Shown in pieces: positions 1 to 64,000 of a stretch of DNA of 64,000 nt (positions are counted from its first letter, which is position 1; every line of letters starts with the position of its first letter). Origin of the DNA: Monodelphis domestica (lineage: Eukaryota; Chordata; Mammalia; Didelphimorphia; Didelphidae); assembly GCF_027887165.1 (NCBI RefSeq), contig NC_077230.1, positions 27,925,851 to 27,989,850 of the forward strand, written 5' to 3'. The notes under the pieces are model-generated. The model was not told the origin of the DNA, did not search any database, and was given only the letters and a program-made list of their open reading frames with translations. A program made the translations under genes and the position numbers.

Positions 1-1219
1 TTTGTCAAATAGTGGGTTTTTGTCCCAGAAGCTGGGCTCTTTGGGTTTTTCATGTACTGTCTTACTGGGGTCACTTACCCCAAGTCTATTGGTAACTGAT
101 CCTCCTTTCTGTCTCTTAGACAGTACCAAATTGTTTTGATGACCACTACTTTATAATAGAGTTTGAGATCTGGGACTGCAAGGCCACCTTCTTTTGTATT
201 TTTTTTTTCATTATTTTTCTGGATATCCTTGACTCTTTGTTCTTCCAAATGAACTTTGTTATGTTTTTTTTTTTTAAGGCAGTAAAATTTTTTTGCAAGT
301 TCAATGGGTATAGCACTAAATAGATAAATAAGCTTGGGTAGGATTGTCATTTTTATTATATTGGCTCGTCCTATCCATGAGCAGTTAATATTTTTCCAAT
401 TGCTCAAGTCTAGTTTTAGTTGTGTGGAGAGTGTTTTGTAGTTATGTTCATATAGTTCCTGTGTTTGTCTAGGGAGATAGATTCCTAAGTATTTTATTTT
501 GTTTAAGGTGATTTTGAATGGGATTTCTCTTTCTAATTCTTGCTGCTGAGCTGTGTTGGAAATATATAGAAATGCTGATGACTTCTGCATGTTTATTTTG
601 TAACCTGCAACTTTGCTAAAGTTGTTGATTATTTCGACTAGCTTTTTGGTTGATTCTCTAGGATTTTTTAAGTAGACCATCATATCATCTGCAAAGAGCA
701 ATAGCTTGGTCTCCTCCTTGCCCATTTTGATGCCTTCAATTTATTTTTCTTCTCTAATTGCTACAGCTAGTGTTTCTAGTACAATGTTAAATAATAGAGG
801 TGATAATGGGCATCCTTGTTTCACTCCTAATCTTATTGGGAATGCATCTAGTTTATCCCCATTGCAGATGATGTTAGTTAATGGTTTTAGATATATACTG
901 TTTATTATTTTTAGGAACAACCCTTCTATTCCTATGCTTTCTAGTGTTTTTAATAGGGATGGGTTTTGTATTTTATCAAAGGCTTTTCTGCATCTATTGA
1001 GATAATCATGTGATTTTTGTCAGTTTGTTTGTTGATGTGGTCAATTATGTGGATGGTTTTCCTAATATTGAACCAGCCCTGCATTCCTGATATAAATCCT
1101 ACTTGATCATAGTGAATGATCCTCCTGATCACTTGCTGGAGTCTTTTTGCTAGTATCCTATTTAAGATTTTTGCATCTAGATTCATTAGGGAAATTGGTA
1201 TATAGTTTTCTTTCTCCAT
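1..1219 (-). pseudogene. L1 ORF2 fragment, reverse transcriptase region
   Basis: This minus-strand copy of the L1 reverse transcriptase region runs off the left edge of the window. It aligns by eye with the RT part of the full-length L1 at 5421-11809 (around 6800-8015). The open piece at 75-725 holds the FADD catalytic motif ([14 protein letters not shown]). A second frame at 950-1366 holds the upstream RT block ([18 protein letters not shown]). The two pieces lie in different frames and several small differences separate them from the other copy, so it cannot encode an enzyme. Similarity stops near 1219, inside 'tttctttctcc', which is the 5' truncation or break point. It is older than the full-length copy. 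Confidence 0.9.
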
Positions 1220-1369
1220 TTTAAAATGCACTTCAATATTGGTCATTGTTGTAAGAGCAAAGTTATACACAACCAAAATCCCCAAATAAAACCAAAAATA
1301 CACTGATGTGAAAGACAGCTTCAACAATTCAATATGATTTTTAATACTCTTCTTCTGAAATTTCAAAAT

Positions 1370-1862
1370 TCATGTTATCTCCATGCTTCCTATCTTTTCC
1401 CACTCCCCAAGAAATCAGGTAATATAATATAGGTTGTACATATGTTAACATTCAGTACGTATTTCCATGTTCTTTATGTAAAACAAGACATATGTTGTTT
1501 ATACTAGTTTAAAATTCATGGCAGAAATAAAGTCAAGAATGATATGTTTCAGTATGCATTTGGGCTCCTTCACTTCCTTCTGTGGAAGTGGATAACCTTT
1601 TTCTTCATGAGTTCTTTGAATTTCTCTTGAATCTTTGCCTTACTGATAATAATTAAGTCATTTCAGTTGATCATCATACACTATTGTTACTGTGTACAAT
1701 GTTTTGCTCACTTTTCTATACTTCATATTTCTTCATGTTTTTTAAATGATCAGTTCATTTATCATTCACAATAGTATTTCATCAAAATCACATGCCACAA
1801 CTTGTTCAGCCTTTCCCCAATTGATGAACATTACTTCTATTTCCAGTTCTTTGCCAGAGTGG
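1370..1862 (-). mobile_element. Old L1 3' end
   Basis: This is a diverged minus-strand L1 tail. The blocks 'gttactgtgtacaatgtttt', 'caatagtatttcatca' and 'ttgttcagcctttcccca' correspond to the end of ORF2 and the 3' UTR of the younger L1 copies here. It is interrupted throughout and has no coding capacity. Its boundaries are approximate. Confidence 0.65.
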
Positions 1863-2878
<1,016 letters not shown>

Positions 2879-4819
2879 TTTGTGTGTATGCCTTTCCTTA
2901 ATAATCAAGGAATTTCAGGGAAAGTGAGAAGCTATTTATTATGTCAAGCAATTGTCCTGTGTTTTGGTCTCTTTAGTTTTGTATGGCCCTCTATGTTTGT
3001 TTGATGTATAAATATGAATTCGCTGGGTTGGGAGGTCTGAGGCTGTTAACTTTCAAAATCTTTCCCTCAGCAGACAAGTTCAATCAGTATAAGAAGTACA
3101 ATGAAGCATGGAATAGTTACTTTGCATTATGAAGCAATATAATTTATTCCTTCAAATGCTTAAAAAATGAACAAATGCATTTTAGAGGCACAAGAATATG
3201 TATTCTGTACTGTGGACTGAGATTAATTCAGCATAACCAATGAAGTTACAAGATCATTTTTTAAAGCTGTGCCTGTTCAGAGGGCTTTTGGTATAAAGCT
3301 TATGATTTTATGAGAAATTGGAAGAGAACATGCAGGAATCGTTTTTAAAAAAGGGAAAGGAAGCAAAAATGAAAATGATGAGAATTGAAGAATAACTGAG
3401 AATGAAGATTAGAGTGAAAATCCTGGGCAACAAATCATATTATATTTTCACCAAGAGAACCAAATTGTATCTAGTGTTTTAGTGGTAAATAAAAGCTAAC
3501 TCACTTATTTCTTCTCAGATTGTTGTCCCAGATTTCATGAAATCCTTTCTGATTTGAGTTCTAAAAATGGTGCAATTTTAGAGATTGGGATAGATGATTT
3601 AACAACCTTTGAAAAGAAAAAATCATTTTTGTTTTATTCTTCAAAATAAATAAATAAATCTTTTCTTTGTAGGGTCTCTCAATAATATCATAATAATGTT
3701 TATATGATAATTATTCAGTGTTTCTTTAGGAACTTTTCTTAATAATATACTTCCCAAATTTGGATTGCTTCCCATCATGGCTTTCTCTTAACTGCAAGTT
3801 GCTTTGTAAAATACTGTTTTGAAATTTTTTTTGGCTTAATAATAATGATGAGAAAAGCAATGTCTGTTTTAATAATCCATTTAGGGAAAATGATGATTTT
3901 CTCTTTGATAAAATATATTTTATTAATGCTTTCAGCTCTTACCTAAAAATAATTTCTGAAATTTCTCCCTGTATCCTTCCAAATTAAACCCTGCCTCCTA
4001 ACAAAAACAGTAAGCTTTTATTAATTACTTATAATATGCCAGGCACTGTGGTAACAAATAAAAATAATAAGGCAAATAAATAATTTGATGCAGTGAATAC
4101 ATCTGACAAAGTATATGAATTCTGCCCTAGTAGTCCCCCATCTTTTTGCCTGGAGCTGGATTGGGGTATGTTTTATTTTCTCTCATAAGGGACCAGATTT
4201 TATTTTTCAATTAATAGCATTTTGCTTCCTTTATGTGACCTTTTCTTCATGTTATTTTATTTCTACTTATTGTGGTTACACCTATTTTAGGTTAAATCTG
4301 TTCATACAAATAGTTGAAGTCCTCACATTTTAACTATATAATTTTATTCTATTCCTATTCCCTAATCTTCCTCCCAGGACCCTCCATAATTCATGGGCAT
4401 CAATTTTCTTTTTAGGTCTTTGCTACCACAGCCCCTCCAACATTAAATGTTTTTATTTGGGGGAAAAGACTAGCCTTAGAAATTACACGGTATAATGGAA
4501 AACCTCAAGAAGCAGGTATTTTTAAAAACAAGGTGATCCATGAACTCCCTCTTTCTCACCTCCAGTCTTGAAATAGTGGTGTTACCATTCTTTTTGAGTT
4601 TCAGAGAGAGGAGTGAAAGAAAAGAGGGATCAAAAAATTACCATCTAATTTCAGTTCTCCATCGTGTAATGTTCAAGAAGGACTAGTTTTTGTTTGATTC
4701 TGCATGGTCTCAAGGCAGATGATGGACAGAGGTGGAAACCCCATAGCTACGCTTGAGTGGCTAGGCAAACACCAACAGCCTTGCCCACCTTCACCGAGTT
4801 TAAAACCACTCTCTTTTTA
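2879..4819. other. Unclassified intergenic DNA with a SINE scrap
   Basis: AT-rich DNA with no gene recognised. A short block near 4016-4063 ('atgccaggcactgtggtaac') resembles the 3' part of marsupial MIR/CORE SINEs. The rest shows no family that I can name. Confidence 0.45.
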
Positions 4820-5001
4820 AATATGTACCTTCTGTTTTAGAATCAATTCTGGGTATTGGTTCTAAGGCAGAAGAGCGGTAAGGGCTAGGCAATGGGGGTT
4901 AAGTGACTTGCCCAGGGTCACACAGCTAGGACATGTCTGAAGCCAGGACCTCCCATATCTAAGCCTGACTCTCTATTCACTGAGCTACCCAGCTGCCCCT
5001 T
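4820..5001 (-). mobile_element. tRNA/CORE-type marsupial SINE
   Basis: Minus-strand copy. On the plus strand it reads through 'gacttgcccagggtcacaca', 'gctacccagctgcccc' and 'aatgggggttaagtgac', which are the reverse complements of the blocks in the plus-strand SINEs at 39252 and 63470. It is nearly full length. Confidence 0.85.
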
Positions 5002-5401
5002 TAAATTCTCTTTCAGTTTCAAGGAGTACACCATCCATGCTCACTGCTATAATCCACACATATCTCTAGGGAAAGTGAACGATAACATTGCCTCCTTAGC
5101 AATTGGATCAAAACCAATCTAAACATTTCTGTCCTAGACATCAACTTCTTCCTTGCTGTTCTAAATTATTTTGTAGAGGGAGAAGTAATACTCTATCAAG
5201 ATTACCATGAGGGATGTGGAGGATTTCTGATGGGAAAAATAAGGTTTATACTGTATGTCATGCTGATTACAGAAAAAGCTGGAGAGAAGGTAATTAGAGC
5301 CAAAAATGACAAGTTGACAAGCACAATTCAGAATGAGCAAATGAATAGACAAGGAGCTAAGGCAGTGGCACTCCTAGACATGACAGTAGCATAGAAGGAT
5401 T
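5002..5401. other. Unclassified intergenic DNA
   Basis: I see no recognisable gene or repeat. It ends at the target site of the full-length L1. Confidence 0.45.
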
Positions 5402-5782
5402 TCTTCCATATTACACTTTTTTTTTTAATTTTAATATTATTTTATTTGGTCGTTTTCATACATTATTCACTGGAAACAAAGATCGTTTTCTTTTCCTCCC
5501 CTCCCCCCCCCCCCGCCTTTCCCTCTCCCATAGCCGACGCATGATTCCACTGGTTATCACATGTGTTCTTGACTCGAACCCATTTCCCTGTTGTTGGAGT
5601 TTGCATTATAGTGTTCATTTAGATTCTCTCCTCAGTCTTATCTCCTCCAACCCTGTAGTCAAGCAGTTGCTTTTCAGCGATGTTTTTATTCCCACAGTTT
5701 ATCCTCTGCTTGTGGGTAGTATTTTTTTTTTAGATCCCTGCAGATTGTTCAGGGATTGCATTGATACTAATGGAGAAGTCCA

Positions 5783-8700
5783 TCACCTTCGATTGTACCA
5801 CAATGTATCAGTCTCTGTGTACAATGTTTTCCTGGTTCTGCTCCTCTCGCTCTGCATTACTTCCTGGAGGTTGTTCCAGTCTCCATGGAACTTCTCCACT
5901 TTATTATTCCTTTTAGCACAATAGTATTCCATCACCAACATATACCACAATTTGTTCAGCCATTCCCCAATTGAGGGGCATCCCCTCATTTTCCAATTTT
6001 TGGCCACCACAAAGAGCGCAGCTATGAATATTTTTGTACAAGTCTTTTTGTCCATTATCTCTTTGGGGTACAAGCCCAGCAGGGCTATGGCTGGATCAAA
6101 GGGCAGACAGTCTTTTATCGCCCTTTGGACATAGTTCCAAATTGCCCTCCAGAATGGTTGGATCAATTCACAACTCCACCAGCAATGAATTAATGTCCCC
6201 ACTTTGCCACATCCCCTCCAGCATTCATTACTTTGCATAGCTGTCATGTTAGCCAATCTGCTAGGTGTGAGATGATACCTCAGAGTTGTTTTGATTTGCA
6301 TCTCTCTGATTATAAGAGATGTAGAGCACTTTTTCATGTGCTTATTAATAGTTTTGATTTCTTTGGCTGAGAATTGCCTGTTCATGTCCCGTGCCCATTT
6401 GTCAATTGGAGAATGGCTTGATTTTTTGTACAATTGATTTAGTTCTTTATAAATTTTAGTAATTAAACCCTTGTCAGAGGTTTTTATGAAGATTGTTTCC
6501 CAATTTGTTGCTACCCTTCTGATTTTGGTTACATTGGTTTTGTTTGTACAAAAACTTTTTAATTTGATGTAATCCAGATTATTTATTTTGCATTTTGTAA
6601 TTCTTTCTAATTCTTGCTTGGTTTTGAAGTATTTCCCTTCCCAAAGGTCTGACATGTATACTATTCTGTGTTCGCCTAATTTTCTTATAGTTTCCTTCTT
6701 TATGTTCAAGTCATTCATTCATTTTGAATTTATCTTGGTGTAGGGTGTGAGGTGTTGATCTAAGCCTAATCTTTCCCACACTGTCCTCCAATTTTCCCAA
6801 CAGTTTTTATGAAATAGTGGATTTTTGTCCCAAAAGCTGGAATCTTTGGGTTTGTCATATACTGTCTTGCTGAAGTTGCTTGCCCCCAATCTATTCCACT
6901 GATCCTCCTTTCTGTCTCTTAGCCAGTACCAAATTGTTTTGATGACCGCTGCTTTATAATATAGTCTGAGATCTGGGACTGCAAGACCCCCTTCCTTTGT
7001 ATTTTTTTTCATTAATTCCCTGGGTATCCTTGATCTTTTGTTCTTCCAAATGAACTTTGTTATGTTTTTTTCTAAATCAGTAAAAAAAATTTTTGGAAGT
7101 TCCATGGGTATGGCACTAAATAGATAGATGAGTTTGGGTAGGATGGTCATTTTTATTATATTGGCTCGTCCTACCCATGAGCAGTTAATGTTCTTCCAAT
7201 TGTTCAAGTCTAGTTTTAGTTGTGTGGAAAGTGTTTTGTAGTTGTGTTCATATAGATCCTGTGTTTGTCTCGGGAGATAGATTCCTAAGTATTTTATTTT
7301 GTCTTGGGTAATTTTGAATGGGATTTCTCTTTCTAGTTCTTGCTGCTGAGCTGTGTTGGAATTATATAGAAATGCTGATGACTTATGTGGGTTTATTTTG
7401 TATCCTGCAACTTTGCTAAAGTTGTTGATTATTTCAATTAGCTTTTTGGTTGAGTCTCTAGGATTCTTTAAGTAGACCATCATGTCATCTGCAAAGAGTG
7501 ATAATTTGGTCTCCTCCTTGCCTATTTTGATGCCTTCAATTTCTTTTTCTTCTCTAATTGCTACTGCTAGTGTTTCTAATACAATGTCAAATAATAGAGG
7601 TGATAATGGGCATCCTTGTTTCACTCCTGATCTTAATGGGAATGGATTTAGTTTATCCCCATTGCAGATGATATTAGCTGATGGTTTTAGATATATACTG
7701 TTTATTATTTTTAGGAATGACCCTTCTATTCCTATGCTTTCTAGTGTTTTTAGTAGGAATGGGTGTTGTATTTTATCAAAGGCTTTTTCTGCATCTATTG
7801 AGATAATCATGTGATTCTTGTTGGTTTGCTTGTTGATGTGGTCAATTATGTGGATAGTTTTCCTAATGTTGAACCAGCCCTGCATCCCTGGTATGAATCC
7901 TACTTGATCATGGTGGATGACCCTTCTAATCACTTGCTGGAGTCTTTTTGCTAGTATCCTATTTAAGATTTTTGCATCTATATTCATTAGGGAGATTGGC
8001 CTATAGTTTTCTTTCTCTGTTTTTGGCCTGCCTGGCTTTGGAATTAGTACCATGCTTGTGTCATAAAAGGAGTTTGGTAGGACTCCCTCTTTGCTTATTA
8101 TGTCGAATAGTTTGTATAATATTGGGGTTAACTGTTCTCTGAATGTTTGATAGAATTCACTGGTGAATCCATCAGGCCCTGGGGATTTTTACTTAGGCAG
8201 TTCTTTGATGGCTTGATGGATTTCAATTTCTGATATGGGATTATTTAAGAAAACTATATCTTCTTCTGTTAGTCTAGGCAATTTATATTTTTGTAAATAT
8301 TCATCCATATCACCTAGATTGGTATATTTATTGCCATATAGTTGGGCAAAGTAGTTTTTAATGATTGCCTTAATTTCCTCTTCATTTGAGGTGAGATCCC
8401 CCTTTTCATCCTTGATGCTATTAATTTGCCTTTCTTCTTTCCTTTTTTTTAATTAAATTAACCAGTACTTTGTCTATTTTGTCTGTTTTTTCAAAGTACC
8501 AGCTTCTGGTCTTGTTTATTAGCTCAATAGTTCTGTCACTTTCTATTTTATTAATTTCTCCCTTAATTTTTAGGATCTCTAGTATGGTTTTCTTCTGGGG
8601 GTTTTTAATTTGTTCATTCTCAAGTTTTTTGATTTGCATTTCCAATTCCTTGGTCTCTGTCCTCCCTAATTTGTTAATATATGCACTCATGGATATGAAT

Positions 8701-9590
8701 TTTCCTCTAAGTACTGCCTTGGCTGCATCCCATAAGGTTTGAAAGGATGTTTCGCCGTTGTCATTTTCTTCAACGAAATTGTTAATTGTTTCTATGATTT
8801 CTTCTCTAACTATCCGATTTTGGAGTATTATGTTATTTAATTTCCAATTAATTTTTGATTTGGGTCTCCATGTACCCTTGCCGATCAATATTTTAATTGC
8901 CTTGTGATCTGAAAAGGCTGCAGTTAATATTTCTGCTTTTCTGCATTTAAGTGCCATGTTTCTATGACCTAGTGTATGATCTATTTTTGTGAATGTGCCA
9001 TGTGGTGCTGAAAAGAAGGTGTATTCTTTTTTGTCCCTATTTATTTTTCTCCATATGTCTATTAATTTTAATTTTTCTAAGATTTCATTCACCTCTTTTA
9101 CCTCTTTCTTATTTATTTTTTGATTTGATTTATCTAAATTTGATAGTGGTTGGTTCAAGTCTCCCACTAATATGGTTTTACTGTCTAATTCCTCCTTCAA
9201 TTCTCCTAGTTTCTCTATTAAAAATTTGGATGCTATACCATTTGGTGCATACATGTTGATTAGTGATATTTCCTCATTGTCTATACTTCCTTTTAGCAGA
9301 ATATATTTACCTTCCCTGTCCCTTTTGATCAGGTCTATTTGTACTTTGGCTTTGTCAGATATCATGATTGCAACTCCTGCCATCTTTCTATCGGTTGAGG
9401 CCCAAAAGGTCTTACTCCAACCTTTAATTCTAACCTTGTGAGTGTCAACCCGTCTCATATGTGTTTCTTGAAGACAACATATGGTAGGGTTTTGTGTTCT
9501 AATCCAATCTGCTATTTGTCTGCGTTTTATGGGTGAGTTCATCCCATTCACGTTCAAAGTTATGATTGTTATTTGTGGATTCACTGGCAT
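5783..9590 (-). pseudogene. L1 ORF2 (endonuclease-reverse transcriptase), broken
   Basis: In intact L1s this protein nicks DNA and reverse-transcribes L1 RNA at the nick. The apurinic-type endonuclease (8421-9590) keeps ITLNVNGMN, CLQETH, VGDLN and the SDH motif. The RT (6719-8053) keeps [10 protein letters not shown]. The C-terminal part (5783-6718) keeps the zinc-knuckle-like CX3CX7HX4C ([18 protein letters not shown]). Three lesions separate them: a frameshift in the A-rich run near 8442-8450, a TAA at 8189-8191 just before the SPGPDGF block, and a TGA at 6719-6721 where related L1s have tryptophan. No full-length product is possible. Confidence 0.93.
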
Positions 9591-10276
9591 TTTGATGTCT
9601 TCCCCTAGTTCTGACCTTTCTTCTTTAGCTTTCTCCTTTTGAACCAGTGATTTACTTTAGGTCAGTCCCCCTAGTCCCCTCCCTTGAGATGCTTCCCTTT
9701 CTAGCCCCTCCCTTTTTATGCTCCCTTCCCCTCCCCCCTCTCCTTCCCTCCCTTTTTGTACTCCCTCCCCCCTCCCCCTCCTTGATTTTCCTTTCTTTCT
9801 TGCCCTAATGGATAAGATAGAATTCAGGATCCCACTGGATCTAGATGTTCTTCCCTCTCAGATTTGATTTCACTGAGAGTAAGGTTTAAGTACTTCCACT
9901 TCACGCTCTCTTCCTCTCCTTCTCATATGAGAGTTCTTCCCCTCCCCTTCCCATGTGTATCTTTATATGGGAAAGTTTATTCTATTGATTCCCCCCCTAT
10001 TTCTTGAAGTTAATCTTAGTATTATCACGGTTCCCCCCTCCCTTTTCCTTTTTTTGCCCCAACTTTCCCCAAATCTTCTTGATTCCCCAATCTTTCCCTA
10101 TGCATGTTTCTTCTAACTACTCTTATGATGATACAATTTATGAGAGTTACACAAAACATTTTCCCCACATATTAATATATATAATTAGATGTGAATGTAG
10201 TCCTTATAGAAGAGAGTTTGACTTAAAGAGAAAGATAAGATTTATCTCCTTTTCCCTTTCTTTCATATTTACCTTT
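9591..10276 (-). other. Long purine-rich spacer between L1 ORF1 and ORF2
   Basis: Neither L1 frame extends into this 686-nt stretch. In element sense, 9650-9800 is strongly G/A-rich with several runs of four to six G (plus strand: repeated 'cccctcccccc' and 'tccctccc'). A 161-codon frame on the opposite strand (10004-10489) overlaps ORF1 and is not supported as a gene. Confidence 0.7.
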
Positions 10277-11257
10277 TCATGTTTCTCTTGCTTTCTGTGC
10301 TTGGATATCGAACTTTCCACAGAGCTCTGGTCTTTTCTTAGCAAATGCTTGGAAATCTTCTATTTTGTTGAATGCCCATACTTTCCCCTGGAAGTATATA
10401 GTCAGTTTTGCTGGGTAGTTGATTCTTGGTTGGAGACCCAGCTCTCTTGCCTTTCTAAATATCGTGTTCCATGCTTTGCGGTCTCTTAGTGTGTTAGCCG
10501 CTAAGTCATGTGTGATCCTTATGGGAGCCCCCTTATATCTGAAGCTCCTCTTCTTGGCTTCTTGTAGGATTTTCTCCTTTACTTGGAAGCTCTTGAATTT
10601 GGCAATTACATTCCTAGGCGTTGTCTTTTGGGGATTTAGTATAGAAGGTGTTCTATGAATCCTTTCTATTTCTATTTTGCCCCCTTGCTCCAGAACGTGG
10701 GGGCAATTTTCTTTTATAATCTCCTCTAGAATAAAATCCAATTTGTTGTTTACCTCTGGTTTTTCTGGGAGACCGATGATACGGAGATTTTCTCGTCTTC
10801 CTCTGTTCTCCAGGTCCGTGACCTTCTCAGTGAGATATTTTATGTTTTCTTCCAATTCATTAATTGTTTGGGTTTGCTTTATTGATTCTTGCTGTTTTAT
10901 CATCTCACTTTCTTCGAGGTGCTTGATTCTGGTCATTAGGGACTGGATTTGCTTTTCAGCCTTGTCTGCCCTTCTATTGGATGCTTCGAGTTCTTTTTCC
11001 AATTGAGCATTCTTATCTGTCAGACAGCTGATCTCTTTCTCCCATTTTTCTTTCCAGGTTTCCATCTTTTGGATAAGTTCCAGTTTGAGATCTTCCAGAG
11101 CTTGTTGATAGTTTCCATTTTGGGAGGCGTGTTCTGAATTTTTTTGGATTTCCTCCTCATTCTCCTCTTTTCCTTGGGTACTTCCACCATAAAAGTTTTC
11201 AATAGTCACTTTTTTCCCTTTCTTCCTGGAGGCTTGATTTTGGGCCATGTGAGCCAT
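10277..11257 (-). CDS. L1 ORF1 protein (RNA-binding chaperone)
   Basis: An intact 326-residue frame with a true ATG (starts MAHMAQNQ). In the L1 family this protein trimerises, coats L1 RNA and acts as a nucleic-acid chaperone in the cytoplasmic ribonucleoprotein. It has a basic N-terminus (RKKGKK), a long heptad-rich coiled coil at about residues 50-150, and an RRM beginning near 153 at RRENLRIIGLPE. A C-terminal domain contains ARELGLQPRINYPAKLT, close to the usual L1 ORF1 C-terminal motif. The length is normal for the family. It has no internal stop, unlike ORF2 of the same element. ORF1 ends 686 nt before ORF2, far more than the tens of bases usual in placental L1s. Confidence 0.93.
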   Translation of the reverse strand: MAHMAQNQASRKKGKKVTIENFYGGSTQGKEENEEEIQKNSEHASQNGNYQQALEDLKLELIQKMETWKEKWEKEISCLTDKNAQLEKELEASNRRADKAEKQIQSLMTRIKHLEESEMIKQQESIKQTQTINELEENIKYLTEKVTDLENRGRRENLRIIGLPEKPEVNNKLDFILEEIIKENCPHVLEQGGKIEIERIHRTPSILNPQKTTPRNVIAKFKSFQVKEKILQEAKKRSFRYKGAPIRITHDLAANTLRDRKAWNTIFRKARELGLQPRINYPAKLTIYFQGKVWAFNKIEDFQAFAKKRPELCGKFDIQAQKARET

Positions 11258-11809
11258 CCCTTTGGTGGTTTTATTTCCCTTTCCTTTTTGGTCTGGGGTC
11301 TGGGTTATAAGAGCGGTTTTTCTGTGAATTTAGGTTGCTTCAGACTAGTTCTTCCCAGCCTCTGAGTCCAGGTATTCAGCTCCGCCCAGATAATCAGCGC
11401 GCGTTGTTCAGTGCAGCCCACCCGAAGTCCGCTGGCTTCTCCAGTGAAAGCGCCCTGAGATGTTTTTTCCTGGCAGTCCCCAGATCCCAAGGACCCTGGA
11501 GTGCCCCCCCAGACAGAGACGCTCCCCACTCACTCGCTGTCCCGGTGTGCGCTCAGGTAGCTCACTCTGGTTTAGTGGGGGAGGTGGGGTGGGGGAAGGG
11601 CGGCTCAGTTCACTTTTCTGTGCAAGCTTTTCCTTCTTATTTTAGTGTGGAAATGTTCAAGCCCCACGTACCTTTGCCTCTGTGGGGTACTGGGGAGTCC
11701 TTCTGTTCCTCCAAAGGTGATTTTATGCTCCTTTGATGTAGTCTATTTCGTTCGGTGCTGGGGAGAGAAAGCGTGCCGCATCTAGATTGCAGCCATGATT
11801 ACCCAGAAG
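11258..11809 (-). promoter_or_regulatory. L1 5' UTR / internal promoter
   Basis: A 552-bp GC- and CpG-richer block precedes ORF1, in contrast to the AT-rich surroundings. Near its 5' end, in element sense, it reads 'aatcatggctgc'. This resembles the YY1-type ATGGC site known at the start of other mammalian L1 promoters. Promoter activity is inferred from position. Confidence 0.65.
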
Positions 11810-11828
11810 TCTTCCATATTACACTTTT

Positions 11829-12490
11829 AAACAAATCCATATAAACCTGTCTCAGATCCTACGAAGCTACAGAGGTCCTTCTTCAGACACATATCAGAAT
11901 AATTTCTGTTTTGCTTTAAAAACAAAGAATAAAACACACACAATTGGTGTTGAGCATAGCTATGCCCATTTTAGTCTCTTGCTGGAATGCTTATTTTATT
12001 TCTCAACTCTTATTTACTATGGAGGACCTAACAATAAATATACTTACAATGAGTGGACATGGAATACATAAAAGTCTACATACTTTCATTTTTCAGTATT
12101 TTCTTGGAAATAAATTAAGGCTACCTAAGCTAAACTTAGACTCATAGAATTGTTTAAAAGACTTTGCAATAGTTAAAGACATCAAAATTAAGTTTACAAT
12201 CATATGTTTTAAAGAATTCCTTCAATAAAATCAGATTAGCATTAGATCCAATATCCTTAATTCAGCCCACTATACTGGGAATTTAGGTCATTCAGTAGAC
12301 TATATTCCTTCACTACCTAGCATTTTTCAGAACAATTAAATAAGAAAATATCTTCTTTAGAAGGATATTTAATTTTGTTTGTCTTTCTTAAAAAAACACA
12401 GAAACAATATGTTAATGCCTTTTATTTTCCAACATTAATTTAGAATAACTCTCATTCAATCCACAAAAAATAATAAGCATTTTTGTTTAA
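11829..12490. other. Unclassified intergenic DNA
   Basis: AT-rich sequence between two L1 insertions. I recognise no gene or repeat. Confidence 0.5.
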
Positions 12491-12504
12491 GAGATATCAT
12501 CTAA

Positions 12505-13583
12505 GAAACAACAAATTGGGAAAAAATCTTCATAGAAATCTCTGACAAAGGTTTAATTACTCAAATTTATAAAGAGCTAAATCAATTGTACAAAAATCCA
12601 AGCCATTCTCCAATTGATAAATGGGCAAGGGACATGGATAGGCAGTTTTCAGATAAAGAAATCAAAACTATTAATAAGCACATGAAGAAGTGTTCTAAAT
12701 CTCTTATAATCAGAGAGATGCAAATCAAAACAACTCTGAGGTATCACCTCACACCTAGCAGATTGGCTAACAGGATAGCAAAGGAAAGTAATGAATGCTG
12801 GAGGGGATGTGGCAAAGTGGGGACATTAATTCATTGCTGGTGGAGTTGTGAACTGATCCAACCATTCTGGAGGGCAATTTGGAACTATGCCCAAAGGGCG
12901 ACAAAAGAATATCTACCCTTTGATCCAGCCATAGCCCTGCTGGGTCTGCACCCCAAAGAGATAATGGAGAAAAAGACTTGTACAAAAATATTCATAGCTG
13001 CGCTCTTTGTTGTGGCCAAAAATTGGAAAATGAGGGGATGCCCTTCAATTGGGGAATGGCTGAGCAAATTGTGGTATATGTTGGTGATGGAATACTATTG
13101 TGCTAAAAGGAATAATAAAGTGGAGGAATTCCATGGAGACTGGAACAACCTCCAGGAAGTGATGCAGAGCGAGAGGAGCAGAACCAGGAGAACATTGTAC
13201 ACAGAGACTAATACACTGTGGTATAATCAAACATAATGGACTTCTCCATTAGTGGTGGCATAATGTCCCTGAACAATCTGCAGGGATCTAGGAGAAAAAG
13301 TACTATTCATAAGCAGAGGACAAACTGTGGGAATAGAAACACCGAGGAAAGGCAACTGCCTGACTACAGAGGTTGAGGGGACATGACAGAGGAGAGACTC
13401 TAAAGGAACACTCTAATGCAAATACTAACAACATGGCAATGGATTCGAATCAAGAACACATGTGATACCCAGTGTAATCATGCATTGGCTATGGGGGATG
13501 GGGGGAGGAAAAGAAAATGATCTTTGTCTTTAATGAATAATGCTTGGAAATGATCAAATAAAATATTATAAAATTAAAAAAAA
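12505..13583 (+). mobile_element. 5'-truncated L1 (C-terminal ORF2 and 3' UTR)
   Basis: Only the last third of ORF2 and the 3' UTR are present. An open 216-codon frame (12586-13236) covers the ORF2 C-terminus with the full CX3CX7HX4C motif and ends at the family's usual ...TLWYN. The A-rich tail is at about 13560-13583. Flanking near-duplicates 'gagatatcatctaa' (12491-12504) and 'gaaatatcatctaa' (13584-13597) differ at one base and are read as the target-site duplication. Truncation during reverse transcription explains the missing 5' end. Confidence 0.93.
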
Positions 13584-13637
13584 GAAATATCATCTAATAC
13601 ATATGAATTTTGGCCCACCATTTAAAGCAAAGGAAGG

Positions 13638-13769
13638 AAGCGATTTTCCTCATCTCTTTAGTGGATAAGGGTGGACTAGGCAAAATTTCTAATTTCATTT
13701 GAAGCGTATTTGGTTTTATATTAGCATTCTTTTTAAATTTTAATGATTGTCTATATTGTTTTCCACTGT
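13638..13769. repeat. Exact 132-bp duplication, copy A
   Basis: This copy starts 'aagcgattttcctcatctct' and ends 'gttttccactgt'. It is repeated base for base at 14297-14428 in the same orientation, 659 bp away. Here it runs smoothly into flanking sequence, so it is probably the original. Confidence 0.95.
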
Positions 13770-14110
13770 AATCTATACCAGTTCATACAAATCTTTCGAT
13801 ATTGCTTTGTGTTCATTTTGTCATTTGTTTTGGTGCATTAATATGTTCATTTTATCTCTATATTGCAATTTCTTCATTCATTTCCCAGTTGAGAGGAAAT
13901 CTTCTAATTTCTACTTTGCTATTAGCACAAAAAGTATTATTAGAAATATTTTTGCATCTATGAGGCAATTCTTTATGCCTTTGACCACCACGGAGTATGT
14001 TTCTAGCAAAGAGACCTCAAGCCAAAGAGTATGAGCAATTAAGGAACTTTTCTTGAATAATTCCAAATTACTTTCCAGAATGGTTAAACAAATTCATAAT
14101 TCGACTAACA
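13750..14110 (-). mobile_element. Old L1 3' end
   Basis: A diverged minus-strand L1 tail. 'tttcccagttgagagg', 'attagcacaaaaagtatta' and 'tttgaccaccacgg' match positions in younger L1 tails of this window. It is non-coding and its limits are approximate. Confidence 0.5.
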
Positions 14111-14266
14111 AAATACTAGTGGTCACACATTTTCTTGAATTCTAAGATTTAGAAAGCTAATTCTAAGATTTAGAAAGGTCCTAAAATATCTATGAGTCTT
14201 CTACATCATGTGATCATCCCTTCATAAAATTTTATTTGTTAAAGCAAATAAAAGTTATAAATTGAG

Positions 14267-14267
<1 letters not shown>

Positions 14268-14296
<29 letters not shown>
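14268..14296. repeat. (AT)n microsatellite
   Basis: A pure AT run that abuts copy B of the 132-bp duplication. Confidence 0.95.
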
Positions 14297-14299
<3 letters not shown>

Positions 14300-14428
14300 C
14301 GATTTTCCTCATCTCTTTAGTGGATAAGGGTGGACTAGGCAAAATTTCTAATTTCATTTGAAGCGTATTTGGTTTTATATTAGCATTCTTTTTAAATTTT
14401 AATGATTGTCTATATTGTTTTCCACTGT
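14297..14428. repeat. Exact 132-bp duplication, copy B, inside a microsatellite
   Basis: Identical by eye to 13638-13769. It is bounded on the left by (AT)n and on the right by (TA)n(CA)n(TA)n, as if spliced into a dinucleotide array. Confidence 0.95.
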
Positions 14429-14429
14429 G

Positions 14430-14502
<73 letters not shown>

Positions 14503-14503
14503 C
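14429..14503. repeat. (TA)n(CA)n(TA)n microsatellite
   Basis: Three dinucleotide blocks follow copy B directly. Confidence 0.95.
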
Positions 14504-15869
14504 TGTTTTGGGTCGAATGTGAATTACTTATTCTTTCCTTCCTTTCAATTAATCATCTGGCTTTTTTTCTAAGTGAACTTATAGTTTTTATGAGACACTG
14601 AATTACTACTTTGGCAATATTCATATGTCTTGCGGATTTGGAAACTTCTGACCATGATTGTAGTGAATTATGACAGACTGTAGCCAATACATATATAAGC
14701 ATATATAATTTTCTCTTTTCCCCTCTCCATTCCCATAGGCCTAACCACAGAGATATTCATCTAGTAGAAGAAATATTTTCCTTCAATTTGAGTTTCAGTG
14801 AGTTCAAAAAAACTTAACACAAAGCTGAAAGAGTAGACTTAAATTCTCCAGTCAGACATATACAAAAACAGACAGTGATTTAAGGGAAGAAGCAACTCAT
14901 AGGAACATGACCCCTAGAAGGAAAGAAGAGAAATTAGTGGATTTGAGGGAAAACTAACTTTAAAATCGAGAAATGAGCTATTTGATGACTTTCCAAGGAA
15001 AGAAAGACTATAAGGCCATTGAAGCATTATCATAGGAATATGGTACTTTGGCCAACTCTATTCTCTATTTGTATGCCTCATTATCATTTTAATCACATAT
15101 GTAATTCATCTTCTTTACATTCTCTGTATATTTGTAAGACTATGTGCCAATATATGGGAGGGGAATGATTTGTAGATAAAATTCTTACTATGCCATTTTA
15201 TTAAATGCTTTTCCTATGAGCTAATTTTGTATTTTGCCTGTTGTTATTGGGAAGCAGACCAATGAGAGCTCATGGAATATATTGATAGGATCTTGCATTC
15301 CAAAGATATTCATAGGATCAAGAGTGGTAGCCATCATCCTATAGACAAAGTCCATAATCTCTGAATGTAGAGTTGGAAAGGATAGGTAAGAAGGGATGCT
15401 AAATAAAACATGTGGGATTAATTCTAAAAACTCCAAAAAATAGCATAGACAAAGTTTTATTCTTCAGATCTATTTTTATGATGACACTACTTTCTATAAA
15501 TTTTCATTCCACATTTATACAGTGGAGATTGATTATAAGTGAAATTGTATAAAATTAAAAAAATTCTCATCTAAATATATCTTTTATCTCCATTTTTATT
15601 GCTATAGATAGAGATGGAAATATATATGTAATCAGAGTTAGAAGAATTAATTGATTTGCTGAAATGTAGTAACACTAAAAACTTAGATTCTTCTTCCTTT
15701 ATACAATCTAGAATGCTCAAGGGGCCAAAAGTATCTAGTACATGAAAAGAAAAGGTTTTCTGACTACTAAGAAATAAACAGAAATGGTAGTAGAAATATA
15801 AGTGATGTGCTATTAAATGTTTGTTTCTTAAATCTATAAAAGATAATAACAGATATAATAATCTTCAAC
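14504..15869. other. Unclassified intergenic DNA
   Basis: AT-rich, with short chance frames only. I see nothing I can name. Confidence 0.5.
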
Positions 15870-15998
15870 TGATGAAGCCAGAAGAGGTTAAATGGCTTGT
15901 CCAAGACTCCAGAGGTAATAACTACTAGAGGAAGGATTGGGATCCAAGTCTTTTGATTGCAAATGCATTATTCTTTCTAATTCATCTTTCTGCCAAAA
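15870..15998 (-). mobile_element. MIR/CORE-like SINE remnant
   Basis: Blocks 'aggttaaatggcttgtccaa' and 'ggattgggatccaagtcttt' resemble the inverted core and tRNA part of MIR-type SINEs. It is old and incomplete. Confidence 0.55.
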
Positions 15999-16785
15999 GT
16001 AAATAACTTGGACTCCTTGAGACTCAATGAGAAAGGATATAGGCATGGCCCCTGGTAATTATCTTATGAGTTGTATGGAATATCATTACTGATGACTCCA
16101 TTTCAGTAGAAATAGATTACCTATTTTGGAGAGAGCTACCTTACTAGTGTACAAATTCCAATCTTTATTTGAAAATGCCAGATACATTCATTTTATAAAA
16201 CTATCTAAAAAAGAGAGGTTCAGACCCTTGTGCAATCATTAATATAGAGAGTTCCATAAACATCTTCAACATACTATTAAGGGAACAGAGGGAAATCATC
16301 CATTACTTTTTTACTCAATACTTTGTTAAAGTCTGAACATCAAACATATTTGTGATATGAGATCTTGAGGGAGGAGTTATAACAATGAGACAATTGTTTG
16401 AGAGAGCATTCTGAAATAGGTAATTTGGTGGCTCCCAGTTTGTTCCAGCCTCAATTTTCTACTAATTAGACAGATGAGCAAGATTTTTTTTTTGTAATTA
16501 GAATGGCAGTATAAGATAGTATAAGATACTGAGATATTCTGATGTGATGAAAGCCACAAGTAATATTCTTATAGCACTCACATGGCAGCAAGCTTACATG
16601 GGACTTCTTCCTCATTGTTAGCAGACAAAGATTCCCAGAGGGGGGGAAAAACAGAATTATCAGGGATTAAAAGAAAATTAAAAGGTAGCAATTGTCCTAA
16701 ATGCACATGTACTGACCAATATGTAGCTAGTAAAGACTGTTTCTTAAAGTATCAAAATAATAAGAGTTATAATATACTCACTGTA
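15999..16785. other. Unclassified intergenic DNA
   Basis: AT-rich, with no recognisable gene or repeat. Confidence 0.45.
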
Positions 16786-16915
16786 AGAGTTGTTGAGTGG
16801 GAGATGGGGAAATCACTAGATTTGGAAGCAGAGGATGGGTATTCAATCCTTTCACTCATTATCTGTGTCCTTTGGCAATGCCAGTCTCTCTGGGCTTCTT
16901 CTTGATATGTCTAAT
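16786..16915 (+). mobile_element. MIR/CORE-like SINE remnant
   Basis: Contains 'ctagatttggaagcagagga' then 'tcattatctgtgtcctttgg', in the order of the tRNA-derived head and core of MIR-type SINEs. Diverged. Confidence 0.5.
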
Positions 16916-16979
16916 AAGTGGTTTTAATTGGTGGCCTTAAGATTCCTTTAAGACATAAATCTATGATCTTATTTTTTAA

Positions 16980-17638
16980 TTGAAAAATATCATTTAATTG
17001 ATTTAGAATATTTTTCCATTGTTACATGATTCATGTCCTTTCCCTCGCCTTCTTCCCACCCCCTTCGTAGCTGATATGCAATTTCATTGGGTTTTACACA
17101 TGTCATTGATCAAGACCTATTTCCATATTATTAATATTTGCACTAGGGTGATCTCTTAGAGTCTATATCCCCAATCATATCCCCATTGACTCATGTGATC
17201 AAGCAGTTGTTTTTCTTTTGTGTTTCTATTCCCACAGTTCTTCCTCTGAATGTGGATAGCATCCCTTCCCATAAGTTCCTCAGAATTGTCCTGGATCATT
17301 ATATTGCTGATAGTAGAGAAGTCCATTACATTCGATTGTACTGCAGTGTATGAGTCTCTCTGTACAATGTTCTCCTGGTTCTGCTCCTTCCACTCTGCAT
17401 CAATTCCTGGAGGTTGTTCCAGTTCCCATGGAATTCCTCCAGTTCATTATTCCTTTGATCACAATAGTACTCCATCACCAACATGTACCACAATTGATTC
17501 AGCCATTCCCCAATCAAAGGGCATCTCCTCATTTTCCAATTTTTTGCCACCATAGAGAGCTCAGCCACAAATATTTTTGTACAAGTCTTTTTCCTTATGA
17601 TCTCTTTGGGGTATAAATTCATCAGTGCTATGGCTGGA
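16980..17638 (-). mobile_element. 5'-truncated L1 (3' end)
   Basis: A minus-strand L1 tail with an open 98-codon ORF2 C-terminus (17326-17622, including KNWKMRRCPLIGEWLNQLWY) and 3' UTR. Flanking copies of 'tatgatcttattttttaa' (16962-16979) and a near-identical segment at 17639-17657 form an imperfect target-site duplication, so the element is moderately old. Confidence 0.88.
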
Positions 17639-17657
17639 TATGATCCTATTTTTTTAA

Positions 17658-18518
17658 ACTGCCTTTGAAGTAAAATATGGGCTTCCCAGTTTTTTTTTTT
17701 TCAGAGGAAGGACTACTGTTGACTTCCCTAAAAAGCCCCAATGGCAAGGAGAAATAAAAAGAAATTAGAAATATAAGACTGAGGAAGAAGAAATGGCTAG
17801 CTTGCCATTATACCAATGGTCCTTTAATCCTACCCAGAAATATCTTTTAATGCTGTGGTTGGTTGTCAGGCCATGTGACTCAAAATCTAACAAGCTCATC
17901 TCAATAGATTCTATTACAAATTCCTATAATAGAAAAGGTAAAACTACAGGAAATAGAGGTAATAGAGGTAACAGCTTTAGATAATTTCTTCAGGACAAAA
18001 GTCATTTGATGATCTGGAAAGTCCCACTGACAAAATTGATTCACTTTAAAATAGCCTAAAAGAGAATATCGTTGCGTTATCACCAAGAAATGAGTATTGA
18101 ATATATAACATGAATTTCTAATAACTACATTTAGGACTTGTCTCAAAGTTCATACCTGCTCCTCCAGATACCCTTAGACATCTATCTAATACCTGTCATG
18201 GGAGATATTTTCAGAAAAAAAAAATGAAGTCAGCTGAAGAAAGAGAAAAGGCAAATCTATAACCTTTCCTCCCCATGTGGTCAGTTTTAATCAAGGTTAT
18301 TTCAGAGACTTCTGACATCAGAGTGTTTTCATTCATGTGAAATGATTTAGCAGTTTGATTCTCCTGATTCTTGCAGAAAAGTCAGTTTTAGAAATGCAAA
18401 TAGATAAAGAGTCAATGCCAGTGGATCTGAGCAGAGATTGAATTTAGAATTAAAATCTTGATTTTTCTTGCTGACAGTTTTATCTTTTTAGAAAGTAAAG
18501 GGGGAGGAGGTGTGACAT
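17658..18518. other. Unclassified intergenic DNA
   Basis: I recognise nothing here. Confidence 0.45.
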
Positions 18519-18704
18519 TTGGGTGGCTCAATGGAATGAGAGCCAGGCCCAGAGACAAGAGGTCCTGTGTTCAAATCTGACATCAGACACTTCCTAGCTA
18601 TGTGACCCTGGGCAAATCACTTGACCCCCATTGCCTAGTCCTTATCATTCTTTTACCTTAGAACCAATACACAGAATTGATTCTAAGATGGAAGGTAAGG
18701 GATT
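18519..18704 (+). mobile_element. tRNA/CORE-type marsupial SINE
   Basis: Full-length plus-strand copy with 'tgtgaccctgggcaaatcac', 'acccccattgcctagtcctt' and the end 'gattctaagatggaaggtaa'. Its tail leads straight into the giant GAAA/GGAA tract. Confidence 0.9.
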
Positions 18705-18710
18705 TTTATG

Positions 18711-19229
<519 letters not shown>

Positions 19230-19619
19230 AAAAAGAAAAAAAAGGAAGCATCAAAGGGAACCACTGTTCTGTATTTAATTTTGCTCAACAAAAGCCTAGA
19301 TGGGAGTTTGGAAGATAGTAAAGCATTGGCAGACAGTGTCATATAATCTTTGAGTTCATTATAACAAAGAGAAAGAGTGCTGGACATAGTGAGATGTGTC
19401 CCTTTTAGGAAAGCAAATTTCAAGTTCATAGAAGAAACAATAGTTTCAGATGCTTAAAAGGAATATAATTCAAGGAGGATTAGAAGCTCTCAGAAAGAGA
19501 AATTCTGAGAATAATGTTTCAAATTATTCTTCTGAAAAAGAAAAAGGGGTCTATCTTTAGTTCTATACTATTCTAGTATTCTAGTACATATGCTTTATGA
19601 TCATAAATTTTAAGATTTG
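19230..19619. other. Unclassified intergenic DNA
   Basis: AT-rich, with no recognisable feature. Confidence 0.4.
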
Positions 19620-20215
19620 TATAAAAGAGAGGGCTGGAGGAGGTAACATCTTTGCCTCTCTCTCTCTGACTGAGGGAAAGATCTCAAAGAAGGAGTTCAG
19701 TGTTTTCCTTTCCCAACTTGGGAAACAATATTGAATATCTATTGTGGTTTTTATAAATGGTTTAACTCTGAGAAGACCAAAGAAAAACTTGGTCTTTGGT
19801 TTGGACTCTGAGTATTAAGATTCAGAGTCCTAATTGGATTCTTGTTGAGACTCAGCCAGCAAGCCTTTGCTATTTTATAAATTGAAGGTGAAGTTAAGAT
19901 TTATAAGGAAATTAGTGGTAGTTTTTATTTAGATAGTATAAATTTGGGTTAGTCATATCAGGGAGGATCAGTGTAGCCTGTGAAACACAGAAGAAGTGGT
20001 TTCTTGCAGAACCTGGGAGTTTATTTGGGTGGATTTAGAGTCCCTTAGAATTAGAAATCCTTTATTTATCCTTATATATTTCAATAAATACTTTATGTTT
20101 ATAAGAAGAGTCTCTTTAGCATCTTTGCGCCTGGCCCTGACAAATTTGAGCTTCACTTCATCACTGAGGATACTTTTGATTACCTCTATCAAAAGTATCT
20201 GAACGGTTTGAACCT
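19620..20215 (+). mobile_element. Candidate solo LTR
   Basis: It has the composition and layout of an LTR: a TATA-like 'ttttataaat' near 19872 and an AATAAA near 20085 ('caataaatac'). No terminal TG...CA pair or target duplication was fixed, so this is tentative. Confidence 0.3.
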
Positions 20216-20317
20216 GATTGGCAAGTTAAACAGTTTTGAAAGGTTTTGAACCTATATTGGAAAAGTTTTTCCATCTAAATATTTTATTTTTACAACTCAA
20301 CAAATTTTATTTTCACA

Positions 20318-21640
20318 ATGGTAATTTGGAACTATGCTCAAAGCACTGTGAAGATTGTATTTGGCACTCCTCTGTTTGGAACAATGAAGTTACTTAGCTC
20401 TTCCTTTATTGTGAAGATTAAATTGTAATCCCCTGTCTATTTTTAGATTTTAATCCCAAAAAATGTAAGCACAGTACTTAAAGTTGATTATGGATTTTGT
20501 ATGGATTTGGATTTTAACCACAAAAAGGTGTGAACACCCATTTCATACATTGAGTGGGAAGCCTGTGACCCATGTGTGAAAGAGTGGACAGTCCTGGGGT
20601 GGAGAGTAGGCTGTGATAGGTAGACATAAAATTTAGGGGAAGTAATACAAGAGAAAAAAGACTTTAAAAGTGGAACCTGAGATACACACAGAGACACTCA
20701 TAGTAAGGAGACATACTTGGAGTGAAGAGAGACTTGGAGTGAGGAGACACACTTGGAGTGGAGACTTACACTTGGAGTGGAACCTCCTGTAAGAAGCAGT
20801 TTTATTGGAGTTGAGGCTGATAAAGAATCTGTTGATTGAACTGACACATGGTGAGTGTAAAGGCTGACTTTAGTAATTCATTTTGTGGATTTAGTAATTA
20901 AATCCCTAGTGACCAATTAAATATATTCAGTCCAACCATAAAATTAACAAGGCTTTAAGGGACTTTTGATCTACCCATAACACTACTGGATTTATACCCA
21001 AAGAGATCATAAGGAAAAAGACTTGTACAAAAATATTTAGTCACGCTCTTTGTGGTGGCAAAAAAAAAAATTGGAAAATAAGGGGATACCCTTCAATTGG
21101 GGAATGGTTGAACAAATTGTGGTATCTGAAGGTAATGCAATACTATTGTGCTATAAGGAATAACAAACAGGATGAATTTCTTATGAACAGGAACAACCTC
21201 CTGGAATTGATGCAGAGTGAAAGGAACAGAACCAGGAGAACATTATACACAGAGAAATACACTGTGGAACAATCAAATGTAATGGACTTCTCTACTGTCA
21301 GCAATACAATGATCCAGGACAATTCTGAGGGACTTATGAGAAAGAACACTATCCACATTCAGAGGAAGAACTGTGGGAGTAGAAACACAGAAGAAAAACA
21401 ACTGCTTGATCACATGGGTTGATGGGCACATGATTGGGGATGTAGACTGTAAGAGATCACCCTAATGCAAATATTAATAATATAAAAACAGATCTTGATC
21501 AATTACACATGTAAAATCCAGTGGAATTACTCATGGGAAGGAGGGAGGAGGGGAGGAAAAGAATGTGAATCATGCAACCATGGAAAAATATTCTAAATCA
21601 ATTAATTAACTAAAATTTTTCAATTAAAAAATAAAAAAAT
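20318..21640 (+). mobile_element. 5'-truncated L1 interrupted by an LTR
   Basis: L1 sequence 'ggtaatttggaactatgctc' (20322 onward) breaks off near 20350-20372 and resumes near 20959 with 'gacttttgatctacccataa'. In uninterrupted copies of this window (for example 12870-12950) these blocks are adjacent. The right part continues through the ORF2 C-terminus (frame 21108-21422) and 3' UTR to an A-rich end near 21640. ORF2 is broken. The order of events is L1 first, then the LTR. Confidence 0.8.
20373..20958 (+). mobile_element. Solo LTR (family shared with 31030-31786)
   Basis: Starts near 'tgtttggaacaatgaagtta'. It contains 'cttcctttattgtgaagatt', 'cccctgtctatttttagatt' and 'aggtgtgaacacccatttca', each matched in reverse complement within 31030-31786. 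It lies inside an L1, which supports insertion as a discrete unit. Exact ends and target duplication were not resolved. Confidence 0.7.
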
Positions 21641-23009
21641 GAAATGACCTCCAAGACAAGTAGTTTTCTCTATCATACTAATGCATTTTTTTTTCAGTTT
21701 AGACACTCACATTTTTTACTGTACCCCAGCCTACTCATCTGGTGGGTATGATTCTTTCACAGATCTCCAGGAAGTTAGGATGAGAAAAACTCCACTATTG
21801 TACCCAGCACTTCATCTACCATTTTGATTTTCTTATACCAATACCCTGTGTACTCTCGTTAGGTGCATTTCTTTTCTTTCTTTATTAGGTTATAGGAATT
21901 ATGAAGCCTAGTGTACAATATTGAGAGAAAAAGGAGAAAGGGAGGCAGGAGGGGGAGTGAGTGAGGGAGTGAGGGAGAAAAGGGAGAGAGAGAGAAAGAG
22001 AGGGATAAAGGGAGAGGGATAGAGGGAGGGAGGGAGAGAGAGAGAAAGAGAGACAAGCAAGGGCCAGACGGGGGTTCAGGATCTCCATTTATTATGATAA
22101 GGAGAAAGATTTTTATATAAAGTAGAATACTAAGCATTACATCATTTTAGGGGTATTATTTCCCCATATTGTTTATGAAATTACTTCATCCAAGAACATT
22201 TATTTCCAGGGCTTCTCTACAGACATAAGCCAATTGAAAAAAAAAGACTGACAGCTAATCTATCCAGTGTAACTTGGGGAAAGGAAGGTCTGATTCTTTT
22301 AGTCATGATGTTATAAAGGTTTCTTTGCTCATCAGAATGAGGAAAGGTCCAAGGTTTGATGATGACCATATTGGGGAAGGAATTCTTTCTTATCTGAGTT
22401 ACAGCCTAGAGAACAGCATGCAGCTGTGAGCCAAGACTGGCCATGCCAAGAGTCTCAGGCAGACTTACAAGCATGTCTTTTCTAGCTGCTTTTCCCCAGG
22501 GGGCTTAATTTGTCCTAGGCTCTTCCATATGGGAATACTAAGGGCAGAGACCCTCTCTTCCTTTTTTTATATTCTTCACAATGAAAAGAATAATGTTATA
22601 TGCAAGTGTTTGCCAAGTTATTTTCACCACCCTTGGTGTTGACCTGGCACTCAACTCTCACCTGTGTCTCCAAGAAGTTTTAGTAAGTGCAATGGCCAAA
22701 CCCTGTAAAAACCCTTTCAGAAGATAGAATAAACCAGGTAGAGAGAAAAAACTGGTCTCAAATCTCAAACCTGTCAGTGAATCAAAGAATATTTAAACCA
22801 AGCATTTGAAGACTTACCAGGTAGAATGGACTGATGAGAATATTTTCTTGCAGTGCTCATGAAGGTAATTGAAGCTGGTACTAGAGAATGCCTAGAGCTT
22901 GCTTAGAAGTTGAAGAATCCAAAGCCATCTCTTTCATTATGAGCTACTGTTAGTTACAATGACTTTGATTTTGCTACTGGACCTTAATGACTGAAAGAGT
23001 GAAGATGAT
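21641..23009. other. Unclassified DNA with a GA-rich tract
   Basis: An imperfect (GA/GGGA)n tract occupies about 21918-22062. The rest carries no recognisable gene or named repeat. A weak LTR-like look around 22080-22560 was not strong enough to call. Confidence 0.4.
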
Positions 23010-23113
23010 GATTTTGTGCAACTCTGACTCACTTTAATCCAATTCCTGCATGAGACCCTTAATATCCACCTTTATATCATTTGTTCTCCTTGAAATTAAG
23101 GGCAAATGATCAT
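23010..23113 (+). mobile_element. Possible SINE 3' fragment
   Basis: 'ctgactcactttaatccaat' followed by 'ttctccttgaaattaagggc' resembles the tail of a marsupial tRNA-derived SINE. Diverged and low confidence. Confidence 0.35.
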
Positions 23114-23289
23114 GTGGATATATGTAAAACAAGAACATTGGAACTTGCTTTAACTAAGAGTTATTAAAAGAACTAATGTGGTTTAATGGATAAAAGATGA
23201 GTCTAGGAGTTCAGTAGGTCTCCTTTTGACACACTTTCCTCTCAGTTCCCAGTATCTCTCTAAGATGAAATGGCAAACAAGTTGAGAAC

Positions 23290-23385
23290 CTATTTGTCAG
23301 GAATGTCAGGAGTCAGCTTAATGATGTGGTTAAAATCTGGCCTCAAACACTTACTAGCTATGTGACTTTGAACAAGTTACTTACT
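23290..23385 (+). mobile_element. MIR/CORE-like SINE fragment
   Basis: Contains 'aaaatctggcctcaaacact' and 'ctagctatgtgactttgaac', the tRNA-to-core junction of the SINE family seen elsewhere in the window. Truncated. Confidence 0.6.
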
Positions 23386-23399
23386 GGTGTAATAAAGGG

Positions 23400-24229
23400 T
23401 GTGTGTGTGTGTGTTCAGAGAGAAGAGAGGGAGAGAATGGAGTCTTCCATTTCTCAATGCAAGGACAAAAGAGGATGAGATGATGTTATGGTTAAGTCAA
23501 GAGATAGAAGGAAGGTGAGTCTGTTTTGTTTTGTTTTTCCCTTTCAATCCTCTCTGGTTATGGCCACTCACTGTCTGCCTTTTCTCTCTCTAATTCCAGG
23601 CTATTCCTAATGATAAGCTTCTTCCTTCTAGGGAGAGAGAGAAGTCATTTCTCTCCCCCTCTCAGCTATGACTGCCCTTCACTGAGGCTTGAGTAAATTA
23701 AAGGTTTTGATAACAGGTTTATTCTATGAAACCAAAGGTGTGGGACAAGGTAGAAATGGATGGTGGACTGGGGCTAAAGGGAAAGAGGGAGGAAGGGATC
23801 TCTGTCTAGACAAACCCTTCCCCCACAGAATTAGGCAGCTCAGGTTTGGTGGCCTGAGCCCCTGAGGATTTCAGAGCAGTGAACCCTGGATTTTGGTACA
23901 GTATAGCAGGTGTCTTAAATTCAGGGTAAAGAGAGATATTGTGACAGGTCTTCTTGTGGATTACTTCCTTCTTCAGGTCTTTGCCCACTTGTTAATCTGG
24001 GAGGTTTGGGATCAGATTTCAGGGAGAGAAAGGTTTCTGGGATCAGGATCCAGTCAAAGAATGAACTTTATCCTTAGCAGGTCTCAATCTAGAGAGCCAA
24101 CTGACTCTTTCAGGGTTTTTTTTCTTTCAGAGTTGCAAACCTTCTCTCTTGCCCAACCCCTGCTGCTGATGGAATCCTTGCAGCTCTACCAGGCTTTTCT
24201 TCCAAAAGTCTCTGGATTTTCTCTCTCAT
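23400..24229 (-). mobile_element. Candidate 3' LTR of the decayed gamma-like ERV
   Basis: Its high-coordinate end (24092-24229) shares about 140 bp with 27705-27864, on the other side of the decayed pol. A purine-rich stretch adjoins it in element sense ('aaaacggggaatt', rev. comp. of about 24229-24241), a plausible polypurine tract next to U3. 'ggtttattctatg' gives an AATAAA in element sense. The low-coordinate boundary is a guess. Confidence 0.45.
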
Positions 24230-24854
24230 AATTCCCCGTTTTTGTCTTGTCCACACGGTGTCACCTTGATCCTGTGTGGACATATGTGTTACTTACCTTA
24301 ATTCTATTCCTATGATCATCTACCTATTCTATTTGCTATTCCCAATTAATATCCCCCATGCAAAATAAGAAATCTTAGCCTATCTATGTCCTATTCTGAA
24401 TTTTATCTTCTGCTAAGATCTGGGGTGTGGGAAAATGGGTTTAGGTTGGGTGTATAGGTATAATGTGTAATACAATGTAACAATGTAACAACTCTTTGAT
24501 TTGGGGTTTAACAATTTTTAACAATATATAATAGTTCTTAAACTCTATAATAACAATGTACTGTGTAACTATAAAATCAATGCATTTTCTTCTACTCCTT
24601 ATATCTTTTATGCTTATGTAAAATGTATCAATTATAATATATGTGTATGTACTATTCTCTTATTTAGAGGTTGATTCATTCTTTCCCTATAGCTATCTCT
24701 CTGTGTACAGAACTTCCCTTTTATCCCTAAACTAACTCTGTCCCTGGATGTTAAAGGTTAATATGTTAATTCTTTCCTATTCTATATTAGTTCATTAATG
24801 TTAGTATTTTACATTATGTACACATGTGTTTTCTATATAATTATTGCATAGAAA

Positions 24855-24892
<38 letters not shown>

Positions 24893-25980
24893 AGGCTCTG
24901 TTTTGAAGTCATCCAGACAAAAAGTTATTACCCCCCCTTTTTTTTTGCCTATATGAGTTCTGCCAGAGGTTTATTTACAAACATACAATTTTCTTTATGT
25001 AACGGACTGTTCTTATTTACGAGACAGTCCCTAGAAAATCAGTGTGATAATGTGTTTATGTTCTAAGTATGTAGTGTGGATGCATATATTTAACATCTCT
25101 TCTGGTATTCCTCTTCACATGTTGTCTGAAGAATCTGATATTTTCTTTCTTCTTGGGTCATCCCAAGTGTGATGTTAATTTGTACAATGATTAATCTTCT
25201 GTGACCCATTCTATGGAAGTTCATTTGCTATATTGTCCTTGATTGACGGTCCTTTCCTTGTTGTTTAAGTCTATATTCAGTGTTTGGTGCTTTGATTGGA
25301 GCTTTTTCAGGTCTAGATGTCTTCTCCTTTACTGCAACCCATCTTGTCTGTCATCTCACCTTGAATGTTGTCTCTCTTGTCAGATTACTGGAACATACAG
25401 GATCATACATGTGTGTAAGATTATTTTGTCATTGTTTGCATGCATAGTAAGAGTGAATTTTGTATTGGATGTGTGCTAGTGAGGTATTTTTAGAGTATAT
25501 CTGCGTTGTTTCACATGTACTTATGTGTTATCTTCTTGTGTTATGATGTGAGTTTTCAGGGGGTTGAGATGGTGAATCGAATGTATGTTCTTTTTGTGTT
25601 GTGCATTATTCTATTTCATTTTCACTTTCAATGGGACTTCCTATACTCAGTTTCTCTTCTTATTCTTCTGCATTTTGTCTTGGAGTGTGTTTCTTGATTG
25701 TATTCTGGGGCAATTTCTGTTGTTTTGGGGGCATATTGTGTACTGGTTTCATTTGGGGCATTCTCAATTTCTTGCATGGGCTCTGTATCAATTTATATTA
25801 TATTTTCTGGTGTTTCAACATGAGCATAGTCATGTTTGACGTGAGAAGCATGATACCACTATTCTTTTCCTATAACTTTGATGGAAGTAGGAGTCAGTAG
25901 AGCTACTTCAAATGGAACACAGAACTAAGGTGAGATGTACAAGAGGAAGAACTTCTGTCCACTTGAGGTGTGTTTGTGCA
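24230..25980 (-). other. Presumed env-side region of the decayed ERV, unrecognised
   Basis: It lies between the pol remnant and the candidate 3' LTR, where env would be expected, but I could not recognise Env motifs in it. Plus-strand frames at 25243-25900 are not supported. An (AT)n run sits at about 24859-24888. Confidence 0.35.
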
Positions 25981-27640
25981 CAGAGTTTTCCTATTGCTGT
26001 CTTTAGTTCTTTATTCATTCATTCCACTTGCCCTGAACTCTCTGGTCTATATATGTCACATAAGCTTCCTTTTATTCCCAGATTCTTATAAACTTCTTGC
26101 AATATATGTGATGTAAAATGAGTTCCACTAACCAAGTCAATAGTGTCTGGAATGCCATATCTTGGGATTATTTCTTTTAGCAATGTTCTCACTAACACGG
26201 CTATATTGTTCTTCTTAGCTGGATATGCTTCTGTCCATCTTGTAAGTCTATCCACCATAACTAATGCATATTTGTATCCTCTGTCACTAGGCATGTTTAT
26301 ATAATTGATTTGAAAGCTTTGGAAGGGTGTGTAAGCTAGTGGTCTCCCTCCCAGTGCTTTGTTCTTAAAATGACCTTGATTGAATCTTCTGCAAAGGTCA
26401 CATGCCTAATAAACTCTTATTGCATGTGTGGATATCCATTAGGTCACCCAAAATCTTTTCATGTCATCTAACAATGCCTTCACTCCATAATGACCTTTGA
26501 AGTGGATAACATTGCATAGATGTTGATATAATCTTTTGGGTAGGATAGATTTTTCCCCTTCTGCTATCCATATTCCTTTTAACAATTTGGCCCCAAGTTG
26601 ATTTTTCCATGACTGCACTTCCTCTTCATTGTAAATTTGCATGATATTATGCTTTTCAACTAGAGAGAAGTTCGGTACATGAATGGGACCAAATCTTGTG
26701 GCATATTGGATTATTGCAACTTCTCTAGGCAATGACTCTGCTTCTAAGGGGTTTGAAATCAGATTTCCATATGCTATCTTTTTTTCCAGATGCTGTTATA
26801 AATCCTCTTTCCTTCCAAATTTGACCTGTCAAGTGTAATATCGGGAATGCAGTATACTGAGAATAATACTGAGAATCACCGTAAATATTGACTCTCTTAT
26901 CTTTTCCTAACTCCAGAGCTTTTGTGAGGGCTTTTATCTATGCACCTTGAGTGCTAATATGCCTTTGTAATGAAGTATGCCAGGCTGTTTTGTCATTTGT
27001 TACTATAGTTGCTCCTGTGACTCTTTTTCCTTTGTAGATGTATGAAGACAAATTGGAAAATAATTGTAATTCAGGATTGTTAAGGGGTGTATCTTTTAAG
27101 TCTTCTCTGGTCTTGTGTACTATCTCTATAGTTTGTGTGCATTCATATAATGGTTCTTCTCCTAATGGCAAATCGGGTATTAATGTTGCTGGGTTTATTA
27201 GAGCACATCTATGTAAGATCAGATTGTCATTTCCTAACAAAATTATTTCATACTGAGATAGTCTTGCAGATGTAAATGCATGCATATTTTTTTTAATTTT
27301 ATCAGTTTCTTGATCTGGTGTGCAGAATATACATGTAACTTGCATTCAAGTACAAACTTATTTGCTTTCTTAACCATGAGAGCAACATCAGCTATGCTTC
27401 TCAGGCAATGTATCATGCACTTTACCACAGGGTCTAAGATTGAACCATAATATGCTATAGGTCTTACTTGCAATCCAAAGTTCTGGTCTAGAACTCCAGA
27501 TGCTATTGCCTTTGCTTTGTGGATATACAGATGAAAATTTTTATCATAATTTGGAATTCCTAAGGCTGGAGCTGACAAAATTGCTTGTTTTAATTGTGAC
27601 AAAGTGTGTTGATGTTATTTTGTGAATGTTAGTGGTTCTT
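25981..27640 (-). pseudogene. Decayed class I (gamma/epsilon-like) ERV pol
   Basis: Minus-strand pieces in element order: the RT thumb/connection (27243-27602, QLKQAILSAPALGIPNYDK), an RNase H-side piece (26938-27345), the integrase N-terminus (26439-26732, with HFKGHYGVKALLDDMKRFW) and the integrase core (26019-26294, YALVMVDRLTRWTEAYPAKK, then YRPESSGQVE). The pieces are in different frames with stops between them. The second catalytic aspartate block of integrase is altered (LVSGTHFTS, no TDNG-like motif). Gag and the first part of RT are missing. It belongs to a different class from the young provirus at 42413-51870. Confidence 0.85.
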
Positions 27641-27704
27641 CTACATCTTTCTTTGTCAGATCAGTGAGTCATTTGGAAATGTTGGAATATCCTATCACCC
27701 ACTG

Positions 27705-27864
27705 TCTAGAGACTCTCTCTAGACAGTTTTTTTTTCTTTCAGAGTTCCAAACTTTCTCTCTATGCCCAACCCCCCCCCACACCACCCCCTCCCCACTGCT
27801 GATGGAATGCTTACAGGTCTACCAGGCTTTCCTTCCATAAGTCTCTGGATTTTCTCTCTCTTAC
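27705..27864 (-). mobile_element. LTR fragment (5' side of the decayed ERV)
   Basis: Shares 'ttttttttctttcagagttc', 'ctgctgatggaatgctt' and 'gtctctggattttctctctc' with 24092-24240. It ends where a SINE-like flank begins. It abuts pol almost directly, implying that the rest of the LTR, gag and early pol were deleted. Confidence 0.55.
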
Positions 27865-27995
27865 ACTGGCTCAGTTCTCTCAACTGTAAAATAAGAATAT
27901 TAATACCTAATATGTATAGTTATTATGAGAATCAGAATCAAATGAGATAATACTTGTAAAGTGCATATATACTGCCTGTCATATTGTACATAATT
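27865..27995 (+). mobile_element. MIR-like SINE remnant
   Basis: 'ctcagttctctcaactgtaa' followed by 'aaatgagataatacttgtaa' gives the core and tail order of MIR. Confidence 0.65.
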
Positions 27996-28013
27996 CCTTA
28001 TCCACAGAGCAAT

Positions 28014-28072
28014 AAAGTAGCTCAGTGGATAGGGAGTCAGGTCTGGACATGGGAAGTCATGTATTCAAATGT
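28014..28072 (+). mobile_element. tRNA/CORE SINE head fragment
   Basis: 'agtagctcagtggatagg' and the following RNA pol III-like head match the start of the family at 39252. It is cut off after about 60 bp. Confidence 0.6.
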
Positions 28073-28129
28073 AAGGAAAAAATTTATGCTTGGTCTGATA
28101 TTTGAGAGTTGGTTGGCATGCATTTAATT

Positions 28130-28283
28130 AGTAAATCCCAATGAATTGCTCATGTCAGAATGACTTTTATGGTAGTTTATTTACAAATACAGGGAAGAAA
28201 TTATGGAAATGAGAGAGAAAGAGAGAGAGAGAGACAGAGAGACAGAGAGACAGAGAGACAGAGAGAGAGAGAGACAGAGAGAC

Positions 28284-28358
<75 letters not shown>

Positions 28359-28386
28359 CAGAGAGAGAGAGAGAGAGAGACAGAGA

Positions 28387-28418
<32 letters not shown>

Positions 28419-28857
28419 CAGAGAGAGAGAGAGACAGAGAGAGAGACAGAGAGAGAGAGAGACAGAGAGAGAAAGACCAGTCTGGTCTGAACCAGGTTGG
28501 AATTCAGAGGCCCCAGCAAGGGTGGGGGGGAAAAAGGTAGAGGATTAAATTTAGCAAGGTTTCCAGCCATGAGGCCTCCTCCAAGATGAGGGGCCTCTCC
28601 AGAGGCTGGTGCCTCCAAAAAAAAGCCAAGGAAAGGGAGTCAGCCTTTTCACTTACCGCATGGCAGTCCAAAGGGAAAGAGTCAGATCTCAAGCCCCAGC
28701 GTCTCCAAGGTCAAGTTCCAAGGTAAAGCCCAGAAAAGGTAAAGGCAGTTCTTTGCATCACTTCCTGTGTCTTTTGTATACTAATGTTGGCTTAAACTTG
28801 GCTTTGACTTGCCCAGGAGGCAGTCAGTTGTTTTTGATTTGTCACTGTTAGCACACA
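28130..28857 (-). mobile_element. Candidate solo LTR containing a GA array
   Basis: It resembles the LTRs at 20373 and 31030: 'ggtagtttatttacaaatac' (AATAAA in element sense) corresponds to 'tagtagtttatttacaatag' at 31030-31110, and its U3 end 'cactgttagcaca' corresponds to 'cactgttacaatca'. A (GAGACA/GA)n array at 28205-28475 interrupts it and produces artefactual frames on both strands. Confidence 0.5.
28205..28475. repeat. (GA)n/(GAGACA)n array
   Basis: Interspersed GAGAGA and GACAGA units over 270 bp. Confidence 0.95.
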
Positions 28858-29157
28858 TAGGTTATAGACCTTCCCCACACACACACTTAATACTTAAATG
28901 GGGGTATATACATTCCTGGTGGCTAAAATTCTAAAGAATAAGTAGGGTTAGGATTATTAATATTATGTATTTGTTCATATAATTTGAGCCAACCTATTTT
29001 GCTTCTTTGCCTTTCTAAATTTATTTTTTTTCTTCTGGATATCTAAACTGTTAATCTTATACTGCAGCAGTTTTCCACAATATCCATCTTGTTATATCTA
29101 GACATAGGTAATTTTCTCTTTGACCTATTCTTTTCAGTTTAACCATCTTTTTTGACT

Positions 29158-30242
29158 TTTTTTTTATTTGGCCAATTTCAAACATTATTCCTTGGTTACA
29201 AAAATCATTTTCTATTCCTCCCTCCCCTCCCCCAACCCCTCCCATAGCTGGCAGGCAATTCCACTGGGTATTGCATGTGTCCTTGATCAGAACCTATTTC
29301 CATGTAGTTGGTATTTGCACTAGGATGTTCATTTAGAGTCTACATCCCCAATCATATCCCCTTCGACCCATATCATTAAGCAGTTGTTTTTCTTTGATGT
29401 TTTTACTCCCACAGTTTTTCCTCTGAATGTGGATAGTGTTTTTCTCCTATATCCCTTCGGGTTGTTCAGGGTCATTGCATTGCCACTAATGGAAAAGTTC
29501 ATTGCATTCAATTGTACCACAGTGTATCAGTCTCTGTGTACGATGTTCTCCTGGTTCTGCTCCTTTCGCTCTGCATCGCTTCCTGGAGGTTGTTCCAGTT
29601 CCCATGGAATTCCTCCAGTTCATTATTCCTTTGGGCACAATAGCATTCCATCACCAACATGTACCACAATTTGTTCAGCCATTCCCCAATAGAAGGGCAT
29701 CCCCTCATTTTCCAATTTTTGGCCACCACAAAGAGCACAGCTATGAATATTCTTGTACAAGTCTTTTTCCTTACTATCTCATTGGGGTACAAACACAGCA
29801 GTGCTATGACTGGGTCAAAGGGCAGACAATCTTTTAGCGCCCTTTGGGCATAGTTCCAAATTGCCCTCCAGAATGATTGGATCAATTCACACTCCCAGCA
29901 ATGAATTAATGTCCCAACTTTGCCACATCCCCTCCGACATTCATTGCTTTCCTTTGCTGTCATGTTAGCCAATCTGCTAGGTGTGAGGTGATACCTCAGA
30001 GTTGTTTTGATTTGCATCTCTCTGATTATCAGAGATTTAGAACACTTCTTCATGTCCTTATTAATAGTCCTGATCTTATTGGGAATGCATTTAGTTTATC
30101 CCCATTGCAGAAGATGTTTGCTGATGGTTTTAGATACTGTTTATTATTTTTAGGAAAGACCCTTCTATTCCTATACTTTCTAGTGTTTTCAATAAGAATG
30201 GGTGTTTTATTTTGTCAAAGGTTTTTTCTGTGTCTATTGAGA
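29158..30242 (-). mobile_element. L1 3' end with an internal deletion
   Basis: From low to high coordinates: 3' UTR, an open ORF2 C-terminus (29508-30053, with [20 protein letters not shown]), then at about 30069 a sudden jump to the RT region ('cctgatcttattgggaatgc') up to 30242. In the full-length L1 these points are about 1.27 kb apart (about 6353 and 7625). ORF2 is therefore non-functional. The Cys motif also lacks one residue (WWSC became WEC). Confidence 0.88.
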
Positions 30243-30929
30243 GTTTAATCTTTTAATTAGATTGTAATACATCAGACAAATAACCTTCTTAGCCTTTATA
30301 ATGTGTATTTCATCCTTGATCTGTCACTCCTATGCTTTAAACTGTGAAATTCAAATCAAATCCTCTTAGTCAAATGATCTTTTCTAAAAATAGCTTTCAT
30401 TTTGGGAATCTTTTGTTTTCAATGTACAATGTACTGTGTTTTTAAGGTTCTTCCCAGGTATTTAGTAACATCTTTATCTGGTAGTATTATTTCTGTCCAT
30501 ATGAATCACAAGAAATAAGAAGTAATCATTTTTGGTCACATCTTGGATTGGGATGCTCTCTCATGTCCTGTGTTTATTCAGAATATATTATCAGATCAAT
30601 GAAGAGCTACCTCAACTCTCTAAGACTGTTTATTTAAAGGAAAAAGTCTAATTTTGGCAAATAATACATTATTTCCCTTCTTTTAGCCAATCCCTCTTCC
30701 TTTTATGCTTGTATTCTCAATTTTTATATATTTTAATATTATATTTTCTTTTTTTCCACTTACATGTAACATCAATTTTTAACATTTTTTCTAAAAGTAT
30801 GAGTTTAAAAGTTTGTCCCTCTCTCTTTCCCCTTACTCTCCACCTGAACAGATCAGTAATCTAATTGAAATTATAAATGTTCAATCTTTCAAAACATATT
30901 TCTACAATGTTAATGTTGTGGAAAAAATT

Positions 30930-30930
<1 letters not shown>
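30243..30930. other. Unclassified AT-rich DNA
   Basis: I recognise nothing here. Confidence 0.45.

Positions 30931-30989
<59 letters not shown>
30931..30989. repeat. (GA)n microsatellite
   Basis: A pure GA run of about 30 units. Confidence 0.97.
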
Positions 30990-30992
<3 letters not shown>

Positions 30993-31029
30993 AGATTTAT
31001 TTGGTTTGAATGAATATTTAATTGGTGGT

Positions 31030-31786
31030 CACCAGGGATGTAATTTCTAAATCACAAATGAATTACTAAAGTAGAATGGAATTTATAGTAGTTTATTTAC
31101 AATAGAGGGAAGATATTAAGGAAGAAAGAATGGGGGGATAGAGAGAGGTAGAGCTCTGGTTTCCTCTGAGCCAAGCAGAAATTCTAAACCCCAGCCAGGG
31201 GAAAGGAGTCTTAAGACAATGGGCCTTTCTCAGAGGTTCACACCTACAGAAAGGCAAGGAAACTAAGTCAGCCTTTCACTCACCATGGTGACTGTCTAAA
31301 AAGAAAGCAGTCTGAGGTATCTTGCACGAGCTCCTCCAGGGGTCCAGTTCCACAGCCAAATGTCTTCACTCCAAATCTGAGTGTCTATCTTCCAGTCTCT
31401 CCTCAAGTGTCTGTCTTCCAGTCCAACTTCAAGTGACTGAATCTAATGATAGATTCTTGTGTGCCTCTGTTTCCTCTTTTTAAAGACCTTTTCCTCTTGT
31501 GTCACCTCCCCTAAATTTTACATCTGCCAATCACAGCAGATGCTCCTCTTCAGGACTGTCCACTCAATGTATGAAATGGGTGTTCACACCTTTTGTAGTT
31601 AGTTATACCTTTTGTGGTTAGTTAACAACTTTTTTAGTTAGTTAACACCTTTTTGTAGTTAAAATGGGTAGATCTACTTTAAATACTGAGTTAACACTTT
31701 GGGGATTAAAATCTAAAAATAGACAGGGGATTACACTTTAATCTTCACAATAAAGGAAGAGCTAAATTCCTTCACTGTTACAATCA
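31030..31786 (-). mobile_element. Solo LTR (family shared with 20373-20958)
   Basis: In reverse complement it begins near 'tgattgtaacagtgaagg' and shares several blocks with the plus-strand LTR at 20373. It has tandem variants of 'ttttgtagttagtta' around 31595-31660, which may be duplicated U3 enhancer units. 'tagtttatttacaatag' supplies an AATAAA in element sense. No internal coding region is attached. Confidence 0.65.
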
Positions 31787-31809
31787 GGATAGCCAAATCT
31801 AACCTTCAG

Positions 31810-31810
<1 letters not shown>

Positions 31811-31869
<59 letters not shown>
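31811..31869. repeat. (GATA)n microsatellite
   Basis: About 15 pure GATA units. Confidence 0.97.
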
Positions 31870-31870
<1 letters not shown>

Positions 31871-33239
31871 AGAAAATAAAGTGAAAATTATGCTGTGATC
31901 TGTATTCAAGTTCATCAGTTTGTTTCTTTGTTTTCTGGAAGTGGATAGCAGTTTTATCATGAATCCTTTTGAACTGACTTGGATCATTGTATTGTATTGC
32001 TCCTCAATTTAAAATAGATATTTCTGATTAATTTTAGTTCCTCAAATTTTAACAGATGTTGATTTTAAGAAGGAAAAAGGTATTATGATTTGGGAGATAA
32101 TAAACAAGAATTGACAATATTTAAATTTATAATTTTGATTTTTTTAATAGAAATAGTTTCTTGAACTAAGTCATTATGTAAATGCTTGACTTCTTCAATC
32201 AGTGACACCATTCCTTAAAGTAAATATTTTTTCATTGTTCCAGAGGATTTCAAATAGAGCTCCTTGTTCATATATAATTTTTCAGTTTTACTCTGTTTCT
32301 ACTAAAGGATCTACATTGATAAAATTAAAATGCCCGAACAGAAACAAACAATTTTCCCACTGTACAGTGCAATTAAATGATGACTGAGGCATTTTTTCAG
32401 CTCTGATTAACTTATTTTAGGAGAAATAAAAAAGAAACAATGTTTCTATGAGAGGGCAGGCAAAAGTGATAAAGAGACTAAAACCTTGTCATACAAGGAT
32501 CAGTAGAATAAATTAGAAATGATCTAAACAAGAGAAGTTTTATGGGAAAGGAATGATAGTTGACATCAAATATTTTGAGTCTGCATGTGAAATAGGTGCT
32601 GCAGTTACTCTGTATTGAACCAGAAGAAAGAAAGAGGATTATTGAGCGAAAGTTATAAGAAGACACATTTCGAAGAAGTAAAGAGAAAAAAAATTCTTAC
32701 ATTTAAAATGAATCCAAAAAAAATGAATAAAAGGATTATTACAAAATGGAGTTCATGCTAAGATTTGCTAGAAGCTAAATAGTGAGGAACAAAGTCTATG
32801 TTTTACTCATCCTAGATCTATAAGCTCCAGTTCAACAAACAATACAAAAATACACCAAACTCAACAGAGCAACATAGAAGGAAAGGTTGGATGTATTTGA
32901 GAAAGAGTGTAATTCAAGAGGGAAAATTGTGTTATGTCCATGATGCCAGAGGTCCATTAATAAATAACTAAGGTTTTTGGGGAAAACAAACAAGAAAATC
33001 CCAACTGTTTTGCTAATTTTTTTTTCATTCTCATTCTGCTCAGTGTGTAACTGTAAATAAATAAATCTATGTAATATGGTCTCTAATTTCCTTTATGTTC
33101 CTATAATGTTCAAAGTTTAATTTTCCTTTCTTTGCTCTCTAAAAAAAGATCACGCAAATGTGGTGATGCTACAGGGAGATTTAAAAGATGAAAAAAATAA
33201 AGAGCAAAGATCTAATCTCTATATCTGTTCTCATATATC
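31870..33239. other. Unclassified AT-rich DNA
   Basis: No gene or repeat recognised. Confidence 0.45.
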
Positions 33240-33590
33240 TGTGACTGAACAAACTGTAGAATATATATTAGTGTAGTGGAAGATTATGGTGCCAGAAGAA
33301 TGGATATTTAAAAAGTTCATGGAATCCTAGGTAGTATCAACATTTAAAAACTGAAGTGAGCAGAACCAAATGTACAATTTATCTAAAGTGAACATTGTAA
33401 AGAAAAATTTAAGACCTCTTACCAAGTTAATGATCATCTTTCCACAGAATAATTCCAAAACATCTATGTGATAAAGCATATTGCTTATATCAGAGGAAAC
33501 AAAACACAGATAGAAACATACTTTTTGTATCTGGTCACTGTATAAATTCATATTGAATGATTATCCTTATTTGTAACAGGGATAATTTTT
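33240..33590 (+). mobile_element. Old L1 3' end
   Basis: 'gtgactgaacaaactgtaga' and 'gtgagcagaaccaaatgtac' correspond to the ORF2 end and 3' UTR of the young L1s, much diverged. Confidence 0.5.
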
Positions 33591-33799
33591 CCTTTTCTCC
33601 AAGTTTTTTATTGTGATAGTGTTTGGATGGAGTTGAGGTTAATACAAACTATGTTCAAAAAGAAAATTCATTGAAACAGTTTTAAAATGCTCAAATGATT
33701 ACATGAGGAAATCCATAAGGAAGCACAGGTACACAGGACAATATCTATTGAAATGTTGATGTGTGTGGGTGGGTGTGCATCTACATGTTCCTTATCAGT

Positions 33800-33990
33800 A
33801 ATGCTTGAGTTCAGATAATGTCTCAAGCACTTACTTCCTATGTGATCCTGGGCTATTCATTTAACCTGTCTTCTCTACTTTAGTTTCTTCACCTGTAAAA
33901 TGGGAATAACTGTAGCAACAAACTCACACAGTTATTTCAAGAAAAAAATGGAATATTTTAAGGTATTTTGAAAATATTAAAGCACTATAT
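33800..33990 (+). mobile_element. MIR-like SINE
   Basis: 'acttcctatgtgatcctggg' and 'cttcacctgtaaaatgggaa' are in MIR order. Confidence 0.75.
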
Positions 33991-34229
33991 AAATGATATT
34001 ATTGTTAATATATATTTAATATGAGATGGAGATTCATAGCTTCATGTACAATCCTCTGTTAATTTGAGCTGTATTTATGAAAATGTTCATTTTTGCTTTA
34101 AATTTTAAAAGTAAAAGCTTTAGACACATAGAAAGTAAAAATCCCTGGAAAGAAAATCTATTATGTTTCATGCAATTCTTGGTTAAGCAAAATTTTTTCT
34201 CCTGATATAAAACAAGCAATAAAAAATCT

Positions 34230-34790
34230 ATAATGTGTGGTAGAGGCTGGAGAGAGAGAGAACTTGTAAACCAAGATGCAAAAAAAAAAAAATGGAGACC
34301 TATCTGCCAATCAAAAGAAGGAGTTTCCAAAACAGAATGTTCCCAGTTGAGCTGACCAGAGGGAGGGGTCTGGACTTGGAGACACTCTCCCTGGAGGTTG
34401 AAACTGGCTGAAAGACCCTGGTGGGGATGACTTGATTTTGAGGTTCTCTGGCTTTGGACAGTTGACAAGTTCACAAGAAGGAGAAACTTGGCTTTTGAGT
34501 TGGTGGTCTATTTGAGAGTTGAGCTGGCCAGGAGAAACTGAGAGACTTTGAACTTTGCTTTTCTCTGGGGTTAAGCTGAGGGATCTTACTGATTTTTGTG
34601 AAGAAGTAAGATTTTAAAAGGCTGTTGTCTTCCATCTCTGACTGTCCCTTCTATCACAGTTGTGACTTCTCAAGCCCTAATAATCCTCATTTTGATTAGG
34701 GACATCATCATCCCTCTCACCTCAGTTTCCCATCCTGTTATCACAATAAACCCTTTACCTGAGAAAGAAAATTAGAGTATTTTATAGTCT
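34230..34790 (+). mobile_element. Candidate LTR
   Basis: A GC-richer block ends with 'cccatcctgttatcacaata' and an AATAAA at about 34746, in the layout of an LTR R/U5 region. Ends were not resolved. Confidence 0.4.
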
Positions 34791-35150
34791 GGGGGGGGGG
34801 AGGGTGGAGGAGGAAGCCAAAGGCTTCCAGAAGAGGGTGGTTAAGGGAGAGGGTGAGGGAGGAGGAGATTAGAAAGATATACTGATCCATCAGTCATCAG
34901 TAGGGATCAGTAGGCAAACCCCAGAGCATCCCCCAGAGCAGTTCCCCTCTGTACCAGTATCCCCCTGTGGCATCCCTCAGCATTTCTCACTCCTAGCTCC
35001 ATTATAAATAAGCAGCCTCAGTTTCCCTTAGTAGCTCTAGTCACAAGCCAGAGGACAGCAGTCATTGCAACAAGAAACAGTTCCCCTCAGTTTACCTTTA
35101 TTTCTCTATTTCAATAAGTAACAGTTTCCTCAGTTTAATATTCTATTTCA
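34791..35150 (+). other. G-rich and LTR-like sequence
   Basis: A G-run at about 34792-34801 is followed by purine-rich sequence, a TATA-like 'ttataaataagc' near 35004 and pyrimidine-rich segments. It may be a second LTR or the leader of the element at 34230. Confidence 0.3.
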
Positions 35151-35269
35151 AATGTCAAGTAATAAACAAAAACTATATTATGATTAGGTATGCCAAAAAA
35201 TGATAAAAATAAATGTTAAAAAATATGGGTTAAATGATATAGTGTTTATATCCTTAAAAGCCAAATGTA

Positions 35270-36210
35270 TTGGAAAATGACTGACAACAACAGTGTGAGA
35301 CTTTAATATTCTTCTTTTAGAACTGTATAAATTTAAAAGAAAACATGAGGAAGAAAACTATAGAGATGAAATGATGACGGAAAATGAGATTTACTCATTA
35401 TCACTTTTAAATGAGACTTTTTCTCAGCATCTTAAAAATGTCAATAACTGATAATTTTCTAGGGCATAAAATAATCACAAACAATTTTTAAAAGTTGAAA
35501 CAATAAAATTCTTTAAAGACTAATGTGGTAGAAACATAAGATTAATTTTAATTAATTTTAATTATTTATAATTAAAATGTTTAATTAATAATTAAAGAAA
35601 TTATGGGTTAAATAAGAGTGAACAATGGTTTCCAAAATAATGACTTTGTCAAAGAATGAATTGCAGATGTAATAAATTTACCAATGATTGTATGAGTATA
35701 ACAAGACAACGTGGTATAACTCAGGGAAGACAATTAAGGCTGAAATAGGTATATTTATATATCTTTAAAATATATAAACAAAACAGGAGAAGACTGAGTA
35801 AAGTCAGAAAACTACAAATAAATCTAGAAAATAAACATGTTAATCACCTTGAAACAAATACAAAAGAACACATCTTGAAAACCAAAGTTATTTTGAAATC
35901 TTAAAACTTAATTTTTTAAAACTTTAAATTATAATTAATTTATAATAAAAATTTAAAGTTGTTTTTGGAAGACTAAAATAATCAAGAAATCATTATACAA
36001 CTTGATTAGACAGAGAAAGAACACTCAAAAGACCATGATAAAAATGTTAACAAGGTTAGCAACATTGTGGAAATAAAAATTACTTCAGAACATATTTTAA
36101 TCAATTAATATCATAAAAATAATGATTTAAAGGATACTGAGGATAAAATATAGACAATATCCAAAATAAAAATAAATAAAAACAAGTTTAAAAATCAAAG
36201 GAGTAAAAAA
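35270..36210 (+). mobile_element. Ancient L1 ORF2 remnant
   Basis: 'gtgagactttaatattcttc', 'tttttctcagcatct' and 'attttctagggcataaaa' follow the order of the L1 endonuclease-to-RT region. It is heavily decayed and AT-rich, with no open frame. Confidence 0.45.
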
Positions 36211-37639
36211 TTAATTATCTGCAGAATATCTTTATACATAGGTATGTATGTGTGGATATATGAATATATAATGGACAAAAAGTTAAAAATCTATATAATT
36301 TTAAGGAGAAATTATTCATATATGCGTAAATAGGTGTGATATATATGCTCACACACATACTTATGTGAGAGAGTAGGAATAGATATAAATATCAATATGG
36401 GTATGAACAAAATGGAAATATATATTGACATTAAAAAGTTGAAATTAAATTAAATCTTAATTTCCCAACATTTATTTGGCTATTTATTTTCTTTCCATTT
36501 ATTGTGTGTTGATTTATACAGTTCTATTCTGAGGCTGATTTTGGAGTAAGAATATAAGTTTATTGATCATATCAGGGCTATTGGTTAGGACAGCATCATA
36601 ACTAATAAAATTATGTAGGTCTCCATGGCTCTCTCACTACCACTCCTTCATTTATTAGCCAAATTTTGTTTAAAAAAAAAAAGACATTCTTTGGGATTTC
36701 CAAGGTCAAAGGAAATGCAAAAAGTAGTAAACTAGATAGTAACCCAGATCATAGACAGAAGAATACCCATTCTTCCTAATATGTTGTAATTAATACAGCA
36801 TATGAAAAATATTTCTTGCCTATATTACTGTATTATTTTCCTTGACATTTCCTTGAAAAATACATATGTATCTTTTATATGTGTATTTATGTATGTATGA
36901 TTACTAAGTGAGGTCTCTAGTTATTACCATTCTCTAATTAAGAATTAAGAATTTTACCTGATCAAGATGTTCTATTTTCTTCTATGGATTTACCTATAAT
37001 TAAATACTTCTTAGTTATCTAATTTCTTGCTTTTTAAAAAAATTATCTTCATTAAAACCATAATTTCTACTTCTTCCAAAGAAAATTGAATGCTCCCCCA
37101 TGAGATTATCTTGGGCCTTGATAGACCACTTTTTAAATCTTTTTTAGAAGATTTGTACTTTGATAACACTTTCTAATAATCTTTACTATGTGTATATTTG
37201 TGTATATTTGTGTGTGGTGTGCATGTGCAGCACACTATCTCTAAGTGATAACCAAAGGAGAAAGAAGGAAAGGAGAAATATACACTAATTCCAGTAATAT
37301 ATTTTTTAAAAATCACCTAAATTAAAACCTTTCAGGGATATTACAACAATCTATTCAGGAAATTGTTGTAGTCAATCAGATTTATACCACAAATACATTA
37401 AATATTCAGTATTAGGAAATTAATTTGCTGAATTAGTCATACAAAGATAACAAATATTTATGATCATTTAAATATATTAAAAAGACAGAATAACAAATAT
37501 AGAATTCATTTATATTAAAACCCTAAAAAAACTTAGACATGCAAATGCCCTTATTTAATATGGTCAAAAATACATATTTAAAGCCAGGCCTCTTAATTTT
37601 TCAATAAAGATACTCCATAATATTCCCATATATCAATAG
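36211..37639. other. Unclassified AT-rich DNA
   Basis: Very AT-rich with short TA-rich runs. No feature recognised. Confidence 0.45.
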
Positions 37640-37745
37640 GAATAAAACAAAGTTGCTTCCTTTCCCCATTATTTGCCATTCTTCTTGAAATGTTAGCTAG
37701 AGAAATAAGGAAAGGTCATATTGGCAATATTAATTTTTAATTAAT
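37640..37745 (+). mobile_element. Ancient L1 RT fragment
   Basis: 'tttccccattatttgccatt' and 'gaaatgttagctagagaaat' resemble the RT block coding [19 protein letters not shown], which the full-length L1 carries around 7550-7650 (minus strand). Confidence 0.5.
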
Positions 37746-37885
37746 TTTCTACCTTCCAATCTTCACCCAATTTTATAGTTATATGCTAGACATGGAATAA
37801 TTAGGTAAATGAATGATAGACAGATGATAGATAACACATAAATAATATTTTTGTATAGACAGATTAATTGATAATAGATAGAACA

Positions 37886-38005
37886 TGAATTTATTAAGCA
37901 TTTCCTCTGTTCCAAGGATTCTGTTAAGCACCAGGCATACTATGATAAGCAAGCAAGGTAATTTCAGCCCTTACAAACTTATAGTCTAATAAGGAATGAC
38001 ACTAA
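37886..38005 (-). mobile_element. MIR3/CORE-like SINE remnant
   Basis: 'tttattaagcatttcctctg' through 'agcaccaggcata' to 'cttatagtctaata' is the inverted tail of a CORE SINE, related to the copy at 52163. Confidence 0.5.
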
Positions 38006-39233
38006 GAAGAACTGGAAAGCAAGTGGAGAAGTATGAGTATGAGTAGGATGTAAAGATGAATAGGAAGGACTTTTGAGGACTGGACACAGTCAAATAAAGT
38101 CAAAGATTGTCTTCGAAAGCCAAGGGTAGTTCCATGGGCAGAGTCCTATTTTCCCATCATGTAAGGGCAAATAGGGTGGCGTGAATATATAAGCATAGAA
38201 TGAACATGTCTGAAAAGCGTTGTGGAGACCTAGAAGTAAGGAAAACAATGCCAACGTTTGTCTGGGCTCAGAGTAATCCTAGGGGTGGATTCCATTTTTC
38301 ACTAGTTAAGAGAAAAAAAAATGACCTAAAAATGATAATTATATGCAGTTTTACATAAGATAACCAGAAAGTATTTAATTGTACCTTGTTTCTGTTTATT
38401 TATTAAATATTTCTTTATTAACACTAAGGAATGGTAATACCTAAAAGCCTCATTTACCAACTCTCTACCATTAGTCTTCAAGTACCTGCAACAGAAAGAA
38501 TAAGCCAATCATATTTATTTCTTTTTATATCTTTTTCTTATCTTTTTCTTTTAGATTAGAACCCCACTGCTACAGCAGTTCTATTTAAAGAACCTCAAGT
38601 CCCCCATCCCACAAAAAGCAGTAGACACTGATTCCACATAACCAAGTAAAAGGAAAGAGGACACAAGGAGTAATTAAATGGGTTTCTAGCTTGAGAAGTT
38701 CTATCATGACTGGAAGAAAATGGACTAGAATCCATTATCCTCTCAGAGCTTAGTCAGAGGAGACTCAAGTAGAGGTGTATTGGAGCCAGCTCAAACTGGA
38801 GAGATAATTGTTAAACTGTCAGAGAAGACATTTTTCCAACTTGGAAATCATCATTTGATTTATTATTATATTACATATTTAGACTTGAGGAAGTGATGAA
38901 GAAATGTTCATGTTACAGAGTAAGCTTAAAAGTGTATTATCCTTATATTTATTTTTAGAGTCATTTATTAAACACTTAACAGCATCCCTCTGTGCTCAAA
39001 TAATCAAATTGTTCAGAACTCTAGTATATAGAAAAGAAACCCTTACTCAAAACAATAAGGAAATCACTGACAGAAAAGAAATGAAATTATAGAAAAAAAT
39101 TTAAGGCAATCATATGGGCAAAGAAGGGGGGGGGACTTCCTATTTTCAAATGGCATACTGGTATACAGTAATTAGAAAACCCCAGAGAATCGATGAAGAA
39201 GATAATTAAGAAGATATAATAATCAAATCATTT
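38006..39233. other. Unclassified DNA
   Basis: I see no recognisable gene or repeat. Confidence 0.4.
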
Positions 39234-39251
39234 AAGAAATACTTTATACAA

Positions 39252-39459
39252 GGGGGAAGCTGGGTAGCTCAGTGGATTGAGAGCCAGGGCTAGAGACAGG
39301 AGGTCCTAGTTCTAAATCTGGCCTCAGACACTTCCCAGCTGTGTGACCCTGGGCAAGTCACTTGACCCCCATTGCCTAGCCCTTACAACTCTCCTACCTT
39401 GGAACCAATACACAGTATTGACTCCAAGAGAGAAGGTAAGGGTTTAAAAAAAAAAAGAA
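39252..39459 (+). mobile_element. Full-length tRNA/CORE-type marsupial SINE
   Basis: The best-preserved copy here. It starts at 'gctgggtagctcagtggatt', carries 'tgtgaccctgggcaagtcac' and ends in an A-rich tail. Perfect 18-bp flanking duplications 'aagaaatactttatacaa' at 39234-39251 and 39460-39477 mark a clean, fairly young insertion by L1 machinery. Confidence 0.95.
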
Positions 39460-39552
39460 AAGAAATACTTTATACAACTAGGCAACAGGATACTGTACCC
39501 ATGAGTAAGATCCTTCATTGTCCTAAAAGAAGTGGGGAATGAAGAAACATAA

Positions 39553-39937
39553 TGTTATCACAGGAACTTGCCCTCCAGTCCCCTAATGGGGCCCCTTGTC
39601 CCAAGAACTAAAATTACCACGTCCTTGTTTATGAACTTCCATAAGGATATGTTATCTCAAGACTTCAGGTTTTACTGACCTGGGTCACAGGCTGACCATA
39701 TGTTAAAAGGAAACATTTGTGTACCAGGGACTAAGATTGATGTGTCTTCACTTCTGGTGCCTGGTTCTCAAGACAACTCCCACCCCTAGCCCCACTATAT
39801 AAACCAGACCTATGCAATGCTCAAGGTCTCCTGCTTCTTGTGGAGGCCCAAGTTATAGCTTGAATAAAGTACCTCTTGTGTATTGCATTACTGTGTGTGT
39901 CTCTTCCTTGGAATCTGAACCAGAACTGGACCGAACA
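39553..39937 (+). mobile_element. Solo LTR
   Basis: 385 bp from 'tgttatcacagg' to 'ggaccgaaca', with a TATA box 'TATATAAA' at 39796-39803 and AATAAA at 39863-39868, so the order is U3, R and U5. No PBS or internal region follows. A target duplication was not evident, so the outer ends may be off by a few bases. Confidence 0.65.
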
Positions 39938-40579
39938 TTAATACCATGTAAATAATTAGAAGAGAGTAAGCCGAGATACTTTTCAAAAATATGGTTGTTA
40001 TAATTCTTGATCAAACAAAGAATAGAGGAGATCATAAAATATAAAATTTTGACTACATAATATTTAAATTTTGACTACATAATATTTAAAAGCTCATTGA
40101 TAAAATTCATGACTATAAAATTAGAAGGTAAAATATAGTATGAAAAAATTTTTCATCAATGTCAATGAGAAAAGCCTGATATATATATATATGTATATAT
40201 ATAGTGTGTGTTTATATATGTTTGTGTAACATTATATAATATGGTTTGACAGTAGGCCCACTCTGAAAATCAAGAATATTAGATTTACTTTCCTACTCCT
40301 ATCCCCAGGAGTGCTTTAGAATCCAGAGATTGGGGAATCTTTATTTGCTGGTATTGTTTTAGTCTCCACAGAATGTGTAACCCCAATTTTAATGGCCCTG
40401 TAATGAACATACTTCTCCAATTTTATCAATGCACATCACATTATTTTTAACAAATGGAGAATTAACTTTAAAGATACAGCAAGAACAAATAGTTCTTCCA
40501 TTCACTGGGTGACATAATCCTTCTCCTTCTCCATTTTTCTCTTGGTTTAGTTCAGTTTCTAAATAGGATTAGTTTTACC
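39938..40579. other. Unclassified AT-rich DNA
   Basis: Contains a (TA)n run at about 40180-40208. Nothing else recognised. Confidence 0.4.
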
Positions 40580-41362
40580 AAGTTCAAGTTCAAAGTGCAA
40601 TTGGACTGAAGTCCCTGAACCCTGCTTCCTAATATTTCACTACTGGATTGACTACAGCTCCTGGCCTGAATTCTCTGACTCCTGGATCTCTATGGTTTGA
40701 GCTCCTGGGTAAGAAACTATACCCTCTACACTTAGAGTTGAAAAAGTATGATTGTAAAAAAAGGCAAAACCCAGTACCTCTTGGTCTTAGAGCATTTCCT
40801 TTTACCATTGTGGAAGGGAGAAATGCTAAAATGAATGCAATAACTGGATTTTGCAAGGTTATCTCATGAAGAAATGAGATGGAACACTGACTGCCAATGG
40901 GGGATGGGAAAGGAACATTTCAGCTAAGAAAAGGAAGAGCAGTTAGAGGATGCTGGTCTTTTCTCTTTGACTTGAAGAGGGAAGGAGTAAAATCTTCATT
41001 GAGCCTACTTAGCTACCAATCTATAAATTCCCTGTTGAGCAGGAAAAGATCCAGACCATTCATCTGTGTTATAGTCGTGGGATAGAGACTTTTTTTCTTT
41101 TCCGGGAAGGCAATAGCCTATCCTTCAGAAGACTCATTCAAAGCCATATCTCTGTGATAAAAACTATCATCACCTTGAATCTATAAAGACATTAAGATAG
41201 TCTGGTACTTAGTCCCCAGACTTATGCCTCAAACCCCTGAAGACATCTATTGGAAGGAGATAGTCCAGGGGCTTCCTGTTTCCTCTTTCCTAAATTATAC
41301 CCTAAACCCTTATCCAATAAATAGTTATTTTACTTTACTGAAGACTCAGACATCTTAAATGT
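40580..41362 (+). mobile_element. Candidate LTR
   Basis: GC-richer than its surroundings and ends shortly after 'ccttatccaataaatagtta' (AATAAA). Limits are unclear. Several chance frames lie inside it. Confidence 0.3.
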
Positions 41363-42407
41363 ACTAGAAGTGGGATTACAAATACATCAAATGAAGAAGA
41401 AAGAGACTGAAGGATATTTTCCCTTACCCTTCAGCTCTAGTCAGATCCGACTGTATTGTTCAAACAGCTCTGCCTGGGGGGAGGGAGAATTAGTGTTACT
41501 CTTTATCTGTTCCCTCTCTCTCAAAACCTTGGTTCCTTTAACTTCCCCACTAGTACACCAAGTAATGTTAACTACTGTAAGAGTCCTTCACTCTCACATA
41601 GGAATACAAGAAAAAAAGCACCCTGATTAGGCAGTTTTAAAGGTACAGACAGTTCTACCTAATCCAACTAATGGAAACTTCATTATAGGAACAAGTATAC
41701 ATTCTCTAGTATCCAGAAGCATCATCTCTGTGGGTTATGCCTTTTTAATATAGCTATGGACCCATTCCCAAATATATAGGCAATTGACTCAACTATAGAA
41801 AATCAAGAATCTTTTATTCAGTGGAAAGTGGTAAAAGTTTATAAGCATACAGATTTCATAGGAATTGCAAACTAAAAATCACCCTAAGAAGTCATGCCTT
41901 AAATCTGTAATAGTAAAAGAAATACAAATTAAACAAACTCTGAAACAATAGAAGATAGCAAAGATGAAAAAAGAAAAAGAAAAACCAGTGAAGGTACCAG
42001 AGGACAATGATAAAATCAATTTTTCGTGGCAGAACATGAGGAATAAAATCACTTTCAAATTTTATGTTTAATTATTATTCTTCATCATGAAAGTATATAT
42101 TTAGGAGGAGACATTTTGTTCTTCTATTTCAGAAATTATTCCAATGTAAGGAATATTATATCAATAAAGTTTATTTAAGCAATAAAATGAAAGTAGCTAT
42201 ATTTAAAAATACATTGGTAGTGTGTTCCCTTTCCATGAAAGTGATCAAGCTGAGAAGGTGCCATTCAGCATTATTTGAGGGATTTTCCTCACTGGTAATT
42301 CTCAGTAGCAATAAATCTGCAGGCATATTGCTGCAAAACTAAATAGTAAGAGTTTAAAATTTAATAAATAAATGAAATGTTAACTTCAAGGTATAGATTA
42401 GGCCTTG
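41363..42407. other. Unclassified DNA with an L1 scrap
   Basis: 'agtaaaagaaatacaaatta' near 41910 resembles old L1. The rest is unrecognised. It ends at the provirus target site. Confidence 0.4.
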
Positions 42408-42412
42408 GATTG
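42408..42412. repeat. Provirus target-site duplication, left copy
   Basis: 'gattg' directly precedes the LTR terminus TGTAGC and is repeated at 51871-51875. A sixth base does not match. Confidence 0.9.
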
Positions 42413-42730
42413 TGTAGCCTCCCGGCCTGCGAGAGGCTGCAAGGGGTGAAAGAGAGGATAGAGATAGAGTAGAAGTATTGATCCCGCGAAGGGCGTGAAC
42501 GAGCCGACTTTAGAGATGTGAATAACCGAGTCAGTAGACAAATATTATTTGTATGAGCCACAGCTAAGCTCCGACCACTGAGTGTGAATATTCAGGCTAA
42601 AACCACCCAATGATCTCGATTTAACACCATACTGGTCAGAGGATAATGCTAGCTCAGATGGAAAGGAGATCAGAAACTGAAGGAGGTAGATAATGCTAGG
42701 TAGCATTAGGAGAAAGAGAGGAAGTAAGGC

Positions 42731-42754
42731 AGGCCTGGCCTAAAGGCCAGGCCT
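42731..42754 (-). other. Perfect LTR hairpin in R/U5
   Basis: 10-bp arms (AGGCCTGGCC and GGCCAGGCCT) with a 4-nt loop, about 85-115 nt downstream of the TATA box in element sense. It is therefore inside the predicted transcript. The same hairpin is at 51488-51511 in the 5' LTR. Confidence 0.9.
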
Positions 42755-42836
42755 TAGTGAGAAAGACAGAGAAGAGAGAGAGAGACAGGCAGGCAGGGGA
42801 GAAGATGTTCAAGTGTGGGGAGCTTGCTGGGGCTCG

Positions 42837-42846
42837 TTTATTTATA
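42837..42846 (-). promoter_or_regulatory. TATA box overlapping AATAAA (3' LTR)
   Basis: Element sense TATAAATAAA. AATAAA is embedded in the TATA box and no second AATAAA lies downstream in the LTR, so R may be short, as in some betaretroviruses. The site doing promoter work is the 5' LTR copy. Confidence 0.75.
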
Positions 42847-43113
42847 GTCTTGACAGCTCAATACATATTGAACAGTTATATGATACCTCAATACATATGG
42901 ATGAGTTACCTGGGGTATTCCCATTGGATAATGCAACTTATGACAAGGTGAAGGTGGGGTTATTATCCCCGGGAGAGTGAGACAAAGGAAAGCCAGGTTT
43001 CGCGCCTAAACTTCAGCCACGCTGGCAATAAAATTTATTGCCATGCACAGGATGGCCATGAGCTCACTCACATTCCTTGTCTCTTCGTAATGCCTATGGT
43101 CTGGACTGCTACA

Positions 43114-43126
43114 TCTCCCCCTTTTT
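43114..43126 (-). promoter_or_regulatory. Polypurine tract
   Basis: Element sense AAAAAGGGGGAGA, directly before the U3 TG. It primes plus-strand DNA synthesis in retroviruses. Confidence 0.95.
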
Positions 43127-44212
43127 GTTTGACACACAAATGAATAGAGTAATATCAAAATGTAACTCAACACACGCTAAGTATAAACACACTGGTGCAC
43201 AATCATAATAATTCAAAGTGAGAAAATCAAACCAGATTATAAAACTCAAATATAAAAATCAAGTGTGAACTTTCTTTCTATCTAAGTGCTTAACAAAATA
43301 ATGATATAAGATATAAAAATGTCAAAAAGAAAAAATAATTTCCATAACACTGATCCTGGTTTCATGAGGTAGAAGTTCTCTGTCTGACAAGATAGGTGCT
43401 TCAGTTAACCACGTCACTCTTCACCAGTCAGAACCATGAGAAGCTGTCAGATCTCATCATGATTAGCAAAACTGACCTCCTCTGGACCTGAAGGATAAAT
43501 GCTTTCCTTCTCTTGAACTGATTCTGCATCTTTGGGATCTATTCGCTCTCACTGCCAGATGCCTGCCACCTAAGAAACTGGTTGGTAGGACGATGCCAGG
43601 ACATCCGGTGACTGAGGGCGTCAGTGCACTATGTCTCTGCATTCCCCAATCTCAAGCATCCATTTCACATGGAAAATGCATCACCGTGGCTTAGGCTGTC
43701 TGGTCCATAATGAAAGATTCATTATGATTCCCGTTGCATGCAATCAGACATCACTCTCCAGAATGGTCAACTGAAAATTAACAATTTCTGTCATGTTCTC
43801 ATGTTTACTGACCGTAAGGTGACTGTAATTCTAGAAATCTTTGCACCTTCATAATTTGGATCAGAGCATTAACAGTACCTTCCTTATACTCAAAGTTCTG
43901 GCCTTAATAGTGTAAAAGAAAAATTCAAGGTTGATCAATCAAAAGTGACTTTAAAAAGTGTCCTCTAAAATATAAATACTGATCTTATAGCAAAATACTG
44001 ATCTCTGTAAAATTTCTTAGAAATACTGATCTGTATAAGATTCCTCTCCCTTTTCTTTTTGATTGTGTGGTGGGAGAGATCCCTTTAAAGAAAAAAAAAA
44101 CATCCTCTCTGAACAATTCAGGAGGGACAGACATGTGACATAGCAAACATGCCTTCATCTTCTCAGTATATAGCAAAGATTGGAATGTAAAATATCATGA
44201 TACTCTGGTCTT
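43127..44212 (-). other. Noncoding region between env and the PPT
   Basis: 1,086 nt with no convincing frame (the best, at 43985-44176, has 63 codons and no family resemblance). Three copies of 'aatactgatct' lie at about 43975-44032. Betaretroviruses can place RNA-export elements near the 3' end of env, so this region may hold one. That is inference. Confidence 0.6.
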
Positions 44213-46213
44213 TCATGGAACGGTCGTGTTCAATTCAACATTTTCAGGCACCAATTGCCTAGTGTGATAAGACCGTGCCAATTCTGGCAGTATGCCTTGA
44301 ATGTAGGCTCTGTTTTTACAGCTTCTGCTGCAAAGTATAATCAAACCCATAGCCAATAATATGAATAAAATGATAGTACCAATGCTGGTTAAGTTAGCTC
44401 TACCAAACCAATTTTGGGGATCTAGGGAAGATAAAGTTGCTTCCCAATTTGCAGCTATGTTTGCAGCTTCATTCTCATATACAATTTGGTCTATTTTGTT
44501 GATCTGCTGTTGCAATTTAATAATGTCCAAGGTGCTGTTATGGCTTCCCCAAGCACCCTTGATGTGCTGAACGACCAGTTGCCATTCATATGACACATTA
44601 TCATATGGCAACGGAGTAATACGATAACCCGTTTGATTGTAATGACAGGGATAAGTAATCCTTGTGTGTAAAGCTTCAACCTCTTTACCTAACCAAAACA
44701 CAGCATCTTTTAGACTGTCCAGCTCATCTCTATAAGCTAAGTCAATACTCTGCTGAGTGTGCCATAATTTGGAAGAGTTAGACACCACTTCCTGTATGAA
44801 CTCATGGTTCTGGATAGAGGAAGTTAATGCCAATGTTGCCGTGGTTAGTGATGTGATCATGGCAATTACTGAGACTACGGCTCCTATAATCTCCAAGACC
44901 ATTCTCTTGGACCTATGTATAACCATGTTAAATGCCTTTTGAACGATGTGCACAGTAGGCGCAGATGCCCACGTCTCTGTCAAGTTGACAGGTACCCACA
45001 TTAAAGGTGGATGATACATGATAGCAACATATGAATCTTGGTGTTTAGGACTAAGGCATTGATGTAGGCGGCATTTTGTGCAGTTGATCTCATATAGACC
45101 TTGGTCATTTTTAAAAATTCGAAGGCTATTACCTACTAGCATTACATAAGGAGCAAAAACACATGCAGTGACATTAACGTGACTGTCATACTCAAGATCA
45201 AGTCCTGAGTTCTTCACCTTGACCTTAAACTTGTATATCGGCTGCGTGGCAGCCACTATCTTCCACTGCGTGTTCTGTATAGGACCTGCTTCAATAGCAA
45301 GTCTAGAACCAGCCATGTCTACTTCTAGTAAGTCCTCAATTTTCTGAAAATTCTGACATGGCATGTGCCATTTCTCATAGTCAGTGTATTTGCCTAATCG
45401 CGTCAGTTGTTCAGAGCGACCACAACGTAACCTGGGTGCCCAATTGTAGATGTTAAAGTCTGTGGTTGCCGGCATCTTAACCTTTCTGGGAACTCGGACA
45501 GAGCAATCTGTCCATGGCAACTCCTTTTGTACCGTACCTATCTGATTTGGACATAGGTACTTGTTAGCCGGGTGTTTAGGTTGGAACGTCTTACGTGCTA
45601 ACTCATCTCCCATTCCTATCACACCCATGCCAACCCCTACATAACTGTTGTCAGTGGCATTTTTGACAATCCACGCTTGATGTCTGCGTGGTACACAGAA
45701 AGAATTACCAATAAACGAATTTCTAAAAGACATACAAAATGGAGGATACACAGTAGATCCTGAATAATTGTACAGAGCTCCTTCAGACTCTAGAGGAACA
45801 CGTTTGGCTAGAATAGGGTGTGGTAGCCAGTCCGTGTTGTTAACATACACCAGAGGGGGCTTGTCCATCCAAGTTAACATTCTCAAAATAGGAGGTTTGG
45901 GCACGATGGACCAGTAGACTTCAGCATGACAGATGTTCAGCAAAGTCAAAATAGTGAATGTCATCAGAGTAAATGTAATGTCAGTGTTCAGAGTGCGTGC
46001 ATTCACCAGTGTTGCCTTCGATCCCGGTGCCCTGCGCTTGACCATCAGGTAGCTGACTGGAGACAGCAGCGATGCTCGTCTGCTTCTCGTCCTGGTCTCG
46101 GGCAGCCGGTGCGGTGCTAGACTGGTGAGCCTGTTCCTCTGCTCCCCTTGCATCTGGAAGCGGTCCCTTCCACGGTTTGAGATGCTTACTGGGAGTCCAG
46201 ATTTCTCCATCAT
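44213..46213 (-). CDS. env: Retroviral Env glycoprotein precursor
   Basis: 666 codons from the first of two adjacent ATGs (46213), which sit directly after a splice acceptor. An upstream ATG at 46231 would be removed by splicing. The long leader (about 97 residues) has an arginine-rich part (SNRGRDRF...TRTRSRRASLL) and a hydrophobic core (TLMTFTILTLL) ending at CHA. SU carries several N-glycosylation sequons. The furin-type site HRSKR precedes the fusion peptide (VLEIIGAVVSVIA). TM has a membrane anchor (IILFILLAMGLIIL) and a tail of about 37 residues. It resembles MMTV/HERV-K-type Envs and lacks the CX6CC motif of gamma-type TMs. There is no internal stop. It overlaps the end of pol by 233 nt in another frame. 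Confidence 0.95.
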   Translation of the reverse strand: MMEKSGLPVSISNRGRDRFQMQGEQRNRLTSLAPHRLPETRTRSRRASLLSPVSYLMVKRRAPGSKATLVNARTLNTDITFTLMTFTILTLLNICHAEVYWSIVPKPPILRMLTWMDKPPLVYVNNTDWLPHPILAKRVPLESEGALYNYSGSTVYPPFCMSFRNSFIGNSFCVPRRHQAWIVKNATDNSYVGVGMGVIGMGDELARKTFQPKHPANKYLCPNQIGTVQKELPWTDCSVRVPRKVKMPATTDFNIYNWAPRLRCGRSEQLTRLGKYTDYEKWHMPCQNFQKIEDLLEVDMAGSRLAIEAGPIQNTQWKIVAATQPIYKFKVKVKNSGLDLEYDSHVNVTACVFAPYVMLVGNSLRIFKNDQGLYEINCTKCRLHQCLSPKHQDSYVAIMYHPPLMWVPVNLTETWASAPTVHIVQKAFNMVIHRSKRMVLEIIGAVVSVIAMITSLTTATLALTSSIQNHEFIQEVVSNSSKLWHTQQSIDLAYRDELDSLKDAVFWLGKEVEALHTRITYPCHYNQTGYRITPLPYDNVSYEWQLVVQHIKGAWGSHNSTLDIIKLQQQINKIDQIVYENEAANIAANWEATLSSLDPQNWFGRANLTSIGTIILFILLAMGLIILCSRSCKNRAYIQGILPELARSYHTRQLVPENVELNTTVP

Positions 46214-49200
46214 CTGTGGAAACACAAGCATATCCTCGACCCATCGTTATTAGTCTGTTCGGACCTCTGTAATCTTTGTCTCCTGGCAATCTCCAAAAAA
46301 CCCAGGGCTGCTGCACCGTGTCCATTGTGTCATGACACTCAAAATGCGTCTGCATAGGTGTAGCATTCAGCCCTTCTGGGATGGAGAAATGATTGAGAGT
46401 TAAAAGTACCATCCTTAACAATTTGTTAGGAATAATAGGTTTGGGTTTAGAGATGTCACCTTCATAAATTGTCAGGTACTCTCCTTTTTGTTTTTGTATC
46501 TGGTTCTTGAGAGTCCTGTTAGCTCTCTCCACTATTGCTTGACCAGTGGAGTTACCTGGAATTCCAGTTTTGTGGTTTATATTCCACAGTTTGCAAAATT
46601 CTGCAAACCTTTTGCTGGTGTATGCAGTACCATTGTCAGTTTTTATCTGACTTGGAATGCCCAAATGCGCAAATGCTTCCAGCAAGTGTGCAATGACATG
46701 AGAAACTTTTTCTCCCGTTTGTGCCGTGGCCCATATGACCCTTGAGTATGTGTCAATTGTCACATGCACATACTTCCACCTTCCAAAAGGAGCATATTGA
46801 GTCACATCCATCTGCCAAAGCTGGTTAGCTTTGAGTCCTCGGGGATTAGCTCCTGGGGGAAGAGGTGTAGAGGAGAACTGGGCACACGAGCCGCATTGCT
46901 GGATTATCTCCTGTGCCTGTCTTTTAGTAATGTCAAATTGGCATTTGAGAGATTTCGCATTTTGGTGCAATAAAGAATGTGATTTAACTGCATCTTGAAA
47001 AGCAGATGCCACTAAGGTATCCACCTTAGCGTTTCCCTCCGAGAGAGGACCAGGGAGGTTAGTGTGTGAACGAATATGTGTTATAAAAAATTTGTTCTGC
47101 CTCTGCCATATCACCATCTGGGTGGTACGGAACAAGAGATATAACTCTTCATCAGGTACAGGTTTAATCTTTGCTGTTTCTAGCGAATTAACCAAATTAA
47201 CCACATATAATGAATCACAGATTATATTACAAGCTTGTACTACATCCCTTAGTACACTGCGAACTGCAGCTAATTCAGCTTTTTGTGGAGAGCCATAAGT
47301 AGTGTCTAATAACATTGTGCTATCCTGGACTACAGCTCCTGCTCTCCCATGTTTTGATGCATCTGTAAAAACGTTCACAGCATCTACAAGAGGATGCATG
47401 GATGTCATTCTTGGAAAAATAATAGGAGTCAATTTTACAAACTGCAGTATCTTATTAGCAGGAATGTGATTATCTATCTGTCCTGTATAATCTGCAAAAG
47501 CAATTTGCCATGGCAAAGACTGTGCAAATAAATTCTGAACTTGCTCTCTTGTTATAGGCACATGAATTGTACTAGGATCTATGCCAGTTAACTGTCTTGC
47601 CCTTTTTCTGATCTGAGTTATCAGTAAAATGATAAGTTCTAGATAGGTAGTGAGGGATTTAGTTTGTTGATTGGCTAAATGAATCCATTCTATGATGTGT
47701 TGGTCCTGATGTAAAGCACCTGTGGGAGTATACCTTGTCTGTAGAACAGACGCTATTAAGGGTAATGATGGATCAATTCTATACAATCTGGCTTTTGACA
47801 CCGCTTCTTCCACTACCTTTAACTCCTCCTCCGCTTTGGGAGACAGCGTTCTAGGGGATGATAAAGCAGCATCTCCTTTTAAAGTGGCATACAGGTTTTC
47901 CAACTGTCCTGTAGAGATTTTTAGAAAAGGTCTGAGCCAATTAATATCACCTAACAATTTCTGGAAGTCGTTCAATGTATTCAGGGAATCTCTACGAATC
48001 TCAATTTTCTGTGGTCGGATCTCTTGATCATACACTAGTGTTCCTAGGTACTTGTAAGGGGGCGTGGTTTGAATCTTTTCCTTAGAGATCACCAGATTTG
48101 CAGCTGTTAAAGCTTTGGTGGCGTCTGAGAGCAATATCTCCACCTCGCCACTAGATGGCGCCGCTAACAGAATGTCATCTACATATTGGATTATGTGATA
48201 TTTTGCGTGTTTATGTCTAACCTTTTCTAGTGCATGACCTACATATTTCTGGCATAAACAGCTGCTTACACGAAGCCCTTGTGGAAGGCACAGCCATTCG
48301 AATCTTTTGAAAGGAGTACCATAATTTATTGAGGGTACAGAGAATGCAAATCTGTGACAATCTTGTGGGGACAGGCGGATATTGAAAAAACAATCCTTCA
48401 AATCTATAACTATCAGCTTCCAGTTTATGGGAATCGGACCCGGGGAAGGTAATCCCGGTTGCCTCGTCCCCATGTCCACTAGCTGTTCATTGATCTTCCT
48501 AAGATCATGGACTAGCCTCCACTTCCCTGCCTTCTTTGGCACTAGAAAAATCGGGGTGTTCCAGGGACTGTTTGATTCTCGTATGTGACCTAAGCTTAAT
48601 TGTTCCTGTATTATGGCCTCTAAATGTACTAATTTCTCCTTAGATATAGGCCATTGGTTAATCCAAATGGGTTTGGAACTTAACCACGTGATAGGGTCAG
48701 CGAATAGCGGGGCGATGCTTGCCGCACCCACAAATTCTGTGTGCAGTTTGTCCGATGTGGTCAATGTTATGTTCATTGCGGACATCACCTCTCTGCCCCA
48801 AAGAGATTGGGCAATATCTAGTACATAAGGTTTAAATATACCTCTATGTCCTTCACTATCAGACCACGATAAAGTATTCGCTGATTGGAGAATGTGCTCA
48901 GGAGTGCCTATGCCTATTAACTTCTGGTGAGGTTCAATGACTTCCCATGATTCTGGCCAATCCGTAGCAGAGATCACCGAGATGTCTGCTCCAGAATCCA
49001 GGATGCCTGAGATAACCCTGTCTTCTACAAACAAAGACATTACCATCCTATCCTGAGTCACTTTTTGAGACCAAAACAATCCATGGGCTGTGGAGTCAAG
49101 GCTGCTTTTTTGAAGCTTGCTCTTTAGAGAGAAATCAGCTTCAGGGAATATGGTCAAGTAAGCTAGATTGGTGTCCTTTGAAATGCAAAATGCTGGCTTT

Positions 49201-49469
49201 GCAGCAGCCAGGATGTGGAGCCCATTGGTCTCCTTATCCTGAAACAATGTAGGAAAGATTTCTAAACCTTTTGCAATGAGGTCAGGGTCGCCTAGTATTA
49301 ACCCTTTAACACCTTGAGGTACTGGAAAACGAAAGCTAGCTGGAATCCAAGTCGGTTCTGACTTCTCTCTTAGTACTATGCTTTCGGCTGCAATTATAGG
49401 GAATCGAAAAGAACACCTCATGGTTCTGCCCTGATTTACTCCTGGGCTCAAGGCTGGCCCGAAGTCTAG
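45981..49469 (-). CDS. pol: Fused protease-reverse transcriptase-RNase H-integrase
   Basis: A single frame of about 1,162 codons, entered by -1 frameshift from gag. Numbering from 49451: a dUTPase-like segment without its catalytic motif (about 45-105), PR active site LDSGADIS (151-158), and RT with the first Asp in VIDLKDCFF (D350) and YVDD (423-426). RNase H has D697, E726, D746 and D811. IN has HHCC (H825, H829, C853, C856) and D882, D939, E975 with 35 residues between the last two. PR and RT share one frame without a G-patch, unlike typical betaretroviruses with separate pro and pol frames. The RT block after LPQG reads LRVSSCLCQ instead of the usual NSPT-type sequence. No stop occurs before the natural end, inside the env overlap. 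Confidence 0.95.
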   Translation of the reverse strand, partial: LDFGPALSPGVNQGRTMRCSFRFPIIAAESIVLREKSEPTWIPASFRFPVPQGVKGLILGDPDLIAKGLEIFPTLFQDKETNGLHILAAAKPAFCISKDTNLAYLTIFPEADFSLKSKLQKSSLDSTAHGLFWSQKVTQDRMVMSLFVEDRVISGILDSGADISVISATDWPESWEVIEPHQKLIGIGTPEHILQSANTLSWSDSEGHRGIFKPYVLDIAQSLWGREVMSAMNITLTTSDKLHTEFVGAASIAPLFADPITWLSSKPIWINQWPISKEKLVHLEAIIQEQLSLGHIRESNSPWNTPIFLVPKKAGKWRLVHDLRKINEQLVDMGTRQPGLPSPGPIPINWKLIVIDLKDCFFNIRLSPQDCHRFAFSVPSINYGTPFKRFEWLCLPQGLRVSSCLCQKYVGHALEKVRHKHAKYHIIQYVDDILLAAPSSGEVEILLSDATKALTAANLVISKEKIQTTPPYKYLGTLVYDQEIRPQKIEIRRDSLNTLNDFQKLLGDINWLRPFLKISTGQLENLYATLKGDAALSSPRTLSPKAEEELKVVEEAVSKARLYRIDPSLPLIASVLQTRYTPTGALHQDQHIIEWIHLANQQTKSLTTYLELIILLITQIRKRARQLTGIDPSTIHVPITREQVQNLFAQSLPWQIAFADYTGQIDNHIPANKILQFVKLTPIIFPRMTSMHPLVDAVNVFTDASKHGRAGAVVQDSTMLLDTTYGSPQKAELAAVRSVLRDVVQACNIICDSLYVVNLVNSLETAKIKPVPDEELYLLFRTTQMVIWQRQNKFFITHIRSHTNLPGPLSEGNAKVDTLVASAFQDAVKSHSLLHQNAKSLKCQFDITKRQAQEIIQQCGSCAQFSSTPLPPGANPRGLKANQLWQMDVTQYAPFGRWKYVHVTIDTYSRVIWATAQTGEKVSHVIAHLLEAFAHLGIPSQIKTDNGTAYTSKRFAEFCKLWNINHKTGIPGNSTGQAIVERANRTLKNQIQKQKGEYLTIYEGDISKPKPIIPNKLLRMVLLTLNHFSIPEGLNATPMQTHFECHDTMDTVQQPWVFWRLPGDKDYRGPNRLITMGRGYACVSTDDGEIWTPSKHLKPWKGPLPDARGAEEQAHQSSTAPAARDQDEKQTSIAAVSSQLPDGQAQGTGIEGNTGECTHSEH
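46214..46231 (-). promoter_or_regulatory. env splice acceptor
   Basis: Element sense 'gcttgtgtttccacag' is followed at once by ATGATGG. It is a good pyrimidine tract plus CAG, so the spliced RNA would start env at its first bases. Paired with the donor at 51007. Confidence 0.8.
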
Positions 49470-50989
49470 TTTAACTGGGTGTTAGACCCTGTGTTGGGAA
49501 GACTTCGCTTATTGCCAGCTCTGCACTCAGAAGCCCAATGCCTGCCCTTTCCGCATTTGGGGCAGATATCTGGAGTCTTTCCTGATCTTTTATTTGGACA
49601 TGCTCTACGATAGTGACCTCTCCTGCCGCACGCATGGCATAGCCCTCTAAGCATTCTTGGCTGCTCTTGTACTGTTAAAATAGTTCTTGTCTCACCCATG
49701 CCTATGTCTTGGCAAGCTCTTAAAAAATCTGTCAGGGTCCCTGTAGCTTTAATGGGAGCTAAAGCTCTTCTGGCCTGTTCATTAGCATTTAAAAAAGCAA
49801 GGTCCCTAATGAGAACCTTAGCTGCATCTTCATGAGGGATATGTCTGCGGACTTCTGTACTGAGCCTATCCACAAAGTCAGCGAAAGATTCGTTCTGCTT
49901 TTGGATGATCTCTGTGTACAGGCTCTCTGAATCCTTCCCGGGTAGGGCTCTCCATGCCTTAGTAGCCGCGCTGGCTATCTGGTTAAAAACCTGCTCTGTG
50001 GCTGCGATTTGCCTAGCAATTGGTTCGAATTCTCCTTGCCCTACCAATTGTTCAAAGGGCACGTTGATTCCTGCCTGCCTGTTCTCGGAGGCCTGCAGGG
50101 AACATAGATCATGGAATTTCAGTTTCCAGGTCAGATAGTCACCTCCGCTGAGGGCGGACTCGGCTGCCAGGTACCAGTCAGCCGGTGTGAGTGTCTGTTG
50201 AGTCAGATTACTGAGGAGCGCTAATGTGAATGGAGCGATTGCCCCGTTTTTCAATACGCTGCTTCTGAGCATTTTCAAGACCTTACAGTCTATGGGCTTA
50301 TGCTGGGCAATGCGTCTGTTGGCATCCTCAGGGTCCTCTATATACCTGACTGGGAAAGCAGAAATGTCCTCCTTGCCTTTTTGAGTAGGCGAGATCGGCT
50401 CATTCCTGAGTGAATCAGGCTTAGAAACTTCAGGCGAGCAAGGTGGGGGTGGGGTGGCCACGAGAGAGGCTCGTGAAGCCAACCCGTAGTCTGGGGGAGG
50501 GGTGGGAGGGGGAGGGGTCAGAGTGTTTAGAGAAGGATACAGCCTTGGAGTTGTAAATGACTCTTTTGTTTTACTCTCCTTTGAATTATAGCCTGGGGCC
50601 TCTGGAGGATCCCCAGACCATCCTGAACACTCTCCTTCCCTTCCCCCATCAGTCTCCTCAGGAGCAGTGCGTTTGAGATCCTGCTTTTTAAATTCCTGAG
50701 TCTGTGGAGATTCCTTCTCCCCTGCAGTATAGGTACGAGTAGCTAAATCCTCTAGAACAGTTCTGATAATTGACCAGGTGTTAAATACCGTTTTCCTGAC
50801 TCTGTTACCTTCCTTTTGATAGTCCTTTAAGGATTGTCCTATACGGTCCCATTGAGCAACTTCTAGCGTCCCCATAGATGGGAAGGCTGGGAAAGCCTTT
50901 TGAATTACTTGTAGCAAGGCTTTGATCTGCGCTTTAGAGACCTTCCTACCTCCCTGTTAACCTGCATGGGAGGAAATAGTCAAACCCAT
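49466..50989 (-). CDS. gag: Gag polyprotein with an early in-frame stop
   Basis: Likely ATG at 50987-50989 (MGLTISS..., a myristoylation-type start), but a TAA at 50957-50959 follows after ten codons. The same frame is then open to 49466. Numbering from 50917: matrix-like region (1-60, with WDRIGQSLKDYQ), a proline-rich linker with PPDY (141-144, a PPxY late-domain motif), capsid from about FPVRYIED (188), the major homology region (QNESFADFVDRL, 341-352) and two zinc knuckles CX2CX4HX4C (427-440, 452-465). Size and layout are betaretroviral. Unless the stop is bypassed or internal initiation occurs, this copy makes no normal Gag. The stop may also be a sequencing error or allele. Confidence 0.92.
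49469..49475 (-). promoter_or_regulatory. -1 ribosomal frameshift site GTTAAAC
   Basis: Element sense G TTA AAC in gag phase, directly followed by the gag TAG (49466-49468). The -1 frame is then open into pro-pol. Eight nt downstream, GGGC (49460-49457) can pair with GCCC (49447-49444), a candidate stem. GTTAAAC fits the X XXY YYZ class only in its last six bases and is known from arterivirus frameshifting. Confidence 0.75.
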
Positions 50990-51000
50990 CTCTGAGAACA

Positions 51001-51009
51001 ACTCACCTT
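51001..51009 (-). promoter_or_regulatory. Major splice donor
   Basis: Element sense AAG|GTGAGT, a perfect consensus, in the leader 18 nt before the gag ATG. The exon ends at 51007. Confidence 0.85.
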
Positions 51010-51148
51010 CCGTTGGCCAGACTCGAAGGGCTTGTTCTCTGGCTTCGTCCCGCCTAGCCTGAGAAATCCTTCGCGTCTCGGGGCGCGCCCTCCCTACTGC
51101 TGTGAGAAATAAAGGTAGAATGCCAAAAGAAAGTGGCAGGTGTGAGTT

Positions 51149-51166
51149 CTAGCCACGTTGGGGCCA
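51149..51166 (-). promoter_or_regulatory. Primer binding site, tRNA-Lys-like
   Basis: Element sense TGGCCCCAACGTGGCTAG, three nt after the LTR. It resembles the tRNA-Lys(CUU) complement used by several betaretroviruses but lacks one base near its 5' side and diverges at the end. Another tRNA cannot be excluded. Confidence 0.7.
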
Positions 51167-51487
51167 GTATGTAGCCTCCCGGCCTGCGAGAGGCTGCAAG
51201 GGGTGAAAGAGAGGATAGAGATAGAGTAGAAGTATTGATCCCGCGAAGGGCGTGAACGAGCCGACTTTAGAGATGTGAATAACCGAGTCAGTAGACAAAT
51301 ATTATTTGTATGAGCCACAGCTAAGCTCCGACCACTGAGTGTGAATATTCAGGCTAAAACCACCCAATGATCTCGATTTAACACCATACTGGTCAGAGGA
51401 TAATGCTAGCTCAGATGGAAAGGAGATCAGAAACTGAAGGAGGTAGATAATGCTAGGTAGCATTAGGAGAAAGAGAGGAAGTAAGGC

Positions 51488-51511
51488 AGGCCTGGCCTAA
51501 AGGCCAGGCCT
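51488..51511 (-). other. Perfect hairpin at the 5' end of the viral transcript
   Basis: Same 10-bp arms and 4-nt loop as at 42731-42754. In this LTR it falls in the RNA leader. Confidence 0.9.
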
Positions 51512-51593
51512 TAGTGAGAAAGACAGAGAAGAGAGAGAGAGACAGGCAGGCAGGGGAGAAGATGTTCAAGTGTGGGGAGCTTGCTGGGGCTCG

Positions 51594-51603
51594 TTTATTT
51601 ATA
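51594..51603 (-). promoter_or_regulatory. TATA box of the proviral promoter
   Basis: Element sense TATAAATAAA, with a CCAAT box about 75 bp upstream (plus-strand attgg near 51680). Confidence 0.8.
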
Positions 51604-51870
51604 GTCTTGACAGCTCAATACATATTGAACAGTTATATGATACCTCAATACATATGGATGAGTTACCTGGGGTATTCCCATTGGATAATGCAACTTATGA
51701 CAAGGTGAAGGTGGGGTTATTATCCCCGGGAGAGTGAGACAAAGGAAAGCCAGGTTTCGCGCCTAAACTTCAGCCACGCTGGCAATAAAATTTATTGCCA
51801 TGCACAGGATGGCCATGAGCTCACTCACATTCCTTGTCTCTTCGTAATGCCTATGGTCTGGACTGCTACA

Positions 51871-51875
51871 GATTG
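51871..51875. repeat. Provirus target-site duplication, right copy
   Basis: 'gattg', identical to 42408-42412. Confidence 0.9.
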
Positions 51876-51934
51876 AGGTGGGTAGATTTAGCCTGAGTAT
51901 CTATCCTGACAATGTTAGTCAAAGCTAATGTATC

Positions 51935-52108
51935 TGAGGCAGCTGAGTAGGGAAAAGAACACCACTTTGGGCATCAGAAGACACATTTGATTTCTAGCTT
52001 CCCTGCTAATTAGCTTGGCTTGTTGGCTAATACAAGTCACTTCTCTGTAAAGTGGGATTAATGGTACTGACCCATTTTACTTTGCTCTCAGAAATGCTTT
52101 GTAAATTA
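51935..52108 (+). mobile_element. tRNA/CORE SINE, diverged
   Basis: 'gaggcagctgagtaggga' through 'cacttctctgtaaagtggga' keeps the head and core order of the SINE/MIR families. Confidence 0.6.
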
Positions 52109-52162
52109 GTAATGGATGGTGTCAACATGACTTGTTACTTTTATTGTATACTTTTATGTATT

Positions 52163-52285
52163 CATTCATTCAACAAGCATTTCCTTAAGATATTACTCTA
52201 TGTAAAGTCCTGGAGTTACAAAGAAAAAATCAGTAGCAGTCTCTGTCTTCAAGGAGCTTTTATACTCCAGAAGGGATACAATATA
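52163..52285 (-). mobile_element. MIR3/CORE-like SINE remnant
   Basis: 'cattcattcaacaagcattt' through 'tcttcaaggagctttta' is an inverted SINE tail, related to 37886-38005. Confidence 0.55.
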
Positions 52286-52487
52286 TTCATAGATGAATGA
52301 ATACAAATTAGATGGAAAGGGGAATAAGTTTACTGATAAACAGGATATCAGCAAAGGCCCCCAAGTAGAACTATAAAGAAAGAAATACATAGAGATGAGT
52401 AGAAAAAGATGAATGAGGTGTGAAGAAGGGAATAAATTCCAGGTACTTCAAAATGTAGGTGGAAGGGGAAAGGTGAAAAGGGACACT

Positions 52488-52688
52488 AATTTATTAAGTA
52501 CCTATTATGTGCAAGGCACTGTGCTAAGTGCTTTACAAATCATTCTCTCATTTGATCCTCAAACAACTCTTAAGAGATTTTACCATTGAGGAAATAAGAA
52601 GATATGGCCCAGTGTCACATAGCTAGTAAGTGGCTGAGGCCAAATTTGAACTCAGATCTTACTGACTCCAGACCAATCCCACCATCCA
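52488..52688 (-). mobile_element. MIR/CORE SINE
   Basis: 'aaggcactgtgctaagtgct', 'catttgatcctcaaaca' and 'gtgtcacatagctagtaa' run in inverted order. Nearly full length. Confidence 0.85.
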
Positions 52689-53455
52689 CTCCTCCAATAT
52701 GAATTCAGGGAACATAAAGTAGGATAGTTTGCCTGAAATAAAGATTGGAATATGAGCAATAAAATGGAATGTTTGGAAATATTGGTTAAAGCCAGATTAT
52801 GAAGGGCTTTAAGTGAATGATGTTTACTTTATTATAGAAGTAAGAAAGAGTCAGTGGAGAGTTTTAGAAAGAGAACAATATAGTCAGACAAAAGTCTTTT
52901 CAATTGAAAAACATTTATTTCCCTTTTTTCCTTAACTACCTTTTCAATGGGGAACAAGAAAAAGAAACATTTCTATAGCATATATCGATAGTTATGTGCA
53001 ACATATTCTAAAGTCCCAAGTCCAAAAATGTATCTCATTTTGCATATATAGAATCATCTCTCTATCATCAGATTAATTAGACAATGAGCTTTTATTACAG
53101 TGTAACATGAATTATATAGGCATTGGGAACAAGAAGGGCAAAAAAACAAATAAAAGGTCTTTGAACTAAAAAAAAAACTCACAGGTTAATAGGGAAAACA
53201 GTATGCAAAAAACTACAAAAAAACAAATACTCGGAATCAATTGGAGCTTGTCTCGGAATAAAAGTAAGGAGAACTGAGAATGTTTTGATGTGGAAGGTGG
53301 GATTTTATTTGATATTTGAAAGAAGCCAGGGGAAGAAGCTAGAGATAAGGAAGGAGAACATTCTAGTCATGGAGAACAGTTAGTGAAAATGCTTGGAAGA
53401 GGGAGATTGAATGTTGTGGATAGCATTCCTCTTTGGTCCTCTGATGAATGGTCAT
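52689..53455. other. Unclassified AT-rich DNA
   Basis: No gene or repeat recognised. Confidence 0.4.
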
Positions 53456-53690
53456 TTAGATAATCTTTCAAAGTTGTCTCAAAGTTGTTAACTTACAAAA
53501 TGCTATTATATGTTGTTTTTCTGGTTATGCTCTCTTTGGTATACATTAATTTATATAAATCTTTTTGGGTTTTCCTGAATCTTAGTCACTTCATATTTTC
53601 TTATAGCACAATCATATTCTATCGCCTTTATAGATTGTAATTTGTCCAACCATTCCCTAGCTGATGAACACCCCAATAGTCCAAAAAAGA
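53456..53690 (-). mobile_element. Old L1 3' end
   Basis: 'cttatagcacaatcatattc' and 'tttgtccaaccattcccta' match the inverted end of L1 ORF2 and its 3' UTR. Decayed. Confidence 0.55.
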
Positions 53691-53754
53691 CAAAAATACA
53701 AACCAAAATAAAAGGATTGTACATAATTGATCTGAACTTCCATAGCTTTTCTTC

Positions 53755-53915
53755 TTCCTTCCTTTTTTCCTTCCTTCCTTCCTTCTTTCCTTCCTTCCTT
53801 CCTTCCTTTCTTCATTTCCTTCCTTCCTTTCTTCATTTCCTTCCTTCATTTCCTTCCTTCCTTCCTTCCTTCCTTCCTTCCTTCCTTCCTTCCTTCCTTC
53901 CTTCCTTTCTTCCTT
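53755..53915 (-). repeat. (CCTT)n microsatellite
   Basis: A CTTC/CCTT array with several interruptions (TTCATTTC units), equivalent to (GGAA)n on the minus strand. Confidence 0.95.
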
Positions 53916-55096
53916 CTTCCCCCTAAGATGAGAAAAGGGCAAATCCAACCAAATAGCAGGGTAAGAAGAGAGGTACAATGGATGGATCAAAGAAATTTGA
54001 TTATTCCTCTGGCAATACCAAGAGAGAAATAAATAATTTCTTAGTGGAGCCCTCAAATGATTAAATAGTGATTAAAACCTTGGCACATGGATAGGATTCA
54101 ATGACTTGACATAGGTATATTCATGAATTACAGTAACCTTAAAGAAAAAAGACAGTGTTGAGCTTTACAAGTAAATAGTAGGAAGTTTTTTGTGTGTGTT
54201 TGTTTTGTTTTTGTTTTTACACTGCAAAAGTCAACCGGAGTCATAAACTTATCCTATTTCACCAGAAGCTTGGCAGAGTTCCTAGCCATAAATGAACAAA
54301 TCAACATCATAAAGATAGAAAAGTATTTGGTAGGAGATGGAGTTTCCAAGTTTACTCCAAAGCAAAATGAGATTTTTTTGTTTCGTTTGTAGTTTTGATT
54401 TTTAAAATATATTGAAACTGTTCTAAAAGCTTGTAAAATGCCCTTCTACTTAGACCATTGTGGTTAAAAGCACATTCTCTAGGGTGGGGCATACTGGCCT
54501 ACTTACTCACTCACATTGCCTAGAAAAATGAGGGAATATTTTAAATTTACTGGAAAATTGCTATACCTCTTTTTCACTTTGGACTGCAAGATGAGATTAG
54601 AGAGAGAGACAGCAGACATAAAGACAGAAAGACAGAGAGAGAAAGAGAGAGACAGAGGGGGGGATAGGGGATGGAAGGAGAGAGAGAAAAACATTACCCA
54701 AAAGAGGAAATATATTTGAGATGTTTCAGTGTTCTAATGCTTTAGGCCAGTCTCTTATGGGGAATTAACTCATCTTTTTAGCTAAAGTTGTCACTAGTGA
54801 ATACATCAATCTGTCCTGGATATATTTCCATATTCACTATTACTTGGAGGTGAAAATCTTCTGCTTTTAGGCCCTCTCTACCTAGAAATCCCATTGTTAG
54901 AGTGTAGGGAACTATTTATCTTTCTTCTTTACCTTGTTCAACTATCCCTTCAATTCCTTGCACCCCTATGTTAGTAGGTTTTAATTTTTGTCTACAATTG
55001 GCTCAGCCAATTCATACTTCAGTCCAATGAATTTTGGATTCCTCTTGGTCTTTCTATTGTACAGCTTACTCTTCACAAATCATGTTACCTTTAAAA
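53916..55096. other. Unclassified DNA
   Basis: Includes a short GA-rich stretch near 54600-54690. Nothing else recognised. Confidence 0.4.
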
Positions 55097-55115
55097 TTAA
55101 AAATTAATTTTAGAA

Positions 55116-56743
55116 ATACAAAGGAAGGTGGCCTTGCAGGCCCAGATCTCAAACTATACTATAAAGCAGTGATCATCAAAACAATTTGGTACTGGCTAAG
55201 AGACAGAAAGGAGGACCAATGGAATAGACTTGGGGTAAGTGACCTCAGCAAGAGAGTCCATGACAAACCCAAAGACCCCAGCTTTTGGGACAAAAAATCC
55301 ACTATTTGACAAAAACTGCTGGGAAAATGAAGACAGTGTGGGAGATTAGGTTTGGATCAACACCTCACACCCTACACCAAGATAAACTCAGAATGAGTGA
55401 ATGACTTGAACATAAAGAAGGAAACTATAAGTAAACTAGGTGAACACAGAATAGTATGCATGTCAGACCTGTGGGAAGGGAAAGACTTTAAAACCAAGCA
55501 AGACATAGAAAGAGTCACAAAATGTAAAATAAACAATTTTGATTATATCAAATTAAAAAATTTTTGTACAAACAAAACCAATGTAACCAAAATTAGAAGG
55601 GAAGCAACAAATTGGGAAACAATCTTCATTACAAAATCCTCTGACAAAGGTCTAATTACTCAAATTTATAAAGAGCTAAATCAATTGTACAAAAAAATCA
55701 AGTCATTCTCCAATTGGTAAATGGGCAAGGGACATGAACAGGCAGTTTATAGCCAAAGAAATCAAAACTATTAATAAGCACATGAAAAAGTGTTCTAAAT
55801 CTCTGATAATCAGAGAGATGCAAATCAAAACCACTCTGAGGTATCACCTCACACCTAGCAGATTGGCTAATATGACAGCAATGGAAAGTAATGAATGCTG
55901 GAGGGGATGTGACAAAGTTGGAACATTAATTCATTACTGGTGGAGATGTGATTTGATCCAACCATTCTGGAGGGCAATTTGGAACTATGCCCAAAGGGCG
56001 ACAAAAGAATATCTACCCTTTGATCCAGCCATAGCACTGCTGGGTCTGTACCCCAAAGAGATAATAAGGAAAAAGACATGTACAAAAATATTCATAGCTG
56101 CGCTCTTTGTGGTGGCAAAAAATTGGAAAATGAGAGGAGGCCCTCTAATTGGGGAATGGCTGAACAAATTGTGGTATATGTTGGTGATGGAATACTATTG
56201 TGCTAAAAGGAATAATAAGGTGGAGGAGTTCCATGGAGACTGGAACAACCTCCAGGAAGTGATGCAGAGCAAGAGGAGCAGAACCAGGAGAACATTGTAC
56301 ACAGAGACTGATACACTGTGGTACAATGGAACATAATGGACTTCTCCATTAGTGGCAATACAATGTCCCTGAACAATCTGCTGCGATCAAGGAGAAAATA
56401 AAAACACTACCCTCAAGCAGAGGACAAATGGGGGGGGGGGGGGAGGGGAGTAAAAACACTGAGGAAAGGCAACAGCTTGACTACAGGGGTGGAGTGGATA
56501 TGATTGAGGAGAGACTCTAAATGAACAACTGTAAACCTCAAAATTTCCAACATTTATAAGTCTAAGAAATTTTGAGGTTTACACAACTTAATGAAAAGAC
56601 CAACAACATGGAAAAGAGTTTGGACCGAGGACACATATGATACCCAGAGGAATCATGCATCACCATTGGGGGGGGGGGGAGAAAAAGAAAATGATCTTTG
56701 TTTCTAATGAATAATGTTTGAAAATGACCAAATAAAATAATGT
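55116..56743 (+). mobile_element. 5'-truncated L1
   Basis: Plus-strand L1 from inside RT to the 3' end. ORF2 pieces at 55116-55309, 55397-55720 and 55734-56336 are separated by a frameshift near 55310, a TGA at 55394-55396 and a stop near 55721. The last piece keeps the Cys motif with one Cys-spacing residue changed (CWRGCDKVGTLIHYWWRC, H-C-W became H-Y-W). A perfect 19-bp target duplication (55097-55115 and 56744-56762, beginning 'ttaaaaattaatttt') fixes the ends. The 3' UTR carries a poly-G run (56431-56444) and a foreign palindrome at 56530-56583. Confidence 0.93.
56530..56583. repeat. 54-bp near-perfect palindrome nested in L1
   Basis: 18-bp inverted repeats (TGTAAACCTCAAAATTTC at 56530-56547 and its exact complement at 56566-56583) with an 18-nt loop. 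It is flanked by 'caac' on both sides (56526-56529 and 56584-56587). It is absent from the matching 3' UTR positions of the L1s at 5421 and 12505. Confidence 0.9.
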
Positions 56744-56889
56744 TTAAAAATTAATTTTAGAACCATTCTTTTCCTTTCTTTCCCCTTACCTTTTATTGAG
56801 GTCTGGTCCCATGTTGTCTATATTTCTCCAATGAAAACCTCACTAAGCTTCCCAGCTCTGTCTAATTCAAGTACCTAACAATGGGCTAG

Positions 56890-57510
56890 GGCTGGGTGGT
56901 GGGAAGCCAAAACCATTTTCGCTAGAATTTTTGAGATTAGGACATCAGTGTGTATCTAGGAAATTTGCAAAGTTGACTGACAGCCCTCAAACCAAGATTC
57001 TACAGAACTGTCTGGGTCAGGATTCTAAGACAGTTAGGCAGCTGGGAAACTTTTCTCTGAAGCTGGGATTCAAGTCAGAGAGGCTGTGTGTCAGTCTCCT
57101 TGAAGAAATCACCTTTGAAGCTGCCTAACTTGGACTATCCTCAAGAAAAAAGGTTGAGTGGGAGTTTCCCATTCACTCTGGTGGGCAGATGTAATTTGGG
57201 TGTGAACTTCCTCCCTTCCAGGATCTTGTAAGGACCCTTCATATGGATTCTTCAGGCTGGCCCTACCAAGGCCTCTGGAGTTTGTGAGAATCTGAACCTC
57301 TTTTGGACTTTATCTTTTATTTTCCCTTTAGATAGGTTAAGCTTAGATTACAAAACCTTAGTGAGTTAAATATTTGGGTGGGTTATAGTTAGTTGGGCCC
57401 TCAACCCCTGTCATTTCCTTACTCTTTTATTTAATAAAACTGTTTTTATAAATTTGTGTGATCCCTTCCTTCAAACCTTCCCTTCCTCAAAATTCCCATA
57501 TAACAAGTGT
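56890..57510 (+). mobile_element. Candidate solo LTR
   Basis: GC-richer, and ends after 'cttttatttaataaaactgt' (AATAAA) and a C/T-rich U5-like segment. Terminal bases and target duplication were not resolved. Confidence 0.4.
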
Positions 57511-58286
57511 GACCAGGTGATTGATGGTAAAATATAGACAAAATACATGAACTACCAATAAAGATTTCCCAATTATTCCTTGAAACCACGCTTTAGGTTA
57601 GATCAAAGAAGCTACTAAAATTCACAAGCAGTATCTATACATGAAAAGAAAAAAAATAGAAAATAGAGAAAAAAATCCCTATATGATTCAAGCCAAGCAC
57701 ACACACACAAATAAGGAAGCATCTATTTTCTACATATTTCAAATAAAACAGTTCTTTGGTTTTGACATGTTTATTAAAATCTTCCCAGTTTTTCTGTTTG
57801 GAGAAGAGTCCAAATCTTAGATTTACCAGCCTCTATTTAGTACTAGCTAATAGTCTGCCAAGCAATGTTCTTTCCATGTTTATGAGGTTGTTATTGATTT
57901 ATTTTTTTGTTATTTGATTTAATGAATCAGAACTAGACACAAAGACATATATTTAAGGAGTTTTCAAACCACAAGAGGCCAAAAGCTTGATAAATTGTGA
58001 GAATGGTACATTCCTTGGTTCTTCAAATTGAATGAAGTCCCCAAACTTTTTAACATAATAGTTATATTACTACCTTTTATATAAAAAATTAAATGAACCT
58101 GTGCAAGATTTAAATAATTGGAATCCTTATATTAGGATGATCTTTTTCTTGAGAAAAGGAAAATTCCTAAAATAATTTTAAATTAGGAGAAAAATGTTAT
58201 AATTTAATTCATTGCATGTTTTTTCAGATATTGAAATTCCCTACAGATGCCTTTCATTTATTAAAATTAGAAAGGGTTAGGGTTTC
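57511..58286. other. Unclassified AT-rich DNA
   Basis: I recognise nothing here. Confidence 0.4.
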
Positions 58287-58497
58287 TTCCTTCCTTCCTT
58301 CTTCCTTCCTTCCTTCCTTCCTTCCTTCCTTCCTTCCTTCCTTCCTTCCTTCCTTCCTTCCTTCCTTCCTTCCTTCCTTCCTTCCTTCCTTCCTTCCTTC
58401 CTCCTTCCTTCCTTCCTTCCTTCCTTCCTTCCTTCCTTCCTTCCTTCCTTCCTTCCTTCCTTCCTTCCTTCCTTCCTTCCTTCCTTCCTTCCTTCTC
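58287..58497 (-). repeat. (CTTC)n microsatellite
   Basis: A 210-bp array with two short interruptions, equivalent to (GGAA)n on the minus strand. It continues directly from the tail of the SINE at 58498. Confidence 0.97.
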
Positions 58498-58660
58498 TTC
58501 CATCTTAGAATCAATAATATTGTGTATTGGTGCAGAAGAGTGGGAGGGGCTAAGCAATGGGGGTTAAGTGACTTGCCTAGTCATCAACAAGGAAGTATAT
58601 GAGGCCAAATTTGAACCCTGGATCTGGCTCTCAATTCCCTGGGCCACCTAGCTGCCCCTA
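58498..58660 (-). mobile_element. tRNA/CORE-type marsupial SINE
   Basis: Inverted copy: 'catcttagaatcaataatat', 'caatgggggttaagtgactt' and 'gccacctagctgcccc'. A small internal deletion removes part of the 'cccagggtcacacagc' block. Confidence 0.85.
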
Positions 58661-60574
58661 CTTAAATTGTTTATTAAGCAGTTTTTGAAACTGCATATAA
58701 ACCTGTCATGGTAAAAACACAAAATAGCAGAAATTATGCTTGCAGGAAATGAACCACAAATATCTACACTTGTCCCATAATACATAGTTAAAATACCATT
58801 GTCTAGGAGATTTTCAAATGCTTTCTGGAAGTATAATCATATACATTTCAATGAATCTAATTAATTTTTCATACTTTAATTATGAGTTAATTGTCCAATG
58901 GGAAAATTTTCCCATATATGGTGGAGAGTAGATGAGTGAAGGGAATTGTCAACTAAAATTCCATCCGTTAAGGTCATTCCTGTCATGGGAACTTCTAATA
59001 TCTACTAGCAACTTTTGTATATCTTATAGACTTGGGGATTTGCTTGGACACATGAAATGTCAAATGCATAATCCATGGACACCAGTCTAGTATGAGTGAG
59101 AGGCATGCCTTGAATACAAAATGACTTCTCTTCTCCCTGAAACATACTACTTATTTAGGATGAATATTCTTTTTTGAAAATTGAAGTATTGAACTTTGTG
59201 ACTTTGTTATTGTACAGCAGAGTTAAATAGAAAGAACTAGAGCTATCAACTTGTGACCTTTTCTATGGCTTTTTAGCTTGGCTCTTTAACATAAAAATAA
59301 AGAAACTCTCTCCACTCTGACTTGATGGGTAGAGATTTATTTTCTAATCTTTTGGGATGTCTGTAATGGTTATGAGATAGGGTTACTGAGCCTTGGTGTG
59401 ACATCCCTGAAAATTGAATATTCCAAAGGCCATCTTGAGGAGTTAGAGGTATTTCATTTGAGACTAGTTGAAATGATCACCTTAGTAACACTAGATTCTA
59501 AACTATATCTCTTTCTGGAGCATTCACTTTTCACTGTGTAGCCCTTTGAAGGGAGGAAGGATATGTTAAAGGGTCATACATTATTTTCTATTTTCTAATG
59601 GGTGTTTTTGAAGAGATGACCATATAATGAGCCACAATAATCTGAAAATTCTAATGTGAAAATATGAGTCTCTCAACATTTTTCCTTCATGGAAGGGCTT
59701 AGAAATATGGAGGGTGGATCTGGGAGCATAGGGAAAGAGACTGGTTGGTTGGGAGGAAACTTTAGTGGAATTGTGAACTGTACCACTAACATTTTCTGAA
59801 GTGTTCTCCAAAGAGGCCATTCAGAGGATTTCATAACCTGTTTATATCTCCTTTTTCCTTCAGAGTTAAGCAAATATTGTTCCCCCAAAAAGGAAAAAAA
59901 AATCTTTCTTTGGTTAAATGATGGAACTTTTTGTTTTTTTTCCCCCCCTGAGGTTTTGTTCCATCTAAGCAAAAGTCTCCTGGATAGACTCTCGGGGAAT
60001 ATGAAAAGCAGGATGCCCTGTTTTAAACTGCTAAAGGAAAATAGTATTTCCTCCCAAGTTTTGAACCTGGGCCAAATATGGTCAGTGCAAGGCTAGAGAG
60101 GATGTAAAAGGAGAGGAATAATGAATTCCTGTTTATAGGAGCAGTTGTTTGGGGAAACCTGGGAAATTGTTTGGAATAACTGCATTTGCTAAAAGCAAAT
60201 TTGTCCTTTTGGTTTGTTTGTTTTAGAAAGCAAGGGTTGACTGATTTAATCAATGTAAACAGAGGAAGAACTAATGTAAAGGAATATATACCCAACTTCC
60301 AGTCAAGTGTATCTATTATTCTTTCCAAGTATAAGATATTTTCTCCACCTTTAAGAAACTTAGAATCTAGTTGTATAAATAAAATATTGACATAATAGAA
60401 AGTTTAATGTAATTAAGTGTTAAATTATATGGGTAGACTTTAAGAAGTCTAGAAGCTCAAAATAGAAGCTCAAAGAAGAAAGAAATCAATGAGTACTCAA
60501 GTAGCCAGAGAAGTTCTTAGAAATCAGGTTGGATATATGACTAGGAAGTTTAATAAATCAATAAAATGGGATGC
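58661..60574. other. Unclassified DNA
   Basis: AT-rich with small chance frames on both strands (for example 59581-59972 and 60023-60395). No repeat or gene family recognised. Confidence 0.4.
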
Positions 60575-60745
60575 CAGAGGTGAGAATGACCTCAAAAGTT
60601 AAGTAGTTGAAGCATTATTTGACAGATGAACACATGCACCAAAAGAAGTGATGTTATTTACCCAAGATCATAGTGACAGAAAAACAGGATTTCTCTTGCA
60701 GCTCTCAATGACATGCTTTTTCCACTATGTACTCTGTTCCTTAGC
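60575..60745 (-). mobile_element. MIR-like SINE remnant
   Basis: 'atttgacagatgaacacatg' and 'gttatttacccaagatcata' are in inverted MIR order. Confidence 0.5.
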
Positions 60746-60979
60746 CTTTTCCCATACCATAATTAATTAATATTAATATGCATATATATTCTCAAATAAT
60801 TGATATAATATTTAAAGTTATAATTAAAATAATATACTAACATATGCATGTGTGTCATACTATGTCATATTGCTTTTAGTGGAAAGAGCACTATGTCTAA
60901 TACTAGAGAGATCAAATGGCGTTTTTGTGTGTTAGCTAAATATTTGCATATGACCTTAAGTTTTAACCTTGGGAAATAT

Positions 60980-61127
60980 AGAGCTATCATTATTAGGATT
61001 GTATAAGTAATGAAATTGAGGCTGATAGAAGTTAAGTAATTTGTCCAGGGAAACATAATAAGTAAGTATCTGAAGCTGAATTTGAACTCAGGTCTTAATT
61101 CCAGGCTCAATGATATTTCACTAGGTT
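60980..61127 (-). mobile_element. MIR-like SINE remnant
   Basis: 'aatgaaattgaggctgatag', 'taatttgtccagggaaacat' and 'gaatttgaactcaggtctta' are in inverted MIR order. Confidence 0.7.
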
Positions 61128-61562
61128 TTCATGGGAAGCAGAGAATTTGGAGGAATTTAAATAGTGTTTTTTTTTTATTTGTTGTTGTTTGCTGAGTAGT
61201 AAAAGAATCCAAAGGGAAAGGAAGAAACAAATCAAAGTAAATGAGAAATTTATATTTTAGACAAAACATTTGTTCACATTAGTAACTCTTTGTAACAACA
61301 TATTCACTAAAAAACCCCAGTTGATCCTATAATCAGGAAGTACTCAAACTTCTAAGAGTGATGATTAAGAAATATCAATAATGTGCTTCTTGGGGTCATT
61401 GTTGGCAACAGAATATCCATTTAGAAATACCATACAGCTGGCAAAATAAGGTAACTGGTAATATGTGTGGTAAAGGCTCATAAGAGAATATCAGAACATA
61501 CTTGCCTTGTTAAAAAATGTTACCTTTTCAGAAGTGATTTAGAAAAACTCAGTAATGAAGTC
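61128..61562. other. Unclassified AT-rich DNA
   Basis: No feature recognised. Confidence 0.4.
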
Positions 61563-61757
61563 AAGGAAGGAAGGAAGGAAGGAAGGAAGGAAGGAAGGAA
61601 GGAAGGAAGGAAGGAAGGAAGGAAGGAAGGAAGGAAGGAAGGAAGGAAGGAAGGAAGGAAGGAAGGAAGGAAGGAAGGAAGGAAGGAAGGAAGGAAGGAA
61701 GGAAAGAAGGAAGGAAGGAAGGAAGGAAGGAAGGAAGGAAAGAAGGAAGGAAGGAAG
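61563..61757 (+). repeat. (GGAA)n microsatellite
   Basis: About 195 bp, almost pure with two GAAA interruptions. It adjoins a SINE end at 61758. Confidence 0.97.
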
Positions 61758-62002
61758 CATTTATTAAGTCCCTACTATGTTCCCTGAATTGTGCTAAGCA
61801 TTTTATAAATATCTCAGTTAATCCTCATACAAGCTCTGGGAGGTACTCAACATTATTATCTTCATTTTAAATATTTGGACATCTTGGCAGGCAGATTAAG
61901 TAATTTGTTCAGAAGCACAGAGCTAGTAAATTTCTAAGGCAGACAATGAACTCGTCTTCCAGATGCAGGATGCTACCTGCTGTACCACCTAGCTGCCCTA
62001 TA
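61758..62002 (-). mobile_element. MIR/CORE SINE
   Basis: 'catttattaagtccctacta', 'gaattgtgctaagcatttta' and 'ccacctagctgccct' run in inverted order, nearly full length. Confidence 0.85.
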
Positions 62003-62902
62003 GTACAAATAATAATGAACAAAACCCTCTTATTTGTTGCTCTAACTCCTCTACAGATAAAGAAAAAAGTCCCTCAGTATATAAATGATTTGTCCAATTT
62101 TACATTGAAAAAAAGTAGAAAATAGCAGAACAGACATTTGAACCTAACATTTTTTACTCCAAATCCAGTGTGTTGGGGGATTATTTTTAGGGCCTATGTC
62201 TAGTATTAGACTAAATTTCTTTCCTTAGGAAGAAAGGCAAGAACATGCCCTTTTACTCACTCCAAAGTTATATCCCCCACTTGTTCTTTGCATAGATTTT
62301 CTGATTGATTTCTAATCATTCTCTTTTATGAGAATCCAGGTCTTAAGATAGTCATGTCCATTGATGACATTGCAGGAGGCAACTAAAGTCAGATCCACCC
62401 TTGAAAGAAATGAGAAGATGGAGCCCCCCAGGCAGCCAGCAAGGATTGCTGGGAGCTCCCTTCAATATAGGGACTGCTGTGAATAGAATTTGAAGTGATC
62501 AATAAACTGAGAACTGAAGCTGAGGGATTTTTATTTATTTTATCAGCTCTCCAGAGTTATACATGATTCATCCTTTCACTACCTCCAAGACAAATCAATG
62601 GCAAAGTAATAAGATCTTACTCTTTGACATAGCATATTATTACCTGAAAGAAATGGAGGGTTTTCATTGGGTATAAGAAGTTACTCTTGGACAAGGTAGA
62701 ATTGCAGATCAAGCACTATTTATGGACTCATTCTCTATTCGAATTTTCAGACTATGCATCTGCTCTTACAGGATATATCCAGGATGCCGAAGTTAGTAAC
62801 GTTATCTTCCCATTATGCCTTCCTTTGTGACATAGTCCAGATATCCCTCATTTTCAGATAACTTTATTTTTAGCTTATCATAGGAAAGAGAATGTGTGCC
62901 TG
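62003..62902. other. Unclassified DNA with a MIR remnant
   Basis: An inverted MIR-like stretch is likely at about 62048-62175 ('aaatgatttgtccaatttta', 'agacatttgaacctaacatt'). The rest is unrecognised. Confidence 0.4.
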
Positions 62903-62917
62903 AGTGTGTGTGTGTGT

Positions 62918-62979
<62 letters not shown>
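62903..62979. repeat. (TG)n microsatellite
   Basis: TG units with one TATG interruption. Confidence 0.97.
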
Positions 62980-62980
<1 letters not shown>

Positions 62981-63453
62981 TGTATGCCTGTCTGTGTGTT
63001 TGGCTTCTAGACAGTGAACTGTCTGCCTGAAATGAACACCACTTTTTTGTTTAAACAACTCAAGATACTATTTCTGGAATTCTTTGATCAGCCTGTTGTG
63101 TATCTCACTCTTCTGTTATCTCCTGGGCTGGGGAAATGAACCAAAGCATTTTTTCCAGGCTCTTAGAGAAATTTCTCATTTGAGGTGCTTTAAATCTTTT
63201 GATGGAGTGAAGCACTACACTTTTCACTTCACAACCAAAATGAAACCGCTGAAGTCTAATATTAAGAACTCTTGTGGGGCCTGAGGAGCTGTGGCATTGT
63301 GACTACTCCCTTTCCCTGGAGGTGGGAGAGAGGTGATCCTGGTCACTAATAAGGGGAGATTTATGTTGCCTTTTTCTCAATACTTTTGTTCAATAAACAC
63401 ATACCTTTCCACCAAAGGTTTAAGGTTAGAGCTAGGATTTTATTCAGTGTGCA
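62980..63453. other. Unclassified, LTR-like at its end
   Basis: 'tacttttgttcaataaacac' near 63382 gives an AATAAA in an LTR-like setting, but no TG...CA boundaries were found. Confidence 0.3.
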
Positions 63454-63469
63454 ATATCAAGGGTTGGGG

Positions 63470-63676
63470 GGGGAGGGGGCCAGGGTGCAGCTGGATGGCT
63501 CAGTGGATTGAAAGCCAGGCCTAGAGAGAGGAGGTTCTAGGTTCAAATCTGACTTCAGCCACTTCTTAGCTGTGTGACCCTGGGCAAGTCACTCAACCCC
63601 CATTGCCTAGCCCTTACCACTCTTTTGCCTTGGAACCAATACACAGCATTGATTCCAAGACGGAAGGTAAGGATTT

Positions 63677-63678
<2 letters not shown>
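63470..63678 (+). mobile_element. Full-length tRNA/CORE-type marsupial SINE
   Basis: Carries 'ggatggctcagtggattg', 'tgtgaccctgggcaagtcac' and the tail 'caagacggaaggtaaggatt'. Flanking 'atatcaagggttgggg' at 63454-63469 and about 63776-63791 is the target duplication, so the AT array after the SINE is its expanded tail. Confidence 0.93.
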
Positions 63679-63723
<45 letters not shown>

Positions 63724-63744
63724 TATATATTTGACATATATATG

Positions 63745-63775
<31 letters not shown>
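63679..63775. repeat. (TA)n-rich SINE tail
   Basis: Interrupted TA repeats lie between the SINE body and the right target duplication. Confidence 0.9.
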
Positions 63776-63781
<6 letters not shown>

Positions 63782-64000
63782 AGGGTTGGGGCAGGTATTT
63801 ATTTGCCATACAAAGGTAAATTGATAAATACAGATCACATGTATAAATATATGAAAAATTTTAAATAAGTAACTTAACCTAGAACTACTATTTTGATATG
63901 CAAAAATTCTGATAGTCCTCTAAGTTCTCCCATCTAACTTTCAAGACTTCAAGGAATCATATAATTTTATCAGTATCTTCATTTTCACTTTCATATTGGC

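What the first reader, a model, noticed from the sequence alone, without database searches (positions are those of the whole stretch)
42408..51875. Very young, structurally complete class II provirus in a marsupial genome
Seen: two 701-bp LTRs that read as identical, perfect terminal inverted repeats, a perfect 5-bp duplication, PBS, PPT, splice sites, and open pro-pol and env with all catalytic motifs. Known: LTRs are identical at integration and diverge with time. Inferred: the insertion is very recent, its family may still be active or have infectious relatives, and this copy may be polymorphic.
Basis: partly seen in the sequence, partly recalled or inferred. Interest (0 to 1): 0.9.

Follow-up and report, generated by a model that had tools for sequence, protein, structure and literature searches.

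The report
Young but broken endogenous retrovirus
A complete-looking retrovirus copy landed in this animal's genome recently, but its first gene is cut short by a stop signal, so this copy itself is probably not infectious; it is mainly of interest as a fresh member of a poorly known family with an unusual gene layout.

Summary
The provirus is real and lies on the minus strand. Its two 701-bp LTRs are identical (701 of 701), with 6-bp inverted termini, a GATTG duplication, a PPT and a splice donor. Pro-pol (1166 codons) and env (677) are open. It keeps more CpG (observed/expected 0.415) than its flanks (0.109, 0.078, 0.053), which supports recent insertion independently of the LTRs.

"Structurally complete" does not hold: gag has an in-frame stop at codon 11. 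Against HERV-K, the envelope TM loop lacks one cysteine and RT motif B lacks its NSP. The primer site fits lysine tRNA only with gaps.

Best reading: a class II ERV inserted within about the last million years (recalled rate), defective as it stands. Host, other copies and polymorphism could not be checked because the genome search did not complete. Young class II proviruses with identical LTRs are already reported from marsupials.

The parts
42408..42412 (.). target-site duplication GATTG, left copy
51871..51875 (.). target-site duplication GATTG, right copy
51170..51870 (-). 5' LTR, 701 bp; CCAAT at 51684, TATAAA at 51603, AATAAA at 51796 and 51599
42413..43113 (-). 3' LTR, identical to the 5' LTR
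51149..51166 (-). primer binding site, closest to tRNA-Lys1,2 but with gaps
   Evidence: tRNA ends recalled
51001..51009 (-). splice donor pattern AAG|GTGAGT
49466..50989 (-). gag frame; ATG at 50989, in-frame stop at codon 11 (50957-50959), open again 50956-49466 (496 codons): MA, CA, two CCHC zinc knuckles
49428..49475 (-). candidate -1 frameshift signal: GTTAAAC (49475-49469), gag stop TAG (49468-49466), H-type pseudoknot (49460-49428)
45981..49481 (-). pro-pol in one open frame, 1166 codons
49131..49388 (-). dUTPase-like domain, motif residues changed (motifs recalled)
48750..49073 (-). protease (DSG), aligned to residues 1-109 of chain 3sqf (M-PMV protease by recall)
46995..48737 (-). reverse transcriptase and RNase H, 277 of 581 aligned residues identical to chain 7sr6 (labelled Polymerase; HERV-K RT by recall)
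46005..47000 (-). integrase: HHCC and D, D, E motifs
44213..46246 (-). env, 677 codons stop to stop, HERV-K-type SU and TM, furin site RSKR at 44914-44903
43114..44212 (-). 1099-bp tail without a long frame between env stop and 3' LTR, ending in the PPT (43126-43114)

Best explanation
A class II (betaretrovirus-like, HERV-K-side) endogenous provirus that integrated recently, within about the last million years under a recalled mammalian rate, and is defective as it stands. Shown: identical LTRs, target duplication, high CpG, open pro-pol and env, gag cut at codon 11. Inferred: the LTR promoter makes a full-length RNA primed by a lysine-type tRNA. One -1 frameshift at GUUAAAC, helped by a pseudoknot, makes Gag-Pro-Pol with pro and pol fused. 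A spliced RNA makes Env. The 1.1-kb tail serves RNA export or is a neutral passenger. Because gag is broken, this copy was either helped in trans by intact relatives or lost gag after it landed; which of the two is not resolved.
For: LTRs 701/701 identical, GATTG on both sides. CpG o/e 0.415 (191 CpG) against 0.109, 0.078 and 0.053 in the flanks and 0.219 in the neighbouring L1. No LTR difference gives 95% upper ages of 2.14, 0.97 and 0.53 My at recalled rates of 1e-9, 2.2e-9 and 4e-9. Gag, pol and env domains of class II type. RT-RNase H scores 601 bits to 7sr6 (labelled Polymerase, HERV-K RT by recall) against 166 for the next chain; TM matches a chain labelled endogenous retrovirus group K. 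Gag stop at codon 11, in a stretch lying before residue 25 of a solved 666-residue Gag. Pseudoknot score reached by 4 of 2000 shuffles and 3 of 2000 random 60-mers (I had seen the pseudoknot by eye before setting the search ranges).
Against: No other copy and no empty site was seen, so family activity is not shown. LTR conversion or an assembly error could fake identity. 1-kb windows over the L1 reach CpG o/e 0.35-0.38, so high CpG is not unique to the provirus, and the virus may have started CpG-rich. The gag stop could be a sequencing error. The RT motif B, TM cysteine and PBS departures are many for a young copy; they may be family traits or predate the insertion.
Confidence: 0.82

Rival explanations
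1. The provirus is fully intact and replication-competent; the gag stop is a sequencing error, is read through, or is bypassed by another start.
For: Pro-pol and env are open, and identical LTRs suggest youth.
Against: In-frame TAA at codon 11; the next in-frame Met is codon 39, within MA. TM loop cysteine missing, RT motif B altered, PBS imperfect.
Confidence: 0.07
2. An older provirus whose LTRs were made identical by gene conversion or by assembly.
For: Several departures from conserved motifs.
Against: CpG content well above the flanks and open frames of 1166 and 677 codons; LTR conversion explains neither.
Confidence: 0.07
3. A co-opted host gene (env or pro-pol kept by selection).
For: Open env with furin site and TM.
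Against: Both LTRs present and identical; a kept gene would usually lie in an older, eroded provirus (general knowledge). No selection test was possible without relatives.
Confidence: 0.02

Closest known systems
HERV-K(HML-2)
   Same: RT-RNase H 277 of 581 aligned residues identical to 7sr6 (labelled Polymerase, HERV-K by recall); SU and TM match the chains of entry 9nnd, whose TM is labelled endogenous retrovirus group K.
   Different: TM loop lacks one Cys of the 9nnd TM. A HERV-K G-patch is named in a passage of PMC11459146; none was found here. That HERV-K has separate pro and pol frames and a dUTPase is recalled.
Marsupial betaretrovirus clades MEBrv 1-5 (PMC11334065: abstract, passages, sections 7 and 12 read)
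   Same: Class II; MEBrv 1 and 5 are reported with intact ORFs and identical LTRs.
   Different: LTRs are 453, 469 and 373 nt for MEBrv 1, 3 and 5 and not given for MEBrv 2 and 4 (Table 3), against 701 here. Sequences were not compared.
KERV-1 (kangaroo; PMC2736999 and PMC5711953, passages read)
   Same: HERV-K/MMTV-related marsupial ERV with 5-6 nt target duplications and signs of recent activity.
   Different: No sequence was available for comparison.
SERV-K/MER11 of macaques (PMC11379458, passages read)
   Same: HERV-K-type virus with a non-coding stretch of roughly 1 kb between env and 3' LTR.
   Different: There the stretch derives from HML-8 and was shown to act as an RNA export element; origin and function of the tail here are unknown.

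Membership tests
class II ERV | pol related to alpha/beta/delta/lenti RT rather than gamma or spuma | tested here: met
   Best RT match 7sr6 (HERV-K by recall), 601 bits, then chain 5ovn and HIV-2 RT at 166 and 161 (best 60 of 181 shown). A match table, not a tree.
Betaretrovirus genus | two CCHC zinc knuckles in NC | tested here: met
   (CX2CX4HX4C twice)
Betaretrovirus genus | Gag, Pro, Pol in three frames (-1/-1) | tested here: not met
   Pro and pol share one frame; pattern from PMC1224870 section 9, which also counts 22% '0' at pro-pol among betaretroviral ERVs
Betaretrovirus genus | dUTPase in pro (PMC3621094, passage) | tested here: inconclusive
   A remnant aligns to chain 2d4l, a dUTPase (M-PMV by recall; E 9.5e-5), but the recalled motif residues differ
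Betaretrovirus genus | G-patch after protease | tested here: not met
   PR homology ends at pol residue 244, RT homology starts at 247-249; no Pfam or motif hit. PMC1224870 says a G-patch is degenerated or missing in some betaretroviruses.
Betaretrovirus genus | lysine tRNA PBS (PMC3621094, passage) | tested here: inconclusive
   Best of 7 recalled tRNA ends is Lys1,2 (score 26; next 21), but with gaps
HERV-K-type envelope | SU and TM related to HERV-K | tested here: met
   9nnd TM E 3.5e-24, 9nnd SU E 3.8e-22; Pfam HERV-K_env_2 E 2.2e-6
MEBrv 1-5 | sequence clustering with a clade | not testable with these tools
   no sequences of these clades were found in a collection I could search
replication-competent provirus | open gag with Met-Gly start | tested here: not met
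   stop at codon 11

The most novel reading that the evidence does not exclude
A distinct, recently active class II lineage with a lentivirus-like translation plan (one -1 frameshift into a fused pro-pol) that has shed the G-patch and inactivated its dUTPase, and carries an acquired 1.1-kb RNA-export tail. The clean protease-RT join suggests a lineage trait, not damage to one copy.
Probability: 0.35. Interest if true: 0.65.

Novelty: new member of a known kind. Interest (0 to 1): 0.4.

Why it matters
A recent insertion can be used to time a retroviral invasion and to look for polymorphism. If the layout is a family trait, it shows that a betaretrovirus-like virus can do without the G-patch, a working dUTPase and the second frameshift. 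It would also be another HERV-K-like virus with a large non-coding segment between env and LTR.

Tried and rejected
Own-genome search with the LTR failed on all 11 tries, so copy number, host and empty sites stay unknown. Three viral-contig scans (RT, TM, RT alignment) matched 4, 3 and 50 stretches by pattern, none confirmed as a relative, so no RT or TM tree could be built. AlphaFold of the dUTPase-like domain from one sequence gave pLDDT 39 and is uninformative. Rfam: no match at gathering score in the window; 3 and 5 weak matches, all below gathering score, in LTR/leader and tail. The tail shows no unusual folding (10 of 10 windows, z -0.98 to 0.92) and no second copy in the window at E <= 1e-3. 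A loose Pfam search of the dUTPase-like part failed twice because the second region given held stops and was not repeated. NCBIfam gave 6 transposase or RT matches for pol, all under their cut-offs, and none for gag or env. I make no claim that this lineage is unpublished; the 8 paper searches were.

Full report
What is there. A provirus fills 42408-51875 on the minus strand. Its LTRs (51170-51870 and 42413-43113) are identical over 701 of 701 bp, begin and end with TGTAGC/GCTACA, and are bounded by GATTG on both sides. Behind the 5' LTR come a 3-base spacer, a primer site, a splice donor pattern (51009-51001) and the gag start; before the 3' LTR lies a purine tract.

Genes. Stop to stop, the minus strand holds gag (49466-50956, 496 codons), pro-pol (45981-49481, 1166) and env (44213-46246, 677). 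Pfam at E <= 0.01 finds Gag_p10, Gag_p24 N and C, zinc knuckles, RVP, RVT_1, thumb, RNase H, integrase domains, GP41 and HERV-K_env_2. Protease DSG, RT YVDD, RNase H acidic motifs, integrase HHCC and the integrase D, D, E stretches are present (motif meanings are general knowledge). Env has a furin site, RSKR.

What is broken. The gag ATG lies at 50989 with Met-Gly, and an in-frame TAA follows at codon 11; the next in-frame Met is codon 39. The part after the stop aligns from residue 25 of a solved 666-residue Gag, so the amino end of matrix lies before the stop. The second cysteine of the ERV-K TM loop is absent. RT motif B keeps LPQG and one Ser, but not the NSP of 7sr6. The primer site matches tRNA-Lys1,2 best of seven recalled tRNA ends (score 26; next 21), but only with gaps. 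Gag alone makes this copy unlikely to be infectious; the other three may be family traits.

Age. No difference in 701 bp gives 95% upper ages of 2.14, 0.97 and 0.53 My at 1e-9, 2.2e-9 and 4e-9 per site per year (rates recalled). CpG o/e is 0.415 in the provirus, and outside it 0.109 (1-5782), 0.219 (the L1, 5783-11736), 0.078 (11737-42407) and 0.053 (51876-64000). LTR conversion would not produce that, so the recent age has two supports. Two caveats: the virus may have started CpG-rich, and single 1-kb windows over the L1 reach 0.35-0.38.

Relatives. RT-RNase H is 277 of 581 identical to chain 7sr6 (601 bits; next chain 166). That entry is labelled only 'Polymerase'; that it is HERV-K RT is recalled. 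Integrase matches solved retroviral integrases (best 225 bits). Protease matches chain 3sqf and the dUTPase-like part matches 2d4l (both M-PMV by recall). SU and TM match entry 9nnd, labelled endogenous retrovirus group K. The best Gag match, 8c9m, is labelled only 'Gag protein' (171 bits); chains labelled group K score 79-81. None of the 60 chains shown is labelled as RT of MMTV or M-PMV, so the nearest virus is not settled, and no tree was built.

Layout. Gag ends at GTTAAAC-TAG; downstream an H-type pseudoknot scores as high in only 4 of 2000 shuffles and 3 of 2000 random 60-mers of the window. It is a simple pair score, and I had seen the pseudoknot by eye before setting the ranges. One -1 shift there enters a frame that runs through dUTPase-like domain, protease, RT and integrase. 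The dUTPase-like part aligns with 2d4l (E 9.5e-5), but the aligned residues of the recalled motifs are changed. Protease homology ends at residue 244 and RT homology starts at 247-249, leaving no room for a G-patch. PMC1224870 (passages and section 9 read) gives -1/-1 for MMTV and JSRV, -1/0 for HIV, and notes betaretroviruses with a degenerated or missing G-patch. It also counts 22% '0' at pro-pol among betaretroviral ERVs, with the warning that later indels blur this. So single traits have precedent, and the combination is what stands out.

Tail. Between env stop and 3' LTR lie 1099 bp; the longest frame listed inside is 72 codons. GC is 0.369, CpG o/e 0.24, and folding is unremarkable. In macaque SERV-K/MER11 a stretch of similar size and place is an RNA export element (PMC11379458, passages). 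That is a lead, not a test.

Limits. The own-genome search did not complete. For Australian marsupials, class II proviruses with identical LTRs are already reported (PMC11334065, sections 7 and 12), so a young class II provirus as such is not new.

Verdict. Young: well supported. Complete: no. New member of a known kind, with a layout worth checking in other copies.

Noticed in passing
5783-11736: Long L1 on the minus strand with open ORF1 (350 aa) and ORF2 split into pieces; other stretches of the window resemble parts of it at 81-93% identity.
   Followed up: partly
51645-51446: A 200-nt LTR stretch starting just upstream of the TATA box folds unusually well (z -3.43); it holds a GGCCTGGCC/GGCCAGGCC hairpin.
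   Followed up: no
13638-13769 and 14297-14428: Exact 132-bp direct duplication, start to start 659 bp.
   Followed up: no
18710-19242, 58286-58501, 61563-61757: Long tetranucleotide arrays (GAAA, CTTC, AAGG).
   Followed up: no
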